Source: Pseudomonas sp. B21-056 (GTDB taxonomy: Bacteria > Pseudomonadota > Gammaproteobacteria > Pseudomonadales > Pseudomonadaceae). From it: 64,000 nt of DNA. Both the position numbers and the translations under genes were made by a program. The stretch lies in the NCBI RefSeq assembly GCF_026016325.1, contig NZ_CP087203.1, positions 4,526,001 to 4,590,000 of the forward strand. The letters run 5' to 3'. The notes beneath the pieces are model-generated. The model made no database searches and had not been told where the DNA came from. It was given only the letters and a program-made list of their open reading frames with translations. Positions 1 to 64,000 of this stretch are shown piece by piece; position 1 is the first letter of the stretch, and every line of letters begins with the position of its first letter.

Positions 1-283
1 TGCTGACGCGACATGGAATGCGTTGCAGCATGAGTCGCAAGGGCAACTGCTGGGACAATGCGGTCATGGAGCGCTTCTTCTTGAATCTGAAGATGGAGCG
101 TGTTTGGCGCAAGGATTACGCCAACCATGGCGAAGCGATCAAGGACATCACGGACTACATCGTGCGGTTCTACAACGGAAGGCGAATCCATTCATCCTTG
201 GGCTATTTACCGCCCAATCAGTATGAGCGGCAAGCAGCCTGAAAAACACCGATTGAGGTGTCCGGAAAAAGTTGACCACCTCA
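1..283 (+). mobile_element. Right end of an IS3-family insertion sequence
   Basis: The window opens inside an insertion sequence. It holds the last part of an IS3-type transposase frame, about 40 nt of non-coding DNA, and then a likely terminal repeat ending in ...TTGACCACCTCA near 281-283. The element boundary is inferred from the usual CA-3' terminus of IS3 elements and from the change to ordinary Pseudomonas intergenic DNA (a REP copy starts at 313). The left end and any target duplication lie outside the window. Confidence 0.7.
3..242 (+). CDS. IS3-family transposase (OrfB/integrase core), 3' part only
   Basis: This is the C-terminal 79 residues of a DDE integrase-type transposase. It contains the highly conserved IS3 OrfB stretch SMSRKGNCWDNAVMERFF, whose Glu is the last catalytic acidic residue of the DDE triad. 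The closing signature YNGRRIHSSLGYLPP is also present. The frame is open to the left edge of the window, so the real start is upstream. It ends with TGA at 240-242, about 40 nt before the presumed element end. Whether the full element is intact cannot be judged from here. Confidence 0.85.
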   Translation: MTRHGMRCSMSRKGNCWDNAVMERFFLNLKMERVWRKDYANHGEAIKDITDYIVRFYNGRRIHSSLGYLPPNQYERQAA

Positions 284-312
284 GGTCAGCAACAACAGGG
301 GTGGCGGATAAA

Positions 313-340
313 TCGCTATCGCGAGCAGGCTCGCTCCCAC
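313..340 (-). repeat. REP palindrome, single copy
   Basis: Single copy of the P. fluorescens-type REP (CGCTATCGCGAGCAGGCTCG + CTCCCAC). It lies between the IS end and the amidotransferase stop codon. A truncated echo (GCTCCCACAG) follows at about 349-358. Confidence 0.8.
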
Positions 341-367
341 ATTGACCCCGCTCCCACAGCAGAGTCT

Positions 368-1102
368 TCAGCCCTGGGTTGTTTCGGCCTGTGGTTTATG
401 AGCGACGAAACGCATCATCCACTCGGCCACGGTCGTGCCGTGATGTTCCTGCTCAAGGCTCGCCATGCCCTGGCTGTAGACCTGCTCGCCCAGATGCTGC
501 TGGCGGATCTCCAGCAACGCCCGGGAGTAATCGTGGATGAATTCGGGGTGGCCCTGGAAGCACAGCACCTGATCATTGATGTGGTAGGCAGCGTACGGGC
601 AGAAATCGCTGGAGGCGATGACCGTGGCGTTTTCGGGCAGTTGAGTGACCTGGTCCTGATGGCTGATCAGCAGGGTCAGTTCCTCCCTCACCGGGCTCAT
701 CCACGGTGCCTTGGCCGCGAGCTTGTAGCGGTGGGTGCCGACGCCCCAACCCTGGGTGGCGCGTTCGGTCTTGCCGCCCAGTAACAGCGCCAGCAATTGG
801 TGTCCGAAGCAAACGCCCAGCAGTTTGTCGCCCCGCTGGTAGCGGCCCAGCAGGTACTTCTTGAGGGTTTGAATCCACGGGTCGGTCCCAAACGAGTCGG
901 CCTTGCTACCGGTCACCAGGTAGGCGTCGAACACTTCATCATCGCTCGGGTACTGGCCTTCCATGACGTTGTATACGACGAAATCGGCCGCGACAGGCTG
1001 TTGTGAAAACAGCCGCTGGAACATCTGCCCGTAACCCTGATATTGATCGACCAGCTCCGGGCGCAGGATATCGGTTTCGAGAATGCAGATGCGTAGCGAC
1101 AT
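368..1102 (-). CDS. Class I glutamine amidotransferase-like protein
   Basis: Protein of 244 residues with the class I glutamine amidotransferase (GATase1) fold and no synthetase domain. The nucleophile elbow LGVCFGHQLLA places the catalytic Cys at residue 98. The Cys-His-Glu triad is completed by His185 and Glu187 in QGHPEF. Family members resemble the amidase half of GMP synthase and include enzymes that hydrolyse gamma-glutamyl compounds. The actual substrate here is unknown. The ATG at 1102 begins MSLRICILETD, a typical family N-terminus. It lies 83 nt downstream of the FadB-like gene on the same strand and could be co-transcribed, but nothing else ties it to beta-oxidation. Confidence 0.8.
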   Translation of the reverse strand: MSLRICILETDILRPELVDQYQGYGQMFQRLFSQQPVAADFVVYNVMEGQYPSDDEVFDAYLVTGSKADSFGTDPWIQTLKKYLLGRYQRGDKLLGVCFGHQLLALLLGGKTERATQGWGVGTHRYKLAAKAPWMSPVREELTLLISHQDQVTQLPENATVIASSDFCPYAAYHINDQVLCFQGHPEFIHDYSRALLEIRQQHLGEQVYSQGMASLEQEHHGTTVAEWMMRFVAHKPQAETTQG

Positions 1103-1185
1103 AAAAAATACCTGACACGGTGATGGGAATATTGCACACCCCAGAGCCTGCCTTGAAACACCCTCTCAAGGCAAGCCCCCTGCTG

Positions 1186-3330
1186 TCAGAACAGTGTCTG
1201 TCCGACAGCTTTTTCCAACAACAGGGCCGGTGGTGAGAAACGTTCGCCATACTGCTCGGACAGGTACTGGGCCCGGGCGACAAAATCCTGTAGGCCGTAC
1301 TGGTTGATGAACTGCAACGCACCGCCGGTCCAGGTCGCGAAGCCAATTCCGAAGACCGAACCAACGTTGGCATCGGCCGTCGACGTGAGCACGCCCTCCT
1401 CCATACAGCGTACGGTTTCCAGGGCCTGGATAAACAACAGCCGATCACGGATGTCCTGGGGTGGAATCTGCCGGTCGGCATCCTCGAAACGACGTTTGAG
1501 CTCCGGCCACAGATGTTTTTGCCCACCGACCGGGTATTCATAGAAACCGGCCCCGGCAGCTTTGCCCGGTCGCTGGTATTCCTTGAGCAGCAAGTCAATC
1601 ACGGAGAACGCCGGATGCTCAATCGGGGTTTTCCCTTCTGCTTGAAGGTCCTTGGCGGTTTCGGCACGGATATGGCTGATCAGGCTGAGGGAAACTTCGT
1701 CAGATACCGCCAGAGGCCCGACCGGCATCCCGGCCTTGCGGGCCTCGGTCTCGATCATCGGCGCGCTCACTCCCTCACCGAGCATGGCGATGCCTTCGTG
1801 GATAAAGGTGCCGAATACCCGCGACGTGAAAAAACCGCGACTGTCATTGACCACTATGGGCGTCTTGTTGATCTGCCGGACGAAATCGAAACCACGGGCC
1901 AGAGTTGCATCGCTGGTGTGGGCACCCTTGATGATTTCCACCAGGGGCATTTTTTCCACCGGGCTGAAGAAATGCAGGCCGATGAACTTCGTCGGGTCCG
2001 CAATCGCGGTAGCCAGGCCGGTGATGGGTAAAGTCGAGGTGTTGGAGGCGATCACCGCGTCCGGCCCCACCACCGCGTGGGCGGCCGCCAACACCTTGGC
2101 TTTCAGGGCACGATCCTCAAATACCGCCTCGATGATCAGGTCGCAACCGGACAGGTCCGCATCGTTGTCAGTAATGTGGATCCGCGCCAGCGTGGCGTCG
2201 CGTTGCTGCACGGTGATCTGCTCGCGGGCGACCTGCTTGTCCAGCAGCGCGGCCAGACGGGCCTTGCCCTGCTCAGCGGCGGCCAGGTCGATGTCCTTGA
2301 GGACCACCTCGATGTCGGCCAGGGCGCTGACACAGGCAATGCCGGCCCCCATCATGCCGGCGCCGAGCACCCCGACTTTTTTTGTCAGATAAGGTGCAAT
2401 CCCTTGTGGGCGCGAGCCGCCGGCCTTGATCTCGTTGAGCTGGAACCAGAAGGTGCCGATCAGGTTCTTGGCGATCTGGCCCGTGGTCAATTCGGTGAAA
2501 TAGCGGGTTTCGATCAGGTGCGCCGCGTCAAACCCCACCTGGGCGCTTTCCACTGCGGCACATAGGATTTTCTCCGGCGCCGGCAGGCAACCCTGGGTCC
2601 TGTTGCGCAGGATCGAAGGGGCAATCGCCAGGGTCTGCGCGACGCTCGGATCGGACGGCGTGCCCCCGGGGATCCGATACCCCTTTACGTCCCAAGGTTG
2701 GACCGCGTTCGGGTTGGCATGAATCCAGTCCCGAGCCTTGGCCATCAGTTCGTCACGATCGACCGCCAGTTCATCGATCAACCCGGCCTGCAGGGCTTGT
2801 CGAGGGCTAACCCGCTTGCCTTCGAGCAGATACGGCAAGGCTTTCTCCAGGCCGAGCAGGCGCACCATCCGCACCACCCCGCCGCCGCCCGGCAGCAGGC
2901 CCAGGGTGACTTCCGGCAGCCCGATTTGCACCGACGGATGATCCAGCGCCACGCGATGATGGCAAGCCAGGCAGAGCTCCCAACCGCCGCCGAGCGCTGC
3001 ACCGTTGATAGCGGCCACCACCGGTTTGCCTAGCGTCTCGAGGGCGCGCAGTTGCGCCTTGAGCCCCAGGATCATCTCGTAGAAAGCCTTGGCCTCGGGC
3101 TTGCCGACCGCGACCAGCTCATTGAGATCGCCACCGGCGAAAAAGGTCTGCTTGGCCGAGGTGATGATCACGCCGGCGATCGAATCTCTTTCGGCAAGCA
3201 GGCGGGCCACGCAGGCGGCCATGGCCTCCCGGTACACAGCGTTCATGGTGTTGGCGCTCTGGCCAGGCAAGTCCATCGTCAGGACGACGATCCGGTCCTG
3301 GCCGGTTTCATAACGAATGGCAGCGGTCAT
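1186..3330 (-). CDS. FadB/FadJ-like enoyl-CoA hydratase / 3-hydroxyacyl-CoA dehydrogenase
   Basis: Bifunctional beta-oxidation protein of 714 residues, the usual size for FadB/FadJ. Residues 1-190 form a crotonase domain. The oxyanion loop is FAGGDL, and the glutamates at 119 (GGWELC) and 140 (GLPEVTLG) match the two catalytic acids of E. coli FadB. A Rossmann motif VLGAGMMGAG begins near residue 321, and the dehydrogenase signature HFFSPVEKMPLVEII follows, with two C-terminal HCDH domains. The start at 3330 (MTAAIRYETG) is preceded by AAGGAACC; an in-frame extension to 3471 has no ribosome site and lies over the thiolase gene. It is 23 nt downstream of the thiolase gene, so the pair is an operon. 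It is probably a paralogue of the main fadBA5 pair. Confidence 0.9.
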   Translation of the reverse strand: MTAAIRYETGQDRIVVLTMDLPGQSANTMNAVYREAMAACVARLLAERDSIAGVIITSAKQTFFAGGDLNELVAVGKPEAKAFYEMILGLKAQLRALETLGKPVVAAINGAALGGGWELCLACHHRVALDHPSVQIGLPEVTLGLLPGGGGVVRMVRLLGLEKALPYLLEGKRVSPRQALQAGLIDELAVDRDELMAKARDWIHANPNAVQPWDVKGYRIPGGTPSDPSVAQTLAIAPSILRNRTQGCLPAPEKILCAAVESAQVGFDAAHLIETRYFTELTTGQIAKNLIGTFWFQLNEIKAGGSRPQGIAPYLTKKVGVLGAGMMGAGIACVSALADIEVVLKDIDLAAAEQGKARLAALLDKQVAREQITVQQRDATLARIHITDNDADLSGCDLIIEAVFEDRALKAKVLAAAHAVVGPDAVIASNTSTLPITGLATAIADPTKFIGLHFFSPVEKMPLVEIIKGAHTSDATLARGFDFVRQINKTPIVVNDSRGFFTSRVFGTFIHEGIAMLGEGVSAPMIETEARKAGMPVGPLAVSDEVSLSLISHIRAETAKDLQAEGKTPIEHPAFSVIDLLLKEYQRPGKAAGAGFYEYPVGGQKHLWPELKRRFEDADRQIPPQDIRDRLLFIQALETVRCMEEGVLTSTADANVGSVFGIGFATWTGGALQFINQYGLQDFVARAQYLSEQYGERFSPPALLLEKAVGQTLF

Positions 3331-3353
3331 TGAAATGGTTCCTTGAAGTCGGC

Positions 3354-4559
3354 TCAGAGGCGTTCGATGACAGTGGCGATGCCCATGCCGCCGCCCACAC
3401 ACAGGGTCGCCAGCCCGTAGCGCAGGCGACGGACCTCCAACTCGTCGAGCAGGGTACCGAGGATGGCGCACCCCGTTGCTCCCAAAGGGTGCCCCATGGC
3501 GATGGAACCGCCGTTGACGTTGACCCTGGCGGGGTCGATGGCCATGTCCTTGATGAACTTGAGCACCACCGAGGCGAAGGCTTCGTTGACCTCGAACAGG
3601 TCGATGTCCTCCACCCGCAACCCGGCCTTGGCCAAGGCTTTGCGAGTGGCCGGCGCCGGGCCGGTGAGCATGATGGTCGGATCGGTGCTGGTGACAGCCG
3701 TGGCGACGATCCGCGCCCGGGGCTGCAGGCCCAGGGCCCGCCCCTTGGCTTCGGAACCGACCAGCATCAGCGCTGCACCATCGACGATCCCGGAACTGTT
3801 GCCGGGGGTGTGCACATGATCGATCCGCTCGACATGGCTGTAGACCCGCAGCGCCGTGGCGTCGAAACCCATCTGGCCCACGGCTTCGAAACTCGGCTTG
3901 AGCCTGCCCAGGCCTTCAAGGGTCGAATCGGCGCGGATGAATTCATCATGGTCCAGCAACACGATGCCGTTCTGGTCCCGTACCGCCACCAGGGACTTAT
4001 CGAAAGAGCCATCGGCCCGGGCCCGCGCGGCTTTTTGCTGGGAGTACAGCGCGTAGGCATCGACGTCTTCGCGACTGAAGCCTTCCAGCGTGGCGATCAG
4101 GTCGGCACCGATACCCTGGGGGACGAAGTGACCGTGCAGGTTGGATTGCGGGTCCAGCGCCCAGGCCCCGCCGTCGCTTCCCATGGGCACCCGGGACATC
4201 GACTCGACGCCACCGGCCACCACCAGGTCCTCGAACCCGGAGCGCACTTTCATGGCCGCCAGGTTCACCGCTTCAAGACCGGAGGCGCAGAACCGGTTGA
4301 GCTGGACACCCGCGACACTGACGTCCCAGTCAGCCATCAAGGCGGCGGTCTTGGCAATATCGGCCCCCTGCTCGCCTACCGGCGTCACGCAACCGAGCAC
4401 GATGTCGTCGACCTGGCAGGTGTCCAGGTCCATGCGCTGCGCCAGGGCGCGGAGCAACCCGCCCACCAGGCTCACCGGCTTGACGCTGTGCAGGGCACCA
4501 TCGGCCTTGCCCTTGCCACGGGGGGTGCGCAAGGCATCGAAAATCAAAGCTTGGGTCAT
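3354..4559 (-). CDS. Acetyl-CoA C-acyltransferase (thiolase, FadA-like)
   Basis: Thiolase of 401 residues that cleaves 3-ketoacyl-CoA in the last step of beta-oxidation. The acyl-accepting Cys is residue 91 in [10 protein letters not shown]. The second half carries [18 protein letters not shown] (active-site His), and the C-terminus has the deprotonating Cys in CVGGGMG. The start at 4559 ([18 protein letters not shown]) is preceded by GAGGATGTC. A longer frame to 4625 adds residues that do not look like thiolase. First gene of a two-gene operon with the hydratase/dehydrogenase downstream, so the two complete the hydration, oxidation and thiolysis steps; no acyl-CoA dehydrogenase gene is adjacent. 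Confidence 0.9.
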
Positions 4560-4948
4560 GACATCCTCGAACCACTGTGGATCACGCAATGCCTCCAACC
4601 ATAAGCCCAGCGGCGCCGGATTCAATGACCCGAGTGCTCAAGCGCATTGACGAACAACGGTCAGACGAACGGTAGCGTGCTATCGGGTTAACCGATTCAG
4701 GAACGCGAGCTGTCTAGCCAGAGGACCCGCAAGAAGGTGGCAATGGGCCTCATGCCGTTTTTGTAGCGACTGGTTGAACACTGATACGAATTGGATCTAA
4801 GCCAAAGCGGCTGCGGCCCCTAATGTAATCCTTGTACAAGAGAGTCGTCGGGTTTTGCCGAGGCGCTTGTCAGACAGGAAGTGCAATGCCAGCCGTCATG
4901 GAGTTATGCAGGCTGGCCTCAGGAAATAACAAAAAAGGCGGGTCAGCC
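4560..4948. other. Divergent intergenic region, mostly unassigned
   Basis: This 389-nt stretch separates the thiolase (minus) from a small membrane-protein gene (plus). I see two short perfect palindromes, GGTTAACC near 4686 and CTTGTACAAG at 4831-4840. The second could be an operator, because it contains TTGTAC, a possible -35 reading toward the small gene. No convincing complete sigma-70 promoter, RNA gene or further coding region was found, and there is no CAAAC/GTTTG PsrA box. Confidence 0.4.
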
Positions 4949-5044
4949 ATGTTCAAACATTCGAAAGTTCGCCAAGCCGGACTCATTCTCTTCGCCACGA
5001 CGCTGCTGTTGATTTTGCCGAATATTCCCAAAGTGATCGGCTGA
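4949..5044 (+). CDS. Small single-pass membrane protein, 31 residues
   Basis: A 31-residue peptide with a basic N-terminus (KHSKVRQ) and one hydrophobic segment of about 17 residues (AGLILFATTLLLILPN). It looks like a small inner-membrane protein. The ATG at 4949 has AAGGCGGG about 8 nt upstream. An in-frame extension to 4832 is Cys-rich, low-complexity and has no ribosome site. The function is unknown and I do not recognise the family. The good charge/hydrophobic layout and ribosome site support it, but a peptide this short could be chance. Confidence 0.55.
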   Translation: MFKHSKVRQAGLILFATTLLLILPNIPKVIG

Positions 5045-5184
5045 GCATTGCGCCTAGTGGTCTGCATCATCAGTGAGTGGTATCGCTCTCCACTGTGTCG
5101 TCAAAAAATGTGACGGGCTCGTTGTTCGAGCGGCGTTGGCTGTGCCAACCTTTGCGCCACTCTCTCGACATGGAAGGCGATTCA

Positions 5185-5997
5185 TTGAAAGCTCTCATCC
5201 TGCTCGGGGCGTTGCTGCTCAGCACGCCCCTGTATGCCGCCCAACTGGTGCTGGAGTTGGGCGCGGCTGCGCGTACCTGGCAAACCGAAGAACTGCTCAA
5301 GCATCCTGAAGCCAGAACGGTCCAGATACCCGACGACGTTTCCTACAAGAAGCCGATGAGCTATCGTGCGGTGCCATTGACGGCGCTGCTGGCCGGTGTC
5401 CAGCCGGATGACCATTTGCAGGCCGTGGCCCTGGACGGCTTCGCCGCCGAAATGTCCGCCGCCCCCTTACTCAACAAGAACGGCGCCCGCGCCTGGTTGG
5501 CCATCGAGGATCCGGCCGCCCCTTGGCCATCCCTCGGCGATGGCAAGCCCAGCGCAGGGCCTTTCTACCTGGTCTGGACCGATCCCCAGGCGGGTCATAT
5601 CAGCCCGGAACAATGGCCATACGCGGTGGCGAGCATCAAGCGCCTGTCAGCCGTGGCCGAGCGCTTCCCGGCCCTGCTGCCGGCGCCTACCCTGGCCAAG
5701 GACGATCCGGTCAACAAGGGCTTCGAACTGTTCCAGAAGAACTGCCTGGCGTGCCATCGGCTCAATGGTGCAGGCGACGCCCAGTTTGGCCCGGACCTGA
5801 ATATCCCCTTCAATCCCACGGAATATTTCTCGGGGGATTTCCTCAAGCGCTATATCCGGGATCCGCAGGGCCTGCGTCATTGGCCGCAGGGCAAGATGCC
5901 GGCGTTTTCGGCGGCGGTGTTGCCAGACACAGAGCTGGATTTGTTGGTGGGGTATCTGAAGCATATGGCGGGGCGTAAGCAGCCGTTGAGTCAGTAG
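5185..5997 (+). CDS. Periplasmic c-type cytochrome with molybdopterin-oxidoreductase-like N-terminal domain
   Basis: Exported protein of 270 residues. A signal peptide (residues 1-19, ending LYAA) is followed by a region, about 25-150, that resembles the oxidoreductase molybdopterin-binding fold (HPEARTVQIPDD, YRAVPLTALL). I see no cofactor Cys in that region. A mono-haem cytochrome c domain follows, with CLACH at 187-191 and a likely axial Met near 236 (GKMPAF). The start is read as TTG at 5185, preceded by GGAAGG at good spacing. An ATG at 5170 would add five residues and has no ribosome site. Probably an electron carrier, partner unknown. It stands alone between two minus-strand genes. Confidence 0.8.
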   Translation: MKALILLGALLLSTPLYAAQLVLELGAAARTWQTEELLKHPEARTVQIPDDVSYKKPMSYRAVPLTALLAGVQPDDHLQAVALDGFAAEMSAAPLLNKNGARAWLAIEDPAAPWPSLGDGKPSAGPFYLVWTDPQAGHISPEQWPYAVASIKRLSAVAERFPALLPAPTLAKDDPVNKGFELFQKNCLACHRLNGAGDAQFGPDLNIPFNPTEYFSGDFLKRYIRDPQGLRHWPQGKMPAFSAAVLPDTELDLLVGYLKHMAGRKQPLSQ

Positions 5998-6006
5998 GAT
6001 CATCCC

Positions 6007-6038
6007 TGTGGCGAGGGCGCTTGCTCCCTCGCCACGGT
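6007..6038. repeat. REP-like palindrome, second type
   Basis: TGTGGCGAGGGCGCTTGCTCCCTCGCCACGG forms a hairpin (GGCGAGGG/CCCTCGCC). It lies between the cytochrome c stop and the convergent transglutaminase stop. This is a different REP subtype from the GTGGGAGCGAGC copies elsewhere in the window. It may also act as a bidirectional 3'-end structure for the two convergent genes. Confidence 0.65.
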
Positions 6039-6060
6039 AAATTCCAAGCCGGTTTCTGCG

Positions 6061-6861
6061 TTATTGCTGCTGCACCGTGATCACCGGCGCCGGCGTCACG
6101 GCCACCCTAGCCCGCATCTGCTCACCGCCGCCACGCCGCAGGCCACGCACCGGGCAGGCATCCAGGTAATCCAGGCCAACGGCCAGTTTCAAGTGCCGCT
6201 CCGGACGAGACAATTGGTGAGTCACGTCGAAGCTGTACCAGGCGTCCTCGAGCCAGGCTTCGGCCCAGGCGTGGCTGGCCAGGTGTTCGCTGTCCCCGCT
6301 GTACACGTAGCCGGACACATAGCGTGCCGGTATGCCCAGGCTGCGGGCGCAAGCCAGGAATACGTGGGTGTGGTCCTGGCACACCCCGCTGCGGCCGGCG
6401 AACGCCTGGGCCGCGCTGGTTTCCACCTCGGTGGAACCGGGGGTGTACGCCATATGCTGGTTCACCCCATGCATCAGGTCGATCAGCGCCGTACGATCGC
6501 GACGCTGCCTGCATTGCTCCCGCGCGAAATCGCGAAGGGCCTCGTCCGCTTCGGTCAGCCGGGTGAAGCGCAGGAACGGCAAGGCTGATTGCTCCTCATG
6601 CTCGGCCTCGCGCAATGGGTCGATGTCCACCTGGCCGCGCGCACCGATGATGATCGTTTCGTGAGGCTCGTCCAGGGTCAGGACGTGGAGGACGTTGCCG
6701 AACGGGTCCAACTGCGCACGCACCGGCCGAGGCAAATCGAGCTGCCAGCTCAGCACATGCTGGCGTTCGCTGTCGTGGGGCGTCAGGCGCAGGTACTGGA
6801 TACTGGCGCGAACCTGGTGCTCGTAGTGGTAGGCCGTTTCGTGGCGGATCGAAAGTCTCAT
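6061..6861 (-). CDS. Transglutaminase-like cysteine protease/amidase family protein
   Basis: Protein of 266 residues with the bacterial transglutaminase N-terminal beta domain (RLSIRHETAYHYE at the start). The transglutaminase-like core follows: catalytic Cys in SGVCQDHTHVF, His in SHAWAEAW and Asp in YSFDVTH. Such proteins are often encoded beside an alpha-E protein and an ATP-grasp protein, but neither is present here. The substrate is unknown. The ATG at 6861 is preceded by CTGGAGGT, an excellent ribosome site; a 22-residue upstream extension lacks one. Confidence 0.85.
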   Translation of the reverse strand: MRLSIRHETAYHYEHQVRASIQYLRLTPHDSERQHVLSWQLDLPRPVRAQLDPFGNVLHVLTLDEPHETIIIGARGQVDIDPLREAEHEEQSALPFLRFTRLTEADEALRDFAREQCRQRRDRTALIDLMHGVNQHMAYTPGSTEVETSAAQAFAGRSGVCQDHTHVFLACARSLGIPARYVSGYVYSGDSEHLASHAWAEAWLEDAWYSFDVTHQLSRPERHLKLAVGLDYLDACPVRGLRRGGGEQMRARVAVTPAPVITVQQQ

Positions 6862-6983
6862 ATGACCTCCAGATAGGAAGTGTGGATCGCGTTGCCCAAC
6901 TGCCTGTGCTCGGCGACAGGCTTGCACAGATAAAAACGGCCAACCCGAAGATCAGCCGTCGTTCTCGTGACAGGGTCTGGATA

Positions 6984-7325
6984 TCAGGCCTGGAGACGCC
7001 GGATCTCCTGCTTCACCCCCCAACCCTCAATGATGCCGCCCAAAGGCTCCACCACCGCTTCGAAGTCCTGCTCGAAATCTCCAATGTCATCGTAGGTGGC
7101 ATACATCACCCGGCTCAGTTCCAATGACCAGGCTCCGTCGTCCCGTGCGCTGATCTGTGCATTCAACGACTCACCCCGAAAATGACCCGCCGCCCTGCGC
7201 GCCCGCTCCTCGTCCGGGAAAATGGCGTAGAACTCGATAGGATGGAATTGTGAGAAGTCGAACCCGCCTTCTTTCATGCGGCGCAGCACGCTGGTGCTGA
7301 TGTCTTCTTGATAGGCTGTGCTCAT
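6984..7325 (-). CDS. RraB-family regulator of ribonuclease E
   Basis: Acidic protein of 113 residues resembling the RraB family, cytoplasmic proteins that bind RNase E and alter its activity on certain transcripts in E. coli. Family-like features are the central PIEFYAIFPDEERARRAAGHF and the acidic block TYDDIGDFEQDFEAVVEPLGG. The start at 7325 follows GAGGAGGACG. It is a single gene. Its presumed target, rne, is encoded about 44 kb away in the same window, so any link is through the proteins and not co-transcription. Confidence 0.75.
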   Translation of the reverse strand: MSTAYQEDISTSVLRRMKEGGFDFSQFHPIEFYAIFPDEERARRAAGHFRGESLNAQISARDDGAWSLELSRVMYATYDDIGDFEQDFEAVVEPLGGIIEGWGVKQEIRRLQA

Positions 7326-7528
7326 GAAACGTCCTCCTCAGATCGATGGATAGACTTTCCGTCTTCCCGTGCGGGCAACCAGTCGGTTGCAAGCGATACG
7401 GCATCAAATGACCGTCGGGACACAAGCATGTAGCTGACAAGACCGGACCTTGGCGATCCTTTCGCTGATCTCCATTGCAGAGTAGCCGTAAGTGATGGCC
7501 ACTGCCAAGCGGGGCCAGGCCACGAACT

Positions 7529-7765
7529 TCATGAAATCGGTGTAATGCTGATGATTTCAATGCTGTGCTGGGATTTGAGGTTCTTGACCGTCGGCTCGGC
7601 GGTTCGCCCTTCCAGGTCATTGAGATCCAGCTTGGCGGGCACCGGAAGCAGTCTTTCGCGAATCAGCTGAGCTGCCTGCTCCATGGTGGGCTCCTGGTCA
7701 TAGTCGAACTGCTCGGCGATCGCTTCGCCATGGTCATCAACGAACGTGATTTCCCACTTTTGCAT
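7529..7765 (-). CDS. Conserved small protein of unknown function, 78 residues
   Basis: Small soluble protein starting MQKWEITFVDDHGEAIAEQFDYDQEPTMEQAAQLIRERL and rich in acidic residues. It has no signal peptide, Cys cluster or known motif. The ATG at 7765 follows CGAGGAGACACC, a strong ribosome site; the 30-residue upstream extension is not protein-like. I do not recognise the family. The single gene is followed by about 200 nt without another gene. Confidence 0.7.
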   Translation of the reverse strand: MQKWEITFVDDHGEAIAEQFDYDQEPTMEQAAQLIRERLLPVPAKLDLNDLEGRTAEPTVKNLKSQHSIEIISITPIS

Positions 7766-7860
7766 TGGTGTCTCCTCGATCAATTCATGGCCGGGCTTAC
7801 CTCTATCTCGACATTTGAGGGTGAATAATCGTTCCGCTGAGCCACCGGACGGCACCTATG

Positions 7861-7884
7861 AAAAGACCGCCTCGCGGGCGGTCT
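7861..7884 (-). terminator. Rho-independent terminator of the START-domain gene
   Basis: Read on the minus strand, an 8-bp GC-rich stem (AGACCGCC/GGCGGTCT) with a 5-nt loop is followed by TTTT. It lies 29 nt past the stop of the START-domain gene. Confidence 0.85.
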
Positions 7885-7912
7885 CGGTGTGGACATCCAT
7901 CAGGCCTGCCGA

Positions 7913-8521
7913 TTACTTCTCGGCACGTTCCCTCAGGGCTTTCAAGGTGTTGAACGGCGCATCCACCACGAATTTGTTGGCCAGCCAGGACGGCACATCA
8001 CCACCGGGTTCGGTGTGGACCTGATACGTCACCTCGATCTGGTCCGCGCCCTTGGGCGTGAACTTCCAGAAACCATCGACCTGGGCCACCCGCACAAATC
8101 CCTTCTCTTCCGGCAGGTAGGTCGGCACGCCCTTGAGGTTACGGGTCAGGCTGCCATCGGCGCCTTCAACCGTGGTGACCTGCAGCACCGAATCCCGGGA
8201 CGTGACCGGCCATGGCGTATTGAACTGGGTATAGGTCCAGCTCTGGTTGCCTTCGTGCTTGAGCAGCTTCTGGGTGTTGCACTCGTGAATCCAGGCACAG
8301 GCACCCGAGACATCCTCCTGCAGGGCCCGCAGCTTGGTCATGGTGGTCTTCATGACGGTCACGCCGCGGTAGGCCTTGTACTTGGAACCGGCCACTTCAC
8401 TGAGTGAAACCTTGATACCGTCCTGCTCCTTGGCGACCTGCCAGTCTTCCGCCTGCGCAGTTGCGGTTGCCAACAATGCGGTCAAGCCACACAACACAGC
8501 CATACGATGCAGCGAACCCAT
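7913..8521 (-). CDS. Exported START-domain lipid-binding-like protein
   Basis: Protein of 202 residues with a Sec signal peptide (residues 1-24, ATAQAED) followed by a START/SRPBCC-like domain. Recognisable parts are the AYRGVTVMKTTMTKL strand, NTPWPVTSRDSVLQVTT and GFWKFTPKGADQIEVTYQVHTEPGGDVPSWLANKFV, which ends in the long C-terminal helix. START proteins hold hydrophobic ligands in a cavity; the ligand here is unknown. Periplasmic location is inferred from the signal peptide. Monocistronic, with its own strong terminator. Confidence 0.85.
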   Translation of the reverse strand: MGSLHRMAVLCGLTALLATATAQAEDWQVAKEQDGIKVSLSEVAGSKYKAYRGVTVMKTTMTKLRALQEDVSGACAWIHECNTQKLLKHEGNQSWTYTQFNTPWPVTSRDSVLQVTTVEGADGSLTRNLKGVPTYLPEEKGFVRVAQVDGFWKFTPKGADQIEVTYQVHTEPGGDVPSWLANKFVVDAPFNTLKALRERAEK

Positions 8522-8601
8522 AATTTTTTTCCTTATTGTCGAAGTCCGGTCATTTGAGTTTCGTCATCGGGCCTCAGCACCCAGCCCTGTCCATTGACCC
8601 A

Positions 8602-8856
8602 TCACACCGCCGTGGCCTGCTCCCACCACCCGAGCAGCCGGAGAGCTTGCTCACTGCTGTTGCCGCAGACCTCAATGTCGGCCGCGAACCCCGAGCACAC
8701 CGCTGGACGCTCCGGCTGGCCGAAAATCCGGCACAGGTTATCGACCGACAATTGCACGCAACGTTCTCCCGCCGGCTTGCCGTGGGGCATGCCTGGGATC
8801 GGCGAACTGATGGAAGGAGCAATGCAGCAAGCGCCACAGCCTTCACGGCATTTCAT
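8602..8856 (-). CDS. YkgJ-family cysteine-cluster protein
   Basis: Protein of 84 residues with the YkgJ-type Cys pattern. CREGCGACC is near the N-terminus, C33 and C42 are central, and C54 and C64 lie in the RPAVCSGF region. The family is thought to bind zinc or an Fe-S cluster; its role is not established. The start at 8856 has a TGAGGA site about 9 nt upstream. It overlaps no neighbours. Confidence 0.8.
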   Translation of the reverse strand: MKCREGCGACCIAPSISSPIPGMPHGKPAGERCVQLSVDNLCRIFGQPERPAVCSGFAADIEVCGNSSEQALRLLGWWEQATAV

Positions 8857-9005
8857 GACGACAACATCCTCACGGGTAATGGCTCAATAACGGAACACAG
8901 AGTAACGGCTTAAACACTCGTTTTAAATTACCGCCTGCGTGTTTTTTCGCCCAATGGAAGGATGACCGAACAGTCAGCGACGAACTGCATTTATCTTTCG
9001 AAGAC

Positions 9006-9479
9006 CTACTGCTTGAACTCGAAATCCAGGGCCGCACCTTCCACTTCCCGGCGTTCCGAATTACGCAGGGGCAGCTGCATTTCGTTATTCAGCAGACGCC
9101 CATTGAGCTGGAATGGGTCAGGTTTCGTCCCGAACATGGAGGGCAGCAACGGCTCACGCTTGGGCAGTGGCACCGTGCCGGGTGGCTGCAGCTTCTGAAC
9201 CATGTCATGGGGCAGGCTCAGATCCAGGTCGGCTGGTGGTAACGGCGTCTTGGCAACCTCATGGGCCGATTTGCTCTTTGAGGCGATAGGCGCCCGTTTC
9301 TTCTGCATGGGAGCCGCTTTTTTAGCGGGGGCTTTTTTCACTGTCGGTGGCTTTTTCGACGCATTTTTCGTGGCGCTGGCGGCCGGTTTTTCTTGCACTG
9401 AAGCCGCCACGACACCTCCGGCGTGGAAGGCAGTCAGCAGGCCGATCAAAACCCAGGTAGCAGGAGCAATGGCTTTCAT
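9006..9479 (-). CDS. Exported Lys/Ala/Pro-rich protein of unknown function
   Basis: Protein of 157 residues with a textbook signal peptide (MKAIAPATWVLIGLLTAFHAGGVVAAS). A low-complexity segment of Lys, Ala and Pro follows (residues about 30-75). The C-terminal part is more ordered (DLDLSLPHDMVQKLQPPGTVPLPKREPLLPSMFG). The basic repeats resemble the IF-2 linker only by composition; it is not a translation factor. Start choice is uncertain: ATG 9479 gives the best signal peptide, while an in-frame ATG at 9512 has a better ribosome site (AGGCGAG). The function is unknown. Confidence 0.6.
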   Translation of the reverse strand: MKAIAPATWVLIGLLTAFHAGGVVAASVQEKPAASATKNASKKPPTVKKAPAKKAAPMQKKRAPIASKSKSAHEVAKTPLPPADLDLSLPHDMVQKLQPPGTVPLPKREPLLPSMFGTKPDPFQLNGRLLNNEMQLPLRNSERREVEGAALDFEFKQ

Positions 9480-9551
9480 AGAGACAACGGCACTTACGAC
9501 AGAGAAGTACATGCTCGCCTGATAATCAGGCGCTGACAAGCCCGCTGACAC

Positions 9552-10994
9552 CTACAAGAAACCGCTGGCGGTCTCCTGGCACAGTTGAGTGGCCAACAGC
9601 CCCAATGTCATCAAGGCCCGTTCCGCCTCGCGATTCCAGGGGATGCCGCAGTTCAGGCGAATGCAGTGGTTGAACTGCTCGGTGTTACTGAAGATCAACC
9701 CCGGCGCAATGCTGATCCCTTGCTGCAAGGCCCGGACGTGCAGCTCCTGGGTATTGACCCGCCCCGGCAGGCTGACCCACAGGATAAAGCCACCGGTGGG
9801 ACGGCTCATTTGCGTACCTTCGGGGAAGTACTGCTGCACCGCCAACTGAAAGGCGCTGAGGTTCTTGCGGTACTCCTGGCGGATATAGCGCAGGTGCCGG
9901 TCGTAGCCGCCATTCTCCAGATAGGCCGCGATGCCCATCTGCGTGACGCTGCACGCCGAATGGGTACTGAACGTCTGCAGCCGCTGGATCTCCTGCTGGA
10001 ATTTCCCGGCGATCATCCAGCCGATGCGCACACCCGGCGACAACGTCTTGGAAAAGCTCGAACAGTAGATGACCCGATCCAGCCGGTCGTAGGCCTTGAG
10101 CGCCTTGGTGCGACCCTGCTCGAACATCAGCTCGCCGTAGATGTCATCCTCGACAACCTGAATGTCGAAATCCGACGCCAGGCGCAATAGTTGCTTCTGC
10201 CGCTCTTCAGGCATGGTCCCGCCGAGGGGGTTGCTCAGCCGCGTGGTCAGCACCAGCGCCTTGATCGACCATTGGTTGGCCGCCAGTTGCAGGGCCTCCA
10301 GGCTCATGCCGGTGACCGGGTCGCTGGGGATCTCGATGACCTTGAGGCCCAACAGATCCGCCAGTTGCAGCAAACCATAGTAGGTAGGCGATTCGGCGGC
10401 GATCAGGTCCCCGGGCCGGGTCAGTACCCGCAGCGACATCTGCAACGCGTCGACGCAGCCGTGGGTAATCACCACTTCGGATGGGTCCACCACGACACCG
10501 GCATCGCGCATGCGAATCGCCACCTGACGACGCAACGGTTCGAAGCCCGGGCTGAACATGTAGCTGAACGCCCGCGGGCTGTGGAAGCGCGTGACCTTGG
10601 CCAATTGCTGATGCAATGCCCGTACAGGCAGGTAATCCACACTCGGCACCGCCGCCCCCAACGGAAACACCCCTTCGCGACGGGACTCGACCAATACCTG
10701 CTGGATGATGCTGCTGCGAGTCACCAGCCCCGGACGCTCGACCCGGGCAATATCCGGCGTCGGCGCCGTAAGCGCTGGCGTCTGGTGCACGTAATAACCC
10801 GATTGCGGCCGCGCACGAATCAGCCCCTGGTCCTCAAGGTTGGCATAGGCCTGCAACACCGTCGCATGGCTGACGTTGAGCTGCGAGCTCATCTTGCGCA
10901 CCGACGGCACGCGTTCACCGGGTTGATACACACCACGGCGGATATCTTCGGCCAGTTGCTGAGCAATACGTTGGTAGAGCAGGAGGTTGGTCAT
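9552..10994 (-). CDS. MocR-type GntR/aminotransferase transcriptional regulator
   Basis: Protein of 480 residues. A GntR winged helix-turn-helix occupies residues 5-70 (RIAQQLAEDIRRGVYQPGERVPSVRKMS...NVSHATVLQAYANLEDQGLI). A fold-type I aminotransferase domain follows. The PLP-binding Lys is residue 316 in SSFSKTLSPGVRIGWM, and VEDDIYGEL carries the Asp that contacts the pyridine nitrogen. MocR proteins use PLP as a sensor and usually regulate a nearby vitamin or amino-acid gene. No such divergent target is visible here. ATG 10994 begins the HTH correctly; a 50-residue upstream extension is not family-like. Confidence 0.88.
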   Translation of the reverse strand: MTNLLLYQRIAQQLAEDIRRGVYQPGERVPSVRKMSSQLNVSHATVLQAYANLEDQGLIRARPQSGYYVHQTPALTAPTPDIARVERPGLVTRSSIIQQVLVESRREGVFPLGAAVPSVDYLPVRALHQQLAKVTRFHSPRAFSYMFSPGFEPLRRQVAIRMRDAGVVVDPSEVVITHGCVDALQMSLRVLTRPGDLIAAESPTYYGLLQLADLLGLKVIEIPSDPVTGMSLEALQLAANQWSIKALVLTTRLSNPLGGTMPEERQKQLLRLASDFDIQVVEDDIYGELMFEQGRTKALKAYDRLDRVIYCSSFSKTLSPGVRIGWMIAGKFQQEIQRLQTFSTHSACSVTQMGIAAYLENGGYDRHLRYIRQEYRKNLSAFQLAVQQYFPEGTQMSRPTGGFILWVSLPGRVNTQELHVRALQQGISIAPGLIFSNTEQFNHCIRLNCGIPWNREAERALMTLGLLATQLCQETASGFL

Positions 10995-11141
10995 GACGCA
11001 GCACTCGATTTCACGGGCATGTTGTTCTTGTAGGAAACGATACCGGAACAGTTTAGAAGTGTACGGGGACAGTTGCCAGATTACTCGACCGTACAGTGCA
11101 GTGACAGCCCCAACTGTGCGCTGGTGGGTAATCCACAGGCA

Positions 11142-11176
11142 CAAAAAAACCCGACGCCACTGAGGGGCCGGGTTTT
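11142..11176 (-). terminator. Terminator downstream of the OmpA-like lipoprotein gene
   Basis: On the minus strand, AACCCGG...CGTCGGGTT forms a stem followed by seven T residues. It begins 16 nt after the OmpA-family stop codon and ends the three-gene solute-binding/lipoprotein cluster. Confidence 0.8.
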
Positions 11177-11191
11177 CCAGTGACGCAGCCC

Positions 11192-12001
11192 TTAGCGGGC
11201 AGCGCCGAGCTGGCCTTTTTCGTCGGAGAACACAATTTCCACCCGACGGTTCTGCGCCCGGCCACGCTCGGTGGCGTTGACGTCCACCGGGAACTCGTCG
11301 CCGTAGCCTTCGACCTGGATGCGCTTGTCATCGATCCCCAGGTCCACCAGTACATCCGCCACCGCCTGCGCGCGGTCCCGGGACAGCTTGAGGTTTTCCT
11401 GCTTGCCGCCAGTGCTGTCGGTATAGCCTTCGATGCGCACCACTCGCTTGGGGTTGAGCTGCAGGAACTGCACGATCTTGAGCACGACCCGGTTGGCCGA
11501 GTTCTTCAGTTCAGCCTCGCCGGTGTCGAACAGGACATCACCGAGGGTCATCACCAGGCCGCGATTGGTCTGGGTGGTGGTCATTTCCATGATCTGCTCT
11601 TCCAGCCACTTGCCCTGCTGCTGGACACTCAACAACTTGGACTCGCGCAGGGCCAACTGCAGACGCTGGCGCTCCAGTTCGAGCTTCGTCGCGCGCTCTT
11701 CGTTGAGCACCTGGTTGCTGTGTTCCCGGGCGATCTCACTGTAGCGCTGGCTGAGGTAGGCGTAATGCAAGACATCCTCACCGCTGCCCCAGTAGGTGGA
11801 CAAGCGATCGGCACGCGCCAGCGACTCACCGGCACGGATCACGTCCCTGGGCGCTGCGCGTAAAACGTTGGCGTCTTCCTTCACCTTCTGGAAATCGGTA
11901 CTGGCTTTTTCCAGTGCTGCTTCGCTGCGCTGACCCGCGCAACCGTACAAACTGGCCAGGCCCACCAGGATCAAACCGCCAAACACATGGGAGTGCTTCA
12001 T
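11192..12001 (-). CDS. OmpA-family lipoprotein with DUF4398-like N-terminal domain
   Basis: Protein of 269 residues with a lipoprotein signal (LYGC, Cys21). A helical, charged region follows (residues 25-145, DUF4398-like with coiled-coil character at NEERATKLELERQRLQLALRESK). The C-terminal peptidoglycan-binding OmpA domain includes the GYTDSTG...NLKLSRDRAQAVADVL motif and NRRVEIV. It is expected to anchor the outer membrane to peptidoglycan. It overlaps the upstream lipoprotein gene by 4 nt (ATGA), so the two are translationally coupled and probably act together. Confidence 0.9.
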   Translation of the reverse strand: MKHSHVFGGLILVGLASLYGCAGQRSEAALEKASTDFQKVKEDANVLRAAPRDVIRAGESLARADRLSTYWGSGEDVLHYAYLSQRYSEIAREHSNQVLNEERATKLELERQRLQLALRESKLLSVQQQGKWLEEQIMEMTTTQTNRGLVMTLGDVLFDTGEAELKNSANRVVLKIVQFLQLNPKRVVRIEGYTDSTGGKQENLKLSRDRAQAVADVLVDLGIDDKRIQVEGYGDEFPVDVNATERGRAQNRRVEIVFSDEKGQLGAAR

Positions 12002-12357
12002 TGGGCATCCTCCCGCAACTGTTTACGCAAGCGCTTGATGCGGGTGTCGAGCACGTTCAGTTGCTCCTGGCTCTTGAGGGTCAGCACCTTCGCTTCGGCC
12101 AGACGTGCGTCCAGCTCGGCCTGCTCGGCCCGCATGCGTGCCTTCTTGTACGACGCATCGGCCATGTTGGATTGTGCCCGGGCGAATTTTTCTTCGGCGA
12201 GCTTCAATTCGGGCACTTCGTCGGCGTTGGCGCCCACGGCCCGGGCTTGCTCCAAGGCCTGTTCAGTCAGGCGGATCTGTTCATTCGGCGCCGGATCGGC
12301 TGCGCAGCCCGCCAGAGCCAGAACGGCCAGGGCAGCGAAAAGAGGTCGAATAGTCAC
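11998..12357 (-). CDS. DUF4398-type lipoprotein
   Basis: Lipoprotein of 119 residues (lipobox LAGC, Cys18). Almost all of the mature chain is an amphipathic coiled coil (LTEQALEQARAVGA, LKLAEEKFARAQSNMADASYKKARMRAEQAELDARLAEAKV). It resembles the N-terminal half of the next gene, so the pair may have arisen by duplication with an OmpA domain added to one copy. The gene overlaps its downstream partner by 4 nt and follows the solute-binding gene by 9 nt. Confidence 0.85.
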   Translation of the reverse strand: MTIRPLFAALAVLALAGCAADPAPNEQIRLTEQALEQARAVGANADEVPELKLAEEKFARAQSNMADASYKKARMRAEQAELDARLAEAKVLTLKSQEQLNVLDTRIKRLRKQLREDAQ

Positions 12358-12366
12358 TAATGTTCC

Positions 12367-13191
12367 CTACTGTTTTGGGGCGCTGACGGGTGGCTGCAAC
12401 TGTGTGTTCCAACGTTCGAGATTGCGCTGCAACACAGCTTCCGTCAGGCCGGACGCGGCCAATTCTGTCATCTTTTGCGCCAGCTGTCCGCGCAACCATG
12501 GGTCATTGCAGGCGGAGTCATGGGAAACCGCGAGGAACAGGCCGGGTTTATCCACCGGTTGCGGCGCGGCCTGCAAATCGTTCGCCATGCCCAGTGTCTG
12601 CGCCATCGCCAAGCCCGAGTAGCGCCCGGCGAGGACATACTCCACCTCCCCCAGCAGCAATTTCTGAAAGGCCTGGGTCAGGTTTGCGGTGCGGACCAGG
12701 GACAGTTTCTGCTCGGCAAAAAGGCCAAATTCCTGGGTCATACGAGCCTTTTCCGACAAGGCACCGGGATGACCGTGCAGATCCTCAGGCCGATTGACGA
12801 CCAGTGTCGAATCCTTGCGGGTCCAGACCAGGTAATCGTTCTGCAGCACGGGGGGATGAACGTAATCCAGGAAATCGAGCCCGGTCGGCGTCAGCTGGGC
12901 GTCGGCGAGCAGATCCATGCGCCCGCTGCGCACCTCGTCCAGTGCCTGGGCGCGCTTGCCGGCGTAGAGCAATTCGACCTTGATGCCCAACTCCCCCGCC
13001 ACCTGGGTCAGCAAGTCGGCACTGGCGCCGATCAGGTGCTTGGGATCCTGAGGGTCTTGCCAGAGATAAGGCGGCGCATCCGGGCTGCCGGTGGCGATCA
13101 GTCGCTCGCACTTGCCGGCAGCGACAGACAGGCCCGGCACACCCGCCAGCGCCCACAGCAACGACCAGCCAGCCAATCGACGAAACTCCAT
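12367..13191 (-). CDS. Periplasmic solute-binding protein (SBP_bac_3-like)
   Basis: Protein of 274 residues with a signal peptide (ending LSVAAG) and the extracellular solute-binding family 3 layout: PDAPPYLWQDPQDPKHLIGASADLL near the start and SGRMDLLADAQLTPTGLDFLDYVHPP in the middle. No ABC permease or ATPase is adjacent, so it may be a sensor or an orphan binding protein. The start at 13191 is used because MEFRRLAGWSLLWALAG is a good signal peptide with GGGGAG upstream. It probably heads the operon with the two lipoproteins. Confidence 0.75.
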   Translation of the reverse strand: MEFRRLAGWSLLWALAGVPGLSVAAGKCERLIATGSPDAPPYLWQDPQDPKHLIGASADLLTQVAGELGIKVELLYAGKRAQALDEVRSGRMDLLADAQLTPTGLDFLDYVHPPVLQNDYLVWTRKDSTLVVNRPEDLHGHPGALSEKARMTQEFGLFAEQKLSLVRTANLTQAFQKLLLGEVEYVLAGRYSGLAMAQTLGMANDLQAAPQPVDKPGLFLAVSHDSACNDPWLRGQLAQKMTELAASGLTEAVLQRNLERWNTQLQPPVSAPKQ

Positions 13192-13228
13192 GGCGACATG
13201 CTCCCCTTCGAACAAACAACGCATAAAT

Positions 13229-13258
13229 AAAAAGCCCGGCCAAAAGGCCGGGCTCTTT
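13229..13258 (-). terminator. Terminator of the etfBA operon
   Basis: On the minus strand, a perfect 9-bp GC-rich stem (AGCCCGGCC/GGCCGGGCT) with a 4-nt loop is followed by TTTTTATTTAT. It starts about 18 nt after the etfA stop. Confidence 0.9.
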
Positions 13259-13276
13259 ATAAGTGAAGACGCCGGA

Positions 13277-14206
13277 TTAGACCAGCTTCTCCAACTCAGG
13301 GACCGCTTCGAACAAGTCCGCGACCAGGCCGTAATCAGCCACCTGGAAGATCGGCGCTTCTTCGTCCTTGTTGATCGCGACGATCACCTTGGAGTCCTTC
13401 ATGCCGGCCAGGTGCTGGATCGCGCCGGAGATACCGACGGCGATGTACAGCTGTGGCGCAACGATCTTGCCGGTCTGGCCGACCTGCATGTCGTTGGGCA
13501 CGAAACCGGCGTCGACCGCTGCGCGGGAAGCGCCGACGGCAGCACCCAGCTTGTCGGCCAGGGCGTACAAGTGCTTGAAGTTGTCACCGTTCTGCATGCC
13601 GCGACCGCCGGAAACGACGATCTTGGCGGCAGTCAGCTCAGGACGATCGGACTTGGCCAGTTCTTCGTTGACGAAGCTGGAAATGCCGGCGTCGTGGGCA
13701 GCGCCTACGGCTTCAACGGCAGCGGAACCACCTTCGGCGGCAACCGGATCGAAACCGGTGGCACGCACGGTGATGACCTTGACCGAAGCGGTCGATTGCA
13801 CGGTGGCAATGGCGTTACCGGCGTAGATCGGACGCTGGAAGGTGTCGGCACTTTCCACCGAGATGATCTCGGAGATTTGGTCGACGTCCAGGGCAGCGGC
13901 AACCCGCGGCAGGATGTTCTTGCCGTTGGATGTAGCGGCAGCCAGGATGTGGCTGTAGCCCTTGCCAAGCTCGGCTACCAACGGCGCAACGTTTTCCGGC
14001 AACTGGTGTGCGTAGGCGGCGTTGTCGGCCGACAGCACTTTGGCCACGCCGGCGATTTTCGCGGCGGCTTCGGCAACGGCGCCAGCGCCCTGCCCGGCTA
14101 CCAGGACGTGGATGTCGCCACCGATCTTGGCAGCGGCAGCAACGGTGTTCAGCGTGGCCGGGGCCAGCGCCTTGTTATCGTGTTCGGCGATTACGAGGAT
14201 AGTCAT
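13277..14206 (-). CDS. etfA: Electron transfer flavoprotein alpha subunit
   Basis: Alpha subunit (309 residues) of the FAD-containing electron transfer flavoprotein, which accepts electrons from acyl-CoA dehydrogenases. The N-terminal nucleotide-binding-like domain starts [11 protein letters not shown]. The C-terminal FAD-binding signature is present: [37 protein letters not shown], then the conserved [16 protein letters not shown] and [12 protein letters not shown]. It lies 2 nt downstream of etfB, and the operon ends with a strong terminator. It serves the beta-oxidation genes in this window and elsewhere. Confidence 0.95.
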
Positions 14207-14208
14207 GA

Positions 14209-14958
14209 TCAGATCACCTTCGCTTCGTTTTTCAGTTTCTCGACCAGTTCAGCCACCGACTTGACCTTGATGCCCGCGCTGCGTGCAGCCGGCGCTTCGA
14301 CTTTCAGGGTCTTGTTGGTGGAGGCGGTGGAAACGCCCAAAGCGTCAGGCGTCAGCACTTCAAGCGGCTTCTTCTTGGCTTTCATGATGTTTGGCAGGGA
14401 CGCGTAGCGCGGCTCGTTCAAACGCAGGTCGGTGGTAACGATGGCCGGCAGTTTCAGGGAAACGGTCTGCGCGCCGCCGTCGATTTCGCGGGTCACGGCA
14501 ACGCTGTCGCCGGACACTTCGACTTTCGACGCGAAGGTGCCCTGGCCGTAGCCGCTCAATGCCGCGAGCATCTGGCCGGTCTGGTTGTTGTCGCTGTCGA
14601 TGGCTTGTTTGCCGAGGATCACCAACTGAGGCTGTTCCTTGTCGACAACAGCTTTCAACAGTTTGGCAACGGCCAGGGAAGTCAGCTCTTCGGCGGACTC
14701 GACGAGGATGGCGCGGTCGGCACCCAGAGCCAGCGCGGTGCGCAGTTGCTCTTGAGCGGTGGTCGGGCCGATGGAGACGACGACGATTTCAGTCGCAACA
14801 CCTTTCTCTTTCAGGCGTACGGCTTCTTCCACGGCGATTTCGCAGAAAGGGTTCATCGACATCTTGACGTTGGCGAGGTCGACGCCGGAGTTGTCCGCCT
14901 TGACGCGAACCTTGACGTTATAGTCGACCACTCGTTTGACAGCTACAAGAACCTTCAT
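14209..14958 (-). CDS. etfB: Electron transfer flavoprotein beta subunit
   Basis: Beta subunit of ETF, 249 residues, with the expected N-terminus [20 protein letters not shown], the signature region [18 protein letters not shown] and the AMP-binding loop near [19 protein letters not shown]. The start at 14958 is preceded by AACGAGGAAT. First gene of etfBA, transcribed away from the ETF-ubiquinone oxidoreductase gene across a 544-nt regulatory region. Together the three products carry electrons from acyl-CoA dehydrogenases to ubiquinone. Confidence 0.95.
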
Positions 14959-15032
14959 GGATTCCTCGTTACTCTCCGGTGAAAAGAAAGTCGCCTAGGC
15001 GAACCTGGCGGTTGATGCTCATGGGCGCAAGG

Positions 15033-15198
15033 GCACCTCTAAAAACGCCGGCATGAACCACACATGACCTTGCTCACGGGAGTGAAGACCGTTCGTCAGT
15101 GATGACCGATGAGTCATTCATTATCGCGGCGTGTAAACTGCGCGTCCGAACACGCAATACGTCACTTTGTGCTGCCTTCGCCCTGTCTTTAGAGGTGC
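15033..15198. repeat. Possible MITE-like segment with 11-bp terminal inverted repeats
   Basis: GCACCTCTAAA at 15033-15043 and its exact reverse complement TTTAGAGGTGC at 15188-15198 bound a 166-bp non-coding segment in the etfB upstream region. The arrangement suggests a miniature transposable element or a decayed insertion. No target duplication is obvious, so chance is not excluded. Confidence 0.35.
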
Positions 15199-15332
15199 TC
15201 TTGAAACCAACAGTCAGCCTACGGCGAGCGCAAAACCGCCCGTATCTTGACCGGAACGCCTATTCCGGTCAATACGGCAAAATGGCCAGTCATAAGCCGC
15301 ACGTCGGTGATTTATCTGGCCTGCGGCTATTT

Positions 15333-15346
15333 CAAACAAACGTTTG
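15333..15346. promoter_or_regulatory. PsrA-type operator in the etf intergenic region
   Basis: CAAAC-AAAC-GTTTG fits the published PsrA recognition pattern C/GAAAC-N2-4-GTTTG/C. It contains a perfect 12-bp palindrome ACAAACGTTTGT (15336-15347). It ends two bases before the -35 of the ETF-ubiquinone oxidoreductase promoter, so a bound TetR-family repressor would block polymerase. PsrA is a long-chain-fatty-acid-responsive regulator of beta-oxidation genes in Pseudomonas, which makes this assignment functionally sensible. Confidence 0.7.
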
Positions 15347-15348
15347 TA

Positions 15349-15377
15349 TTGGACCCTGAGAGTGGTGTAGATATAAT
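15349..15377 (+). promoter_or_regulatory. Sigma-70 promoter of the ETF-ubiquinone oxidoreductase gene
   Basis: TTGGAC (15349-15354) and the consensus TATAAT (15372-15377) are separated by exactly 17 bp. Transcription would begin near 15384, giving a leader of about 120 nt before the GTG at 15503. Confidence 0.75.
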
Positions 15378-15502
15378 GCGCCGCCAAGAGAGAACCGCGG
15401 ATCATCCATTGTCGCTTTCGTCGTCTTCTCGAAGGAAACAATGGATGCAACGCCCAACCTCCAATTAGAAAAACCGTGAGCCTTGAGAGTAGGAGATAGC
15501 CT

Positions 15503-17167
15503 GTGGAACGCGAATACATGGAATTCGACGTGGTCATCGTCGGTGCCGGCCCCGCTGGCCTGTCTGCCGCCTGCCGCCTGAAGCAGAAGGCCGCCGAAGC
15601 CGGTAAGGAAATCAGCGTCTGCGTGGTGGAAAAAGGCTCCGAAGTCGGTGCGCACATCCTCTCTGGTGCGGTGTTCGAACCCCGCGCCCTGAATGAACTG
15701 TTCCCGGACTGGAAAGAACTCGGCGCGCCGCTGAACACGCCAGTTGTGCGCGATGACATTTATGTCCTGAGAAACGCCGAGACTGCGAACAAAATCCCTG
15801 ACTTCTTCGTGCCCAAGACCATGCACAACGAAGGCAACTACATTATTTCCCTCGGCAATCTCTGCCGTTGGCTGGCCCAGCAGGCCGAGAACCTGGGCGT
15901 GGAAATCTACCCGGGCTTCGCCGCCCAGGAAGCCCTGTTCGACGAAAACGGCGTGGTTCGCGGGATCATCACCGGCGATCTGGGTGTCGACCGCGAAGGC
16001 CACCCGAAGGAAGGCCTCTACACGCCAGGCATGGAACTGCGCGGTAAGTACACGCTGTTCGCCGAAGGCTGCCGTGGCCATATCGGCAAGCAACTGATCA
16101 AGCGCTTCAACCTGGACAGCGACGCCGACGCCCAGCACTACGGCATCGGCTTGAAGGAAATCTGGGAAATCGACCCGGCCAAGCATCAACCCGGCCTGGT
16201 GGTGCACACCGCCGGCTGGCCGCTGGACATCATGGGCACCGAGAACACCGGCGGCTCCTTCCTTTATCACCTGGAAAACAACCAGGTGGTGGTCGGCCTG
16301 ATCGTCGATCTGTCCTACAGCAACACCTACCTGTCGCCGTTCGACGAGTTCCAACGCCTCAAGCATCACCCGGTGCTCAAGCAGTACCTGGAAGGCGGCA
16401 AGCGCGTCAGCTACGGCGCCCGCGCCATCTGCAAGGGCGGCCTGAACTCGCTGCCGAAAATGATCTTCAAGGGTGGCGCGCTGATCGGTTGCGACCTCGG
16501 CACCCTGAACTTCGCCAAGATCAAGGGCAGCCACACCGCCATGAAATCCGGCATGCTCGCCGCCGATGCCGTGGCCGATCGCCTGTTCGCCGAGTCCGAA
16601 GGCGGTGATGAACTGACCGCTTACGTTGAAAGCTTCAAGAACAGCTGGCTGTACGAAGAGCTGTTCGCCAGCCGCAACTTCGGCGCAGCCATCCACAAGT
16701 ACGGCGCAATCATCGGTGGCGGCTTCAACTGGCTCGACCAGAACATCTTTGGCGGCAAGCTGCCGTTCACCCTGCATGACAACAAGCCCGACTATGCCTG
16801 CCTGAAGTTGGCGGCCGATTGCAAGAAGATCGACTACCCGAAACCGGACGGCAAGATCAGCTTCGACAAACTCAGCTCGGTGTTCATCTCCGGAACCAAC
16901 CATGAAGAAGAACAACCCTGCCACCTGAAGCTGACCGATCCGAGCATCCCACTGGCCAAGAACCTGCCGCTGTACGACGAACCGGCCCAACGCTACTGCC
17001 CGGCCGGCGTGTATGAGGTGGTGACCAAGGAAGACGGCGAGAAACGCTTCCAGATCAACGCCCAGAACTGTGTTCACTGCAAGACCTGTGACATCAAGGA
17101 CCCTGCACAGAACATCACCTGGGTATCGCCGGAAGGCGCCGGTGGGCCGACTTACCCGAACATGTAA
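15503..17167 (+). CDS. Electron transfer flavoprotein-ubiquinone oxidoreductase
   Basis: Membrane-associated flavoprotein of 554 residues that passes electrons from reduced ETF to ubiquinone. The N-terminal FAD motif VIVGAGPAGLSAA has its GxGxxG at 14-19. The C-terminal [4Fe-4S] cluster ligands lie in RYCPAGVYEV and NCVHCKTCDIKDP (Cys523, 526, 529). It ends with the conserved WVSPEGAGGPTYPNM. Translation starts at GTG 15503, 6 nt after AGGAGATAG; the in-frame ATG at 15518 lacks a site. Divergent from etfBA and probably co-regulated through the intervening PsrA-type box. Confidence 0.95.
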   Translation: MEREYMEFDVVIVGAGPAGLSAACRLKQKAAEAGKEISVCVVEKGSEVGAHILSGAVFEPRALNELFPDWKELGAPLNTPVVRDDIYVLRNAETANKIPDFFVPKTMHNEGNYIISLGNLCRWLAQQAENLGVEIYPGFAAQEALFDENGVVRGIITGDLGVDREGHPKEGLYTPGMELRGKYTLFAEGCRGHIGKQLIKRFNLDSDADAQHYGIGLKEIWEIDPAKHQPGLVVHTAGWPLDIMGTENTGGSFLYHLENNQVVVGLIVDLSYSNTYLSPFDEFQRLKHHPVLKQYLEGGKRVSYGARAICKGGLNSLPKMIFKGGALIGCDLGTLNFAKIKGSHTAMKSGMLAADAVADRLFAESEGGDELTAYVESFKNSWLYEELFASRNFGAAIHKYGAIIGGGFNWLDQNIFGGKLPFTLHDNKPDYACLKLAADCKKIDYPKPDGKISFDKLSSVFISGTNHEEEQPCHLKLTDPSIPLAKNLPLYDEPAQRYCPAGVYEVVTKEDGEKRFQINAQNCVHCKTCDIKDPAQNITWVSPEGAGGPTYPNM

Positions 17168-17185
17168 GCCGATTCGCTGAACATC

Positions 17186-17213
17186 AAGGCTCCCGCAATG
17201 GGGGCCTTTTTGT
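17186..17213 (+). terminator. Terminator of the ETF-ubiquinone oxidoreductase gene
   Basis: AAGGCTCCC-GCAAT-GGGGGCCTT forms a stem (one G-T pair) followed by TTTTGTT, 18 nt past the stop codon. Confidence 0.8.
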
Positions 17214-17245
17214 TGCCTGCGATTCTAACAACCACCTAGAACCAA

Positions 17246-17336
17246 TGTGGGAGCGGGCCTGCTCGCGATAGCGTTTGATCATTCAACATCAGCGTCGACT
17301 GACACACCGCTATCGCGAGCAGGCTCGCTCCCACAG
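17246..17336. repeat. REP doublet, inverted pair
   Basis: Two REP copies in opposite orientation (TGTGGGAGCGGGCCTGCTCGCGATAGCG and its mirror ending GCTCGCTCCCACAGT) are separated by about 35 nt. This is the classical REPIN-like arrangement, between the convergent ETF-ubiquinone oxidoreductase and AraC genes. Confidence 0.85.
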
Positions 17337-17351
17337 TAGTTCATCATCAAC

Positions 17352-18242
17352 TCAGGCGGCGCGCTCTTCCCCGGGATTGCGCTCGAAATAGCGCTTGTAC
17401 TCCCGGCTGAACTGCGACGAGCTCTGGTACCCCACCTCATGGGCAACCTGGGCCACGCCCATGCCCTCGCTGAGCAACAGCCGCTGCGCCTTGAGCAGGC
17501 GCAATCGCTTGAGGTACTGCACCGGCGACAGCAACGTACTGCGCTTGAAATGCTCATGAAAGGTCGAAGCGCTCATGTTCGCGCAGTTCGCCAGTGTCTC
17601 GACGTTCAGCGGCTCGGTGAAGTGCGCGTGCAGATGACTCAGGGCCGCGGCAATCCGGGCGAACTGCCCGTGCTGCTCCACCAGCGCCCGGAGCACATCG
17701 GTCTGGGGCCCGCGCAACGCGGCGAAGAGCAATTCGCGCAATCGCGCCTGGCCCATGACCTGGCATTCCAGAGGGTCGTGCAAGCATTGCAACAGACGCT
17801 CGACGCATCCGCGCATGGCGCCATCGAGCACGGCGCTGGTCATGGATTCCGGCGTCTGGGCCGCGAGGCTTCGCCCCGGTATCAACCCCATGGCCAGCAC
17901 CAGCTCGCCCAACAGCGCCCGATCGATCGCAACGGAAATCCCGAGCAGCGGAGCATCGGGCATGGCGTAGGTTTCGCACTCGAACGGCACCGGCAGCGCC
18001 TGGATCAGGTAATGCCCGGCGCCGTACTCCAGTGTGCGCGGCCCCAGGTAAGCCAGTTTGCTGCCCTGGGCAATGATCACCAGGCTCGGCTCGTAGAGCT
18101 GCGGACCACGGGCGATGTCCTGGCTGCATCGCAGCACCTGCACGCCAGGCAGCGGCGTAGGAATAAAGCCGTCACGGATCGCCAGGGGTTCGATCAGCGA
18201 AACCAGCGCCGCGTTGGCATCGAGATAGCGGGTTAGCAACAT
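17352..18242 (-). CDS. AraC-family transcriptional regulator
   Basis: Protein of 296 residues. The N-terminal AraC_N cupin-like domain (EPSLVIIAQGSKLAYLG, YLIQALPVPFECE) is followed by two C-terminal helix-turn-helix motifs (LNVETLANCANMSASTFHEHFKRST and VAQVAHEVGYQSSSQFSREYKRYF). This subtype often sits beside an oxidoreductase gene that it controls. Here it is divergent from a zinc alcohol dehydrogenase, with 179 nt between starts, which makes that gene the likely target. No strong ribosome site precedes 18242, but this start gives the family length. Confidence 0.88.
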   Translation of the reverse strand: MLLTRYLDANAALVSLIEPLAIRDGFIPTPLPGVQVLRCSQDIARGPQLYEPSLVIIAQGSKLAYLGPRTLEYGAGHYLIQALPVPFECETYAMPDAPLLGISVAIDRALLGELVLAMGLIPGRSLAAQTPESMTSAVLDGAMRGCVERLLQCLHDPLECQVMGQARLRELLFAALRGPQTDVLRALVEQHGQFARIAAALSHLHAHFTEPLNVETLANCANMSASTFHEHFKRSTLLSPVQYLKRLRLLKAQRLLLSEGMGVAQVAHEVGYQSSSQFSREYKRYFERNPGEERAA

Positions 18243-18421
18243 GGGAAAAATTTCACGGAAAAAGGGATAGGAACATCATCGCAGGTCTGCCGCTCCATAG
18301 GATCAATCCACGGCCAAGGTCGGAGGATTAGGCATGACACCCGTAGGAATCGCCATCGCGGGACGCCGCCATGGCTCCCAGAATAGATCGCCTGACTGTT
18401 CATTGCTTAGCGAGGTTCAAT

Positions 18422-19474
18422 ATGTACACTGCCATCGGATACGCCGCCCAATCGCCCACCGCGCCCCTCGCCCCCATGAAGTTCGAGCGGCGCAGCCCGC
18501 AGGCCGACGACGTGGCCATCGAGATTCTTTACTGTGGCGTCTGCCACTCCGATATCCACCAGGCTCGCAACGAATGGGGCATCGCTGTCTACCCGCTGAT
18601 GCCCGGCCACGAGATCGTAGGCAAGGTTACCGCCGTCGGTGCGAATGTCACCCGCTATAAGATCGGCGACCTGGTGGGCGTTGGCTGCATGGTCGACTCC
18701 TGCCGCGAGTGCGAAGCCTGCCATGCTGACCTGGAGCAATACTGCTACCAAGGCATGACCCAGACCTATGCCAGCCCGGACCGTATCAGCGGCGGCCACA
18801 CCATGGGCGGATACTCCGACAGCATCGTGGTCAATGAGCATTTCGTGCTGCGCATCCCCGCCGCGCTCGACCCGGCCAGCGCCGCACCGATACTCTGCGC
18901 CGGCATCACCACCTACTCGCCCCTCAAGCACTATGGCGTAAAGGCCGGTGACAAAGTCGGCGTGCTCGGCATGGGCGGCCTCGGCCACATGGGCATCAAG
19001 TTCGCCAAGGCCATGGGCGCCGAAGTGACGTTGTTCACCCGCTCGGCGAGCAAGGCGGAAGAAGCCCGTCGCCAGGGCGCGGACCATGTGATCGTGTCCA
19101 CCGATGCCGAACAGATGGCCGCCGCGGCCGGACGCTTCCACTTCCTGCTCGACACCATTCCGGTGCAGCACGACCTCAACCCCTACCTCGGCACACTGCG
19201 GTTCGACGGCGTACACATCCTGGTGGGCCTCGTCGAGCCGATTGATCCACCGGTCCATGCAGCCAATTTGATCCTGGGTCGTCGTGTCCTGGCCGGTTCG
19301 TTGATCGGTGGCATCGCAGAAACCCAGGAAGTGCTGGATTTCTGCGCCGAACACAACATCAGCTGCGACGTTGAAATGCTCGACATCCGCCAGATCAACG
19401 AGGCCTACAGCCGTATGATCGCCGGCGACGTGAAGTACCGCTTTGTCATCGACATGGCGACGCTCAAGGCCTGA
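18422..19474 (+). CDS. Zinc-dependent NAD(P) alcohol dehydrogenase (YahK/CAD-like)
   Basis: Medium-chain dehydrogenase of 350 residues. Catalytic zinc ligands are Cys41 (YCGVCHSD) and His63-Glu64 (MPGHE). The structural zinc loop has Cys94, Cys97, Cys100 and Cys108, and a Rossmann motif GVLGMGGLGHMGIKFA follows. It most resembles YahK and cinnamyl-alcohol-type aldehyde reductases, so the in vivo substrate is probably a broad set of aldehydes. ATG 18422 has GAGG 6 nt upstream; an upstream in-frame extension is not family-like. Divergent from an AraC regulator; its last 11 nt overlap the convergent iclR gene. Confidence 0.9.
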   Translation: MYTAIGYAAQSPTAPLAPMKFERRSPQADDVAIEILYCGVCHSDIHQARNEWGIAVYPLMPGHEIVGKVTAVGANVTRYKIGDLVGVGCMVDSCRECEACHADLEQYCYQGMTQTYASPDRISGGHTMGGYSDSIVVNEHFVLRIPAALDPASAAPILCAGITTYSPLKHYGVKAGDKVGVLGMGGLGHMGIKFAKAMGAEVTLFTRSASKAEEARRQGADHVIVSTDAEQMAAAAGRFHFLLDTIPVQHDLNPYLGTLRFDGVHILVGLVEPIDPPVHAANLILGRRVLAGSLIGGIAETQEVLDFCAEHNISCDVEMLDIRQINEAYSRMIAGDVKYRFVIDMATLKA

Positions 19475-20279
19475 CGTCCGCCTTGGCACCCAGTTCCGCC
19501 GACAACCGGGCTGTGACCCCCTTGACCAGGGGAATCAGCTCGGCCATTTTTTCCAGCGGCATGTACGGCACGGTGCTGGCGATGCTGATACCGGCGACAA
19601 TCCGCTTGCCCGCGTCACGAATCGGCGCCGCGACACAGCGGATCGACGGTTCGTTGTCCTCCAGGTCGAAGGCATAACCTCCCGCTACATATTCCACCAT
19701 CCGCTGCTGGAACTGCTCCCAGGATTGCTCCTGATGCTGGGGCCAGAACTGACTCTTCCCGGCGGCCGGCAGACTGATTTCGTACAACCGCCGCCAATTC
19801 TCCTCGGGATCATCGAGCATCAACGCCTTGCCGATCCCGGTGCGCGCCAACGGCATGCGATGGCCTACGCGTGAGCGCATCTCCGGACCGTTGCGTCCAG
19901 GATTCTTCAGCAGGTACAGGACCTCGTCGCCCTCGCGGATCGCCAGGTGCACGGTGTCGCCGGTCAATGCCGACAACTCGTCCAGATACGGCCCCGCCAG
20001 GCTCACCAACGGCAGCTCTTCCCGGGCCTGGAAACCCAGCTCGATCAACTTCGGCCCCAGCAGATAACCCACTTGCGGCACCACGCGCAGGTAGCGCTCG
20101 TCCACCAGGCAACTGGCCAGGCGATGGGTGGTGCTGCGGGTCGTGCCGATCAGCCGGGCGATTTCCTTCAGGTCACGGGCACCGCTGGCGACCGCCTGAA
20201 CCACACCCAGGCCACGCAGCAATGTCTGGGTGCCTGTGGGCGCTGCGTCCTTGGTGATTTTTGGATCGTCTTGCTGCAT
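19464..20279 (-). CDS. IclR-family regulator of the galactonate operon
   Basis: Protein of 271 residues. The N-terminal IclR winged helix covers residues 19-75 (TLLRGLGVVQAVASGARDLKEIARLIGTTRSTTHRLASCLVDERYL). The C-terminal effector-binding GAF-like domain includes GDTVHLAIREGDEVLYL, MPLARTGIGKALML and IRCVAAPIRDAGKRIVAGISI. It is the last gene of the run dgoK-dgoA-dgoD-transporter-iclR, 59 nt after the transporter, so it probably senses a galactonate-pathway intermediate. It is the leading candidate to bind the palindromes shared by the two sugar promoters. Confidence 0.88.
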   Translation of the reverse strand: MQQDDPKITKDAAPTGTQTLLRGLGVVQAVASGARDLKEIARLIGTTRSTTHRLASCLVDERYLRVVPQVGYLLGPKLIELGFQAREELPLVSLAGPYLDELSALTGDTVHLAIREGDEVLYLLKNPGRNGPEMRSRVGHRMPLARTGIGKALMLDDPEENWRRLYEISLPAAGKSQFWPQHQEQSWEQFQQRMVEYVAGGYAFDLEDNEPSIRCVAAPIRDAGKRIVAGISIASTVPYMPLEKMAELIPLVKGVTARLSAELGAKADVRP

Positions 20280-20338
20280 ATCCGGCCTTCAACAATGAGC
20301 GGGGAACGGGCGGCATTATGGTCGCCCGCCCCGTCGGA

Positions 20339-21649
20339 CTACAACTCGATGCGCTCGACCTTCCCGACCAGCAGGATGTAGGACAGCGCGCCAGCCAGTG
20401 CCAGAACGGCGATGTAGGTGATGGCCGGGGCAAACGAATCGCCGTTGGCGAGGAAACCGATGACAATCGGCGTGGCGATGGCCGCCAGGTTACCGATGAA
20501 GTTGAACACCCCACCCGTCAGCCCGAGCAACCGCGCTGGGGCCAGGGTCGACACCAGCGACCAGGTGATCGACGCCAGGCCATTGCCGAAGAAGGCCAGC
20601 GCCAGGAACGCGATCACCAATGGCGTCGATTCGACGAAGTTGGCGCCGATGATCGAGGTCGAAATCAGCAACCCGCCAATGATCGGCAGCTTTCGGGCGA
20701 AGCCTACCGTGGCGCCGCGACGGATCAACCAGTCGGAGAAGAACCCGGAACACAACACGCCAACGAACGCCGCGAGAAAGGGCAACGACGCCAACAGACC
20801 GGACTTGATGAAGTCCATGCCGCGGTACTTCACCAGATAAGTCGGGAACCACGTCAGGAAAAACCACAGCGTGGAGTTCAGGCAGAACTGCCCCAGATAA
20901 ATGCCCCACAGCTTGCGCTGGGTCAGGACGATACCGAGGTCGGTCCAGCTGAACTTCGTCTTGGCCTTGGTGGTTTCGGCCTGGATGTCCACCAGCCCGC
21001 CGCCCTCGCGAATCAAATCGATTTCAGCGGCATTGGCGCCTTTGAAATCCCGAGGCTCGCGATACACCGCGTACCAGATCACCGCCCAGATGATGCCTAC
21101 CGCACCGGTTACCACGAACACCATGTGCCAGCCGAACGCGTGCTGCAGCCAGGCCAGCACCGGCGTCAGGAAAGCCAGGCCAACGAACTGCCCGGAGGTG
21201 TAGAAGCCAATGGCGGTGGCGCGCTCGCGCTCGGGGAACCAAGTGGTGACCACCCGACTGTTGATGGGATAGGCCGGCGCCTCCAGGGCGCCGACCGCCA
21301 TGCGCAACACAAACAAGGCGATGAAACTGGCGGCGAAACCGAGCATCACCGTGGCCGCCGACCACAACAGCAGCGCGACGCTATACAGGATCCGCGGCGG
21401 CACCCGGTCCACCAGCCAGCCACCGGGGATCTGCATGGCGGCGTAGGTCCAGCCGAATGCCGAGAAGATCAGCCCGACATGGATCGGATCGATGCCCAGT
21501 TCACTGGTCAGTGCGGGGGCGGCAATCGACAGGTTGCTGCGGTCCAGGTAGTTGATCACCACGGTGATGAACAGCAGGACCATGATGAAAAAACGCTTGC
21601 GGCTGGGCGTCACCAACGACGCCTGCGCGCTCAGGGTGTGCGCTTGCAT
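20339..21649 (-). CDS. MFS sugar-acid transporter, galactonate/hexuronate type (DgoT-like)
   Basis: Permease of 436 residues from the anion:cation symporter (ACS) branch of the major facilitator superfamily. It has about 12 hydrophobic segments. The first carries the ACS-like VVINYLDRSNLSIAAPAL, and loop 2-3 has the motif GGWLVDRVPPR. A long hydrophilic loop (about residues 200-235) lies between the two six-helix halves. Location between dgoD and iclR argues for D-galactonate uptake with protons, as in E. coli DgoT. Related hexarate or hexuronate substrates are possible. Confidence 0.85.
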   Translation of the reverse strand: MQAHTLSAQASLVTPSRKRFFIMVLLFITVVINYLDRSNLSIAAPALTSELGIDPIHVGLIFSAFGWTYAAMQIPGGWLVDRVPPRILYSVALLLWSAATVMLGFAASFIALFVLRMAVGALEAPAYPINSRVVTTWFPERERATAIGFYTSGQFVGLAFLTPVLAWLQHAFGWHMVFVVTGAVGIIWAVIWYAVYREPRDFKGANAAEIDLIREGGGLVDIQAETTKAKTKFSWTDLGIVLTQRKLWGIYLGQFCLNSTLWFFLTWFPTYLVKYRGMDFIKSGLLASLPFLAAFVGVLCSGFFSDWLIRRGATVGFARKLPIIGGLLISTSIIGANFVESTPLVIAFLALAFFGNGLASITWSLVSTLAPARLLGLTGGVFNFIGNLAAIATPIVIGFLANGDSFAPAITYIAVLALAGALSYILLVGKVERIEL

Positions 21650-21697
21650 GTGAGGTGCCTCTTGTTATGTTTATTGAGGAAACGGGCGCGTGAACGA

Positions 21698-21721
21698 GGA
21701 TCTCCTTACCTAAGGAGATCC
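21698..21721. promoter_or_regulatory. 24-nt perfect-arm palindrome between dgoD and the transporter gene
   Basis: GGATCTCCTTA-CC-TAAGGAGATCC has two exactly complementary 11-nt arms around a 2-nt centre. It could be an operator or an mRNA hairpin in the dgo transcript. It contains AAGGAG on both strands but is too far from the transporter start (21649) to be its ribosome site. Confidence 0.5.
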
Positions 21722-21723
21722 CC

Positions 21724-21797
21724 TGTGGGAGCGAGCCCGCTCGCGATGGCGGTGGGTCAGATGGCCCACCGCTATCGCGAGCAGGCTCGCTCCCACA
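21724..21797. repeat. REP doublet inside the dgo operon
   Basis: Two inverted REP copies (TGTGGGAGCGAGCCCGCTCGCGATGGCGG and its mirror) are closely spaced between dgoD and the transporter. Such doublets can stabilise the upstream part of a transcript and lower expression downstream. Confidence 0.85.
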
Positions 21798-21821
21798 AGG
21801 TTCAGTGGTGAGCCTGGGAAC

Positions 21822-22970
21822 TCACCACTCGGCAAAACTGCCATCGGCATGGCGCCAGATCGGATTACGCCAGCGGTGGCCGACGGCGGCGCGTTCGATG
21901 ACGTATTCCTCGTTGATCTCGATGCCCAGGCCCGGGCCGTTGGGAATCTTCACGAAGCCTTTGTCGTAGTCGAACACCCGCGCATCCTTGACGTAATCCA
22001 GCAGGTCATTGCTCTCGTTGTAGTGGATGCCCAGGCTCTGCTCCTGGATGAACGCGTTGTAGCAAGCCGCATCCAGTTGCAGGCACGCCGCCAGGGCAAT
22101 CGGGCCCAGCGGGCAGTGCAGCGCCAGCGCCACGTCGTAGGCCTCGGCCATGTTGGCGATCTTGCGGGTTTCGGTGATACCACCGGCGTGGGACGCATCC
22201 GGCTGGATGATGTCCACATAGCCTTCACTGAGCACCCGTTTGAAATCCCAACGGGAAAACAGCCGCTCGCCCAAGGCAATCGGGGTGCTGGTCAGCGGCG
22301 CCAGCTCCTTGAGCGCTTCGTAGTTTTCGCTGAGCACCGGTTCTTCGATGAACATCAGTTTGTACGGGTCGAGTTCCTTCATCAGCACCTTGGCCATCGG
22401 CTTGTGGACCCGGCCGTGGAAGTCCACGCCAATGCCAACGTTCGGCCCGACCGCGTCCCGCACCGCTGCCACGTTGGCGAGTGCCAGGTCGACTTTTTCA
22501 AAGGTATCGAGGAACTGCAGCTCTTCGGTGCCGTTCATCTTCACCGCGGTGAAGCCCCGTCCTACAGCTTCTTTCGCGGCGCGAGCAGTGTCCGCCGGCC
22601 GGTCGCCGCCGATCCAGGAGTAGACGCGAATCTTGTCGCGAACCTGACCGCCCAGCAGGTCGCTGACCGACACGCCCAGGGCCTTGCCCTTGATGTCCCA
22701 CAGTGCCTGGTCGATACCGGCCAGGGCGCTCATGTGCACGGCGCCGCCACGATAGAAACCGCCGCGATAGAGCACGGTCCAGATGTCTTCGATGTTGCGT
22801 GGGTCTTTGCCGATCAGGTAGTCGGACAATTCCTCAACGGCGGCCGCCACCGTATGGGCACGGCCCTCGACCACAGGCTCACCCCAACCGGTGACGCCCT
22901 CGTCGGTTTCGACCTTGAGGAAGCACCAGCGCGGCGGGACGATAAAAGTGGTCAGTTTGGTGATTTTCAT
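21822..22970 (-). CDS. dgoD: D-galactonate dehydratase
   Basis: Enolase-superfamily dehydratase of 382 residues that converts D-galactonate to 2-dehydro-3-deoxy-D-galactonate. Mg2+ ligands Asp183 (GVDFHGR), Glu209 (FIEEPV) and Glu235 (ALGERLF), and the catalytic His185 and His285 (ALHCPLGP), fall at the positions known for E. coli GalD. Length and N-terminus ([23 protein letters not shown]) also match closely, so this is one of the safest functional calls in the window. It lies 48 nt downstream of dgoA in the dgo operon. Confidence 0.95.
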
Positions 22971-23018
22971 CTTGTTGTCTCTCTTGTCAGATGCAGCGCA
23001 CGGGCGCTGGAAAAGTCT

Positions 23019-23639
23019 TCAGTTCAAGGCATTCCACGCGGCCACGTAGGCCTTGGCGCGCACCGCCACTTCGGCAGCCGTCAGGCCCGGCTTGAACAGC
23101 CCGGAGCCCAGGCCGAAACCCTTGACGCCCGCCTCGAGGAACATCGCCATGTTGTCCGGTGTGATCCCACCCACCGGCACCAGCACGGTCCCGGCCGGCA
23201 ACACCGCGAGCCAGGCCTTGACCACCGCCGGGCCCATTTGCTCGGCGGGAAACAGTTTCAACACATGGGCGCCTTCGGCCAGCGCGGCAAAAGCCTCGGT
23301 CGGCGTGGCGACGCCGGGCGACAGATAGAGTCCCGCCGCTTTCGCCGCCCGCAGCACTTTTGGATCGCTGTGGGGCATGACGATCACCTGGCCACCGGCG
23401 GCCTTCACCTGCTCCACCTGCTCCGGCGTGAGCACGGTGCCGGCACCGATCAGGCAATCGGCGGGCAAGGTATTGCGCAGGATGCGGATACTTTCGTACG
23501 GCTCGGGGGAATTGAGCGGTACTTCGATGACGCGAAATCCGGCGCTGTACAGGACTTCGCCAATGGCTGCCGCCTCTTCGGGACGCAGACCGCGCAGGAT
23601 CGCGATCAGCCCGTTGTGCGCCAGTGCTTGTGTGAGCAT
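23019..23639 (-). CDS. dgoA: 2-dehydro-3-deoxy-6-phosphogalactonate aldolase
   Basis: Class I KDPG/KDPGal aldolase of 206 residues. It cleaves 2-dehydro-3-deoxy-6-phosphogalactonate to pyruvate and glyceraldehyde 3-phosphate. The Schiff-base Lys is residue 128 in HVLKLFPAEQ and the general acid/base Glu is residue 39 in VIEVPLNSP. The phosphate-binding loops (GAGTVLTPEQV, PVGGITPDNMAMFLEAGVKGFGLGSGLF) match the DgoA subgroup. It follows dgoK by 19 nt. Unlike E. coli, aldolase and dehydratase are separate genes with no fusion. Confidence 0.93.
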   Translation of the reverse strand: MLTQALAHNGLIAILRGLRPEEAAAIGEVLYSAGFRVIEVPLNSPEPYESIRILRNTLPADCLIGAGTVLTPEQVEQVKAAGGQVIVMPHSDPKVLRAAKAAGLYLSPGVATPTEAFAALAEGAHVLKLFPAEQMGPAVVKAWLAVLPAGTVLVPVGGITPDNMAMFLEAGVKGFGLGSGLFKPGLTAAEVAVRAKAYVAAWNALN

Positions 23640-23658
23640 GTCAGACCTCCAGTCAGGT

Positions 23659-24642
23659 TTAGCGCGATGCGCTGGATTCGAGCAGCCCGGCCGCTACAGC
23701 CAGTTGCCACAAACCCCGTTCGGTGGCCTGTTCGGCCAGGGTCACCCGGGCAAAGCCGCAGGCGTCGAGGGCCCGCTGGTAGCGAGCACAGAGTTGGGAG
23801 TTGCCGATCAGCACCACCGTCGGCAAGTGCACGCTGTTGCGCCGATGGCGTTGTGTGGTGGCCAATGCCGTCAGTTCATGGCCAATCAACAAACCAGAGA
23901 GATAGTCAGCCTGGGCGCTCGCGCCGAGCTCACCGGTCAGCCCCAGGCTGCGAGCGCTGAACACGGTGGACAGCGGACCGATCTGCCCGTCCGTCGACAG
24001 CGCCACCTGCACACCGCGATCGAAGGCCACGCCGTCGAACGCCGTACCGCGCTGCTGGGTACGGCCGAGAATGCTGTGGTCGCTGAGCACGGCGAAGATT
24101 TCGCCAGTCATGAAAGTATCGAAGTGCACGATGCAGCCGTCGGCCACTTCCACCCATTTCGAGTGGCTGCCGGGCAGGCCGATCAGCACCGCTTCGTTCG
24201 GCAGGCTGTGCAAGGCGCCGAGCACCTGGGTTTCTTCGCCGCGCATCACATTGGGCAACCGCGAGCGCTGGATCACCCCTGGCACGATGTGCACATCGAC
24301 ACCGCGAAGGCTCCGAACGGTTTGTAGGGAATGTCCGAGATTGGCGACGTTCGCCGGTGTGTCGCAGTAAGGCGCTTCGCACCAGCCCTGGGCGCTGCCG
24401 ACCATGCCGCAGGCAATGACGGGCAGGCCCGGCTGTGCGTCCAGCCAGTCACCACAGGCCTCGTCGAACGCCAGCTCGAAACCATCGGTGCAAACCCGGC
24501 CGGCCACGATCCGCGGCCCGGCGGGCAACTGCATGATCCCCGATGACAGCGAGCGCTGTTCGAGCACCTCGCCTCCCGCGGCGAGTTTGTAAGCCCGTAG
24601 TGAGGTAGTCCCCCAATCGAGCGCGATCAATTGCGCCTGCAT
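23659..24642 (-). CDS. dgoK: 2-dehydro-3-deoxygalactonokinase
   Basis: Sugar-acid kinase of 327 residues that phosphorylates 2-dehydro-3-deoxy-D-galactonate with ATP. The N-terminal phosphate-binding motif ALDWGTTSLRAY is characteristic of the DgoK family. Further conserved blocks are VIACGMVGSAQGW and VLIGLPGSHSKWVEVADGCI. ATG 24642 (MQAQLIALDWG) is preceded by AGGTGAAG; a 21-residue upstream extension is not used. It heads the dgo operon, with a promoter at 24683-24712. Confidence 0.93.
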   Translation of the reverse strand: MQAQLIALDWGTTSLRAYKLAAGGEVLEQRSLSSGIMQLPAGPRIVAGRVCTDGFELAFDEACGDWLDAQPGLPVIACGMVGSAQGWCEAPYCDTPANVANLGHSLQTVRSLRGVDVHIVPGVIQRSRLPNVMRGEETQVLGALHSLPNEAVLIGLPGSHSKWVEVADGCIVHFDTFMTGEIFAVLSDHSILGRTQQRGTAFDGVAFDRGVQVALSTDGQIGPLSTVFSARSLGLTGELGASAQADYLSGLLIGHELTALATTQRHRRNSVHLPTVVLIGNSQLCARYQRALDACGFARVTLAEQATERGLWQLAVAAGLLESSASR

Positions 24643-24682
24643 CCGCTTCACCTGTTCTGTTTTTTGGCAGTGAGTGGGACGG

Positions 24683-24712
24683 ACTATAAACCCGGGCGCA
24701 GCCATATCTCAA
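24683..24712 (-). promoter_or_regulatory. Promoter of the dgo operon
   Basis: On the minus strand, TTGAGA (-35, 24707-24712) and TATAGT (-10, 24683-24688) are separated by 18 bp. The -10 lies 40 bp upstream of the dgoK ATG. Both hexamers and the spacer length are the same in the promoter of the SDR dehydrogenase gene at 31842-31871. Confidence 0.75.
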
Positions 24713-24726
24713 TATATAAATATCAC

Positions 24727-24741
24727 TCCCACATATTGGGA
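24727..24741. promoter_or_regulatory. TCCCA-N5-TGGGA palindrome upstream of the dgo promoter
   Basis: Perfect 5-bp inverted repeat TCCCA-CATAT-TGGGA centred about 25 bp upstream of the dgo -35. It lies within a larger imperfect repeat (ATCTCAATAT...ATATTGGGAT, 24706-24742). The same element at the same spacing precedes the SDR gene. It is a probable binding site for the local IclR regulator or another factor shared by both operons. Confidence 0.6.
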
Positions 24742-24829
24742 TATAACAAAGACGTCCGAAACCATCGCTATCCACCCATGACCCTGCTACGTTTTCCGTC
24801 CGGATGCCTTAACTCTCAGGGAAAACGAA

Positions 24830-25462
24830 ATGGGACAACTGCTGAAAATCCTTGGCCGCACTTCCTCGATCAACGTCAGGAAAGTGCTGTGGACTTGCCA
24901 GGAATTGGATATTTCCTACGAACGCGAAGACTGGGGCATCGGCTTCCATTCAACCCACGATCCTGCGTTCCTGGCGCTTAACCCAAATGCCCAGGTCCCG
25001 GTGATCATCGATGAGAACGGTGTGCTCTGGGAGTCGAACACCATCTGCCGTTATTTGGTGGGCAAACATGGCCCCAGCGATCTGCTGCCGCTCGAGCCGG
25101 CGGCCAGGGCCCGGATCGAGCAGTGGATGGATTGGCAGGCGACGGAACTCAACCCGTCATGGGGCTACGCGTTTCACGCGCTGGTGCGCAAGAATCCGGC
25201 TATGCAGGACCCACAATCCATCGCCGCCGGAATCAAAGGCTGGAATGAAAAGATGGGCTTGCTGGAACAGCAGTTGAATCACACCGGCGCTTACGTGGCC
25301 GGTGCGGAGTTTTCCCTGGCGGATGTGCTCATTGGCCTGTCCGTGCACCGCTGGCGTCAGACACCCATGGAGCGACCTGACTACCCAGCGGTAGCCGCCT
25401 ACTGCAAACGCCTTGAGCAGCGGCCCGGGTTTGCCGAGTGGGCATCCGCCGCGCACTCATGA
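24830..25462 (+). CDS. Glutathione S-transferase family protein
   Basis: Protein of 210 residues. It has an N-terminal thioredoxin-like GST domain (LLKILGRTSSINVRKVLWTCQELDISYE; NPNAQVPVIID with the cis-Pro; LWESNTICRYLVGKHG) and an all-helical C-terminal domain (AGAEFSLADVLIGLSVHRW). The likely activating residue is Ser12 or Ser13. ATG 24830 follows CAGGGAAAACGAA. Divergent from dgoK but with no evident role in sugar catabolism; the substrate is unknown. Confidence 0.87.
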   Translation: MGQLLKILGRTSSINVRKVLWTCQELDISYEREDWGIGFHSTHDPAFLALNPNAQVPVIIDENGVLWESNTICRYLVGKHGPSDLLPLEPAARARIEQWMDWQATELNPSWGYAFHALVRKNPAMQDPQSIAAGIKGWNEKMGLLEQQLNHTGAYVAGAEFSLADVLIGLSVHRWRQTPMERPDYPAVAAYCKRLEQRPGFAEWASAAHS

Positions 25463-25467
25463 ACCAT

Positions 25468-25950
25468 TCAGTTGCCTTGGGCGAAATCCCGTAGCACCTT
25501 GCCGTCCATTCGGTAGCGCACCCATTCTTCCTGGGGTTGCGCGCCGAGGGACTTGTAGAACTCGATTGCCGGCGTGTTCCAGTCCAGGACGCTCCATTCG
25601 AAACGACCGCAATCATTGTCGCAGGCGACTTTGGCCAGGTGACGCAACAACGTCTTGCCCGCCCCGCCGCCACGCTGCTCGGGTGTGATGTACAGGTCTT
25701 CAAGGTACAGGCAGTTGCTGCCCAACCAGGTCGAGTAGCTGAAGAAAAACACCGCGAAACCGATCGGTACGCCATCGCGCAGGCAGATCAGCCCGTGGGC
25801 AGTCGCACCTTCGCTGAACAGGCTGCGCTCGATGTCGGCCACACTGGCGATGACTTCGTGACGGGCTTTTTCGTAGTCGGCCAGTTCGGTGATGAAGGCA
25901 AGGATTTGAGGCGCATCGCTGGGTTGCGCAGGACGGATCTCGATCGACAT
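25468..25950 (-). CDS. GNAT-family N-acetyltransferase
   Basis: Protein of 160 residues with the GNAT fold. The N-terminal strand IEIRPAQPSDAPQILAFITELADYEK is followed by the acetyl-CoA-binding motif A (LYLEDLYITPEQRGGGAGKTLLRHLAKVA; Q/R-x-x-G-x-G/A form) and motif B (RFEWSVLDWNTPAIEFYKSLGA). The arrangement resembles the diamine/thialysine acetyltransferase branch, but the substrate is not fixed by the sequence. It converges on the GST gene with a 5-nt gap. Confidence 0.87.
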   Translation of the reverse strand: MSIEIRPAQPSDAPQILAFITELADYEKARHEVIASVADIERSLFSEGATAHGLICLRDGVPIGFAVFFFSYSTWLGSNCLYLEDLYITPEQRGGGAGKTLLRHLAKVACDNDCGRFEWSVLDWNTPAIEFYKSLGAQPQEEWVRYRMDGKVLRDFAQGN

Positions 25951-26125
25951 GAACGGGCCTTGTAGCCAATTGAAAGCGCCATACTAAGCCGCTACGCGAC
26001 GCTCGTCACATCTCAATCCAAATCAGGACGAACCGGCGAAAGCACCATTCGTCGCCCCCGAGGCACCAACCTCGATCCAGCACGGCCCAAGATCAGGCAA
26101 GCATCTGAAAAATGGAGGCGACACC

Positions 26126-26470
26126 ATGATCACTTCAAGGCTGACTGCATTCACATTTGCCGCACTGTTGTCTTCGGTGGCCTTCGCGGCGTCCACCTCG
26201 GGTACCGGACCGACCGACCCGGTGGAGGCACCCAACTCGCCGGCCACCCAGGGCATGCCCAAGTTGAACACCGACGGCACCGGCGGCGGCACCTTGAACA
26301 ACGGTCAGCCGCCCGCCACTGGCACCGATCCGCGCGTGCAGGGTAATGACATGGGCCGTCAGGGTGGCCTGAACACACCGGACTCTACAGCACCCGACAA
26401 CGCAGAAACCGGCGTGGGCTCGAAAACCACCACCGGTGGTTCGGGCTCCGAAGGCGGCGCCAGCCAGTAG
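26126..26470 (+). CDS. Small exported Gly/Thr/Asn-rich protein of unknown function
   Basis: Protein of 114 residues with a signal peptide (MITSRLTAFTFAALLSSVAFAAS). The mature region is low-complexity and probably disordered (GTGGGTLNNGQPPATGTDPRVQGNDMGRQGG and TTTGGSGSEGG). It has no Cys and no recognised domain. The start has GGAGG 9 nt upstream. It lies 32 nt upstream of the next small gene, probably in the same transcript. Function unknown. Confidence 0.75.
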   Translation: MITSRLTAFTFAALLSSVAFAASTSGTGPTDPVEAPNSPATQGMPKLNTDGTGGGTLNNGQPPATGTDPRVQGNDMGRQGGLNTPDSTAPDNAETGVGSKTTTGGSGSEGGASQ

Positions 26471-26502
26471 CCTCTGCTCACACACTTGAGGAGGAACATC
26501 CC

Positions 26503-26883
26503 ATGCCTCGTGGAAGCAAAGACAAATACACCGCCGAGCAAAAGCGCAAGGCCGAACACATCGAGAAAAGCTACGAGAAGAAAGGCCTGTCCGAGGAGAC
26601 GGCCGAGGCGCGGGCTTGGGCGACGGTGAACAAACAGTCCGGCGGTGGCGAGCGTTCCGGCGGTTCGGGGAAAAGTAAACCGGCCACGGAAAAGAAAACC
26701 GACCGCAAGGAGTCGGCCCGCCGCGCAGCCAAGACCCGGGAAGGGCATCCGCGCACCAGCAAGGCCTCCCATGAAACCCAGACGGTCGACAGCCTGATGA
26801 AGGAAGCCCGGGCGAAAAACATTCCCGGGCGTTCGAAGATGCGCAAGCAGGAATTGATCGAGGCGTTGCGCAAGGCAGCATGA
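26503..26883 (+). CDS. Small basic protein with Rho_N-like C-terminus
   Basis: Very basic protein of 126 residues. The N-terminal part is KDKYTAEQKRKAEHIEKSYEKKGLSEETAEARAWATVNKQSGGG, the pattern of proteins often annotated as plasmid stabilisation. A Lys/Ser/Gly-rich linker follows. The C-terminal SLMKEARAKNIPGRSKMRKQELIEALRKA fits the helix-extended-loop-helix of Rho termination factor N-terminal/SAP domains, which bind nucleic acid. GAGGAGG precedes the ATG. No toxin or plasmid context is present, so a toxin-antitoxin role is not supported. Confidence 0.75.
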   Translation: MPRGSKDKYTAEQKRKAEHIEKSYEKKGLSEETAEARAWATVNKQSGGGERSGGSGKSKPATEKKTDRKESARRAAKTREGHPRTSKASHETQTVDSLMKEARAKNIPGRSKMRKQELIEALRKAA

Positions 26884-26895
26884 TCGTTGGCGCCA

Positions 26896-27061
26896 GGGCC
26901 GACGCCATCGCGAGCAGGCTCGCACATGGGGTCTGCGGCATGCACGGGTTCCGTGATAACCACAAAACCCTGTGGGAGCGAGCTTGCTCGCGATAGCGCC
27001 AGATCAGTCAACATCAACTTTGAATGTGCCGACGCCTTCGCGAGCAAGCTCGCTCCCACAC
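26896..27061. repeat. Cluster of three REP palindromes
   Basis: One truncated copy (GCCATCGCGAGCAGGCTCGCACAT, about 26908) is followed by an inverted pair (TGTGGGAGCGAGCTTGCTCGCGATAGCG near 26972 and CTTCGCGAGCAAGCTCGCTCCCACA near 27036). They lie between the small basic gene and the araH-like stop. Confidence 0.85.
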
Positions 27062-27077
27062 TGAGTGGTGGGAGGCT

Positions 27078-28046
27078 TCAGCGCTGCTTCATACGGTCGA
27101 TGACCACGGCGAGCAGCAGGATCGAACCACGGATGACGTATTGGTAGAAGGTGTCGATGTTCTTCAGGTTCATCGCGTTTTCGATGATCGCCAGAATCAG
27201 TACCCCGGCAATCACATGACGGATCATGCCGATACCACCGCTCAACGAGACCCCACCCAGCACACACGCCGAGATCACCGTCAGTTCGAAGCCCTGGCCG
27301 ATCATCGGTTGGCCGGAGGTCATGCGCGAGGCCAGGATCACCCCCGCCAGCGCGCCGATCACCCCGTGCACGGCGAAGATGATGATCTTGGTGCGATCAA
27401 CGTTCACCCCCGCCAGCAACGCCGCTTCCTGGTTGCCACCAATGGCCATGGTGTTGCGCCCATAGGTGGTGTAGTTCAACAACCAGCCGAAAAACAGAAA
27501 GCAGACGATGGTAATCACGATCGGTACCGGCACACCAAACAACTGGCCGTTGCCATACACGAAGAACGACTCCTGGGACACACCCACTGCCTTGCCGTTG
27601 GCAAAGATGTAGGCCAGGCCGCGAACGATCTGCATGGTCGCCAGCGTGGTGATCAAGGCATTGACCCGCAGCTTGGCAATGACGATGCCGTTGATCAGGC
27701 CAACGATCAGCCCCATCACCAGCGCCGCGCTGACACCCAGGAACACGCTGTTGGTGTCACGCATCACCACCGCCGCGACCACGCCGGCACAGGCGATCAC
27801 CGAGCCGACCGACAAGTCGAAGTGCCCGGACGCCAGGCAATACAACATGGTGCAGGCCGCGATGCCGGTCGTGGAAATCGCCAGGCCCAGGCCCCGCATG
27901 TTCAGCGGCGACAGGAAGTTGTCGATCAGCAAGGTGCAGAGCACGAAGATGCCGATGGCCGCCAGCAGCATGACCCAGTCGTCGAGGAAACGACGCATGT
28001 CCAGGGGTTTGCGTGCCGTCGGCAGTGCATTGTTTTGAATGGTCAT
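27078..28046 (-). CDS. Sugar ABC transporter permease (AraH-like)
   Basis: Inner-membrane permease of 322 residues from the ribose/arabinose/galactose branch of ABC importers, with 8-10 hydrophobic segments. Family signatures are DLSVGSVIACAGVVAAVVM, IVGLINGIVIAKLRVNALITTLATM, YGRNTMAIGGNQEAALLAGVNV (EAA-like coupling loop) and VLGGVSLSGGIG. The last of three genes (binding protein, ATPase, permease), 10 nt after the ATPase. In context it imports galactose, arabinose or both. Confidence 0.9.
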   Translation of the reverse strand: MTIQNNALPTARKPLDMRRFLDDWVMLLAAIGIFVLCTLLIDNFLSPLNMRGLGLAISTTGIAACTMLYCLASGHFDLSVGSVIACAGVVAAVVMRDTNSVFLGVSAALVMGLIVGLINGIVIAKLRVNALITTLATMQIVRGLAYIFANGKAVGVSQESFFVYGNGQLFGVPVPIVITIVCFLFFGWLLNYTTYGRNTMAIGGNQEAALLAGVNVDRTKIIIFAVHGVIGALAGVILASRMTSGQPMIGQGFELTVISACVLGGVSLSGGIGMIRHVIAGVLILAIIENAMNLKNIDTFYQYVIRGSILLLAVVIDRMKQR

Positions 28047-28056
28047 GATTTACCTC

Positions 28057-29601
28057 TCAGTTCGCCGCGTCGGCAACGCGTTGGCGTGGCAGCGCCAGTT
28101 GCAGCAGGTTGGATTCGTTGGCCTGGTCACGCGACAGCTCGCCGCGCATGGCCCCTTCGCACAGCACCAGGATCCGGTCGGAAATGCCCATCACCTCCAT
28201 CAGGTCGCTGGACACCACAATCACCGCGATGCCATCGGCCGCCAGGTTGTGGATGATCTGGTAGATCTCAGCCTTGGCACCGATGTCGATACCCCGGGTA
28301 GGTTCGTCCAGCAGCAGGACTTTCATCGGCATCGACAGCCAGCGACCGAGAATCGCCTTCTGCTGATTGCCGCCGGACAGGTACATGATTTTCTGCCCCG
28401 CCGTCGGGGTCTTCACTTTCAACGCCTTGATCTGCTTGTCGGCGTTGCCCTTCTCCCAATCGCCGCGCAACAGGCAGCCGAGGGTGGAATGGGCACTGCG
28501 GGCGCTGATGTTGATGTTCTCGCCGACGCTCGCCAGGGGCATGATGCCTTCCTTCTTGCGGTCTTCCGGGCAGAGCAGTACGCCGGCGGCGATGGCATCC
28601 CGGGGCGAGCGCAGTTTCAGCGCCTCTCCGTGCAGCACCAGGCTGCCTTCGGTCTGGCGTTCCAACCCGCTGAGCAAGCGCAGCAACTCGGTACGCCCGG
28701 CCCCTACCAGCCCGAACAACCCGAGGATTTCGCCTTTGTGCACCTGGAAACTCACTGGCTCACGCAAGCCCGGGCCGAGCAGGCGATCAACCTGCAGCGC
28801 CACTTCACCGCGCTCACGGGCACGGTAATCATAGATGTCCTGGATGTCGCGACCGACCATGCAGGTGACCAATTGATCGTGGGTCAACTCGCTCATGTTC
28901 TCGAAGGTGCGCACGTAGCGCCCGTCCTTGAACACCGTCACCGCGTTACAGATGCGGAACACCTCTTCCATACGGTGACTGACATACAGCACCACTTTGC
29001 CCTCATCCCGCAGGCGGGCGATGATCGCCATCAAGCGGTCGATTTCCCGTGCCGAAAGGCTGCTGGTGGGCTCATCGAAAGCAATCACATGGGCGCCACG
29101 GGACAAGGCCTTGGCGATTTCCACCAGTTGACGCTGGCCCAGTGACAGGCGACCGACCTTTTCCTGGGGATCGATTTCATCGGCCAGGCCCTTGAGCAGC
29201 GCCAACGCCTGCTGGCGCAACACGCCGCGATTGACCAGGCCGAAACGGGCCGGCAAATGGCCGAGGAACAGATTCTCGGCCACCGTCATTTCCGGCACCA
29301 GGTGCAGCTCCTGGTGAATCACCGCCACACCGCTGGCGATGCTGTCGGCCGTGCATTTGAAGGCCATCACCTGCTCGCCGATCTGCAGCTCGCCGCTGCT
29401 CGGGATGTAGGCACCGCCCAGGATCTTCAGCAACGTGGACTTGCCCGCGCCGTTTTCCCCCATCAAGGCATGAACCTGGCCTGGATGGGCAACAAAACTG
29501 ATATTGGCCAGCGCCTGCACGCCGGGAAAGGCCTTGCCGATTCCATTGAACCGCAAGCTGGCGCCGATGTTGTGTTGCTGTGTCGCTGTTTGCGCTTGCA
29601 T
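28057..29601 (-). CDS. Sugar ABC transporter ATPase (AraG-like), double nucleotide-binding domain
   Basis: Protein of 514 residues with two fused ABC domains, as in AraG, RbsA and MglA. The first has Walker A GENGAGKST, signature LSLGQRQLVEIAKALS and Walker B VIAFDEPTS. The second has a degenerate Walker A (GLVGAGRTEL), signature LSGGNQQKAILGRWL and Walker B VLLLDEPTRGIDIGAKAEIYQ. ATG 29601 follows CGAGGTGGTT; a 12-residue upstream extension overlaps the intercistronic hairpin and is not needed. Confidence 0.93.
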   Translation of the reverse strand: MQAQTATQQHNIGASLRFNGIGKAFPGVQALANISFVAHPGQVHALMGENGAGKSTLLKILGGAYIPSSGELQIGEQVMAFKCTADSIASGVAVIHQELHLVPEMTVAENLFLGHLPARFGLVNRGVLRQQALALLKGLADEIDPQEKVGRLSLGQRQLVEIAKALSRGAHVIAFDEPTSSLSAREIDRLMAIIARLRDEGKVVLYVSHRMEEVFRICNAVTVFKDGRYVRTFENMSELTHDQLVTCMVGRDIQDIYDYRARERGEVALQVDRLLGPGLREPVSFQVHKGEILGLFGLVGAGRTELLRLLSGLERQTEGSLVLHGEALKLRSPRDAIAAGVLLCPEDRKKEGIMPLASVGENINISARSAHSTLGCLLRGDWEKGNADKQIKALKVKTPTAGQKIMYLSGGNQQKAILGRWLSMPMKVLLLDEPTRGIDIGAKAEIYQIIHNLAADGIAVIVVSSDLMEVMGISDRILVLCEGAMRGELSRDQANESNLLQLALPRQRVADAAN

Positions 29602-29625
29602 AACCACCTCGAACTCACAGAGATC

Positions 29626-29653
29626 AAGCGGCCCCAAGACACCGGGGCCGCTT
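29626..29653 (-). promoter_or_regulatory. Intercistronic hairpin between the binding-protein and ATPase genes
   Basis: A perfect 10-bp GC-rich stem (AAGCGGCCCC/GGGGCCGCTT) with an 8-nt loop lies between the sugar-binding protein stop and the ATPase start. On the minus (transcribed) strand there is no T-run after it. It therefore more probably protects the binding-protein message from 3' decay, giving excess binding protein over ATPase, than terminates transcription. Confidence 0.65.
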
Positions 29654-29669
29654 TTGAATCAACCGGCCA

Positions 29670-30674
29670 TCAATTCCACAGGCCGATCTTCTCCAGCTCC
29701 TGCTTGAAGTTCTCCCGGGTGATCAGCGTCACCTCGTCCATGGCGGTGTACTTCGGTGGTTCCTTGCCGGTGGTGACCCACTCGAACATCATCTCGGCAG
29801 TCTTGTAGCCTTCGATGTGCGGGCTAGGCAGCATCGAACCGAAGAAGCCGCTGTGGGGTTTCTTCAGCTCGCCGATGGCGTCGGTGCCGTTGATGCCGAT
29901 CCCGATCACGTTGTCTGCCTTGAAGCCGGCGCTTTCCGTCGCACGCACGCCACCCAGCACGGTGTTGTCGTTCATGCCGCCAATAATCAGGTTCTTCGCG
30001 CCGCTGGGCAGTTTCACCAGGGCGGAGTTGGTGGAGTCCATGCTCCCCGGTACGTCGAGGGTCTTGAGCGCCGTGGTGAGGATGTGATCGTCCGGCATAC
30101 CGGCTTTCTTCAGGGCGTCAATCGAACCGTCGGTGCGTTTCTTGCCGGTGTCCAACTCGTTGAAGGTGTTGATCACAGCGTAGGTGTCTTTCCAGTCCCA
30201 ACCACGTTTTTTGGCTTCGGTGGCCATGGCGGTACCCTGCTTCTGGCCGACTTCGAATGCGGCCATGCCCAGGTACGGCACGTCTTCCATGAACTTGCCG
30301 TTGGCATCGACAAAACGGTCATCGACAGCGATGACTTTCATGTCGTTGAGCTTGGCCTTGGCCATGATGGCCGGGCCCAGGGACACATCCGGCGGGCAGA
30401 TCACAAAGCCCTTGGCGCCGTTGGCCGCCAGGCTGTCGATGGCCGAGAGGGTCTTCTCGCCATCGGGCACGGCAATCTTGATCACCTTGAAGCCCTTGTC
30501 CTTGCCCGCCTTCTCGGCGAACGCCCATTCGGTCTGGAACCAGGGTTCCTCGGCCTGCTTGACCAGAAAACCGATCTTCACTTCTTCAGCCGCCAGCAAG
30601 CTACTGCTGAGACCGACCGCGGCAACTGCCAGGGCAACGCGGCACAGGGAACGGATCCCACGACGATGATTCAT
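29670..30674 (-). CDS. Periplasmic sugar-binding protein (AraF-like)
   Basis: Exported protein of 334 residues with a signal peptide ending LLAAEE. The mature chain reads VKIGFLVKQAEEPWFQTEWAFA, as in the L-arabinose-binding protein AraF (the Lys/Glu/Trp region of the sugar pocket). Later AraF-like blocks are AVDDRFVDANGKFMEDVPYLGM, NTFNELDTGKKRTDGS and IIGGMNDNTVLGG. ATG 30674 follows CAAGGAGTCAAC. AraF-type proteins bind both L-arabinose and D-galactose; the galactonate genes nearby favour galactose as a physiological ligand. Confidence 0.92.
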   Translation of the reverse strand: MNHRRGIRSLCRVALAVAAVGLSSSLLAAEEVKIGFLVKQAEEPWFQTEWAFAEKAGKDKGFKVIKIAVPDGEKTLSAIDSLAANGAKGFVICPPDVSLGPAIMAKAKLNDMKVIAVDDRFVDANGKFMEDVPYLGMAAFEVGQKQGTAMATEAKKRGWDWKDTYAVINTFNELDTGKKRTDGSIDALKKAGMPDDHILTTALKTLDVPGSMDSTNSALVKLPSGAKNLIIGGMNDNTVLGGVRATESAGFKADNVIGIGINGTDAIGELKKPHSGFFGSMLPSPHIEGYKTAEMMFEWVTTGKEPPKYTAMDEVTLITRENFKQELEKIGLWN

Positions 30675-30789
30675 AGTTGACTCCTTGTTTTTTTTATTGA
30701 AAGCCAAACGTCCAGGGTCTGCTCCACCATCGGTGGCAAAGCGCAGGCTGGGCGGTCACAGCAAGTTGCTACAGCATAGATCCAAATAG

Positions 30790-30802
30790 TCATATCGTAT
30801 GA
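30790..30802. promoter_or_regulatory. TCATA-N3-TATGA palindrome upstream of the sugar importer
   Basis: Perfect 5-bp inverted repeat TCATA-TCG-TATGA, part of GTCATATCGTATGATGATTGG, in the region where the promoter of the binding-protein gene should lie. The flanking TATGATGATT occurs again in reverse over the palindrome upstream of the GntR regulator (33561-33572). This makes it a likely GntR operator. Confidence 0.6.
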
Positions 30803-30846
30803 TGATTGGATTACAGGCAAAGTTTCCGACTGTAATCCCGGAATAT

Positions 30847-31665
30847 TCAGTCGTGGTACATGACCGAACGTCCACCATCAATGGTGATGCATGAAGCGTT
30901 GATGAAAGGTGCTTCATCACTGGCCAGGAACACGGCCGTCATTGCCACTTCGATCGGTTGCCCGATGCGGCGTGGCGGGTGCAGATCCAGCGCACGCTGG
31001 CGTTCGGCATGAGGATCGGCGAAGCCGTTCCAATAGTCGACGTTCAGTTGGGTTTCGATATAGCCCGGCGCGATGGCGTTGACGCGTATGCCCCTGGGGG
31101 CGTACTCGATGCCCAGGGCACGGGTCAGGCCGAGCAAGCCATGCTTGGCCACCGGATAAGGGAAACAGCCGGGAATGATGTGGGACGAATGGGTCGACGC
31201 AATGTTGATGATGCTGCCCACGCCCTGCTCGATCATTTGCGGCAGCACCGCCTTGCAGCCGTACCAGGCACCGTCCAGGTCGATGGCGAAGCAGCGGCGC
31301 CAGTCTTGCTCGGTCATTTCCAGCGGGTCGCGGAACACGTTGACGCCGGCGCAGTTCACCAGCACATCGATACGGCCATGCAACTCAACGGCACGGCGGG
31401 CCAACGCATGCAGGTCCTGCTGGTTCGACACATCGGCTTGCAATGCTTGCACGTCCGCCCCGCGTTCACGCCAGTGAGCGGCGACCTGTTCGACTTTGCC
31501 CGCCTGGATGTCGCTGATCACCAGGCGTGCCTGTTGTGAAGCGAACGCGGCGACGATCGCCTCGCCAATGCCCTGGGCGGCACCGGTCAGCAGCACCACT
31601 TTATTCTTCAGTCGCTCGCCCTTCGGTGGTTCGGGCACCGGCGGCAAGGAAAGCACCTCAGCCAT
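30847..31665 (-). CDS. SDR-family sugar 1-dehydrogenase (probable D-galactose/L-arabinose dehydrogenase)
   Basis: Short-chain dehydrogenase of 272 residues. It has NAD(P) motif TGAAQGIGEA, NNAG-equivalent VNCAGVN, catalytic Ser in INIASTHSSH, and Tyr/Lys in YPVAKHG. A Pro-rich N-terminal extension of about 20 residues precedes the Rossmann fold. Location with a sugar lactonase, a sugar ABC importer and galactonate enzymes indicates oxidation of an aldose to its lactone, the first step of the De Ley-Doudoroff route. ATG 31665 has AGGGGAG upstream. It lies behind a leader shared with dgoK. Confidence 0.85.
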   Translation of the reverse strand: MAEVLSLPPVPEPPKGERLKNKVVLLTGAAQGIGEAIVAAFASQQARLVISDIQAGKVEQVAAHWRERGADVQALQADVSNQQDLHALARRAVELHGRIDVLVNCAGVNVFRDPLEMTEQDWRRCFAIDLDGAWYGCKAVLPQMIEQGVGSIINIASTHSSHIIPGCFPYPVAKHGLLGLTRALGIEYAPRGIRVNAIAPGYIETQLNVDYWNGFADPHAERQRALDLHPPRRIGQPIEVAMTAVFLASDEAPFINASCITIDGGRSVMYHD

Positions 31666-31789
31666 GGATCACCGCTCCCCTGTCCGAATGCACGCCAAAA
31701 ACCGGGCATCCAGGGATGACCGGCCGAAGGCGCTGGGAAGACACTGGGTCACGCACGCCACTTGGGCGTGCGGGAATGAATCGTTGCAT
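31658..31789 (-). CDS. Candidate 43-residue leader peptide ahead of the SDR gene
   Basis: A short frame begins at ATG 31789 directly behind CAGGTGAAG, a ribosome site almost identical to that of dgoK. It runs through the leader (MQRFIPARPSGVRDPVSSQR...) and stops with TGA 8 nt inside the SDR gene in another frame. Either it is a translated upstream ORF coupling to the dehydrogenase, or it is a by-product of a copied dgoK promoter/ribosome-site segment. Its sequence has no recognisable domain. Confidence 0.35.
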   Translation of the reverse strand: MQRFIPARPSGVRDPVSSQRLRPVIPGCPVFGVHSDRGAVIHG

Positions 31790-31841
31790 CACTTCACCTG
31801 TTTTGTTTTTTTAGTGTGAGTGCATGTTGCTGATGAAGCCG

Positions 31842-31871
31842 ACTATAAACCCGGCCGGCAAACAATCTCAA
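31842..31871 (-). promoter_or_regulatory. Promoter of the SDR dehydrogenase gene, copy of the dgo promoter
   Basis: On the minus strand, TTGAGA (31866-31871), 18 bp and TATAGT (31842-31847) match the dgo promoter exactly in hexamers and spacing. Downstream bases up to CAGGTGAAG and ATG are also alignable. Confidence 0.75.
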
Positions 31872-31885
31872 TATATATATTTACA

Positions 31886-31900
31886 TCCCATATTCTGGGA
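31886..31900. promoter_or_regulatory. TCCCA-N5-TGGGA palindrome upstream of the SDR promoter
   Basis: TCCCA-TATTC-TGGGA, the same inverted repeat as at 24727-24741 and at a similar distance upstream of the -35. It lies directly past the stop codon of the lactonase gene. Confidence 0.6.
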
Positions 31901-31901
31901 T

Positions 31902-32777
31902 TCAACCCGCAAACCGCGTACAGCCCACCCCGGGCACATCGACCCGCATGGACAGCACCGCACCGTCCAGCGGATGCCCCAGCGGACTGGCTGCGCTGGT
32001 GATGTACAGGGTCTTGAGGTCTTCACCGCCGAACACGCAACTGGTGGGGCGACTGACCGGCAGTTCGATCACCCGGTCGACCTGACCGTCAGGGTTGATT
32101 CGCAGCAGGCAACTGCCGTCCCAGCGGGCGTTCCAGATATACCCGCGGGCGTCCATCGCCGATCCGTCCGGCCCGCCGCGCGAATGGGGGCCGAACCAGA
32201 CTTCGGCCGGCGCCAGGCTGCCATCGGCACGGATGAAATGCCGGTACAACGTACCGTCGAGGCTTTCACCGAAATACACCGTGGTGCCGTCAGGGCTCCA
32301 CAACAGCGTGTTGGGAATCCCCCGCTCGCGTAGCAACGGCATGACCCGGCCATCGACGCCCACGCGAAACAAGCCTCCGGACCGGCGCTTCAGGGGCAGG
32401 TCCTCACCGTTATCACCGATGTTGTTCTGCATGGTGCCGAGCCAGAGCTGACCCTGGGCATCGCAACGGGCTTCATTGGCTCGATTGCCGGGTTGGGGGT
32501 CGGCCATGCACAGCAGCGTCAGGCGCGGCTCCAGACCGGGCGAATCCAGGTCCAACCGGTAGACACCGCTGCTCAATGTCACCAGCGCATCACCGCCCTG
32601 TGTCGGGATGAAGGCCGACACATGTTCGGGCATCTGCCAGATCTCGACATTGGCGCCGATCAACCGCAGCGCCTGTTTGCCCGCGATGTCGACCCAATAC
32701 AGCGCCTGGGTCGGCGCGTCCCAGAATGGTCCCTCGCCCAGTTTCGCCCGGTGCTCCGTTACCGCCTTCCACATCAT
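31902..32777 (-). CDS. SMP-30/gluconolactonase-family sugar lactonase
   Basis: Six-bladed beta-propeller lactonase of 291 residues. Metal ligands expected for the family are visible: Glu14 in LGEGPFWD, Asn in GNRANEARCDAQGQLWLGTM, Asn in RGIPNTLLWSPDG and Asp in GPDGSAMDARGYIWNARW. It would open the lactone made by the nearby dehydrogenase to galactonate (or a related aldonate). The start ATGATG at 32777 overlaps the GntR stop (ATGA), with AGGAGG inside the end of the regulator gene, so the two are translationally coupled. Confidence 0.9.
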   Translation of the reverse strand: MMWKAVTEHRAKLGEGPFWDAPTQALYWVDIAGKQALRLIGANVEIWQMPEHVSAFIPTQGGDALVTLSSGVYRLDLDSPGLEPRLTLLCMADPQPGNRANEARCDAQGQLWLGTMQNNIGDNGEDLPLKRRSGGLFRVGVDGRVMPLLRERGIPNTLLWSPDGTTVYFGESLDGTLYRHFIRADGSLAPAEVWFGPHSRGGPDGSAMDARGYIWNARWDGSCLLRINPDGQVDRVIELPVSRPTSCVFGGEDLKTLYITSAASPLGHPLDGAVLSMRVDVPGVGCTRFAG

Positions 32778-33520
32778 TGAAACCTCCTGTTTCCGGCTTG
32801 CCCGGCAGTGTCTGTACGACCGGCCATCACGTCAGGGTAGAAGCGCTTGATGGCCAGGTCAGCGTTATCGATCAGGGTCATGCAGGCCCAGACACCGCGC
32901 GTCGCGTCGCGGGTCGCGATGGCTTCGGCAATGTCCTTGTGAATGGGCAAGGTGCGGCGCAGCTCATCCGGATCAGCAGCCGACACCTCGAACGACACCG
33001 CCAGCAACGCGCCCAGGGCCGGGACCATTTGTTCTATGAATTGATTGTGGCTGGCGGCGAGGATGCACTCGTGGAAAAACTGGTCGGCCCGGTTGTAGTC
33101 GGCACCGCTGTCCACGGCCCGCTCCAGCGCATGGTAAGCCAGGCGGATCGCCTGCACCTGCTCAACCGTCGCCCGCTCGCAAGCCCAGCGCACCGCCATC
33201 GGCTCGATGGTGCGGCGCAGGTCCAGCAGGTCATCGACAAAGTTCTCCGGCAAGCCGCTGCGTGACAGCCACCCGACCACCTGTGGGTCGAACAGATTCC
33301 AGCGCCGCACCGGCAACACCCGAGTGCCGACTTTCGGCCCGACCTCGAGCATGCCCTTGGCCACCAGAGTCTTGATCGCCTCGCGAATCACCGTGCGACT
33401 GACCCCCAGTTGCTCGCCCAGGTCCGCCTCGACCTTGATGGTCTGCCCAGGCTTGACCTGACCGGCGGCAATCCAGGCGCCCAGCCAATCGACGGTCGAT
33501 GCGTGAAAACTGCTGGACAT
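32774..33520 (-). CDS. FadR-subfamily GntR regulator of the sugar genes
   Basis: Protein of 248 residues. A GntR winged helix covers residues 10-75 (GAWIAAGQVKPGQTIKVEADLGEQLGVSRTVIREAIKTLVAKGMLEV...GTRV). The all-helical FCD effector domain has metal-type residues (DLRRTIEPMAVRWACE, DQFFHECILAASHN, HKDIAEAI). ATG 33520 is chosen over the GTG at 33538, which has no ribosome site. Overlap with the lactonase gene shows coupling. Likely effector is the aldonate or lactone of the pathway, by analogy with DgoR-type regulators. Confidence 0.88.
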   Translation of the reverse strand: MSSSFHASTVDWLGAWIAAGQVKPGQTIKVEADLGEQLGVSRTVIREAIKTLVAKGMLEVGPKVGTRVLPVRRWNLFDPQVVGWLSRSGLPENFVDDLLDLRRTIEPMAVRWACERATVEQVQAIRLAYHALERAVDSGADYNRADQFFHECILAASHNQFIEQMVPALGALLAVSFEVSAADPDELRRTLPIHKDIAEAIATRDATRGVWACMTLIDNADLAIKRFYPDVMAGRTDTAGQAGNRRFQ

Positions 33521-33562
33521 GAAAACCCCGCGGGCCACTCTTATGGGTGGCTCACGCTAATC

Positions 33563-33572
33563 ATCATATGAT
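33563..33572. promoter_or_regulatory. ATCATATGAT palindrome upstream of the GntR gene
   Basis: Perfect 10-bp palindrome 43 bp upstream of the gntR start. It is flanked by a second ATC half (ATCATCATATGATTGG) and resembles the site upstream of the sugar-binding protein gene. Probable autoregulatory operator. Confidence 0.55.
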
Positions 33573-33602
33573 TGGCTGTCAATTGAATTGTATGAAATCC
33601 CC

Positions 33603-33689
33603 TGTGGGAGCGAGCCTGCTCGCGATGGCGTAGTGTCAGTCAACTTGATGCTGGCTGATCCGGCGCCATCGCGAGCAGGCTCCACAGGG
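33603..33689. repeat. REP doublet, second copy shortened
   Basis: An inverted REP pair (TGTGGGAGCGAGCCTGCTCGCGATGGCG and GCGCCATCGCGAGCAGGCTCCACAGG) lies between the GntR gene and the DUF1285 gene. The second copy lacks the GCTCGCTCCCAC tail and reads GGCTCCACAGG, a small deletion. Confidence 0.8.
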
Positions 33690-34250
33690 TTACGGCTCCA
33701 GGCCAATGGGGAAGAACACCCCGCCACTCCACACCCCCAGCCAGCGCTGCCCGTCAATCTCACGGCTCACCGCCAGCTCCACCAACTGATAGAACACATT
33801 ACGGTGGATCAGGGCTTCGAGGTTGCTGCGCACATGCACGTAGGGCGCGGGCTCCTGGGTGTGCGGATCGATCACCACCCGCATCGGATGATCGGGACCG
33901 GCCTCGGTGGTTTCATCGACATGGGTGGTGAAGCGCAACAACTGCCCTTCTCCGTGGCCTTCGACCTCCAGGGTCACGGCCACGAACGGCGCATCGTCGA
34001 CCTGGATGCCGACTTTTTCCACGGGGGTGATCAGGAAGTAATCATCGCCGTCGCGGCGGATGATGGTGGAGAACAGCTTGACCATCGGCTTGCGTCCGAT
34101 GGGCGTGCCCAGGTAGTACCAGGTGCCATCGCGGGCGATGCGCATGTCGATGTCGCCGCAGAAGTCAGGGTTCCACAAGTGGACCGGCGGCAGGCCTTTG
34201 GTCTTGGGGATCTGCCCCAGCAGGTCATTGGCTTTTTGCGGTCCGCTCAT
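33690..34250 (-). CDS. DUF1285-family protein
   Basis: Cytoplasmic protein of 186 residues matching the DUF1285 family as I know it. It contains PPVHLWNPDFCGDIDMRIARDGTWYYLGTPIGRKPMVKLFSTIIRRDGDDYFLITPVEKVGI and ends VWSGGVFFPIGLEP. The function of the family is not established. The gene follows the lipoprotein gene by 15 nt and is probably co-transcribed with it. Confidence 0.8.
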   Translation of the reverse strand: MSGPQKANDLLGQIPKTKGLPPVHLWNPDFCGDIDMRIARDGTWYYLGTPIGRKPMVKLFSTIIRRDGDDYFLITPVEKVGIQVDDAPFVAVTLEVEGHGEGQLLRFTTHVDETTEAGPDHPMRVVIDPHTQEPAPYVHVRSNLEALIHRNVFYQLVELAVSREIDGQRWLGVWSGGVFFPIGLEP

Positions 34251-34265
34251 GGTGACTCCTTGTAT

Positions 34266-34871
34266 TTACTCGTCGCTCATCCCCAGCAGGCTGCGGGCAT
34301 ATTCACGCAACGGCGTGGCGATGAGGTCTTGTGGCTGCTTGTCGTGAAACGTCAGTAAACCGCCACGACTCTTGATACGTGCAGTATCAATCAAATACTG
34401 GGTGCTGGTCTCGATCAACATGATCTGGATCACGCTGGTATCCACCCCCAGGCGATCCACGGCTTCTTCGTCCAGCCATTCGTCAGAGTTGCCGATGCGG
34501 TTGTCGGCCTTGGCAAACCGGGTGTACAGCAAGTAATGAGCACCGGCAGCACGGGCTTCGCCCATGGCTTGGTCAAGACCTTCGGGCACACGGGCACGAC
34601 GGACCATCGGGAAATATTCGATAAAACCGTTGAAGGCTTCTTCGGCCACGACATTGGGACGCGGATAGGCGCCGCCCGGCGGGGCGAAAGCGCCCTGGGC
34701 GATGTAGATGAACGAATCGGGCTGGATACGCAGGTTGTTCACACGGCGACTGTCGCTGTGATCCAGCAGGCCGGCATCGCTCATGTGATAACGAACGCCC
34801 TCCCCCATGTCGCTGACATTCATACAGCCACCCAGCGCCAAAACGGCCAGCAGCAAAACCAGGCTACGCAT
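34266..34871 (-). CDS. DUF4823-type lipoprotein
   Basis: Lipoprotein of 201 residues (signal MRSLVLLLAVLALGGC, Cys16). The mature part contains GVRYHMSDAGLLDHSDSRRVNNLRIQPDSFIYIAQGAFAPPGG and a region that looks like an abundance-of-family DUF4823 fold (AAGAHYLLYTRFAKADNR, VIQIMLIETSTQYLID). The function is unknown, with probable outer-membrane location. ATG 34871 follows GGAGGGTAGG; a 24-residue upstream extension would destroy the signal peptide. Confidence 0.8.
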   Translation of the reverse strand: MRSLVLLLAVLALGGCMNVSDMGEGVRYHMSDAGLLDHSDSRRVNNLRIQPDSFIYIAQGAFAPPGGAYPRPNVVAEEAFNGFIEYFPMVRRARVPEGLDQAMGEARAAGAHYLLYTRFAKADNRIGNSDEWLDEEAVDRLGVDTSVIQIMLIETSTQYLIDTARIKSRGGLLTFHDKQPQDLIATPLREYARSLLGMSDE

Positions 34872-34973
34872 CCTACCCTCCAGAAACCGGTGTCGGAAAA
34901 CCGGCGAATGGGCGTTGAATGCAGCTTTTGCGCCAGTCTTCAAATAGGCAGGATTATCAGCTGGAAATACCTG

Positions 34974-35942
34974 TCAGCCGCCGATGATCTTCATGATGGT
35001 CGCGCCCCCGGAAAATGCCACTTCCTGCTTGTCTCCCAAGGCCTTGACCAGCAGCCGTTGCAGGGCCGGCAACGCCTCGTGACGGGGCTTGTCCAGAAGG
35101 TCGCCGACAAAGTGACGATTGCTCGAGGACAGGCAACCATGCAGCCAGCCCGTGGAGGACAACCGCAACCGTGAACAGGTGCGGCAGAAAGGCACGCTTT
35201 CGTTGGCGATCACGCCGAAATAGCCCATGCCAGGGATCTCATAGCGCACCGCCGTCGCATCTACCGGCGCGTTGGCTTGCAGGTATTCGTATTGGTCACC
35301 GATCAGGCTCAACAGTTGTTGCAGGCTGACAAACTGCTGCAAGAACGCGTTGGAATCGCTGGCCAGGTGCCCCATGCGCATCAACTCGATGAAGCGCAGC
35401 TCATAGCCACGCGCCAGGCAGTACTCGAGCAATGGCATCACCTGATCCAGGTTCTGCCCACGCAACGGCACCATATTGACCTTGATCTTCATGCCCGCCG
35501 CATGGGCCTGGTCCATGCCGTCGAGCACCGTTGCCAGGTCGCCGCCACGGGCAATGCTGCGAAACGCACTCGGGTCCAGGGTGTCGAGGGAAACGTTGAT
35601 GCGGCGGATACCCGCGTCCACCAGTAAAGGCAGTTTCTTCGCCAGCAACTGGCCGTTGGTGGTCAGGCTGATGTCCTCCAACCCCATCTGCCCTACCGCC
35701 GCCATGAAGCGTTCGAGCTTGGGACTGACCAGCGGTTCGCCCCCGGTGATGCGCAGACGCTCGATGCCGGCCGCTTCGATCAGGTAAGCCACGCCTCGCG
35801 CCATCGCTTCGGCCGACAACTCATCCTGCGCAGCCACCAGGCGCTTGCCGTCAGGCACGCAGTAGGTGCAGGCGTAGTTGCAGGCGGAAGTCAGGCTGAT
35901 CCGCAAATTGCGGAAGCGCCTGCCCTGACGGTCAACGATCAT
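34974..35942 (-). CDS. moaA: GTP 3',8-cyclase (molybdenum cofactor biosynthesis protein A)
   Basis: Radical SAM enzyme of 322 residues that, with MoaC, converts GTP to cyclic pyranopterin monophosphate. The N-terminal [4Fe-4S] motif has Cys21, Cys25 and Cys28 (SACNYACTYC). The second cluster uses CRTCSRLRLSSTGWLHGC near residues 250-270. The radical-SAM TGGEPLV and the C-terminal Gly-Gly needed for activity are present. It stands alone, without moaB, moaC, moaD or moaE nearby. The molybdoenzyme operon at 54.9-59.3 kb is one consumer of its product. Confidence 0.93.
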   Translation of the reverse strand: MIVDRQGRRFRNLRISLTSACNYACTYCVPDGKRLVAAQDELSAEAMARGVAYLIEAAGIERLRITGGEPLVSPKLERFMAAVGQMGLEDISLTTNGQLLAKKLPLLVDAGIRRINVSLDTLDPSAFRSIARGGDLATVLDGMDQAHAAGMKIKVNMVPLRGQNLDQVMPLLEYCLARGYELRFIELMRMGHLASDSNAFLQQFVSLQQLLSLIGDQYEYLQANAPVDATAVRYEIPGMGYFGVIANESVPFCRTCSRLRLSSTGWLHGCLSSSNRHFVGDLLDKPRHEALPALQRLLVKALGDKQEVAFSGGATIMKIIGG

Positions 35943-36038
35943 GGATCACTCCGGCGAAAGGAAAATCGGACCTACGAAACTTGACCTAGAATTCAGGTTT
36001 TCGCAAGACCCAAGCCTGAGTATATTACTGGGGCACTA

Positions 36039-36060
36039 CGCCATGTAAGCGGACATGGCG
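36039..36060. promoter_or_regulatory. 8-bp perfect hairpin between moaA and tetR
   Basis: CGCCATGT-AAGCGG-ACATGGCG, an inverted repeat with 8-bp arms, lies 20 nt past the stop of the TetR gene and about 97 nt upstream of moaA. There is no T-run, so an operator or RNA structure in the moaA leader is as likely as a terminator. Confidence 0.4.
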
Positions 36061-36080
36061 CAATCAGGTATCTGAATGAC

Positions 36081-36719
36081 TCAACTGCTCGGTACGTCGG
36101 TGTCGCGCTTGCGCTTGTTGCCCATGCGCACACCAATGTCCATCAGGAACTGGAAGAAACCTTCCTGATCTTCCAGCACGTTGCTCCAGAACGGCGAGTG
36201 GTACAACGCCACCGCGCCATGCACCAACGCCCAGGCGGCACAGTAGTGGAAGTAAGGTGGCACGTCCTCGAGCTTGCCTTCGCTGATGCGGCCCTTGATC
36301 AGCAGCGTCAGGCGCTCGAAGTTCGAAGCCCGGATCTTGTGGAGCTCCTCGACCATCTCCGGCACCTGGTTACCCTTGACGACCTTCTCTTCCAGGCGGT
36401 CGAACAAGCGGTAGCGCTGAGGATCGCGCATGCGGAACTCGAAGTAGGCCCGGGACAGCGCCTCCTTGTCCTTGTCCACATCCGCCGAGTGCAGCAGTTC
36501 GTTCAAATCGCGCTCGTAATCGAGCATCAGGCGCAGGTAGATCTCGGCCTTGGATTTGAAGTGTTTATAAATCGTGCCTTTGCCGATACCCACGGCATCC
36601 GCAATCATCTCGACGGTGACGCTGTCTTCGCCCTGGTCGAGAAACAACTTGAGTGCGGTGTCGAGAATTTCCTGCTCGCGGCGGCGAAACTCACGGACCT
36701 TACGAGGTTCTTTGTGCAT
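36081..36719 (-). CDS. TetR/AcrR-family regulator
   Basis: Protein of 212 residues with an N-terminal TetR helix-turn-helix (residues 15-60: QEILDTALKLFLDQGEDSVTVEMIADAVGIGKGTIYKHFKSKAEIY) and a helical ligand domain. By gene order (next to tatD, pilZ and holB) it corresponds to P. aeruginosa PA2957 as I remember it. Target genes are unknown. The start at 36719 has only a weak site (TTCAGACC). Transcribed in the same direction as, and 18 nt after, a possible 30-residue ORF. Confidence 0.87.
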   Translation of the reverse strand: MHKEPRKVREFRRREQEILDTALKLFLDQGEDSVTVEMIADAVGIGKGTIYKHFKSKAEIYLRLMLDYERDLNELLHSADVDKDKEALSRAYFEFRMRDPQRYRLFDRLEEKVVKGNQVPEMVEELHKIRASNFERLTLLIKGRISEGKLEDVPPYFHYCAAWALVHGAVALYHSPFWSNVLEDQEGFFQFLMDIGVRMGNKRKRDTDVPSS

Positions 36720-36737
36720 AAGAAAAAGGTCTGAAGG

Positions 36738-36830
36738 TCAAAATTCGAAGCCGGGTATTATGCCTAACTTACGCAAAAATGCACGGATCATCCGTTCCCG
36801 GCCATAGTTCTTCTCAAAATCGTACAACAT
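36738..36830 (-). CDS. Possible 30-residue protein upstream of tetR
   Basis: The short frame MLYDFEKNYGRERMIRAFLRK (30 residues in total, ending LGIIPGFEF) has a helix-like charge pattern. GGCGAG lies 4 nt before its ATG. Its stop is 18 nt ahead of the TetR start, so it could be a small protein or leader peptide of the regulator. I do not recognise it, and chance is a real alternative. Confidence 0.35.
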   Translation of the reverse strand: MLYDFEKNYGRERMIRAFLRKLGIIPGFEF

Positions 36831-36962
36831 TGGCTCGCCGCTGCTTACGCCATCGCGTCGTCCCGGCAACCGGCGGCGACAGTGAGAACTTATCCGAAGC
36901 GAGCGTATTCCAAATTTGTTTAAAAACCGCCCCGAGCAAACTGGACGCGTCGGTATCCTGAT

Positions 36963-36969
36963 CAATACT
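36963..36969 (+). promoter_or_regulatory. RpoS-like -10 element of the RgsA-type small RNA
   Basis: TCAATACTTGAA resembles the extended sigma-S -10 (C-Y-A-T-A-C-T-T). No good -35 is found at 16-18 bp, as is common for RpoS promoters. It would start transcription near 36976. Confidence 0.5.
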
Positions 36970-36975
36970 TGAATT

Positions 36976-37096
36976 GTCGGCGCGACATCTCCCCCAAGTG
37001 ACGCACCGATAAAGGTACCAAAGGACCGCGTGCCTTTGTTTTACTCCTAATGGTCTTAACCCGGATTCACCCCCCAGAACCCGGGTTTTTTTTTGT
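36976..37096 (+). ncRNA. rgsA: Probable RgsA small regulatory RNA
   Basis: A strong plus-strand terminator (stem AACCCGG...CCGGGTT at 37058-37085, then a run of about nine T) ends a region with no plus-strand gene, so it must serve a small RNA. An RpoS-like -10 at 36963-36969 predicts a transcript of about 120 nt. In P. aeruginosa the Gac/RpoS-controlled RNA RgsA (about 120 nt) lies, as I recall, between PA2958 and tatD (PA2959); position, length, promoter type and terminator all agree here. The match rests on context and was not checked against a covariance model. Confidence 0.65.
37058..37094 (+). terminator. Rho-independent terminator of the RgsA-type RNA
   Basis: AACCCGG and CCGGGTT pair around a C-rich loop and are followed by a run of T residues to 37094. 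It reads on the plus strand, opposite to tatD. Confidence 0.85.
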
Positions 37097-37103
37097 TCGA
37101 AAT

Positions 37104-37898
37104 TCAAGCCTGTATCGACCGCACATGAGCCAGCGGAAACAACCGCTTGAAATTCTCCGTCGTCTGCTCAGCGAACCGCTCATAGGATTCGCCACGCAGC
37201 ATTGCCAGGAACTCCGCCACCTCCCGCACGTATTGCGGAAGGTTCGGCTTGCCGCGATACGGGATCGGGGCCAGGTACGGCGAATCGGTTTCCACCAGCA
37301 ACCGGTCGGCCGGCACCCTGCTGGCGACGTCGCGCAAGGCATCGGCGTTGCGGAACGTGACAATCCCGGACAGGGAAATGTAATAGCCCATGTCCAGTGC
37401 TGCCTTGGCCATGTCCCAGTCTTCGGTGAAACAGTGCAACACGCCGGCCTGGGGCAGCGCGGCGTCGCGCAGCAAGGCCAGGGTGTCGGCCCGAGCACCG
37501 CGGGTGTGGATGATCACCGGCTTACCGGTCTGTTGCGCGGCTTCCAGGTGCAGGCGGAACGAGGCCTGTTGCACCTCGGCAGCTTCCGGTTCGTAGTGAT
37601 AGTCCAGGCCGGTTTCGCCGATGGCGACCACCCGGGGGTGATCGAGTTCACGCAACAGCCAGTCCAGGGCCGGCGCGGCATCGGGCTGGACATCCAGGGG
37701 ATGGACGCCGACCGAACAATCGACGTCCTCGTAACGGTCGGCCAGGACCTTGACGTCGGCGGCATTGTCGGCGCTGACGCCGATGCACAGGAAGTGCCCG
37801 ACGCCCCGCTGACGGGCGGCGTCCAACGCAGCATCCAGGGAACCGCCATGGGCGGCCAGGTCGAGACGGTCGAGATGACAATGGGAATCTACAAGCAT
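37104..37898 (-). CDS. TatD-family metal-dependent hydrolase
   Basis: TIM-barrel hydrolase of 264 residues. Metal ligands are His6 and His8 (DSHCHLDRL), Glu in AIGETGLDYHY, His in PVIIHTRGA, His in VLHCFTEDW and Asp in LVETDSPYLAP. TatD/YcfH proteins are DNases/exonucleases implicated in DNA repair and D-Tyr-tRNA quality control; the exact role here is not fixed. As in E. coli (ycfH) it closes the pabC-mltG-tmk-holB run, 11 nt after pilZ. Confidence 0.9.
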   Translation of the reverse strand: MLVDSHCHLDRLDLAAHGGSLDAALDAARQRGVGHFLCIGVSADNAADVKVLADRYEDVDCSVGVHPLDVQPDAAPALDWLLRELDHPRVVAIGETGLDYHYEPEAAEVQQASFRLHLEAAQQTGKPVIIHTRGARADTLALLRDAALPQAGVLHCFTEDWDMAKAALDMGYYISLSGIVTFRNADALRDVASRVPADRLLVETDSPYLAPIPYRGKPNLPQYVREVAEFLAMLRGESYERFAEQTTENFKRLFPLAHVRSIQA

Positions 37899-37909
37899 AA
37901 AGGGTCGGG

Positions 37910-38266
37910 CTACATCGTATGGGTGGGACGGTCGGACTTCAGGGTTCCGGCCAGGTGGGTTTCGATCTGATTGCGGGCCGAGTTGTCGCCGTCGTTGAAT
38001 TGCACGCCGACGCCTGCCGCCCGGTTGCCCTGGGCACCTTTGGGGGTCATCCAGATCACCTTGCCGGCGACCGGGACCTTCTCCGGTTCATCCATCAGGC
38101 TCAACAGCATGAACACCTCATCACCCAGCCGATAATGCTTGTTGGTGGGGATGAACAGGCCGCCATTCTTGATGAAGGGCATGTAGGCGGCGTAGAGCAC
38201 CGATTTGTCCTTGATGGCCAGGGACAGGATGCCGTTGCGCGGTCCGGGACTGACAGGTTCGTTCAT
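37910..38266 (-). CDS. pilZ: PilZ-domain protein for type IV pilus assembly
   Basis: Protein of 118 residues resembling the founding PilZ of P. aeruginosa (PA2960), required for type IV pilus formation. It has IKDKSVLYAAYMPFIKNGGLFIPTNKHYRLGDEVFMLLSLMDEPEKVPVAGKVIWMTPKGAQGNRAAGVGVQF. Like that PilZ it lacks the RxxxR motif at the start of the domain, so it probably does not bind cyclic-di-GMP. It lies between holB and tatD, the same location as in P. aeruginosa. Confidence 0.9.
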   Translation of the reverse strand: MNEPVSPGPRNGILSLAIKDKSVLYAAYMPFIKNGGLFIPTNKHYRLGDEVFMLLSLMDEPEKVPVAGKVIWMTPKGAQGNRAAGVGVQFNDGDNSARNQIETHLAGTLKSDRPTHTM

Positions 38267-38309
38267 GCTGATCTCCGCTGCGAATTGAGCTGAGTCTAGG
38301 CGACATCTG

Positions 38310-39930
<1,621 letters not shown>

Positions 39931-39940
39931 TTAGTCAGAG

Positions 39941-41101
39941 TCATTGCGGGCTCGGGGGCTCGTCAGCATTCGGTTCGGGAGCAGGCTTCTCGGGTTCCAC
40001 CTGGGGCACGGCTTCGGGTGCCGTATCAGGCGAGGCAGCGGGAATCGGCGCCGAGTCGTCCAGCGTAGCCGGAGCGGGGCTGGAGCGATAGTCGGCGCGA
40101 CGCTTGAGCTGGAACTCGCGCACCGCGTTGTTGTGTGCATCCAGGCTGTCGGAAAATACGTGGCTGCCATCCCCGCGCGCGACGAAGTAAAGGCTGTTGC
40201 CCGACGCCGGATTCAATGCGGCGTGAATCGCCTCACGCCCCACCATCGCAATCGGCGTCGGCGGCAACCCCGGAACCATGTAGGTGTTGTACGGGTTCTC
40301 TTCTTTCAGATGGGCACGGGTGAGTTTGCCGGTGTAGCGCTCGCCCAGGCCATAGATCACCGTGGGGTCGGTCTGCAGCAGCATGCCCATGCGCAGGCGA
40401 CGCACGAACACACCGGCGATCTGGCTGCGCTCCTGCGGGACGCCGGTTTCCTTTTCCACCAGGGACGCCATGATCAACGCCTGGTAGGGCTGGGTGTAAG
40501 GTACATCGGCGGCGCGTTCGGCCCATTCCTTGGCCAGCACGTCTTCAAGCCGGCCATAGGCCTTGTTCAGCAGATCGACATCCGACGTCCCGCGCACGAA
40601 GCGATAGGTGTCCGGAAAAAACCGCCCTTCGGGGAACACTTCGGAATGGCCCAGCCGATCCATCACCTCGCTGTCGCTCAGGCCGGTGAGGGTCTGTTGG
40701 AGTTTTTCATCCTTGGCCAGTGCCGCACGGACCTGACGGAAATTCCAGCCCTCCACCAGCGTCACGCTGTACTGCACAACCTCGCCGCGCTTCCAGACAC
40801 CGATCAGGTTTTCCATGGTCATGCCCGGCACCATCCGGTATTCACCGGAGTGCAGGGGTTGGCCCACGAGATTGAAGCGCCAGTACACCCTCAGCCAGAA
40901 CGCGTCCCTGATCAGGCCGTCGGCCTCGAGACGATAGAGGGTTTTGGTCGGGGTGGTCCCGCTAGGGATCTCCAGCAGCTCTTCCTGGGTAATGTTCAGC
41001 GGCTGTTGCAACGCCGAATGAATCTTCCAGGCCGAAGCGCCCCACAGCAGCCCTGCCAGAACCAGGCCGGTTTCCAGCAACAGCAAGAATTTACGTCTCA
41101 C
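39941..41101 (-). CDS. mltG: Endolytic peptidoglycan transglycosylase
   Basis: Inner-membrane lytic transglycosylase of 386 residues (YceG family). One N-terminal membrane segment (residues 5-25), a LysM-like region (EIPSGTTPTKTLYRLEADGLI), and the catalytic Glu in MASLVEKETGVPQERSQIAGVFVRRL. The NPYNTYMVPGLPPTPI signature is conserved. A Pro/Ala/Glu-rich tail of about 50 residues after the domain is longer than in E. coli. It cleaves nascent glycan strands and helps set their length. Confidence 0.94.
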   Translation of the reverse strand: MRRKFLLLLETGLVLAGLLWGASAWKIHSALQQPLNITQEELLEIPSGTTPTKTLYRLEADGLIRDAFWLRVYWRFNLVGQPLHSGEYRMVPGMTMENLIGVWKRGEVVQYSVTLVEGWNFRQVRAALAKDEKLQQTLTGLSDSEVMDRLGHSEVFPEGRFFPDTYRFVRGTSDVDLLNKAYGRLEDVLAKEWAERAADVPYTQPYQALIMASLVEKETGVPQERSQIAGVFVRRLRMGMLLQTDPTVIYGLGERYTGKLTRAHLKEENPYNTYMVPGLPPTPIAMVGREAIHAALNPASGNSLYFVARGDGSHVFSDSLDAHNNAVREFQLKRRADYRSSPAPATLDDSAPIPAASPDTAPEAVPQVEPEKPAPEPNADEPPSPQ

Positions 41102-41104
41102 GAA

Positions 41105-41920
41105 TCAAACATCCAATAACGCGCGGGCAAGGGTCTGCAGTTTACGGGTGAGCGGCCCGGCCGACCAGCGCATCGAACCGCATGCGCGTACCGGCCACAC
41201 GCCATACACGCTGTTGCAGACAAAGACCTCATCGGCCTGGCGCAACTGCTCAAGACTGATATCAGTCACTTGCGTGGCGATGCCTTGAGACTCGGCTTGA
41301 AACAATAATTCGGCGCGCATCACGCCAGCCACGCCGCACCGACTCAGGTCAGCCGTTATCAACACATCATCGCGCACGATAAAGAGGTTGCTGAAAACCC
41401 CTTCGACCACCCGCCCGGAAGTGTCCAGCATCAGGCCTTCGGCGTGCTCCGGATCGCGCCATTCGGCGCGAGCCATGACCTGTTCAAGACGATTGAGGTG
41501 TTTGAGGCCGGCAAGCAACGGCTGCTCGGACAAGCGGGTCGCACAAGGAAACAGGGACACGCCCTGCTCGGCATGGGCAGCAGGATAAGCAGCCGGCGGG
41601 TTTCCTTGCAGGATGCGCCGAACCGGGGCCGAGGGGACGGCGGCATAACCACGCAGACTGTCGCCCCGGGTGACGATCAGCTTCAGCACGCCTTCACCCA
41701 GGTGTTGCACATAGGCGCCTAGTTCAGCGCTCAATACGCCCTTGTCGAGATTGAGCGCCAACCGCTGGCAGCCCAGCTCGAGCCGCTGCAGATGACGCTC
41801 CAGCAGCACCGGCTTGCCTTTGCGCACGGCGATGGTTTCGAACAACCCATCGCCATAAGCCAGGCCACGATCCTTCAGCGACAGAGCATCCGCCGGCTGA
41901 CCGTCGACCCAGCTCTCCAT
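41105..41920 (-). CDS. pabC: Aminodeoxychorismate lyase
   Basis: Fold-type IV PLP enzyme of 271 residues that releases p-aminobenzoate and pyruvate for folate synthesis. It has LAYGDGLFETIAV near the start, the PLP-binding Lys in AGLKHLNRLEQVMA and the C-terminal VFVCNSVYGVWPV. ATG 41920 overlaps the fabF stop (ATGA), so the longer upstream frame inside fabF is rejected. It is followed by mltG after 3 nt. Confidence 0.92.
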   Translation of the reverse strand: MESWVDGQPADALSLKDRGLAYGDGLFETIAVRKGKPVLLERHLQRLELGCQRLALNLDKGVLSAELGAYVQHLGEGVLKLIVTRGDSLRGYAAVPSAPVRRILQGNPPAAYPAAHAEQGVSLFPCATRLSEQPLLAGLKHLNRLEQVMARAEWRDPEHAEGLMLDTSGRVVEGVFSNLFIVRDDVLITADLSRCGVAGVMRAELLFQAESQGIATQVTDISLEQLRQADEVFVCNSVYGVWPVRACGSMRWSAGPLTRKLQTLARALLDV

Positions 41921-43164
41921 CAACCGGCGAACCGGCGGAACACCAGCGAACCGTTGGTGCCGCCGAAGCCGAAGGAGTTGGACAGCACCACATCGATGTC
42001 CATGCCGCGGGCGGTGTGCGGTACGAAGTCCAGGTCGCAACCTTCGTCCGGCTCGTCGAGGTTGATGGTCGGCGGCGCGACCTGACTGTTGATTGCCAGC
42101 ACGCTGAAAATCGCTTCCACCGCGCCTGCGGCACCCAGCAGGTGACCGGTCATGGACTTGGTCGAGCTGACAGCCAGCTTGTAGGCATGCTCACCGAACA
42201 CGGTCTTGATCGCCTGGGCTTCGGCGAGGTCGCCGGCCGGGGTCGACGTGCCATGGGCATTGATGTACTGCACCTGATCGCTGTTGACCTTCGCGTCACG
42301 CAAGGCATTGGCAATGCATCGGGCAGCGCCGGCGCCATCGGCCGGTGGCGAGGTCATGTGATACGCGTCACCGCTGGTACCAAAGCCGATCAGCTCGGCA
42401 TAGATGGTCGCGCCACGGGCCTTGGCGTGCTCCAGCTCCTCGAGCACCAACGCACCGGCACCGTCGGACAATACGAAGCCATCGCGGCCCTTGTCCCAAG
42501 GCCGGCTGGCACGGGTCGGCTCGTCGTTGCGGGTCGACAGTGCACGGGAGGCACCGAAGCCGCCCATACCGAGACCACAAGCCGCCATCTCGGCGCCGCC
42601 GGCGATCATCACGTCGGCTTCGTCGTACATGATGTTGCGCGCGGCCATGCCGATGCAGTGGGTACCGGTGGTACATGCCGTGGCAATGGCGTAGTTGGGT
42701 CCCTGTGCACCCAGGTGGATGGACAGGAAACCGGAAATCATGTTGATGATCGAGCCCGGCACGAAGAACGGGGAGATCCGTCGCGGCCCCGAATCGTGCA
42801 GCGTGCGGCTGGTTTCTTCGATATTGGTCAAACCGCCAATACCCGAACCCATGGCCACGCCGATGCGTTCACGGTTGGCATCGGTGACTTCCAGGCCGGC
42901 ATTGCGCACTGCCTGAAAACCGGCCGCCAGGCCGTACTGGATAAACAGGTCGAGCTTGCGAGCTTCCTTGACCGACAGGTATTCCTCGACATTGAAGCCC
43001 TTTACCGAGCCGCCAAAACGGGTGGAATAGGCAGAAAGGTCGGTGTGTTCGATCAGACCAATGCCACTGCGGCCAGCCAGAATGCCCTGCCAACTGCTCG
43101 GCACATCCGTGCCCAGTGGCGACAACATACCCATACCGGTGACTACGACGCGTCTACGCGACAC
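41920..43164 (-). CDS. fabF: 3-oxoacyl-[acyl-carrier-protein] synthase II
   Basis: Elongating condensing enzyme (KAS II) of 414 residues. Nucleophile Cys164 in [12 protein letters not shown], with the two histidines in [11 protein letters not shown] and [12 protein letters not shown] and the C-terminal [14 protein letters not shown]. It extends acyl-ACP in type II fatty acid synthesis. It is separated from acpP by 109 nt with a terminator-like hairpin, so part of its expression depends on read-through or its own promoter. Confidence 0.95.
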
Positions 43165-43210
43165 AGCACTCTCCTTTTTTCTAATGACGACTTTTCATCA
43201 GGCCTAAAGA

Positions 43211-43244
43211 AAAAACCGCACGCCGTGATGGCAGTGCGGTTTTT
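43211..43244 (-). terminator. Terminator/attenuator between acpP and fabF
   Basis: On the minus strand a stem of AAAAACCGCAC/GTGCGGTTTTT with a 12-nt loop is flanked by T-rich DNA, 30 nt past the acpP stop. It probably makes acpP mostly monocistronic, with some read-through to fabF. Confidence 0.8.
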
Positions 43245-43273
43245 CCATGACAGCGAGCGACGACTAAAAACGA

Positions 43274-43510
43274 TTACGACGCGTGGGCGGTAACGTAGTC
43301 GATAGCCAGCTGAACAGTAGTGATTTTTTCAGCTTCTTCGTCAGGGATTTCGGTCTCGAATTCCTCTTCCAGAGCCATCACCAGCTCAACAGTGTCAAGG
43401 GAGTCGGCACCCAGGTCTTCAACGAAAGAAGCGCTGTTCTTGACTTCATCTTCCTTAACGCCCAGTTGCTCGGCAACGATTTTCTTGACGCGCGATTCGA
43501 TGTCGCTCAT
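43274..43510 (-). CDS. acpP: Acyl carrier protein
   Basis: Highly acidic protein of 78 residues. The phosphopantetheine attachment site is Ser37 in [21 protein letters not shown]. It is the central carrier of fatty acid synthesis. It has its own promoter (43563-43590) and a terminator, which fits its need for far higher expression than its neighbours. RBS TTAGGAGTTAGAAAAGGT. Confidence 0.97.
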
Positions 43511-43562
43511 ACCTTTTCTAACTCCTAATGGATAAATTCAGTCGGCTGGCCGGGAGGGTAAG

Positions 43563-43590
43563 TGTATAGAAGAACTTTTCGATTTTTCAA
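43563..43590 (-). promoter_or_regulatory. acpP promoter
   Basis: On the minus strand TTGAAA (43585-43590), 16 bp and TATACA (43563-43568), giving a leader of about 45 nt before acpP. An additional AAGCTGCAGCTT palindrome lies upstream at 43637-43648. Confidence 0.65.
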
Positions 43591-43702
43591 CCGAAAGCTT
43601 CACGCCTCCAACCCAGTGGCCCGCCGCCTATAAAATAAGCTGCAGCTTTATAACGGATTTTAGACAGCTGGTATGACATTTTTTTGAAGCAATCCGTCAC
43701 AT

Positions 43703-44446
43703 TTAACTCATGTACATCCCGCCGTTCACCGGGATTGTAGCCCCAGTCACGTATGCCGCAGCGTCGGATGCAAGAAAAGCGACCACGGACGCGATCTCTT
43801 CAGCCTGCCCCAGGCGCCCCAGCGGAATCTGTGTCAACAAACCTTCACGCTGTGCTTCCGGCAGTTCACGGGTCATGTCGGTGTCGATGAAACCCGGTGC
43901 TACCGAGTTTACCGTAATCGACCGCGAACCCACTTCACGCGCCAGCGCACGACTGAAACCTTCCAGGCCGGCCTTGGCCGCAGCATAGTTTACTTGGCCT
44001 GCGTTGCCCATGGCACCCACAACCGAGCCGATACTGATGATCCGGCCCCAACGGGCCTTGGTCATGCCACGCAAAACGCCCTTGGACAGCCGGTACAGAC
44101 TGTTCAGGTTGGTATCGACCACGTCGAACCATTCGTCATCTTTCATGCGCATCATGAGGTTATCACGGGTGATACCGGCATTATTGACCAGGATAGCCGG
44201 GACACCGAACTGTTCCTGGATGCTGGCCAATACCGCCGCAACGGATTCGTCGCTGGTGACGTTCAGCTCAAGGCCAGTGCCTTGGATACCGTTTTCCTTC
44301 AGGGTCGCGGCGATACGCTCGGCGCCCGAAGCGGAAGTCGCGGTGCCGACAACGATGGCGCCTTGGCGACCCAGTTCCAGGGCGATGGCCTGGCCGATGC
44401 CGCGGCTTGCACCGGTCACCAGTGCAACTTTACCTTGCAGACTCAT
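43703..44446 (-). CDS. fabG: 3-oxoacyl-[acyl-carrier-protein] reductase
   Basis: SDR of 247 residues that reduces 3-ketoacyl-ACP with NADPH. TGASRGIGQAIA cofactor motif, NNAGITRDNLMMRM, and catalytic Ser141, Tyr154 and Lys158 (SIGSVVGAMGNAGQVNYAAAKAG). C-terminal TGATIPVNGGMYM is typical of FabG. It follows fabD by 15 nt. Confidence 0.95.
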   Translation of the reverse strand: MSLQGKVALVTGASRGIGQAIALELGRQGAIVVGTATSASGAERIAATLKENGIQGTGLELNVTSDESVAAVLASIQEQFGVPAILVNNAGITRDNLMMRMKDDEWFDVVDTNLNSLYRLSKGVLRGMTKARWGRIISIGSVVGAMGNAGQVNYAAAKAGLEGFSRALAREVGSRSITVNSVAPGFIDTDMTRELPEAQREGLLTQIPLGRLGQAEEIASVVAFLASDAAAYVTGATIPVNGGMYMS

Positions 44447-44461
44447 GCAAGCTTCTCCTGT

Positions 44462-45400
44462 TCAGGCCTGCGCTGCACGAGCGGCAGCGAAAGCGTCTGG
44501 GGTGTTGAGGTTGGAAGTCGACACGCCTTCGGCGCAGCGTTTGTTCAGCCCGGCCAGCACTTTGCCAGGGCCGCACTCGACCAGATCGGTCGCGCCCTTG
44601 GCCGCCAGGGTCTGCACCGACTCGACCCAGCGAACCGGCTTGTAGAGTTGTTCCAGCAGGTCACGCTTGAGGGTCTCGAGGTCTGGAGCCACCTCAGCGC
44701 TGACGTTCTGCACCACGGGAATCTGCGGCGCCTGCCAATCGATGGCGGCGATGGATTCGGCGAAGCGCTCGGCGGCGGGACGCATCAACTCACAGTGCGA
44801 CGGCACACTGACCGGCAGCGGCATCGCGCGCTTGGCACCACGGGCCTTGCAGCCTTCGATGGCACGCTCGACCGCAGCCTTGGCGCCGGCGATCACCACC
44901 TGGCCCGGGGAGTTAAAGTTCACCGCGCTGACCACATCACCCTGCGCCGCTTCGGCACAGGCTGCCAGCACATCGGCATCTTCCAGGCCGAGAATCGCGG
45001 CCATGCCGCCCTGCCCGGCCGGAACGGCCTCCTGCATCAACTGGCCACGACGCTCCACCAGTTTCACCGCGTCACCCAGGCTCAGGCTGCCCGCAGCCAC
45101 CAGGGCGCTGTATTCACCCAGGCTATGGCCGGCAACGTAGGCCGGGCGCGCACCGCCTTCAGCCAGCCACAGGCGCCAGAGCGCGACCGAGGCGGTCAGG
45201 ATGGCCGGTTGGGTTTTATCGGTTTGATTGAGTTGCTCTTCTGGCCCTTGCTGGGTCAGTGCCCACAAGTCATAGCCGAGTGCATCGGACGCTTCTTTGA
45301 ATGTTTCGAGGATCAGCGGGTATTGCGCGCCCAGCTCGGCCAGCATGCCGAGGGACTGCGAGCCCTGTCCTGGAAAGACGAATGCGAGGGAAGCAGACAT
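44462..45400 (-). CDS. fabD: Malonyl-CoA:ACP transacylase
   Basis: Protein of 312 residues that loads malonyl groups onto ACP. It has FVFPGQGSQ at the N-terminus, nucleophile Ser93 in AGHSLGEYSALVAAG, Arg in the VERRGQLMQ region, and the catalytic His in LPVSVPSHCELM. A fabH gene, which sits between plsX and fabD in E. coli, is absent here, as in P. aeruginosa. Confidence 0.95.
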   Translation of the reverse strand: MSASLAFVFPGQGSQSLGMLAELGAQYPLILETFKEASDALGYDLWALTQQGPEEQLNQTDKTQPAILTASVALWRLWLAEGGARPAYVAGHSLGEYSALVAAGSLSLGDAVKLVERRGQLMQEAVPAGQGGMAAILGLEDADVLAACAEAAQGDVVSAVNFNSPGQVVIAGAKAAVERAIEGCKARGAKRAMPLPVSVPSHCELMRPAAERFAESIAAIDWQAPQIPVVQNVSAEVAPDLETLKRDLLEQLYKPVRWVESVQTLAAKGATDLVECGPGKVLAGLNKRCAEGVSTSNLNTPDAFAAARAAQA

Positions 45401-45430
45401 GAAAACAAAGCCCCTAATGATCTTGTCGTC

Positions 45431-45454
45431 AAAAATTGACGCCCCGTGGGGCGC
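45431..45454 (-). terminator. Terminator-like hairpin between plsX and fabD
   Basis: On the minus strand GCGCCCC-AC-GGGGCGTC is followed by AATTTTTG. It lies about 70 nt after the plsX stop and 30 nt before fabD. It may attenuate transcription entering fabD. Confidence 0.6.
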
Positions 45455-45523
45455 TAGGAAACTGACAGTTGGATGGCCGGTTGAACCGACCGGTCACATT
45501 TAAGCATTGTCGGACGAAAACGC

Positions 45524-46534
45524 CTAAGTTAACAAATCTTCGAGGCGACCATGCAGGCGCTCGGGCAGGTTTGCCTGGATTTCGATCACGGCCCGGTTGA
45601 TAGCGCTCTGGAAGCCTTGCACGCCCGCCGAACCATGACTCTTGATCACGATGCCCTGCAGCCCGAGAAAACTTGCCCCGTTATGCCGCGCCGGCGCGAG
45701 GTCCGCCTGCAGGCGACGCATCAAGGGTAAAGCCAGCGCCCCCACCACCCGCGAGGCCAGGCCCTGGCGGAACAGGGTCTCGATCCGCTCGCCAATCATG
45801 GTTGCCAGGCCTTCGCTGGACTTGAGCAGGATATTGCCGACGAAGCCGTCACACACCACCACGTCCGCCTCGCCCCGGTACAGACCGTCGCCCTCGACGA
45901 AGCCGATGTAGTTGATTCCCCGTGCGCCCTGCAACAGCGTCGCGGCCAGCTTGACCTGCTGGTTACCCTTGATGTCTTCGGTTCCGATATTCAGCAGCGC
46001 CACACGAGGTCGGGCAATACCCAGGGTTTCGGCCGCCACCGAGCCCATCACCGCAAATTGCAGCAAGTGCTCGGCGCTGCAATCGACATTGGCACCCAGG
46101 TCAAGCAACTGGCAAAAGCCCTTCCGCGTCGGGATTGCCGCCACCATCGCCGGTCGGTCGATGCCCGGCAGGGTCTTGAGCACGTAGCGCGACAGGGCCA
46201 TCAGCGCCCCCGTATTCCCGGCACTGACACAGGCCTGGACCTTGCCGTCGCGCAGCAGCTCAAGGGCCACCCGCATCGACGCATCAGGCTTGCTACGCAG
46301 GGCCTGGGCCGGTTTTTCGTCCATGGTGATGACTTCGGACGCCGGGGTAATCGTCAGGCGCGCGCGATCCGCAGCCGCCTGGCCACTGAGCATTTCTTCA
46401 AGGAGGGAGGGTTGACCAACGAGGGTCAGGTGCAGCGAGGGCGTTGCATTCAGGCAAGCGAGACTGGCCTGAACAATGCTGCGGGGACCGAAGTCCCCGC
46501 CCATTGCGTCAATTGCGATGACTTGAGCGGACAA
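45524..46534 (-). CDS. plsX: Phosphate acyltransferase
   Basis: Protein of 336 residues that makes acyl-phosphate from acyl-ACP for phospholipid synthesis. It opens [13 protein letters not shown], and contains [34 protein letters not shown] and [21 protein letters not shown], all PlsX signatures. It follows rpmF by only 3 nt, coupling membrane and ribosomal protein synthesis as in other proteobacteria. Confidence 0.95.
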
Positions 46535-46537
46535 GGA

Positions 46538-46720
46538 TTACTCGTCAGCGCCCTTGTCGATCACTTTACGACCACGGTATACGCCTTCTGGCGATACGTG
46601 GTGACGCAGGTGAACTTCACCAGTGGTTTTTTCTACAGACAGGGTGCTAGCCTCGAGAGCGTCGTGCGAACGGCGCATGTCACGGGCAGAGCGGGATTTT
46701 TTGTTCTGCTGAACAGCCAT
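46538..46720 (-). CDS. rpmF: 50S ribosomal protein L32
   Basis: Basic protein of 60 residues, [22 protein letters not shown], the L32 N-terminus with the conserved S-R-x-x-R-R-S-H. It lacks the four Cys zinc site of some L32 types. It lies between yceD and plsX as in E. coli, P. aeruginosa and most gamma-proteobacteria. Confidence 0.96.
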
Positions 46721-46733
46721 AATTGATTAACTC

Positions 46734-47261
46734 CTAAACGTTTGGGTCACGCTTTAACTGCGCCAATACACTGAACGGGTTGGACCGCGTTACCTCGTCC
46801 TCGCTCGGTTCGGGTTCATCTGCTCCCGCCGGCTGCTGGCATTCTTCCGGATGATGAGCAGGCACAATGGGCAAGGCGAGCAGAAGCTCCTCCTCGATCA
46901 GTGACTGCAGATCCAATGGATCTTCGCCCAGTTCCAGCACGTCATAACCTTTCGGCAACGACTGGGTATTCGCACCCTCCTTCACCACGGCGTAACTGCA
47001 TTCGCTGTGGATCGGCAGGGTGACCAGCTCAAGACAACGCTGGCAAACCATTTTGACTTCAGTGTCGATAAAGCTGTGGATCACCACAGATTTACGTTCA
47101 TCTCGTTCAAAAACGAATTTGGCCTGGACCGTACCGACATCATCGGAAAGCGGGTCGCAGAGTCTCTTCAAATCGGCCAGCAGCAGTTCACCTTGGAGGG
47201 TGGTGCCACGATCAGCCAATTTGCGCGGGTCAACGTGAGGTGGAATCGGGTCATTCAACAT
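46734..47261 (-). CDS. yceD: YceD (DUF177) protein, 23S rRNA accumulation protein
   Basis: Protein of 175 residues of the YceD/DUF177 family, implicated in 23S rRNA accumulation. It has the characteristic CQRCLE pair and the acidic C-terminal DLQSLIEEELLLALPIVPAHH followed by NPFSVLAQLK. ATG 47261 is preferred, because an in-frame ATG at 47285 lies upstream of the -10 of the promoter. The promoter is consensus-like, and its predicted start site is only 2-4 nt before the ATG, so the message would be almost leaderless. Confidence 0.92.
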   Translation of the reverse strand: MLNDPIPPHVDPRKLADRGTTLQGELLLADLKRLCDPLSDDVGTVQAKFVFERDERKSVVIHSFIDTEVKMVCQRCLELVTLPIHSECSYAVVKEGANTQSLPKGYDVLELGEDPLDLQSLIEEELLLALPIVPAHHPEECQQPAGADEPEPSEDEVTRSNPFSVLAQLKRDPNV

Positions 47262-47270
47262 AGGCGCAGC

Positions 47271-47298
47271 ATTATAGGGATGCACCCGCCCATGTCAA
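47271..47298 (-). promoter_or_regulatory. Consensus sigma-70 promoter of yceD-rpmF-plsX
   Basis: On the minus strand a perfect TTGACA (47293-47298), 16 bp and a perfect TATAAT (47271-47276). Transcription should begin near 47264, directly at the yceD start. This strong promoter fits a ribosomal-protein operon. Confidence 0.88.
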
Positions 47299-47366
47299 AG
47301 GAAATTCAGCCCTGTCCGTCACTTGCGCGCCTCGCTAGAATTCGCCCCTGACTTTTGGAGATGCCC

Positions 47367-47945
47367 ATGCTGCCCTTGTTACTTGCCTCCAGCTCGGTCT
47401 ACCGCCGGGAATTGCTCGCCCGCCTGGGGCTACCATTCGTCTGTCGCTCGCCGGATATCGACGAAAGTCACCGCCCCGGCGAGCCCGCCCGGGAACTGGT
47501 AAAACGCCTGGCCCGGGAAAAAGCCCTGGCACTGGCCGACAGCCACCCGGCACACCTGATCATCGGCTCGGACCAGGTCGCGGTGCTGGGTGAGCGCATC
47601 CTGGGCAAACCCCACACCTTCGAAAATGCCCGCGAACAACTCATGGCCGCCAGCGGCGCCAAGGTTACGTTCCTGACTGGCCTGGCCCTGCTCAACAGCC
47701 AGACCGGCGCCTGCCAGGTCGACTGTGTGCCTTTTACCGTCAACATGCGCACATTCGACCCGGAGCGGGTCGAGCGCTACCTGCGGATCGAACAGCCTTA
47801 TGACTGCGCCGGCAGTTTCAAGGCCGAGGGCCTGGGGGTGAGCCTGTTCCAGAGCACCGAAGGCCCGGACGCCACCAGCCTGGTCGGCCTACCGTTAATT
47901 CGCCTTGTGGATATGTTGCTGGTGGAAGGGGTGCAAATCCCCTGA
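47367..47945 (+). CDS. Maf-family nucleotide pyrophosphatase (YceF type)
   Basis: Protein of 192 residues of the Maf/YceF family, housekeeping pyrophosphatases acting on modified nucleotides (7-methyl-GTP for YceF). N-terminal LLLASSSVYRRELLARLG, the conserved ESHRPGEPARELVKRLAREKA, and IIGSDQVAVLGERILGKP with the catalytic Asp. The start at 47367 (MLPLLLASS) lies 7 nt after GGAG; an ATG 6 nt upstream overlaps that site. Divergent from yceD, which supports the YceF subgroup as in E. coli. Confidence 0.9.
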   Translation: MLPLLLASSSVYRRELLARLGLPFVCRSPDIDESHRPGEPARELVKRLAREKALALADSHPAHLIIGSDQVAVLGERILGKPHTFENAREQLMAASGAKVTFLTGLALLNSQTGACQVDCVPFTVNMRTFDPERVERYLRIEQPYDCAGSFKAEGLGVSLFQSTEGPDATSLVGLPLIRLVDMLLVEGVQIP

Positions 47946-47959
47946 CCCCCCCCCCCCCC
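47946..47959. repeat. Run of 14 C residues
   Basis: A homopolymer of 14 C follows the maf stop codon directly. Such tracts change length readily in replication and are error-prone in sequencing. Here it is outside the coding frames, so no protein would be affected. Confidence 0.9.
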
Positions 47960-48081
47960 TGTAGGAGCTGTCGAGCACAGCGAGGCTGCGATCTTTCCCC
48001 AGACACTTGAGCCCCAAGCGAAAGATCAAAAGATCAAAAGATCAAAAGATCGCAGCCTCGCTGCGCTCGACAGCTCCTACA
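47960..48081. repeat. Long inverted repeat with 8-bp tandem array, between maf and sppA
   Basis: TGTAGGAGCTGTCGAGCACAG...GCGATCTTT (47960-47997) and its near-complement AAAGATCGCAGCC...GACAGCTCCTACA (48045-48081) can form a stem of about 37 bp. The second arm is preceded by about 3.8 copies of AAAGATCA (48021-48051). This is a known type of Pseudomonas intergenic palindrome, distinct from the GTGGGAGC REP. It lies between convergent genes and may serve as a bidirectional 3' end. Confidence 0.8.
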
Positions 48082-48094
48082 CACACAAGGGCTA

Positions 48095-49084
48095 TCAGCG
48101 CAACGCTGGGCCCTGGAAGCCCATCCACATCGCCAGGCGTTCGGCGATGCTTGCACCAAGCTTCTTCGAGAAGCGATCCAGCGGCGACTCTTCGATGGTG
48201 AAGTCCACCAGTTCCTTCTCGCCAATCACATCCCGCGCCACGGAGCTGGTACTGCCCAGCCCGTCGATCAGCCCCAGCGACAATGCCTGCTCGCCGGACC
48301 AGACCAGCCCGGAAAACAGCTCCGGATGCTCCTTGTCCTTCAGCCGCTCACCCCGCCCTTTCTTGACGCTGGCAATGAACTGCTTATGGGTGGTGTCGAG
48401 CACCCCTTGCCAGAAGACCGTTTCTTCAGGTTTTTGCGGCTGGAACGGATCCAGGAAAGCCTTATGGTCGCCGGCGGTGTACACCCGGCGCTCCACGCCA
48501 AGCTTCGCCAGGGTATCGACGAAACCGTAACCCGCCGCAGTCACGCCGATGGATCCCACCAGGCTGGCCTTGTCGGCATAGATCTGGTCCGCCGCGCTGG
48601 CAATGTAGTAAGCACCGGAAGCGCCGAGGTCGGAAATCACCGCGTAGAGCTTGATATCCGGGTGCGCCGCACGCAGGCGGACGATTTCGTCATAGACGTA
48701 GCCTGCCTGCACCGGACTGCCACCCGGACTGTTGATGCGCAGAACAACGCCCTTGACTTTCGAATCCTCGAACGCCGCCCGCAGGCTGCCGATGATATTG
48801 TCGGCGCTGGCGGCCTCCTTGTCGGCGATCATGCCTTCGACATCGATCACCGCCGTATAGGCCGAACCACTTCCAGGACTCTTCTTCATATCGATCGCCT
48901 GGATGATCACCCCCAGCCCGACGAAAAGATAAATAAAGACCAGGCACTTGAAGAAGATGCCCCAGCGACGAGCACGACGCTGCTCCTCCACGCTGGCCAT
49001 CAGGGTTTTTTCCAGCAGTTTCCAGCTCTTGTCGTCACCGTTGTCAGCGCTTGCCTTGGCCGGTGCCTTCCATTCATCGGTCAT
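48095..49084 (-). CDS. sppA: Signal peptide peptidase SppA
   Basis: Membrane-anchored S49 peptidase of 329 residues (short form). One N-terminal transmembrane segment (residues 45-63: FKCLVFIYLFVGLGVIIQ). The nucleophile Ser156 is in SDLGASGAYYIASAAD and the general-base Lys is 208 in GDHKAFLDPF, giving the Ser-Lys dyad. It degrades cleaved signal peptides in the inner membrane. ATG 49084 follows AAGGATG. Confidence 0.92.
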   Translation of the reverse strand: MTDEWKAPAKASADNGDDKSWKLLEKTLMASVEEQRRARRWGIFFKCLVFIYLFVGLGVIIQAIDMKKSPGSGSAYTAVIDVEGMIADKEAASADNIIGSLRAAFEDSKVKGVVLRINSPGGSPVQAGYVYDEIVRLRAAHPDIKLYAVISDLGASGAYYIASAADQIYADKASLVGSIGVTAAGYGFVDTLAKLGVERRVYTAGDHKAFLDPFQPQKPEETVFWQGVLDTTHKQFIASVKKGRGERLKDKEHPELFSGLVWSGEQALSLGLIDGLGSTSSVARDVIGEKELVDFTIEESPLDRFSKKLGASIAERLAMWMGFQGPALR

Positions 49085-49104
49085 ACTTGCATCCTTCAAC
49101 AAAT

Positions 49105-49767
49105 TTAATCGGTGTGCTGGCTCAGCCAGGCATGTAACTCAGGAAAATGGTCAATCGCCAGTCGCGGTTCAAATGCCCGTAGCGCCTCGATCGTCTGCGC
49201 GCCGTAGCTGACGGCCACCGAGCCCATGCCGGCGTTGCGGGCCATCTGCAGATCGAACGACGAATCCCCCACCATCAGTGCCTGCTCCGGGCGCGCCTCG
49301 CAATGCGCCAGGATCTGCTCGAGCATCAGCGGATGCGGCTTGCTGGCAGTTTCATCGGCGGCACGGGTGATATCGAAATAATCATCCCAGCCATGTGCCT
49401 TCAGCACCCGGTCCAGCCCGCGACGAGCCTTGCCGGTGGCGACGGCCAGGTGATAGCCCTCTGCCCGCAACGCCTCGAGGGTCTCGGCCACGCCCTCGAA
49501 CAAGGGCGACGGTTCAGCCTCCAGGGCAATGTAGTGGTCGGCGTAATGCTGGCGGAAAACCACCAGCGCCTCGTCATCGATGTCCGGATACAGGCTGCGA
49601 ATCGCTTCCGGCAGTCCGAGACCGATGATGCCTTTTACCGCAAAGTCATCGCGCCTGGCAAAACCCGTACGGTCGGACGCAACATGCATCGACTCCACGA
49701 TCCGACCGATTGAATTGGCCAGGGTGCCGTCCCAATCGAAGATCAGGAGCTTGTAGTCAGGATGCAC
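49105..49767 (-). CDS. HAD-superfamily phosphatase (Gph-like)
   Basis: Protein of 220 residues. HAD motif I is [10 protein letters not shown] (nucleophile Asp11), motif [11 protein letters not shown], motif III Lys in [11 protein letters not shown], and motif [15 protein letters not shown] helical cap lies between I and II. It resembles phosphoglycolate phosphatase and YjjG-type nucleotidases; the substrate is not clear. It overlaps rluC by 11 nt and precedes sppA by 20 nt, an operon arrangement (rluC-HAD-sppA) also seen in P. aeruginosa as I recall. Confidence 0.9.
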
Positions 49768-50713
49768 TCAATCGCTCCACAGTCTTGGCCCACATGGCGT
49801 CCACGGGTGCCTGCAACTTCAGTTCCCCGCCATCGGGCAGCGGCACGGTGAGCATATAGGCATGGAGAAACAGGCGTTTTCCGCCCAGATCGCGGATCTC
49901 CCGACTGAAATCGTCGTCCCCGTATTTGGGGTCACCGGCGATGCAATGTCCGGCATGCAAGGTATGCACACGAATCTGGTGGGTGCGACCGGTCACCGGC
50001 TTGGCCTCGACCATGGTCGCGAAATCGCCGAAACGCCGCAGCACCTTGAACACGGTGAGGGCATCCTTGCCTTCGTCGTTGACCTCGACCATGCGCTCAC
50101 CGGACCGCAGGTTGCTCTTGAGCAAGGGCGCGCGGACCTGCTTGATGGACGTCGCCCAATGACCACGTACCAGCGCCATGTAGCGCTTGTCGATGCCGTC
50201 ACCGCGCAATTGCTCGTGCAAGTGGCGCAACATGCTGCGCTTCTTGGCGATCATCAGCAGCCCGGAAGTGTCGCGGTCCAGGCGATGAACCAGCTCCAGC
50301 TCCTTGGCGTCGGGACGCAACTGACGAAAGGCTTCGATCACGCCGAAATCCAGGCCGCTGCCACCGTGAACCGCAATGCCTGCGGGCTTGTTGATCACGA
50401 TCAGCGCTTTGTCTTCGTAGATGATCGAGTCTTCCAGGCGCTGCAGCAGCCCCTGGGCAACCGGCACCGGCTCATCGCGCTCGGGCACGCGAACCGGCGG
50501 CACGCGCACGATATCGCCGGCCTGGAGCTTGTACTCCGGCTTGATCCGGCCTTTGTTCACCCGCACCTCGCCCTTGCGCAAAATGCGATAAATCAAGGTC
50601 TTGGGCACGCCCTTGAGCCGGGCGAGGAGGAAGTTATCGATTCGTTGGCCGGCATATTCCGGCGAGACCTCGAGCAGTTGAACGCTCGGAGTCGAAGGGG
50701 CAGTAGTCGTCAT
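49757..50713 (-). CDS. rluC: 23S rRNA pseudouridine synthase C
   Basis: Protein of 318 residues with an N-terminal S4 RNA-binding domain ([34 protein letters not shown]) and an RluA-type catalytic domain. The catalytic Asp146 is in [13 protein letters not shown]. RluC modifies U955, U2504 and U2580 of 23S rRNA in E. coli. The start at 50713 (MTTTAPST) was chosen over ATG 50725; neither has a clear ribosome site. Divergent from rne, as in E. coli, across about 700 bp. Confidence 0.92.
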
Positions 50714-50742
50714 GCCGGCGATCATAACAATTTTTTATGGAA

Positions 50743-50771
50743 TTGAAGCACTTAATCATTGCTGCTATAGT
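50743..50771 (+). promoter_or_regulatory. Promoter of rne
   Basis: TTGAAG (50743-50748), 17 bp and TATAGT (50766-50771). Transcription near 50778 would give a 5' leader of about 630 nt before the rne ATG. A -10 this far upstream with no gene between matches the long autoregulatory leader known for rne in enteric bacteria. Confidence 0.7.
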
Positions 50772-50777
50772 CGCGAA

Positions 50778-51409
50778 CGCCGCCAAAAGTGGCTGGACAG
50801 CGGACTAACGGTCAAAAACCGGCCCTGACCAACGCAATTCACGAGGACGAGAGGCCGTCCTACGGGGCTTTTGCCACGATTCGGTAGAGTTTGCAGGTGT
50901 AACGAGCGCAGGTGACATGAGGCCTGAAATACGCCGCAAAGCAGAGTGTTCACTCGCCTTGCGCGCCACATTCACGGCCAGTTCACAAAGTGCAGTCAGT
51001 TGCGAACGACCCCGGGCGAAAGCTTCGGAAACAACGCCTAATTAGCCATGATGCGTGACCTCCCCTTCCGGAGCTCACGGTAAATGCCAACCCGCTGCGG
51101 ATTCTGCGCGCGGCAGCACCCGAATTATCAGGGATACGTGTAGGGTGGAGATGTACAACCGTCGGACTGTGTAGCACTAGGCTTGTTTCAGACGCTTCAT
51201 CTCGTCCACAGACGCCGGTTGATTCCTCCTCCTGACTGAGTGCTTGAGTACCAGCAAGCAGGACGCGTCCGTCGCGACTTCGCCATCATTGGGTCGAACT
51301 CGCTGGACACTGGAGTGGTCAGCCACTTCCATGACGCACCTGACACCGACCGTGAGAAGTCGTGTGTGCCGAACGCCGTTTCCGGCAGCCCGGAAACCGA
51401 CGGTACTAC
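50778..51409 (+). other. Long 5' leader of rne
   Basis: About 630 nt of non-coding DNA ahead of rne. A perfect 8-bp stem-loop, GTTTCCGG-CAGC-CCGGAAAC (51378-51397), ends 12 nt before the ATG, at the place where a ribosome site is expected; no separate Shine-Dalgarno is visible. In E. coli RNase E cleaves its own 361-nt leader to limit its level. A comparable control is inferred here but not proven by sequence. Confidence 0.6.
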
Positions 51410-54400
51410 ATGAAAAGAATGCTGATTAACGCAACTCAACCCGAAGAGTTGCGTGTTGCACTGGTAGACGGCCAGCGCCTCTACGACCTGGATATCGAAT
51501 CCGGTGCACGCGAGCAGAAGAAGGCCAACATCTATAAAGGCCGGATTACTCGCATCGAACCAAGCCTTGAGGCTGCCTTTGTCGATTTCGGCTCCGAGCG
51601 CCACGGCTTCCTGCCCCTCAAGGAAATCTCCCGCGAATACTTCAAGAAAGCCCCTGAAGGCCGCGTCAACATCAAGGACGTCCTGAGCGAAGGCCAGGAA
51701 GTCATTGTCCAGGTCGAGAAAGAAGAACGTGGCAACAAGGGCGCCGCCCTGACCACCTTCATCAGCCTGGCCGGCCGTTACCTGGTCCTGATGCCGAACA
51801 ACCCGCGTGCTGGCGGCATCTCCCGTCGCATTGAAGGCGAAGAGCGCAACGAACTGCGTGAAGCCCTCAACGGCCTGGTTGCCCCGGCCGACATGGGCCT
51901 GATCGTGCGCACCGCCGGCCTTGGCCGCAGCAGCGAAGAAATGCAGTGGGACCTCGACTACCTGCTGCAGCTGTGGACCGCCATCAAGGAAGCCTCGCTG
52001 GATCGTTCCGCGCCGTTCCTGATCTACCAGGAAAGCAACGTCATCATCCGTGCGATCCGCGATTACCTGCGCCAGGACATCGGCGAAGTCCTGATCGACA
52101 GCGTTGAAGCCCAGGACGAAGCCCTGACCTTCATCCGCCAGGTGATGCCGCAGTACGCCAGCAAGATCAAGCTCTACGAAGACAGCGTCCCGCTGTTCAA
52201 CCGTTTCCAGATCGAAAGCCAGATCGAGACCGCTTTCCAGCGCGTCGTCGAACTGCCGTCCGGCGGCTCCATCGTCATCGATCCGACCGAAGCCCTGGTG
52301 TCCATCGACATCAACTCGGCGCGCGCCACCAAAGGCAGCGACATCGAAGAAACCGCCCTGCAGACCAACCTTGAAGCGGCCGAGGAAATCGCCCGTCAGT
52401 TGCGCCTGCGCGACATCGGCGGCCTGATCGTCATCGACTTCATCGACATGACCCCGGCCAAGAACCAGCGCGCCGTGGAAGAAAAGGTCCGTGAGTGCCT
52501 GGAAGCCGACCGCGCCCGTGTACAGGTCGGTCGCATCTCGCGCTTCGGCCTGCTGGAAATGTCCCGTCAGCGCCTGCGTCCGTCCCTGGGCGAAAGCAGC
52601 GGCATCGTCTGCCCTCGCTGCAACGGCACCGGCATCATCCGTGACGTCGAGTCGCTGTCCCTGGCGATCCTGCGCCTGATCGAAGAAGAAGCCCTGAAAG
52701 ACCGCACCGCCGAAGTCCGCGCCCAGGTGCCGATCCCGGTGGCGGCGTTCCTGCTCAACGAAAAACGCAACTCGATCACCAAGATCGAACTGCGCACCCG
52801 CGCCCGTATCGTCATCCTGCCGAACGATCACCTCGAGACGCCGCATTTCGAAGTCCAGCGCCTGCGTGACGACAGCCCGGAAGCCCACAACAACCAGTCC
52901 AGCTACGAGATCGCCGCTGCCGCTGCCGAAGTGGAAGAAGTCCAGCCGGCTGCCGCCACCCGCACCCTGGTTCGCCAGGAAGCCGCCGTGAAGACAGCCC
53001 CCGCCCGTGCGAATGCTCCGGTTCCGACCGAAGTCGTCGCCCCGGTACCGGCTCCGGTTGCCGCGCCTGAGCCAAGCCTGTTCAAGGGCCTGGTGAAATC
53101 CCTGGTCAGCCTGTTCGCGACCAAGGAAGAGCCTGCCGCACCGGCCGTGGTTGCCAAGCCTGCCGCTACCGAGCGTCCTGCCCGCAACGAAGAACGCCGT
53201 AACGGTCGCCAGCAGACCCGCAACCGCAACGGTCGTCGTGACGAAGAGCGCAAGCCACGCGAAGAACGTGCACCGCGTGAAGAGCGCGCACCACGTGAGC
53301 CTCGTGAAGAGCGCCAGCCTCGCGAAGTCCGTGAGGAAGTGCCGGCCGTAGCCCGCGAAGAGCGCGCACCACGTCCGCCACGTGAGGAGCGTCAACCGCG
53401 TGCCCCACGTGAAGAGCGCAAGCCCCGTGGCGAGCGTGAAGAACGTGTTCGCGAACTGCGCGAGCCCCTGGATGCCGCTCCGACCGTTGCCGCCACCGCT
53501 GAAGAGCGTCCGGCCCGCCAGCCTCGCGAAGAGCGCGCACCGCGTCCTCCACGTGAAGAGCGTCAACCACGCGCCGAGCAGGCTGCAGCCGTTGCCAGCG
53601 AAGAAGAAGTGCTGAACGCCGAAGAGCAACTGCAGGAAGACGGCCAAGACAATGCCGAAGGTGATCGTCCACGCCGCCGCTCCCGTGGTCAGCGTCGTCG
53701 CAGCAACCGTCGTGAGCGTCAGCGTGATGCCAACGGTAACGTGATCGAAGGTTCGGAAGAGTCCGAGTCCACCGAGGAGGCGCCAAGCACTGCAGACCTG
53801 GCCGCCGGCCTGGCCGTGACTGCGGCCGTTGCCAGCAGCACCATCAGTGCCCCAGCCGAAGCCCAGGCCAACGAACAGGCCGAACGCGCCACCGCTGCGG
53901 TGGAAGATGCGCCGGTTGAAGCGCCGGTGGTCGAAGCCACTACTGCGGTGGAAGTCACTGCTTCGCCAGAAGTGGAAGTTGCGCCGGTTCGTGAAGCCCA
54001 GCCTGAAGCCGAAGCTGTCGTCGAGCCTGCACCGGCCGTCGAACAGCCAGTGGTGGCCGCAGAGCCTGTGGTTGAAACTGCCGTTACAACAGACGCCGAG
54101 GAAAAAGCACCGGCGCCTGTACGTGAAGAGCAGACAGCGTTCAACTGGAACCCGGAACCTGCCGCACCGGCTCCGGTTGTCGAGCCAGAGCCGACGCCAG
54201 AGCCCGTCAAGGCAGCCGAGCCTGCAGTGGTCGAGCCAGCGCCAGTGGTCGAAGCCCCCGTGGTTGCCGAAGCACCGACTCCAGCCGAGGAGCCTGCACC
54301 CGCCAGCGCCTTGACAGCCAACGGCCGTGCTCCAAACGATCCACGTGAAGTGCGCCGTCGCAAGCGCGAAGCCGAGCGCCTGCAGAAGGAAGCCGAAGAG

Positions 54401-54610
54401 GCAGCCGCCCAGGCACCCGCTGCCGAGCCGACCCCGGTGGTAGAAGTGGTCGAGGCAAGCCCTGCCCCGGTTGCTGAAACCACAGCCGAAGCAGCCCCGG
54501 TTGAATCGGCGCCAGTGGCCGACGAAGCTCAGCCTGCCGCTGAAGCCGAAGAAGTCACACCGCACCGCGCCCCAATGGAAAAAGAGCACGAGCCCAAACC
54601 TCACGCCTGA
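51410..54610 (+). CDS. rne: Ribonuclease E
   Basis: Essential endoribonuclease and degradosome scaffold, 1066 residues. S1 domain near residues 36-120 ([27 protein letters not shown]), catalytic DNase-like region with [13 protein letters not shown] and [10 protein letters not shown] (two Mg-binding Asp), and the zinc link CPRCNGTG at 401-408. From about residue 520 the chain is disordered: an Arg/Glu/Pro repeat region (many copies of PREERAPR or REERxPR), then long Ala/Pro/Glu repeats and a terminal [16 protein letters not shown] segment. Start [10 protein letters not shown] is the family N-terminus. The upstream in-frame frame to 51362 is leader. Confidence 0.95.
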
Positions 54611-54625
54611 TTCCATCGCCCCATA

Positions 54626-54665
54626 AAAAGCCCCGCCTGGTCATGCCAGGCGGGGCTTTTTATTT
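54626..54665 (+). terminator. Terminator of rne
   Basis: A perfect 15-bp stem AAAAGCCCCGCCTGG/CCAGGCGGGGCTTTT with a TCATG loop, followed by TATTTT, 15 nt past the rne stop. Symmetric A and T runs mean it could work in both directions. Confidence 0.95.
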
Positions 54666-54682
54666 TGGGTCGAATGTCGGAC

Positions 54683-54920
54683 CGCTATCGCGAGCAGGCT
54701 CGCTCCCACAAGGGATCTGCGGCGGTCAGAAAATCCCCATTCACCCTGGAACACTGTGGGAGCGAGCCTGCTCGCGATAGCGGTGGGTCAGCTTGCCACG
54801 ATGTTGAATGTGTCACCGCCATCGCGAGCAGGCTCGCTCCCACAGGGGATCTGCGGCGATCACAAAATCCCCATTCACCCTGGAACACTGTGGGAGCGAG
54901 CCCGCTCGCGATGGCGGTGG
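54683..54920. repeat. REP array: two copies of a 134-bp unit with four REP palindromes
   Basis: REPs alternate in orientation. A 134-bp unit (REP, GGGATCTGCGGCG, spacer with AAAATCCCCATTCACCCTGG, opposite REP, TGGGTCAGC-type spacer) starts at 54683 and recurs from 54817, running to 54920 before it degrades. The unit copies differ at a few bases. It looks like a local tandem duplication of a REP doublet. It fills the gap between the rne terminator and the MobA-like gene. Confidence 0.88.
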
Positions 54921-54940
54921 CTCAGTCGACATCAATGCTG

Positions 54941-55531
54941 TTACTGGAAACTCAGAGCCTCAGGCACATCCACATCCCAAACCACCCCGGGATCGTCCAC
55001 GGCAATCTCCACCACCCGCCCCCCGCTAAACAACACCTTGGCGCCGCGATCACCGGTCAATGCCATCAGTTTCGGGCCAAATCCGCGGCCAAACCCCACG
55101 GGATGCCCATACTCACCCCCAAGCACCGGTACGCAGATACCATCCTCGCGAATCCCCGCGACCACCCGCTCGATGCTCGATGGCAGGATGAATGGCATGT
55201 CCGCCAACACAATCAACCAGCCATCAAGGTCCGGGCAGGCCTGGACGCCGGCGGCAATGCTGTCGCCCAGACCGGGAGAGTCCAACTCTACGAAATCGCA
55301 TCCATACGCCTGGGCCATGCGAATCGCCTGTGGGCGCCCCTCGCGGGTCACCAGCACGCGTTTGTCCAGGGAGGCTGGCAGACTCACCAGCACCTGCTCG
55401 ATCACCGAGCGAACGGCACCGTCGCGCCCCGTGCAGTCAGCCAGCAACTTATCCTTGTCGGGACCGGCAACCTGGCGAAAACGGCTGCCCAGTCCGGCCG
55501 CGACAATGATCACGCCAATGGATCCGCTCAT
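54941..55531 (-). CDS. MobA/MocA-like molybdenum cofactor nucleotidyltransferase
   Basis: Protein of 196 residues. Nucleotidyltransferase fold with VIIVAAGLGSRFRQ, DKDKLLADC, the Asp of LIVLADMPFILP and GHPVGFGRGFGPKLMAL. It resembles MocA, which transfers CMP to molybdopterin for xanthine-dehydrogenase/aldehyde-oxidase enzymes. Last gene of the molybdoenzyme operon, 26 nt after xdhC, which supports this role. ATG 55531 follows AAGGAGGGTGT. Confidence 0.88.
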   Translation of the reverse strand: MSGSIGVIIVAAGLGSRFRQVAGPDKDKLLADCTGRDGAVRSVIEQVLVSLPASLDKRVLVTREGRPQAIRMAQAYGCDFVELDSPGLGDSIAAGVQACPDLDGWLIVLADMPFILPSSIERVVAGIREDGICVPVLGGEYGHPVGFGRGFGPKLMALTGDRGAKVLFSGGRVVEIAVDDPGVVWDVDVPEALSFQ

Positions 55532-55557
55532 ACACCCTCCTTGCCCCACCCAGCGGC

Positions 55558-56529
55558 TTACAGCGGCCTCTTCTGCCGCAGCTCGACGCCATTCTTGATC
55601 GCCACGATTTCGGCCAACAGCGACAAGGCGATTTCCGCCGGGGTGTGACTGCCAATGTGCAGGCCGATCGGACCATGCAGCCGATCGATGACCTGTGCTG
55701 ACAAGCCTAGCTGAAGCAGATTATCCCGGCGTTTCTGGCTGTTGACCCGCGACCCCAGCGCCCCGACATAAAAGGCCGGGGAGTCCAGGGCAGTCAGCAA
55801 CGCCATGTCGTCCAGACGCGGATCATGGGTCAAGGCAACGATAGCCGTGCGCTCGTCGGTCTGGATGTTCAACACCGCTTCGTCGGGCATCCCGGAGACG
55901 AAGCGGCCATGCTGCTCTTCCCAACCGTAGGCGAATTCCTTGCGCGGATCGCAGATCAGCACTTCGAAGTCCAGCAACCGGGCCATTTCCGCGACATAGC
56001 GCGACAGTTGCCCGGCGCCAATCAACAGCAGGCGCCAACGCGGCCCGTAGATGGCGCGCAGGGTCTGGCCGTCGAAAACCAGCACATCGCTCTTGCTCGC
56101 GGGCGTCAACGCCACGCGGCCAGTGGCGAGGCTCAGCTCACGGGCGACAATCTGGTGGGCTTCGCAACGCTCCAGCAGTTCGGCGACCCATTGCGGGTCA
56201 CCGACCCGCTCTTCAGTCAGGCGCAGGGTACCGCCGCACGGCAAGCCGAAGCGCGCCGCCTCCTCGCGGGTGACGCCGTAGGTGATCATCTGCACCGGCG
56301 GACCGTCCGCCGGAATGCGGCCGTCATGCAGCCGGGCGATCAGGTCATCCTCGACACAACCACCCGACACCGAGCCGATCACCACGCCGTCTTCGCGCAA
56401 GGCGAGCATCGCCCCCGGAGGCCTCGGCGCGGTGCCCCACGTCTGCACCACCGTGAACAACACCACGCGCTGCCCGGCGCGGCGCCATTGGAGCACGCTG
56501 CGCAGGACATTCAGGTCAACGCTGTCCAT
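55558..56529 (-). CDS. XdhC/CoxI-family molybdoenzyme maturation protein
   Basis: Protein of 323 residues. N-terminal XdhC/CoxI domain with VVLFTVVQTWGTAPRPPGAMLALREDG and IGSVSGGCVEDDL. The C-terminal Rossmann domain has LLIGAGQLSRYVAEMARLLDF and AFYVGALGSRVNSQKRRDNLLQLGL. XdhC proteins bind, sulfurate and deliver the molybdenum cofactor to xanthine-dehydrogenase-type enzymes. Its ATG overlaps the large-subunit stop (TGATG), so the two are coupled. Confidence 0.92.
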   Translation of the reverse strand: MDSVDLNVLRSVLQWRRAGQRVVLFTVVQTWGTAPRPPGAMLALREDGVVIGSVSGGCVEDDLIARLHDGRIPADGPPVQMITYGVTREEAARFGLPCGGTLRLTEERVGDPQWVAELLERCEAHQIVARELSLATGRVALTPASKSDVLVFDGQTLRAIYGPRWRLLLIGAGQLSRYVAEMARLLDFEVLICDPRKEFAYGWEEQHGRFVSGMPDEAVLNIQTDERTAIVALTHDPRLDDMALLTALDSPAFYVGALGSRVNSQKRRDNLLQLGLSAQVIDRLHGPIGLHIGSHTPAEIALSLLAEIVAIKNGVELRQKRPL

Positions 56530-58844
56530 CAGGCCTTGGCCTGCTGCCAGCCTTGCAGCTGATAGCGTACCGGCAGGTTACGGATGCGCTGGCCGGTGGC
56601 CGCGAAGATCGCATTGCACAGCGCCGGCGCAATCGGCGGCACGCCCGGCTCACCGACACCGCCCAACGGCACCTCGCCCGGTGGCGTGACCAGGTGCACC
56701 GTCACTTCCTTGGGTGCCAGGGACATGCGCGCCACTTCGTACATGTGGAAGTTGTCCTGCTGGACCTTGCCATCCTTGAAGCTGATCTCCCCCACCATCG
56801 CATTCCCCAGGCCCATGACGCAGGCGCCTTCGAACTGGGAGCGGATGCGTTCGGGGTTGATCTGCGGGCCGCAGTCGACGGCGATGTTCGCCTTGTGCAC
56901 GATCACCGTGCCGTCCTCCTTGACCTCCACCTCGATGGCCGCCGCCACGTAGGTGACGAAGCTGTAATGCACCGCCAGCCCGAGGCCACGGCCCTTGGGC
57001 AGTTTCTGCCCCCAGTCGGCCGCCTTGGCAGCGGTTTCCAGCACGGTGCGGATCCGCGCCGTGTCGATGGGGTAGCGCTCGGGAGATTCGCCGTAGTTCC
57101 AGTCCTCGTTCAAAGTACGCGGATCGATCTTGCGATCCGGCCCGAGCAGCTTGAGGTGGTACTTCAGCGGATCCTGACCGGCCTTGTGGGCCAGTTCGTC
57201 GATAAAACTCTGGATGGCAAAACCGTGGGGAATGTTCGACACCGAGCGGTACCAGCCCACCCGGGTGTGCGCCACCGCTTCGGGATTTTCCAGGCGCAGA
57301 TTGGGGATGGCGTAGGCCATGTTGGTCACGCCCATGCCCACTTCGAACGGCGCTTCATGAACCATATTCGGCGCAAACAGCGCGGTGATGCTCGGGGCTA
57401 CGGTGCGATGCAGCCAGCCGGACGGCATCCCGTCCCGGTTCAGGCCAGCCTTGAGGTATTCGGCCGATACGGTGTGGAAATACGAGTGATGAATGTCATC
57501 CTCGCGGGTCCATTGCACCCGGATCGCCTGGCCCGGAAATTCCTTGGCCAGCACCGCCGCCTCGACGACGAAGTCGGGCTTGGACTTGCGACCGAAACCG
57601 CCGCCCAGTAGCGTGATATTGATCGTGACCTTGTCGAAAGGAATACCCAATCGTTCGGCGACGCGCTCGCGGGTCACCTGGGGGGCCTGGCTCGGTGCCC
57701 AGGCTTCGCACTGACCGTCCTTGAAGCGGGCAACGGCAACCATCGGTTCCATCGGCGACTGGGACAGGTGCGGCAGGTAATACGAAGCTTCCAGGGTCGA
57801 ATCGGCCTTCGCCAGCGCAGCATCGATGTCGCCGGTGTTGCGCAGGACTTTACCGGGCTTGAGGGCTGCGGCCTCGAGGTCCTTGCGATAGGCGATCGAG
57901 TCATAACCGGCATTCGGGCCATCATCCCATTCGATCTTCAGGGCCTCGCGGCCCTTGATCGCGGCCCAGGTGTTCTTCGCCACCACCGCCACGCCGCCCA
58001 GGGGCTGGAATTCCGAGGGCAGCGGACGTCCTTCGATCTGCAGCACCTTGACCACGCCCGGCACTTTCAGCGCCGCGCTGTCGTCCACGCTCCTGACCTT
58101 GCCGCCATAGACCGGCGGACGCGCCACGACGGCGTAAAGCATGCCGTCGAAATGCACATCGGCGCCGAACACGGCGCGGCCGTTGACGACGTCCGCGCCG
58201 TCGATGGCCCGGCTCGCTTCCTTGCCGATGTAGCGAAATTCAGCGGGTTGCTTGAGGCGCAGGCCGTCACGGGCCGGCACCGGCAAGGCGCTGGCTGCAG
58301 TGGCCAATGCGCCATAGCCGAGTTTGCGACCGGAAGGCTGGTGCACCACGTTGTGCAATTGGGCATGGCATTCGCCCACCGGAACGTTCCATTGGGCAGC
58401 AGCGGCCTGTTCCAGCATGGTCCGGGCGGCGGCACCGCAACGGCGCATCGGCTCGTACCAGTGACGCATGCTGCGCGAACCGTCGGTGTCCTGGTTGCCG
58501 AAACGCGCTTCATCGGCCGGTGCCTGCTGCACTTTAACCAAAGCCCAGTCAGCCTCCAGTTCATCGGCCACCACCATGCTCAGGCTGGTGCGCACGCCCT
58601 GGCCCATCTCCGAACGGTTGCAGATCACCGTCACGCTGCCATCGGCGGCAATGCTCACGTAGACCTTCGGGTCGTCGACCGCGCCATGGGGCATGCCCTC
58701 GGCACCGAATTTCTTTTCCTCGGCAAAAGCCTCCGGCAGGCCCCAACTGGCGGCCAGCACCAGCACACCGGTGGCGCTCGCGCCTTTGAGGAAGCCACGC
58801 CGGCTGAGATTGCTCAGCACGAAATCATTGGGCAAACGGCTCAT
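56529..58844 (-). CDS. Molybdopterin-binding large subunit, isoquinoline 1-oxidoreductase/aldehyde oxidase type
   Basis: Protein of 771 residues with a Tat signal ([13 protein letters not shown], residues 14-26), so it is exported folded to the periplasm. It has the aldehyde-oxidase layout of the IorB group. The catalytic Glu of GVGEPG is residue 732 and GGGFGRK forms a cofactor loop. No Tat or Sec signal is present in the partner, so the 2Fe-2S subunit would be co-exported. The substrate is unknown: N-heterocycles, nicotinate or aldehydes are all possible. Overlaps both neighbouring genes. Confidence 0.92.
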
Positions 58845-59311
58845 GCCTTGGCCTCCTTCAGGTGGCTGGAAGCCTGGCGGATCGCAGTCTTGATCCGGTT
58901 ATACGTGCCACAGCGGCAGATATTGCCGACCATGGCTTCCTCGATCTGCTCATCGCTCGGGTTGGGATTGCTCTTGAGCAGCGCGGTCGCGGACATGATC
59001 TGCCCGCCCTGGCAGTAACCACACTGGGCCACGGCGGTATCGAGCCAGGCCTTTTGCACGACCTGGCCAACCGGGTCGGCGTGAAGCGCGTCGATGGTGC
59101 TGACGTTCTGCCCCTGCACCGAACCGATCGGCGTGATGCAACTGCGCGCCGGCGCGCCGTCGATGTGGATGGTGCACGCGCCGCACAGGCCCATGCCGCA
59201 GCCGAATTTGGTGCCGTTGTACCCAGCGACATCGCGGATAGCCCACAGCAGCGGCATGTCCTCGGTCACATCCAGTTGATGGTCTTGTCCATTGAGTTTC
59301 AGGGTAATCAT
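58841..59311 (-). CDS. Two-[2Fe-2S] subunit of the molybdoenzyme
   Basis: Protein of 156 residues with a plant-type [2Fe-2S] domain (Cys in KFGCGMGLCGAC and RSCITP) and a second helical [2Fe-2S] domain (CGYCQGGQIMS, ICRCGTYNRIKTAI). This is the small subunit that carries electrons from the molybdenum centre of the large subunit. The start is ATG 59311 (MITLKLNGQDHQLD). It overlaps the large subunit by 4 nt. It is first in the operon, with hairpin-rich DNA upstream. Confidence 0.93.
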   Translation of the reverse strand: MITLKLNGQDHQLDVTEDMPLLWAIRDVAGYNGTKFGCGMGLCGACTIHIDGAPARSCITPIGSVQGQNVSTIDALHADPVGQVVQKAWLDTAVAQCGYCQGGQIMSATALLKSNPNPSDEQIEEAMVGNICRCGTYNRIKTAIRQASSHLKEAKA

Positions 59312-59412
59312 GGGCACGCCCGCATAGTTATCGAGTTATGGGGTCGAGCAATCTGCCGCTTGGAGAACGGTTCGGTGTCGCAGACTGGCTCAGGCTGATG
59401 GGGCTCTCTTAG

Positions 59413-59464
59413 GCAGACACGCAGGTGTCTGCATCGGGCCTTGCGCGATGCGATGGTCGCATCG
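59413..59464. promoter_or_regulatory. Two perfect 8-bp hairpins upstream of the molybdoenzyme operon
   Basis: GCAGACAC-GCAG-GTGTCTGC (59413-59432) and CGATGCGA-TGG-TCGCATCG (59446-59464) both have fully complementary arms. They lie about 100-150 bp upstream of the 2Fe-2S gene, where operators for its promoter are expected. The regulator is unknown. Confidence 0.5.
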
Positions 59465-59497
59465 TCAGCAGATTAAATTAACCCAGGTTCAAGCAAA

Positions 59498-59550
59498 ACG
59501 CCCTGCACAATCCTGCACAAATGATGCTTGTGCAGGGTTGTGCAGGGCGT
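59498..59550 (-). terminator. Long inverted repeat after murB
   Basis: Arms of 23 nt (ACGCCCTGCACAATCCTGCACAA and its near-exact complement, one T-G) around a 7-nt loop, each containing two copies of CCTGCACAA. Read on the minus strand it is followed by TTTTGC, 25 nt past the murB stop, so it is a plausible terminator. The doubled 9-mer makes it unlike ordinary terminators. Confidence 0.6.
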
Positions 59551-59575
59551 CTTCAGGTCGTTGCGAACCCTTGAT

Positions 59576-60595
59576 TCAGTAGCGATTGGGCTCCATTTCC
59601 AGGTCAACCTGGAAACGTTCGGCAACATCTTTTTGGATGCGCTGGGCCAGGTCCAGCAGTTGCAGGCCAGTGGCATCGCCATAGTTGACCAGCACCAGCG
59701 CCTGCAGCTTATGCACCCCGGCATCGCCTTCACGAAAACCCTTCCAGCCGGCACGCTCGATCAGCCAGCCCGCGGCGATTTTCATCTGGCCCTCGGGCTG
59801 TGGATAAGCCACCAGGTCGGGGTATTGCACCTTGAGTTGCGTAACATGCGTGGCCGGCACCAGCGGATTCTTGAAGAAACTGCCGGCATTGCCCAGCACG
59901 GCCGGGTCCGGCAGTTTTTCGCTGCGTATGCTGCAAATGGCCCGGCTGACATCGATGGGCGTCGGCTGGTCGATGCCCTGCTCGGTCAACCGCTGGCGGA
60001 CCGGGCCATATTCCAGGTGCAGGTGGGCGGCGCGGCTGAGGACGAAGCGCACCCGCAGGATCAACCAGCGACCCGGCTGCTGCTTGAACAGGCTGTCGCG
60101 GTAGGCAAAACGGCATTGCTCGAGGGTGAAATCCCGCAGCTCGCCGGTGTGGCGATCCAGGGCGGTGAGACCGGCGAAGACATCCTTTATCTCCACCCCG
60201 TAGGCGCCGATGTTTTGCATCGGTGCGGCGCCCACCGTACCGGGGATCAGGCTGAGGTTTTCCAGCCCCGACCAGCCTTGCGCCAACGTGTGTTGGACGA
60301 AAGGATGCCAGGGTTCCCCGGCCTCGGCCTCGATCACCACCCGCTCACCCTCGTCGCTCAGCAAGCGGATCCCACGGCTGGCCATGCGCAGCACCAGCGC
60401 ATCGATGTCGCCGGTCAACAGCAGGTTGCTGCCGCCGCCGATCACCAGCAGCGGCACCTCATGCCCGGCGGCATAAGCCAATGCCTCGCGAACATCCCCG
60501 TCGCCGTGGGCCTCGGCGAACAGCCGGGCCTTGACGTCCACGCCGAAACTGTTGAAAGGCTTGAGGCTGACGCCAACCTGTACCTGCAAGCTCAT
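59576..60595 (-). CDS. murB: UDP-N-acetylenolpyruvoylglucosamine reductase
   Basis: FAD enzyme of 339 residues of peptidoglycan precursor synthesis. It has LVIGGGSNLLL (FAD binding), GLENLSLIPGTVGAAPMQNIGAYGVEI, RDSLFK with the conserved Tyr/Arg region, catalytic Ser in GNAGSFFKNP and C-terminal Glu in EMEPN. Type I MurB by length. It overlaps the phosphatase gene upstream by 4 nt. Confidence 0.95.
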   Translation of the reverse strand: MSLQVQVGVSLKPFNSFGVDVKARLFAEAHGDGDVREALAYAAGHEVPLLVIGGGSNLLLTGDIDALVLRMASRGIRLLSDEGERVVIEAEAGEPWHPFVQHTLAQGWSGLENLSLIPGTVGAAPMQNIGAYGVEIKDVFAGLTALDRHTGELRDFTLEQCRFAYRDSLFKQQPGRWLILRVRFVLSRAAHLHLEYGPVRQRLTEQGIDQPTPIDVSRAICSIRSEKLPDPAVLGNAGSFFKNPLVPATHVTQLKVQYPDLVAYPQPEGQMKIAAGWLIERAGWKGFREGDAGVHKLQALVLVNYGDATGLQLLDLAQRIQKDVAERFQVDLEMEPNRY

Positions 60596-61056
60596 AACCG
60601 TCCCTTCAATTCGATCACCAGGCGATCCGTGGCGCGTTCGATCAGGTCCAGAACCTGCTCGAAACCCTGCTCGCCGTCGTAGTACGGGTCCGGCACGTCA
60701 TCGATCTCGGCCTCGTAGCGGCGCAGGAACAGGTCCAGTTCAGCTCGGCCATTGGCCGGTTGCAGGGCCTTGAGATTGCGCAGGTTGCTGCTGTCCATCG
60801 CCAGGATCAGGTCATAGGTGGCGAAGTCGGCGCGGCTGACTTGCCGGGCACGCTGGGCCGACAAATCGTAGCCGCGCCGCAGGGCCGCGGCTTGGCTGCG
60901 CTTGTCCGGCGCCTTGCCCACATGCCAGTCACCGGTACCGGCGGAGGCGACTTCCACCTGCCCGAGCAGCCCGGCCTCGCGCAGCTTGTGGCGCAGGATG
61001 CCTTCGGCGGTGGGCGAGCGGCAGATGTTGCCGAGGCAGACGAACAGAACCCGCAT
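60592..61056 (-). CDS. Low-molecular-weight protein-tyrosine phosphatase
   Basis: Protein of 154 residues. The CX5R active site is at residues 7-13 (VCLGNICRSPTAEG) and the general acid Asp is in DVPDPYYDG. Such enzymes often act on bacterial tyrosine kinases in polysaccharide export or on stress regulators. No kinase is adjacent. It overlaps murB by 4 nt and kdsB by 1 nt, so it belongs to the envelope operon. Confidence 0.92.
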   Translation of the reverse strand: MRVLFVCLGNICRSPTAEGILRHKLREAGLLGQVEVASAGTGDWHVGKAPDKRSQAAALRRGYDLSAQRARQVSRADFATYDLILAMDSSNLRNLKALQPANGRAELDLFLRRYEAEIDDVPDPYYDGEQGFEQVLDLIERATDRLVIELKGRL

Positions 61057-61820
61057 CAGGCCTCCAGCAGGCGACGGACGCGCTCAAGGTCTTCGACCGT
61101 GTCGACGCCGGTTGGCGGAGCGATCAGCGCATCGGCCACATGGATCCGCACACCGTGCCAGAGCGCCCGTAGCTGCTCCAGGGCTTCGGTGTTTTCCAGC
61201 CAGCACGGGCCCCAGGCGACGAAGTCCTGGAGAAAGCCGGCGCGGTAGGCATAGATGCCGATGTGGCGGCGGTACGGCACGCCTGCGGGCATCACGTCAC
61301 GGTTCTGAGCGAATGCATCCCGGGCCCAGGGCAATGTAGCGCGACTGAAGGTCAGCGCCAGGCCGTTGAGGTCGCTGACTACCTTGACCACGTTCGGGTT
61401 GAACAAGGTTTGCACGTCCTCGATCGGCTCGGCCAGCGTGGCCATGCGCGCTTCGGGGTGGGCCGCCAAGTTGGCCGCGACCTGATCGATCACGCTGGGC
61501 GGAATCATCGGTTCGTCGCCCTGCACGTTGACCACGATGGCATCGGGCTCCAGCCCCAGTTTCGCGGCGACTTCCGCCAGGCGATCGGTGCCGGAATTGT
61601 GATCCTCGCGGGTCATCACCACTTCGGCGCCAAAGCCCTTGCAGGCCTCGACGATACGCAGGTCGTCGGTCGCCACCACCACACGCTGGGCGTTGCTCTT
61701 GCAGGCCTGTTCCCACACGTGCTGGATCATCGGCTTGCCGGCGATCGACAACAACGGCTTGCCGGGCAAGCGCGTCGAAGCGAAGCGCGACGGAATCACA
61801 ACGGTGAAGGCAACGCTCAT
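61056..61820 (-). CDS. kdsB: 3-deoxy-manno-octulosonate cytidylyltransferase
   Basis: CMP-Kdo synthetase of 254 residues, which activates Kdo for lipopolysaccharide core synthesis. [33 protein letters not shown] at the start, [22 protein letters not shown], and [15 protein letters not shown] are the family signatures. It overlaps the Trm112-like gene upstream by 4 nt (ATGA). Confidence 0.96.
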
Positions 61821-62002
61821 TTATCCAGGCGCTCATCGGTGGTCAGGGTACGGGCTTCGCTTTCGAGCATCACCGGGATGCCATCGCGGATCGGGTACGC
61901 CAGGCCGGCGCCCTTGCTGATCAGCTCGGTCTTGTCGGCGCTGAGCTTGAGCGGGCCTTTGCAGACCGGGCAGGCCAGGATGTCGAGCAGTTTGGTGTCC
62001 AT
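61817..62002 (-). CDS. Trm112-family small zinc-ribbon-like protein
   Basis: Protein of 61 residues, [21 protein letters not shown]... (Trm112/YcaR type). The Cys pair CPVC is present; the second pair of a full zinc ribbon is missing, as is common in bacterial members. It lies between lpxK and kdsB, as ycaR does in E. coli, and its role is unknown. ATG 62002 follows AGGGGAAACTCC. Confidence 0.9.
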
Positions 62003-62025
62003 GGAGTTTCCCCTGGATAAGGTTC

Positions 62026-63036
62026 TTAAGGTAATAGCCGATCCGGCAACAGGCGCATCAACTGCGTATCGAACCAGGCCTCGAAGGCCGGTGAAGGCGC
62101 GGCGTCCACCGCCAGGTACCACCAGTCGGGCGTGGCGAAGGCACGGCATTTGACCGCGTCCTTTTCCGTCATGACCACCGGCAACGGCGGTGTGAAATCC
62201 AACGCCTCGACGCTGTATTCGGCATGGTCGGCAAACCCGTGCGGTATAGGCCGCCAGTGTAGCGTTTCGAGGGTCTTGAAGAAACGTTGTGGATTACCGA
62301 TACCGGCCACGGCGTGCAAGGCCTGGCCGGGCGGAAAATGCTCGAGTGGGCGCCGTTCACCGCTGGCCAGATTCACCAGGACGGAGGGCCGCAGCTCGAA
62401 GGCGAAGCCGTCTTCACGGTCGGCGCTGGCGCCGTTGTACAGCACCGCATCCACCGATTGCAGGCGCTCGACCGGTTCGCGCAACGGACCGGCAGGCAGG
62501 CAACGTCGATTGCCCAAGCCACGGGCGTTGTCGATCAGCACCAGTTCCAGGTCGCGAGCCAGACGGTAATGCTGCATGCCATCATCGGACAGGATCAGGT
62601 CCAGCGGTTCCGATGCCAGCAGCGCCTGGACCGCGCGGCTGCGGTCCGGGTCGATCATCAGCGGCACGCCGGTGCGCTGCACGATCAGCAACGGCTCGTC
62701 GCCGGCGATCCCGGCCCCGTGCTCGGCCTCGACTCGCCAAGGCAATTGCGGCGGCTTGGCGCCATACCCCCGACTGACCACGCCAACCCGCAGGCCAGAG
62801 CGCTGGCAATGCTGGATCATCCACAGGATCATCGGCGTCTTGCCGGTACCGCCCACGGTGATGTTGCCCACCACCACCAGTGGCACAGGCGGCTGATAGA
62901 TATCGCCCTCGCCCGCCAGGAAACGCTCGCGCTTGCCGACCACCACGCGCCGGTACAGCCACTCCAGTGGTCGCAACAGCGCCAGGGCCGGGTGACCGTC
63001 ATACCACGCGGCGAGCAATCGATCGGACATGGCCAT
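62026..63036 (-). CDS. lpxK: Tetraacyldisaccharide 4'-kinase
   Basis: Membrane-associated lipid A kinase of 336 residues that phosphorylates the 4' position of the disaccharide. P-loop is [12 protein letters not shown] and [19 protein letters not shown] follows; [20 protein letters not shown] is a conserved catalytic segment. Start [16 protein letters not shown] at 63036 overlaps the exbD stop (ATGA); an ATG 6 nt downstream is also possible. The P. aeruginosa protein, as I recall it, starts at the same length. Confidence 0.93.
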
Positions 63037-63464
63037 CAGGGTGCGGGTGCCGCCTCGACCGTGGTCATGCGCAGATGGCTGAAGCCGAGCTTGCCGGCCG
63101 CGTCCATGGCAGTGATGACCGATTGATGGGGAGTCTTGCCATCGGCACTGATGGACAGCGGCAGGTTGGTGTCGCCGCCGGACTCTTTCTGCAACGCCTC
63201 GATCAGGGTCGCCAGGTCGCTCTTGGGCAATAACTGGTTGTTCACCGAAATCGACCCTTCCGCATTGATGGTGATCTCCAGGCTCTTCAACTGCTGGTCC
63301 TCGGCCGGCGAACCGCTGACGGCTTGCGGCAGTTCCACCTTGAGCTGGGTTTCCCGGGTGAAGGTGGTGGTCACGACAAAAAACAGCAGCAGGATGAACA
63401 CCACGTCGATCAGCGATGCGAGGTTGATCTCGATGTTTTCCCGTGGTTTGCGGCGGAACTTCAC
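63036..63464 (-). CDS. exbD: ExbD/TolR-family biopolymer transport protein
   Basis: Protein of 142 residues. It has one N-terminal transmembrane segment ([23 protein letters not shown]), with the Asp (LIDV) that is required for proton flow in ExbD/TolR. A periplasmic domain follows. Works with ExbB to energise TonB-dependent or a related transport process. It overlaps exbB by 4 nt and lpxK by 1 nt. Confidence 0.92.
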
Positions 63465-64000
63465 TTCTTGCTCCCGGCCAGGTCCACGTCACGATCGCCC
63501 TGCACCACCTCGACCAGCTTGATGGCTTCCTGCTCCATGCCCACCACCAGTTCATCGATGCGGCGCTGCAGGAACCGGTGGAAGAATACCGACGGAATAC
63601 CGACCATCAGGCCGGCCGCGGTGGTGATCAAGGCTTTGGAGATACCACCGGCCAGCACCGAGGCATTGGTGGTCATGCCGGACCCGGTAAAGGCGCTGAA
63701 AATGTCGATCATGCCCAACACCGTGCCCAGCAGGCCCAGCAACGGGGCCATGGCGGCGATGGTACCGAGGGCATTGATGTAGCGCTCCAGCTCATGGATG
63801 ACCCGGGCCGCGGCCTCTTCGATGCACTCTTTCATGATCTCGCGACCATGCTTGGAGTTCGCCAGGCCGGCCGCCAGAATCTCGCCCAACGGCGAACTGG
63901 CCCGCAGCTCCTTGAGCTTGTCCTTGTTCAGTTGCTTGTCCTTGATCCAGACCCAGACCTGCCCGAGCAAATGCTCCGGCGTCACACGGCTGGCCCGCAG
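63461..64000 (-). CDS. exbB: ExbB/MotA/TolQ-family proton channel protein, 5' end beyond the window
   Basis: The C-terminal 179 residues of a MotA/TolQ/ExbB protein. Visible are the conserved [26 protein letters not shown], with the long proton-channel helices, and [27 protein letters not shown]. The frame is open to the end of the window. GTG at 63985 lies inside the coding region and is not the start, because LRAS-type residues continue upstream; the N-terminal first transmembrane helix is therefore missing here. It is first of exbB-exbD-lpxK-trm112-kdsB-phosphatase-murB. Confidence 0.9.

Follow-up and report, generated by a model that had tools for sequence, protein, structure and literature searches.

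The window, a 64,000-nucleotide stretch of the soil bacterium Pseudomonas sp. B21-056, contains a dgo cluster and an SDR-araFGH operon. Similar promoter regions precede the two: locus A in front of dgoK, locus B in front of the SDR gene. The features of both regions are as follows.

19464–20279, minus strand: IclR-family regulator, last in the dgo cluster (Pfam PF09339 and PF01614); candidate regulator of A and B by co-occurrence
20339–21649, minus strand: dgoT-type MFS transporter (TIGR00893, above cut-off)
21822–22970, minus strand: dgoD, galactonate dehydratase (NCBIfam NF010624)
23019–23639, minus strand: dgoA, 2-dehydro-3-deoxy-6-phosphogalactonate aldolase (NCBIfam NF006600)
23659–24642, minus strand: dgoK, 2-keto-3-deoxy-galactonokinase (Pfam PF05035)
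24646–24668, minus strand: A-rich tract of locus A (AANAANAA with one mismatch, by eye) and ribosome-binding site CAGGTGAAG (24646–24654)
24683–24712, minus strand: predicted promoter of locus A; −35 TTGAGA (24707–24712), 18-bp spacer, −10 TATAGT (24683–24688)
24706–24741, minus strand: 36-bp operator of locus A; palindrome TCCCAATATGTGGGA (24727–24741) and third half-site TGAGA (24707–24711)
27078–30671, minus strand: araFGH-type ABC transporter genes; AraH (27078–28046) and AraG (28057–29604) by NCBIfam
29670–30671, minus strand: AraF, named from position and sequence alone
30790–30805, minus strand: proposed GntR operator TCATCATACGATATGA, between SDR and araF
30847–31665, minus strand: SDR dehydrogenase (NCBIfam NF005469), proposed galactose/arabinose 1-dehydrogenase, the substrate being inferred
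31658–31789, minus strand: leader ORF of 43 codons, beginning at the copied ATG and with a stop codon that overlaps the start of the SDR gene
31698–31723, minus strand: terminator-like hairpin inside the leader ORF, CCGGTCATC-CCTG-GATGCCCGG, then a T-run
31792–31813, minus strand: A-rich tract of locus B (AANAANAA) and ribosome-binding site CAGGTGAAG (31792–31800)
31842–31871, minus strand: predicted promoter of locus B; −35 TTGAGA (31866–31871), 18-bp spacer, −10 TATAGT (31842–31847)
31865–31900, minus strand: 36-bp operator of locus B; palindrome TCCCAGAATATGGGA (31886–31900) and third half-site TGAGA (31866–31870)
31902–32777, minus strand: SMP-30-type lactonase, stop codon directly before operator B
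32774–33538, minus strand: GntR/FCD regulator, neighbour of locus B
33559–33573, strand not assigned: proposed GntR autoregulatory site AATCATCATATGATT, in front of gntR

The sequence-only reading had noted the likeness of A and B, which is real and lies where that reading placed it, on the minus strand: local alignment of the two gives a score of 79, whereas shuffled A against B never exceeds 33 (5000 dinucleotide shuffles) and the best unrelated window tiles reach 27 against A and 31 against B. The shared unit runs from TCCCA-N5-TGGGA through TGAGA within the −35 box, an 18-bp spacer, GGTTTATAGTC, the A-rich tract and the ribosome site to a start codon. All of the shared elements that had been listed (CAGGTGAAG, TATAGT, the spacer, TTGAGA, ATCTCAATATATA and the palindrome) are present at both loci, and some details need correction. 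The insertion put at about 12 nt measures about 13 nt and lies in B after the −10 box, and the shared "T-rich stretch", read on the coding strand, is rich in A and in B matches AANAANAA. Also, the B leader does precede the SDR gene, but its copied ATG is not the SDR start, which lies 124 nt further on.

The operator has three boxes: TCCCA, TGGGA starting 10 bp on and TGAGA starting 30 bp on, the last within the −35 hexamer. At locus A, TGAGA is 20 bp from the TGGGA of the palindrome, and the −35 to −10 distance is the same in an ungapped profile of 79 promoters. Transcription is predicted to start roughly 7 nt beyond TATAGT. The bare palindrome occurs five times in the 6.45-Mb genome, counting A and B (reversed control 1; by a rough estimate, 10 fixed bases would give about 6 by chance), and was rejected as too weak a genome-wide marker. 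The 36-bp unit is found at only two places, with 0 for the reversed control, and is thus specific.

A strict search with the gap left free between 8 and 20 found the motif in 69 of 199 Pseudomonas genomes (reversed control 0), and among the matches listed it is 36 bp long in every one, with TCCCA, TGGGA and TGAGA at one spacing. With up to three mismatches it is found in 126/199 genomes (control 0), which are not phylogenetically independent. Since the search fixed most operator columns, part of the conservation seen in them is built in; neither the gap length (strict search) nor the −10 region was fixed. Among 90 motif loci (79 distinct places, 11 being counted twice), 60 lie before dgoK, 28 before SDR-araFGH and 2, in two genomes, before an MFS gene, so that the predicted regulon is wider than two operons. 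The site is 60–140 nt upstream of dgoK in 75 of 80 named loci; for the other five, the sequence examined ends short of the dgoK start. Related strains carrying both operons retain the similarity: their A and B leaders, aligned pairwise from the −10 box to 12 nt past the start codon, beat all 500 shuffles in 19/19 genomes.

A match to iclR (E ≤ 1e−60) is present in 128/199 Pseudomonas genomes. Motif and gene occur together in 125 of the 126 motif genomes and 125 of the 128 iclR genomes; the single motif genome lacking iclR is 86% complete, and the three iclR genomes that the pattern did not match carry a diverged site, recognized by eye and degenerate in its first box, before iclR itself. The sites before iclR in L135–L137 were missed by the automatic three-box pattern and read by eye in 300 nt. 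Among the matches listed, 78 of 87 motif genomes have iclR downstream of an operator and on its strand (within 5.5 kb in 74); in the other nine, iclR is on another contig (seven) or has no site near it (two). Outside Pseudomonas, only two of 194 genomes drawn from the order carry iclR at E ≤ 1e−55. Both belong to another genus and have TCCCATAATATGGGA-N15-TGGGA, with a perfect TGGGA as third box, before iclR-dgoK-dgoA. The protein itself matches PF09339 (HTH_IclR; 43.8 bits) and PF01614 (IclR_C; 103.8 bits). Co-occurrence, gene context and the outgroup sites strongly support IclR as the one factor acting on both operators, as had been suggested.

What the comparisons establish is the cassette's conservation in sequence, its rigid geometry, its distribution and its gene context. 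We put at roughly 0.85 the probability that A and B represent copies of a single promoter cassette, controlled by IclR and serving the oxidative (De Ley–Doudoroff) galactose pathway. IclR from the end of the dgo cluster would bind the three-box operator, whose third box lies within the −35 hexamer. An ancestor within Pseudomonas would have placed a copy of the dgoK cassette, including leader, ribosome site and start codon, in front of SDR-araFGH, and dehydrogenase/uptake and galactonate breakdown would then respond together. If the sign is repression, an intermediate of the pathway (galactonate or 2-keto-3-deoxygalactonate) might relieve it.

A chance or repeat-element match could draw on the bare palindrome, which is not clearly above chance genome-wide, but the shuffle test, the distribution over genomes and the conserved context in relatives make it hardly conceivable. 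In favour of convergence of the two promoters on one operator and promoter, most of the common bases are functional (operator, −35, −10, ribosome site). Nothing is common in the upstream flanks (above the 95% shuffle level in 0/19 genomes, G176 equalling it), and leader similarity without ribosome site and ATG is modest: above the 95% level in 14/19 genomes and above all 500 shuffles in only 5/19. Nevertheless, both loci also share the fixed 18-bp spacer, GGTTTATAGTC, often CACTCAC, the A-rich tract, CAGGTGAAG and mostly ATGCAR. Where the SDR gene starts at the leader ATG, it begins with ATGCAGGCNCAA in 6/9 loci and ATGCAGCCCCAA in 3/9, against ATGCAGGCGCAA for dgoK; in the window's clade, the SDR gene starts further downstream and leaves the copied start orphaned. 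Convergence is thus improbable, and the comparisons support the proposed duplication of a control region, with copying as far as the start codon. Copied dgoK coding sequence past the first codons was also sought in window-clade leaders and rejected, with 1/16 (L009) above the 95% shuffle level and 0/16 above the maximum.

Sharing of both sites by the GntR/FCD protein, named earlier as an alternative factor, would fit the position of its gene beside locus B and the presence of the motif in all 65 genomes with a GntR match. The cassette does not require it: a match at E ≤ 1e−50 is missing from 61 of the 126 motif genomes (at most 13 candidates scored per genome), and 12 of the 65 matches are only 69–75% identical. 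In G196 and G116, cassette B lies downstream of a MoaA-like gene, with neither gntR nor the lactonase in the 4 kb examined. Additionally, the SDR–araF interval contains another element, TCATNATAYGATATGA, at 36/36 loci of genomes with GntR, 34 times exactly and twice with a single mismatch (two places enter the count twice), whereas its core or a form with up to two mismatches is found at 0/10 such loci from genomes without GntR. A similar site also stands in front of gntR; GntR appears to have an operator of its own, and we discarded it as the shared factor, a very improbable one on distribution, context and motif.

With IclR as the regulator, the sign of control can be considered. The palindrome does lie upstream of the −35 box, as had been noted, but the activator deduced from this is not established, given the third half-site on the −35 hexamer and the expression of dgoKAD. 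A third box in this place would fit repression and class-II activation equally well, and it makes the sign directly testable. Obligate activation by IclR bound upstream of −35 would agree with an operator ending at the −35 box, where class-II activators bind, and with the three-box sites of the activators PcaU and PobR, as given in PMC8222616. Against it, the −35 and −10 boxes match 10 of 12 consensus bases, and, according to PMC6927180, the native dgoKAD promoter functioned in a heterologous host: P. putida KT2440 with SBW25 dgoKAD could use galactose, although growth was slow and began only when a lag of 52 h had passed, and adding araAB to the operon sped growth. By analogy with lineages with unlinked operons, in which iclR lies downstream of the SDR-araFGH operator, iclR was probably not transferred with dgoKAD. 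We think repression somewhat the more likely, activation possible but less so, and dual control rather unlikely.

Three-box sites have been described for the IclR family (PMC8222616). Like the operators of PcaU, PobR and HmgR, which belong to the same family, the cassette combines a palindrome with an external direct half-site at a catabolic operon and, in the outgroups, also before the regulator's own gene. The half-sites differ (TGGGA/TGAGA versus GTNCG), the third box is fused with −35, the pathway is for a sugar acid rather than an aromatic compound, and two operons carry copies. TCCCA/TGGGA has no close match to the two consensus groups in PMC8222616. IclR scores 91 bits against the PcaU/PcaR/PobR subfamily model TIGR02431, below the curated cut-off of 284.75; it is not a member, although it may act in a similar way. 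KdgR belongs to 2-keto-3-deoxy sugar acid metabolism; it and other IclR-family sugar-acid repressors share the family but have a different operator, and IclR scores 103.4 bits against the KdgR model NF011671 (cut-off 275).

The literature searched yielded neither a description of this regulon nor binding or expression results for its regulator; the regulon may be predicted in the supplementary tables of PMC8222616 (181 IclR-family orthologous groups) or in RegPrecise, which lay outside the search. Regulator, operator and regulon form a testable proposal for oxidative galactose use in Pseudomonas. The cassette would be an unusually clear case of regulatory DNA copied down to the start codon, which extended the reach of an existing regulator to a second operon; relatives show how the copy diverged later.

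The small ORF that begins at the copied ATG in the window's clade spans the terminator-like hairpin, which makes a possible attenuator. The A-rich tract resembles, in sequence, Hfq/Crc catabolite repression sites of Pseudomonas catabolic genes, with the CA motif AANAANAA directly before the ribosome site: it is present in 18/18 unique B leaders and 27/42 unique A leaders (mononucleotide shuffles ≤8 and ≤6, respectively), and at the window's locus A in one-mismatch form only. Hfq/Crc bound there would stop translation of the leader ORF (26–56 codons), and the uncovered hairpin would end transcription before SDR-araFGH; if Hfq/Crc is absent, the ORF, whose end coincides with the SDR start, would provide translational coupling to the operon. 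That the copied dgoK start was turned into such a leader, giving catabolite repression by translation-coupled attenuation from a duplicated promoter, is a doubtful reading. The ORF is open in 31/31 leaders and the exact hairpin is present in 25/31, with a T-run in 24 of these 25. In leader-peptide attenuators, too, a short ORF overlies a terminator-like hairpin ahead of the operon; the B leader departs from them in that the hairpin shows little covariation among relatives, the insert is absent in two of these (L100 and L115) and alternative frame 1 is nearly as open (27/31). An Rfam search of 31600–31910, up to E 5, gave no known RNA family, and a simple terminator scan did not list the hairpin, in our opinion because of its internal mismatch. 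In region A, the scan listed the operator palindrome itself, upstream of the promoter.

Sequence comparison indicates that loci A (24640-24745, before dgoK) and B (31787-31903, before an SDR gene and araFGH) carry a real, copied IclR-type promoter cassette comprising a 36-bp operator, promoter, leader, ribosome site and start codon. Both segments lie where the sequence-only reading had placed them, on the minus strand. Local alignment of A with B scores 79, whereas A after dinucleotide shuffling reaches no more than 33 against B in 5000 trials, and the long similarity claimed for the two promoters is thus borne out. Each has a sigma-70-type promoter, TTGAGA-18-TATAGT, with 10 of 12 consensus bases. 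The palindrome TCCCA-N5-TGGGA alone occurs at five places in the 6.45-Mb genome, A and B included (reversed control, one); since roughly six are expected by chance for ten fixed bases, it proves little by itself, and the proof lies in the longer unit.

Features of the window
A-headed operon: dgoK-dgoA-dgoD-MFS-iclR
B-headed operon: SDR-araF-araG-araH
Directly upstream of B: gntR and a gene for an SMP-30-type lactonase
30790-30805, between SDR and araF: proposed GntR operator before araF
31658-31789, minus strand: leader ORF that begins at the copied ATG and whose stop overlaps the SDR start
31698-31723, minus strand: terminator-like hairpin inside the leader ORF
33559-33573: proposed GntR operator before gntR, resembling the araF-side site

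Judged from family names, the two operons together would serve galactose (or arabinose) uptake and oxidation, followed by galactonate breakdown. The nearest named species by iclR gene are P. corrugata, P. mediterranea and P. thivervalensis.

The -35 hexamer contains TGAGA, a repeat of the palindrome's right arm TGGGA placed exactly 20 bp further on, and in two genomes of another family this third box is a perfect TGGGA. The sites of the IclR-family proteins PcaU, PobR and HmgR likewise combine a palindrome with an external direct half-site, and IclR-family tandem sites are spaced 18-22 nt, as described in passages of PMC8222616.

Under a strict pattern (TCCCAN5TGGGA and ATATTGAGAT separated by any 8-20 bases), 69 of 199 Pseudomonas genomes were positive, and among the matches listed all were 36 bp long; the reversed pattern had no match in these genomes. 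A fixed pattern allowing as many as three mismatches matched 126 of the 199 (control, 0). The 90 retrieved loci, which represent 79 distinct places (11 were retrieved twice), have the site before dgoK (60), SDR-araFGH (28) or a TIGR00893-like MFS gene (2), the last two genes scoring below that model's cut-off. In these two (L043 of genome G085 and L060 of G184), a dehydrogenase gene follows the MFS transporter gene, and the pair is likely an extra regulon member. A profile built without gaps from 79 unique promoters (the window's two included, the two MFS sites excluded) shows strong conservation over the 36 bp and weak conservation upstream (at most 0.47 bit), the operator columns being partly preset by the search. 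GGTTTATAGTC stands at a fixed distance from the operator, with each base present in 66-79 of the 79; the gap (in the strict search) and the -10 region had been left free.

A single shared factor, most simply IclR, had been proposed, and both co-occurrence and gene placement support it. iclR was found (E<=1e-60) in 128 of the 199 genomes; for iclR and GntR alike, the number of candidates scored in each genome was limited. Motif and iclR occur together in 125 genomes, and the motif without iclR in one that is 86% complete; these counts, like those for GntR, rest on related, non-independent genomes. In the three genomes that have iclR and no pattern match, iclR identity is 51-53% (tblastn). Their loci (L135-L137) were not matched by the automatic pattern, and a three-box site, its first box degenerate, was recognised by eye only, before iclR-dgoA in two and iclR-dgoK-dgoA in one; the -35/-10 spacing there is apparently 17 bp, compared with 18.

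Placement was compared in 87 motif genomes, among the matches listed: in 78 of them iclR follows an operator on the same strand, at no more than 5.5 kb in 74, while in the remaining nine it is on a contig without any site (seven) or has no site nearby (two). The operon with iclR downstream is dgo in the window's lineage and SDR-araFGH where the operons are unlinked (for example, genomes G197, G101 and G139), which suggests that the regulator gene moved between its two target operons. Among 80 named loci retrieved with iclR, the site lies 60-140 nt before dgoK in 75, and the other five sequences stop short of the dgoK start. In a sample of 194 genomes from the order, the iclR genes (E<=1e-55) outside Pseudomonas are those of two genomes of one genus, where they adjoin dgoK and dgoA, with the operator before iclR. 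Pattern matches outside Pseudomonas come from one of these two (G234) and from G227, where the 3 kb around the match contain no related gene. The three-box operator precedes iclR in L135-L139 (L135-L137 by eye), implying autoregulation in the outgroups. IclR is strongly predicted to be the regulator of the cassette.

The sequence-only reading held that the palindrome's place upstream of -35 suits an activator; the assignment to IclR stands, and activation is not established. SBW25 dgoKAD was expressed from its native promoter in P. putida KT2440, according to PMC6927180; the strain then grew slowly on galactose after a 52-h lag, and growth was faster once araAB had been added to the operon. 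If a cognate IclR is absent there, the promoter functions in its absence, a point for repression, although so long a lag could hide adaptation. In some strains, root exudates induce AraFGH genes, as PMC8079746 reports.

The claim of a duplicated control region holds in relatives: A and B leaders (from the -10 through the twelfth nt after the start codon) align better than all 500 shuffles in 19/19 genomes, and the upstream flanks exceed the 95% shuffle level in 0/19. Leaders without RBS-ATG exceed that level in 14/19 and all shuffles in 5/19. At nine loci the SDR gene starts at the leader ATG, with ATGCAGGCNCAA (six) or ATGCAGCCCCAA (three), close to the dgoK start ATGCAGGCGCAA, a likeness that may partly reflect the SDR's own codons. 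In the window's clade, 84-163 nt separate the copied start from the SDR start downstream of it (31 loci). Together, these starts point to dgoK as the source of the copied cassette. A longer dgoK remnant was sought in the B leader and none was found. In four loci from lineages with unlinked operons (L116, L117, L118 and L121), large GGGAGC/GCTCCC-rich inverted repeats seem, by eye, to sit directly before operator B.

GntR (E<=1e-50) is present in 65/199 genomes, at only 69-75% identity in 12 of them, and absent from 61/126 motif genomes. All 36 loci from GntR genomes have TCATNATAYGATATGA in the gap from SDR to araF (34 exactly, two with a single mismatch; two places enter the count twice). Its core is missing from that position in ten loci from genomes without GntR, where the best match in the whole locus has 3-5 mismatches and the SDR-araF gap is shorter. 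Within the window's genome, the araF-side site is the sole exact match, with one more place at two mismatches (reversed control, one). Given this GntR-linked site and the similar one before gntR, GntR probably tunes araFGH and itself. In genomes G196 and G116, cassette B has directly upstream a MoaA-like gene 87-91% identical to window 34974-35942 (275 bits; moaA cut-off, 284), and neither gntR nor the lactonase gene occurs in the stretch examined around it.

Of 35 B leaders from the window's clade, 31 were measured; L110 and L111 fall outside the start pattern, and L100 and L115 have lost the insert. The stop of the ORF from the copied ATG overlaps the SDR start in 25/31 and falls three bases short of it in 6/31, but another frame is also open in 27/31, so that openness alone is weak evidence. 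The hairpin CCGGNCATC-N4-GATGNCCGG is exact in 25/31, 24 of these with the T-run; its pairs are formed in 97.1% of cells, with little covariation. Hairpin plus T-run occurs in the window's genome at one exact place, the B leader, and at three with 2-3 mismatches (control, one). The B leader has no Rfam match; attenuation by it is a speculative possibility. The Hfq/Crc motif AANAANAA, as given in part of PMC10617552, is present in 18/18 unique B leaders and 27/42 unique A leaders, against maxima of 8 and 6 after shuffling; the form in the window's A leader differs from it at one base. A second A-rich tract (AATAAAAAAAACAAGGAG) lies before araF (30672-30849), and the transporter genes may thus have their own putative Hfq/Crc site.
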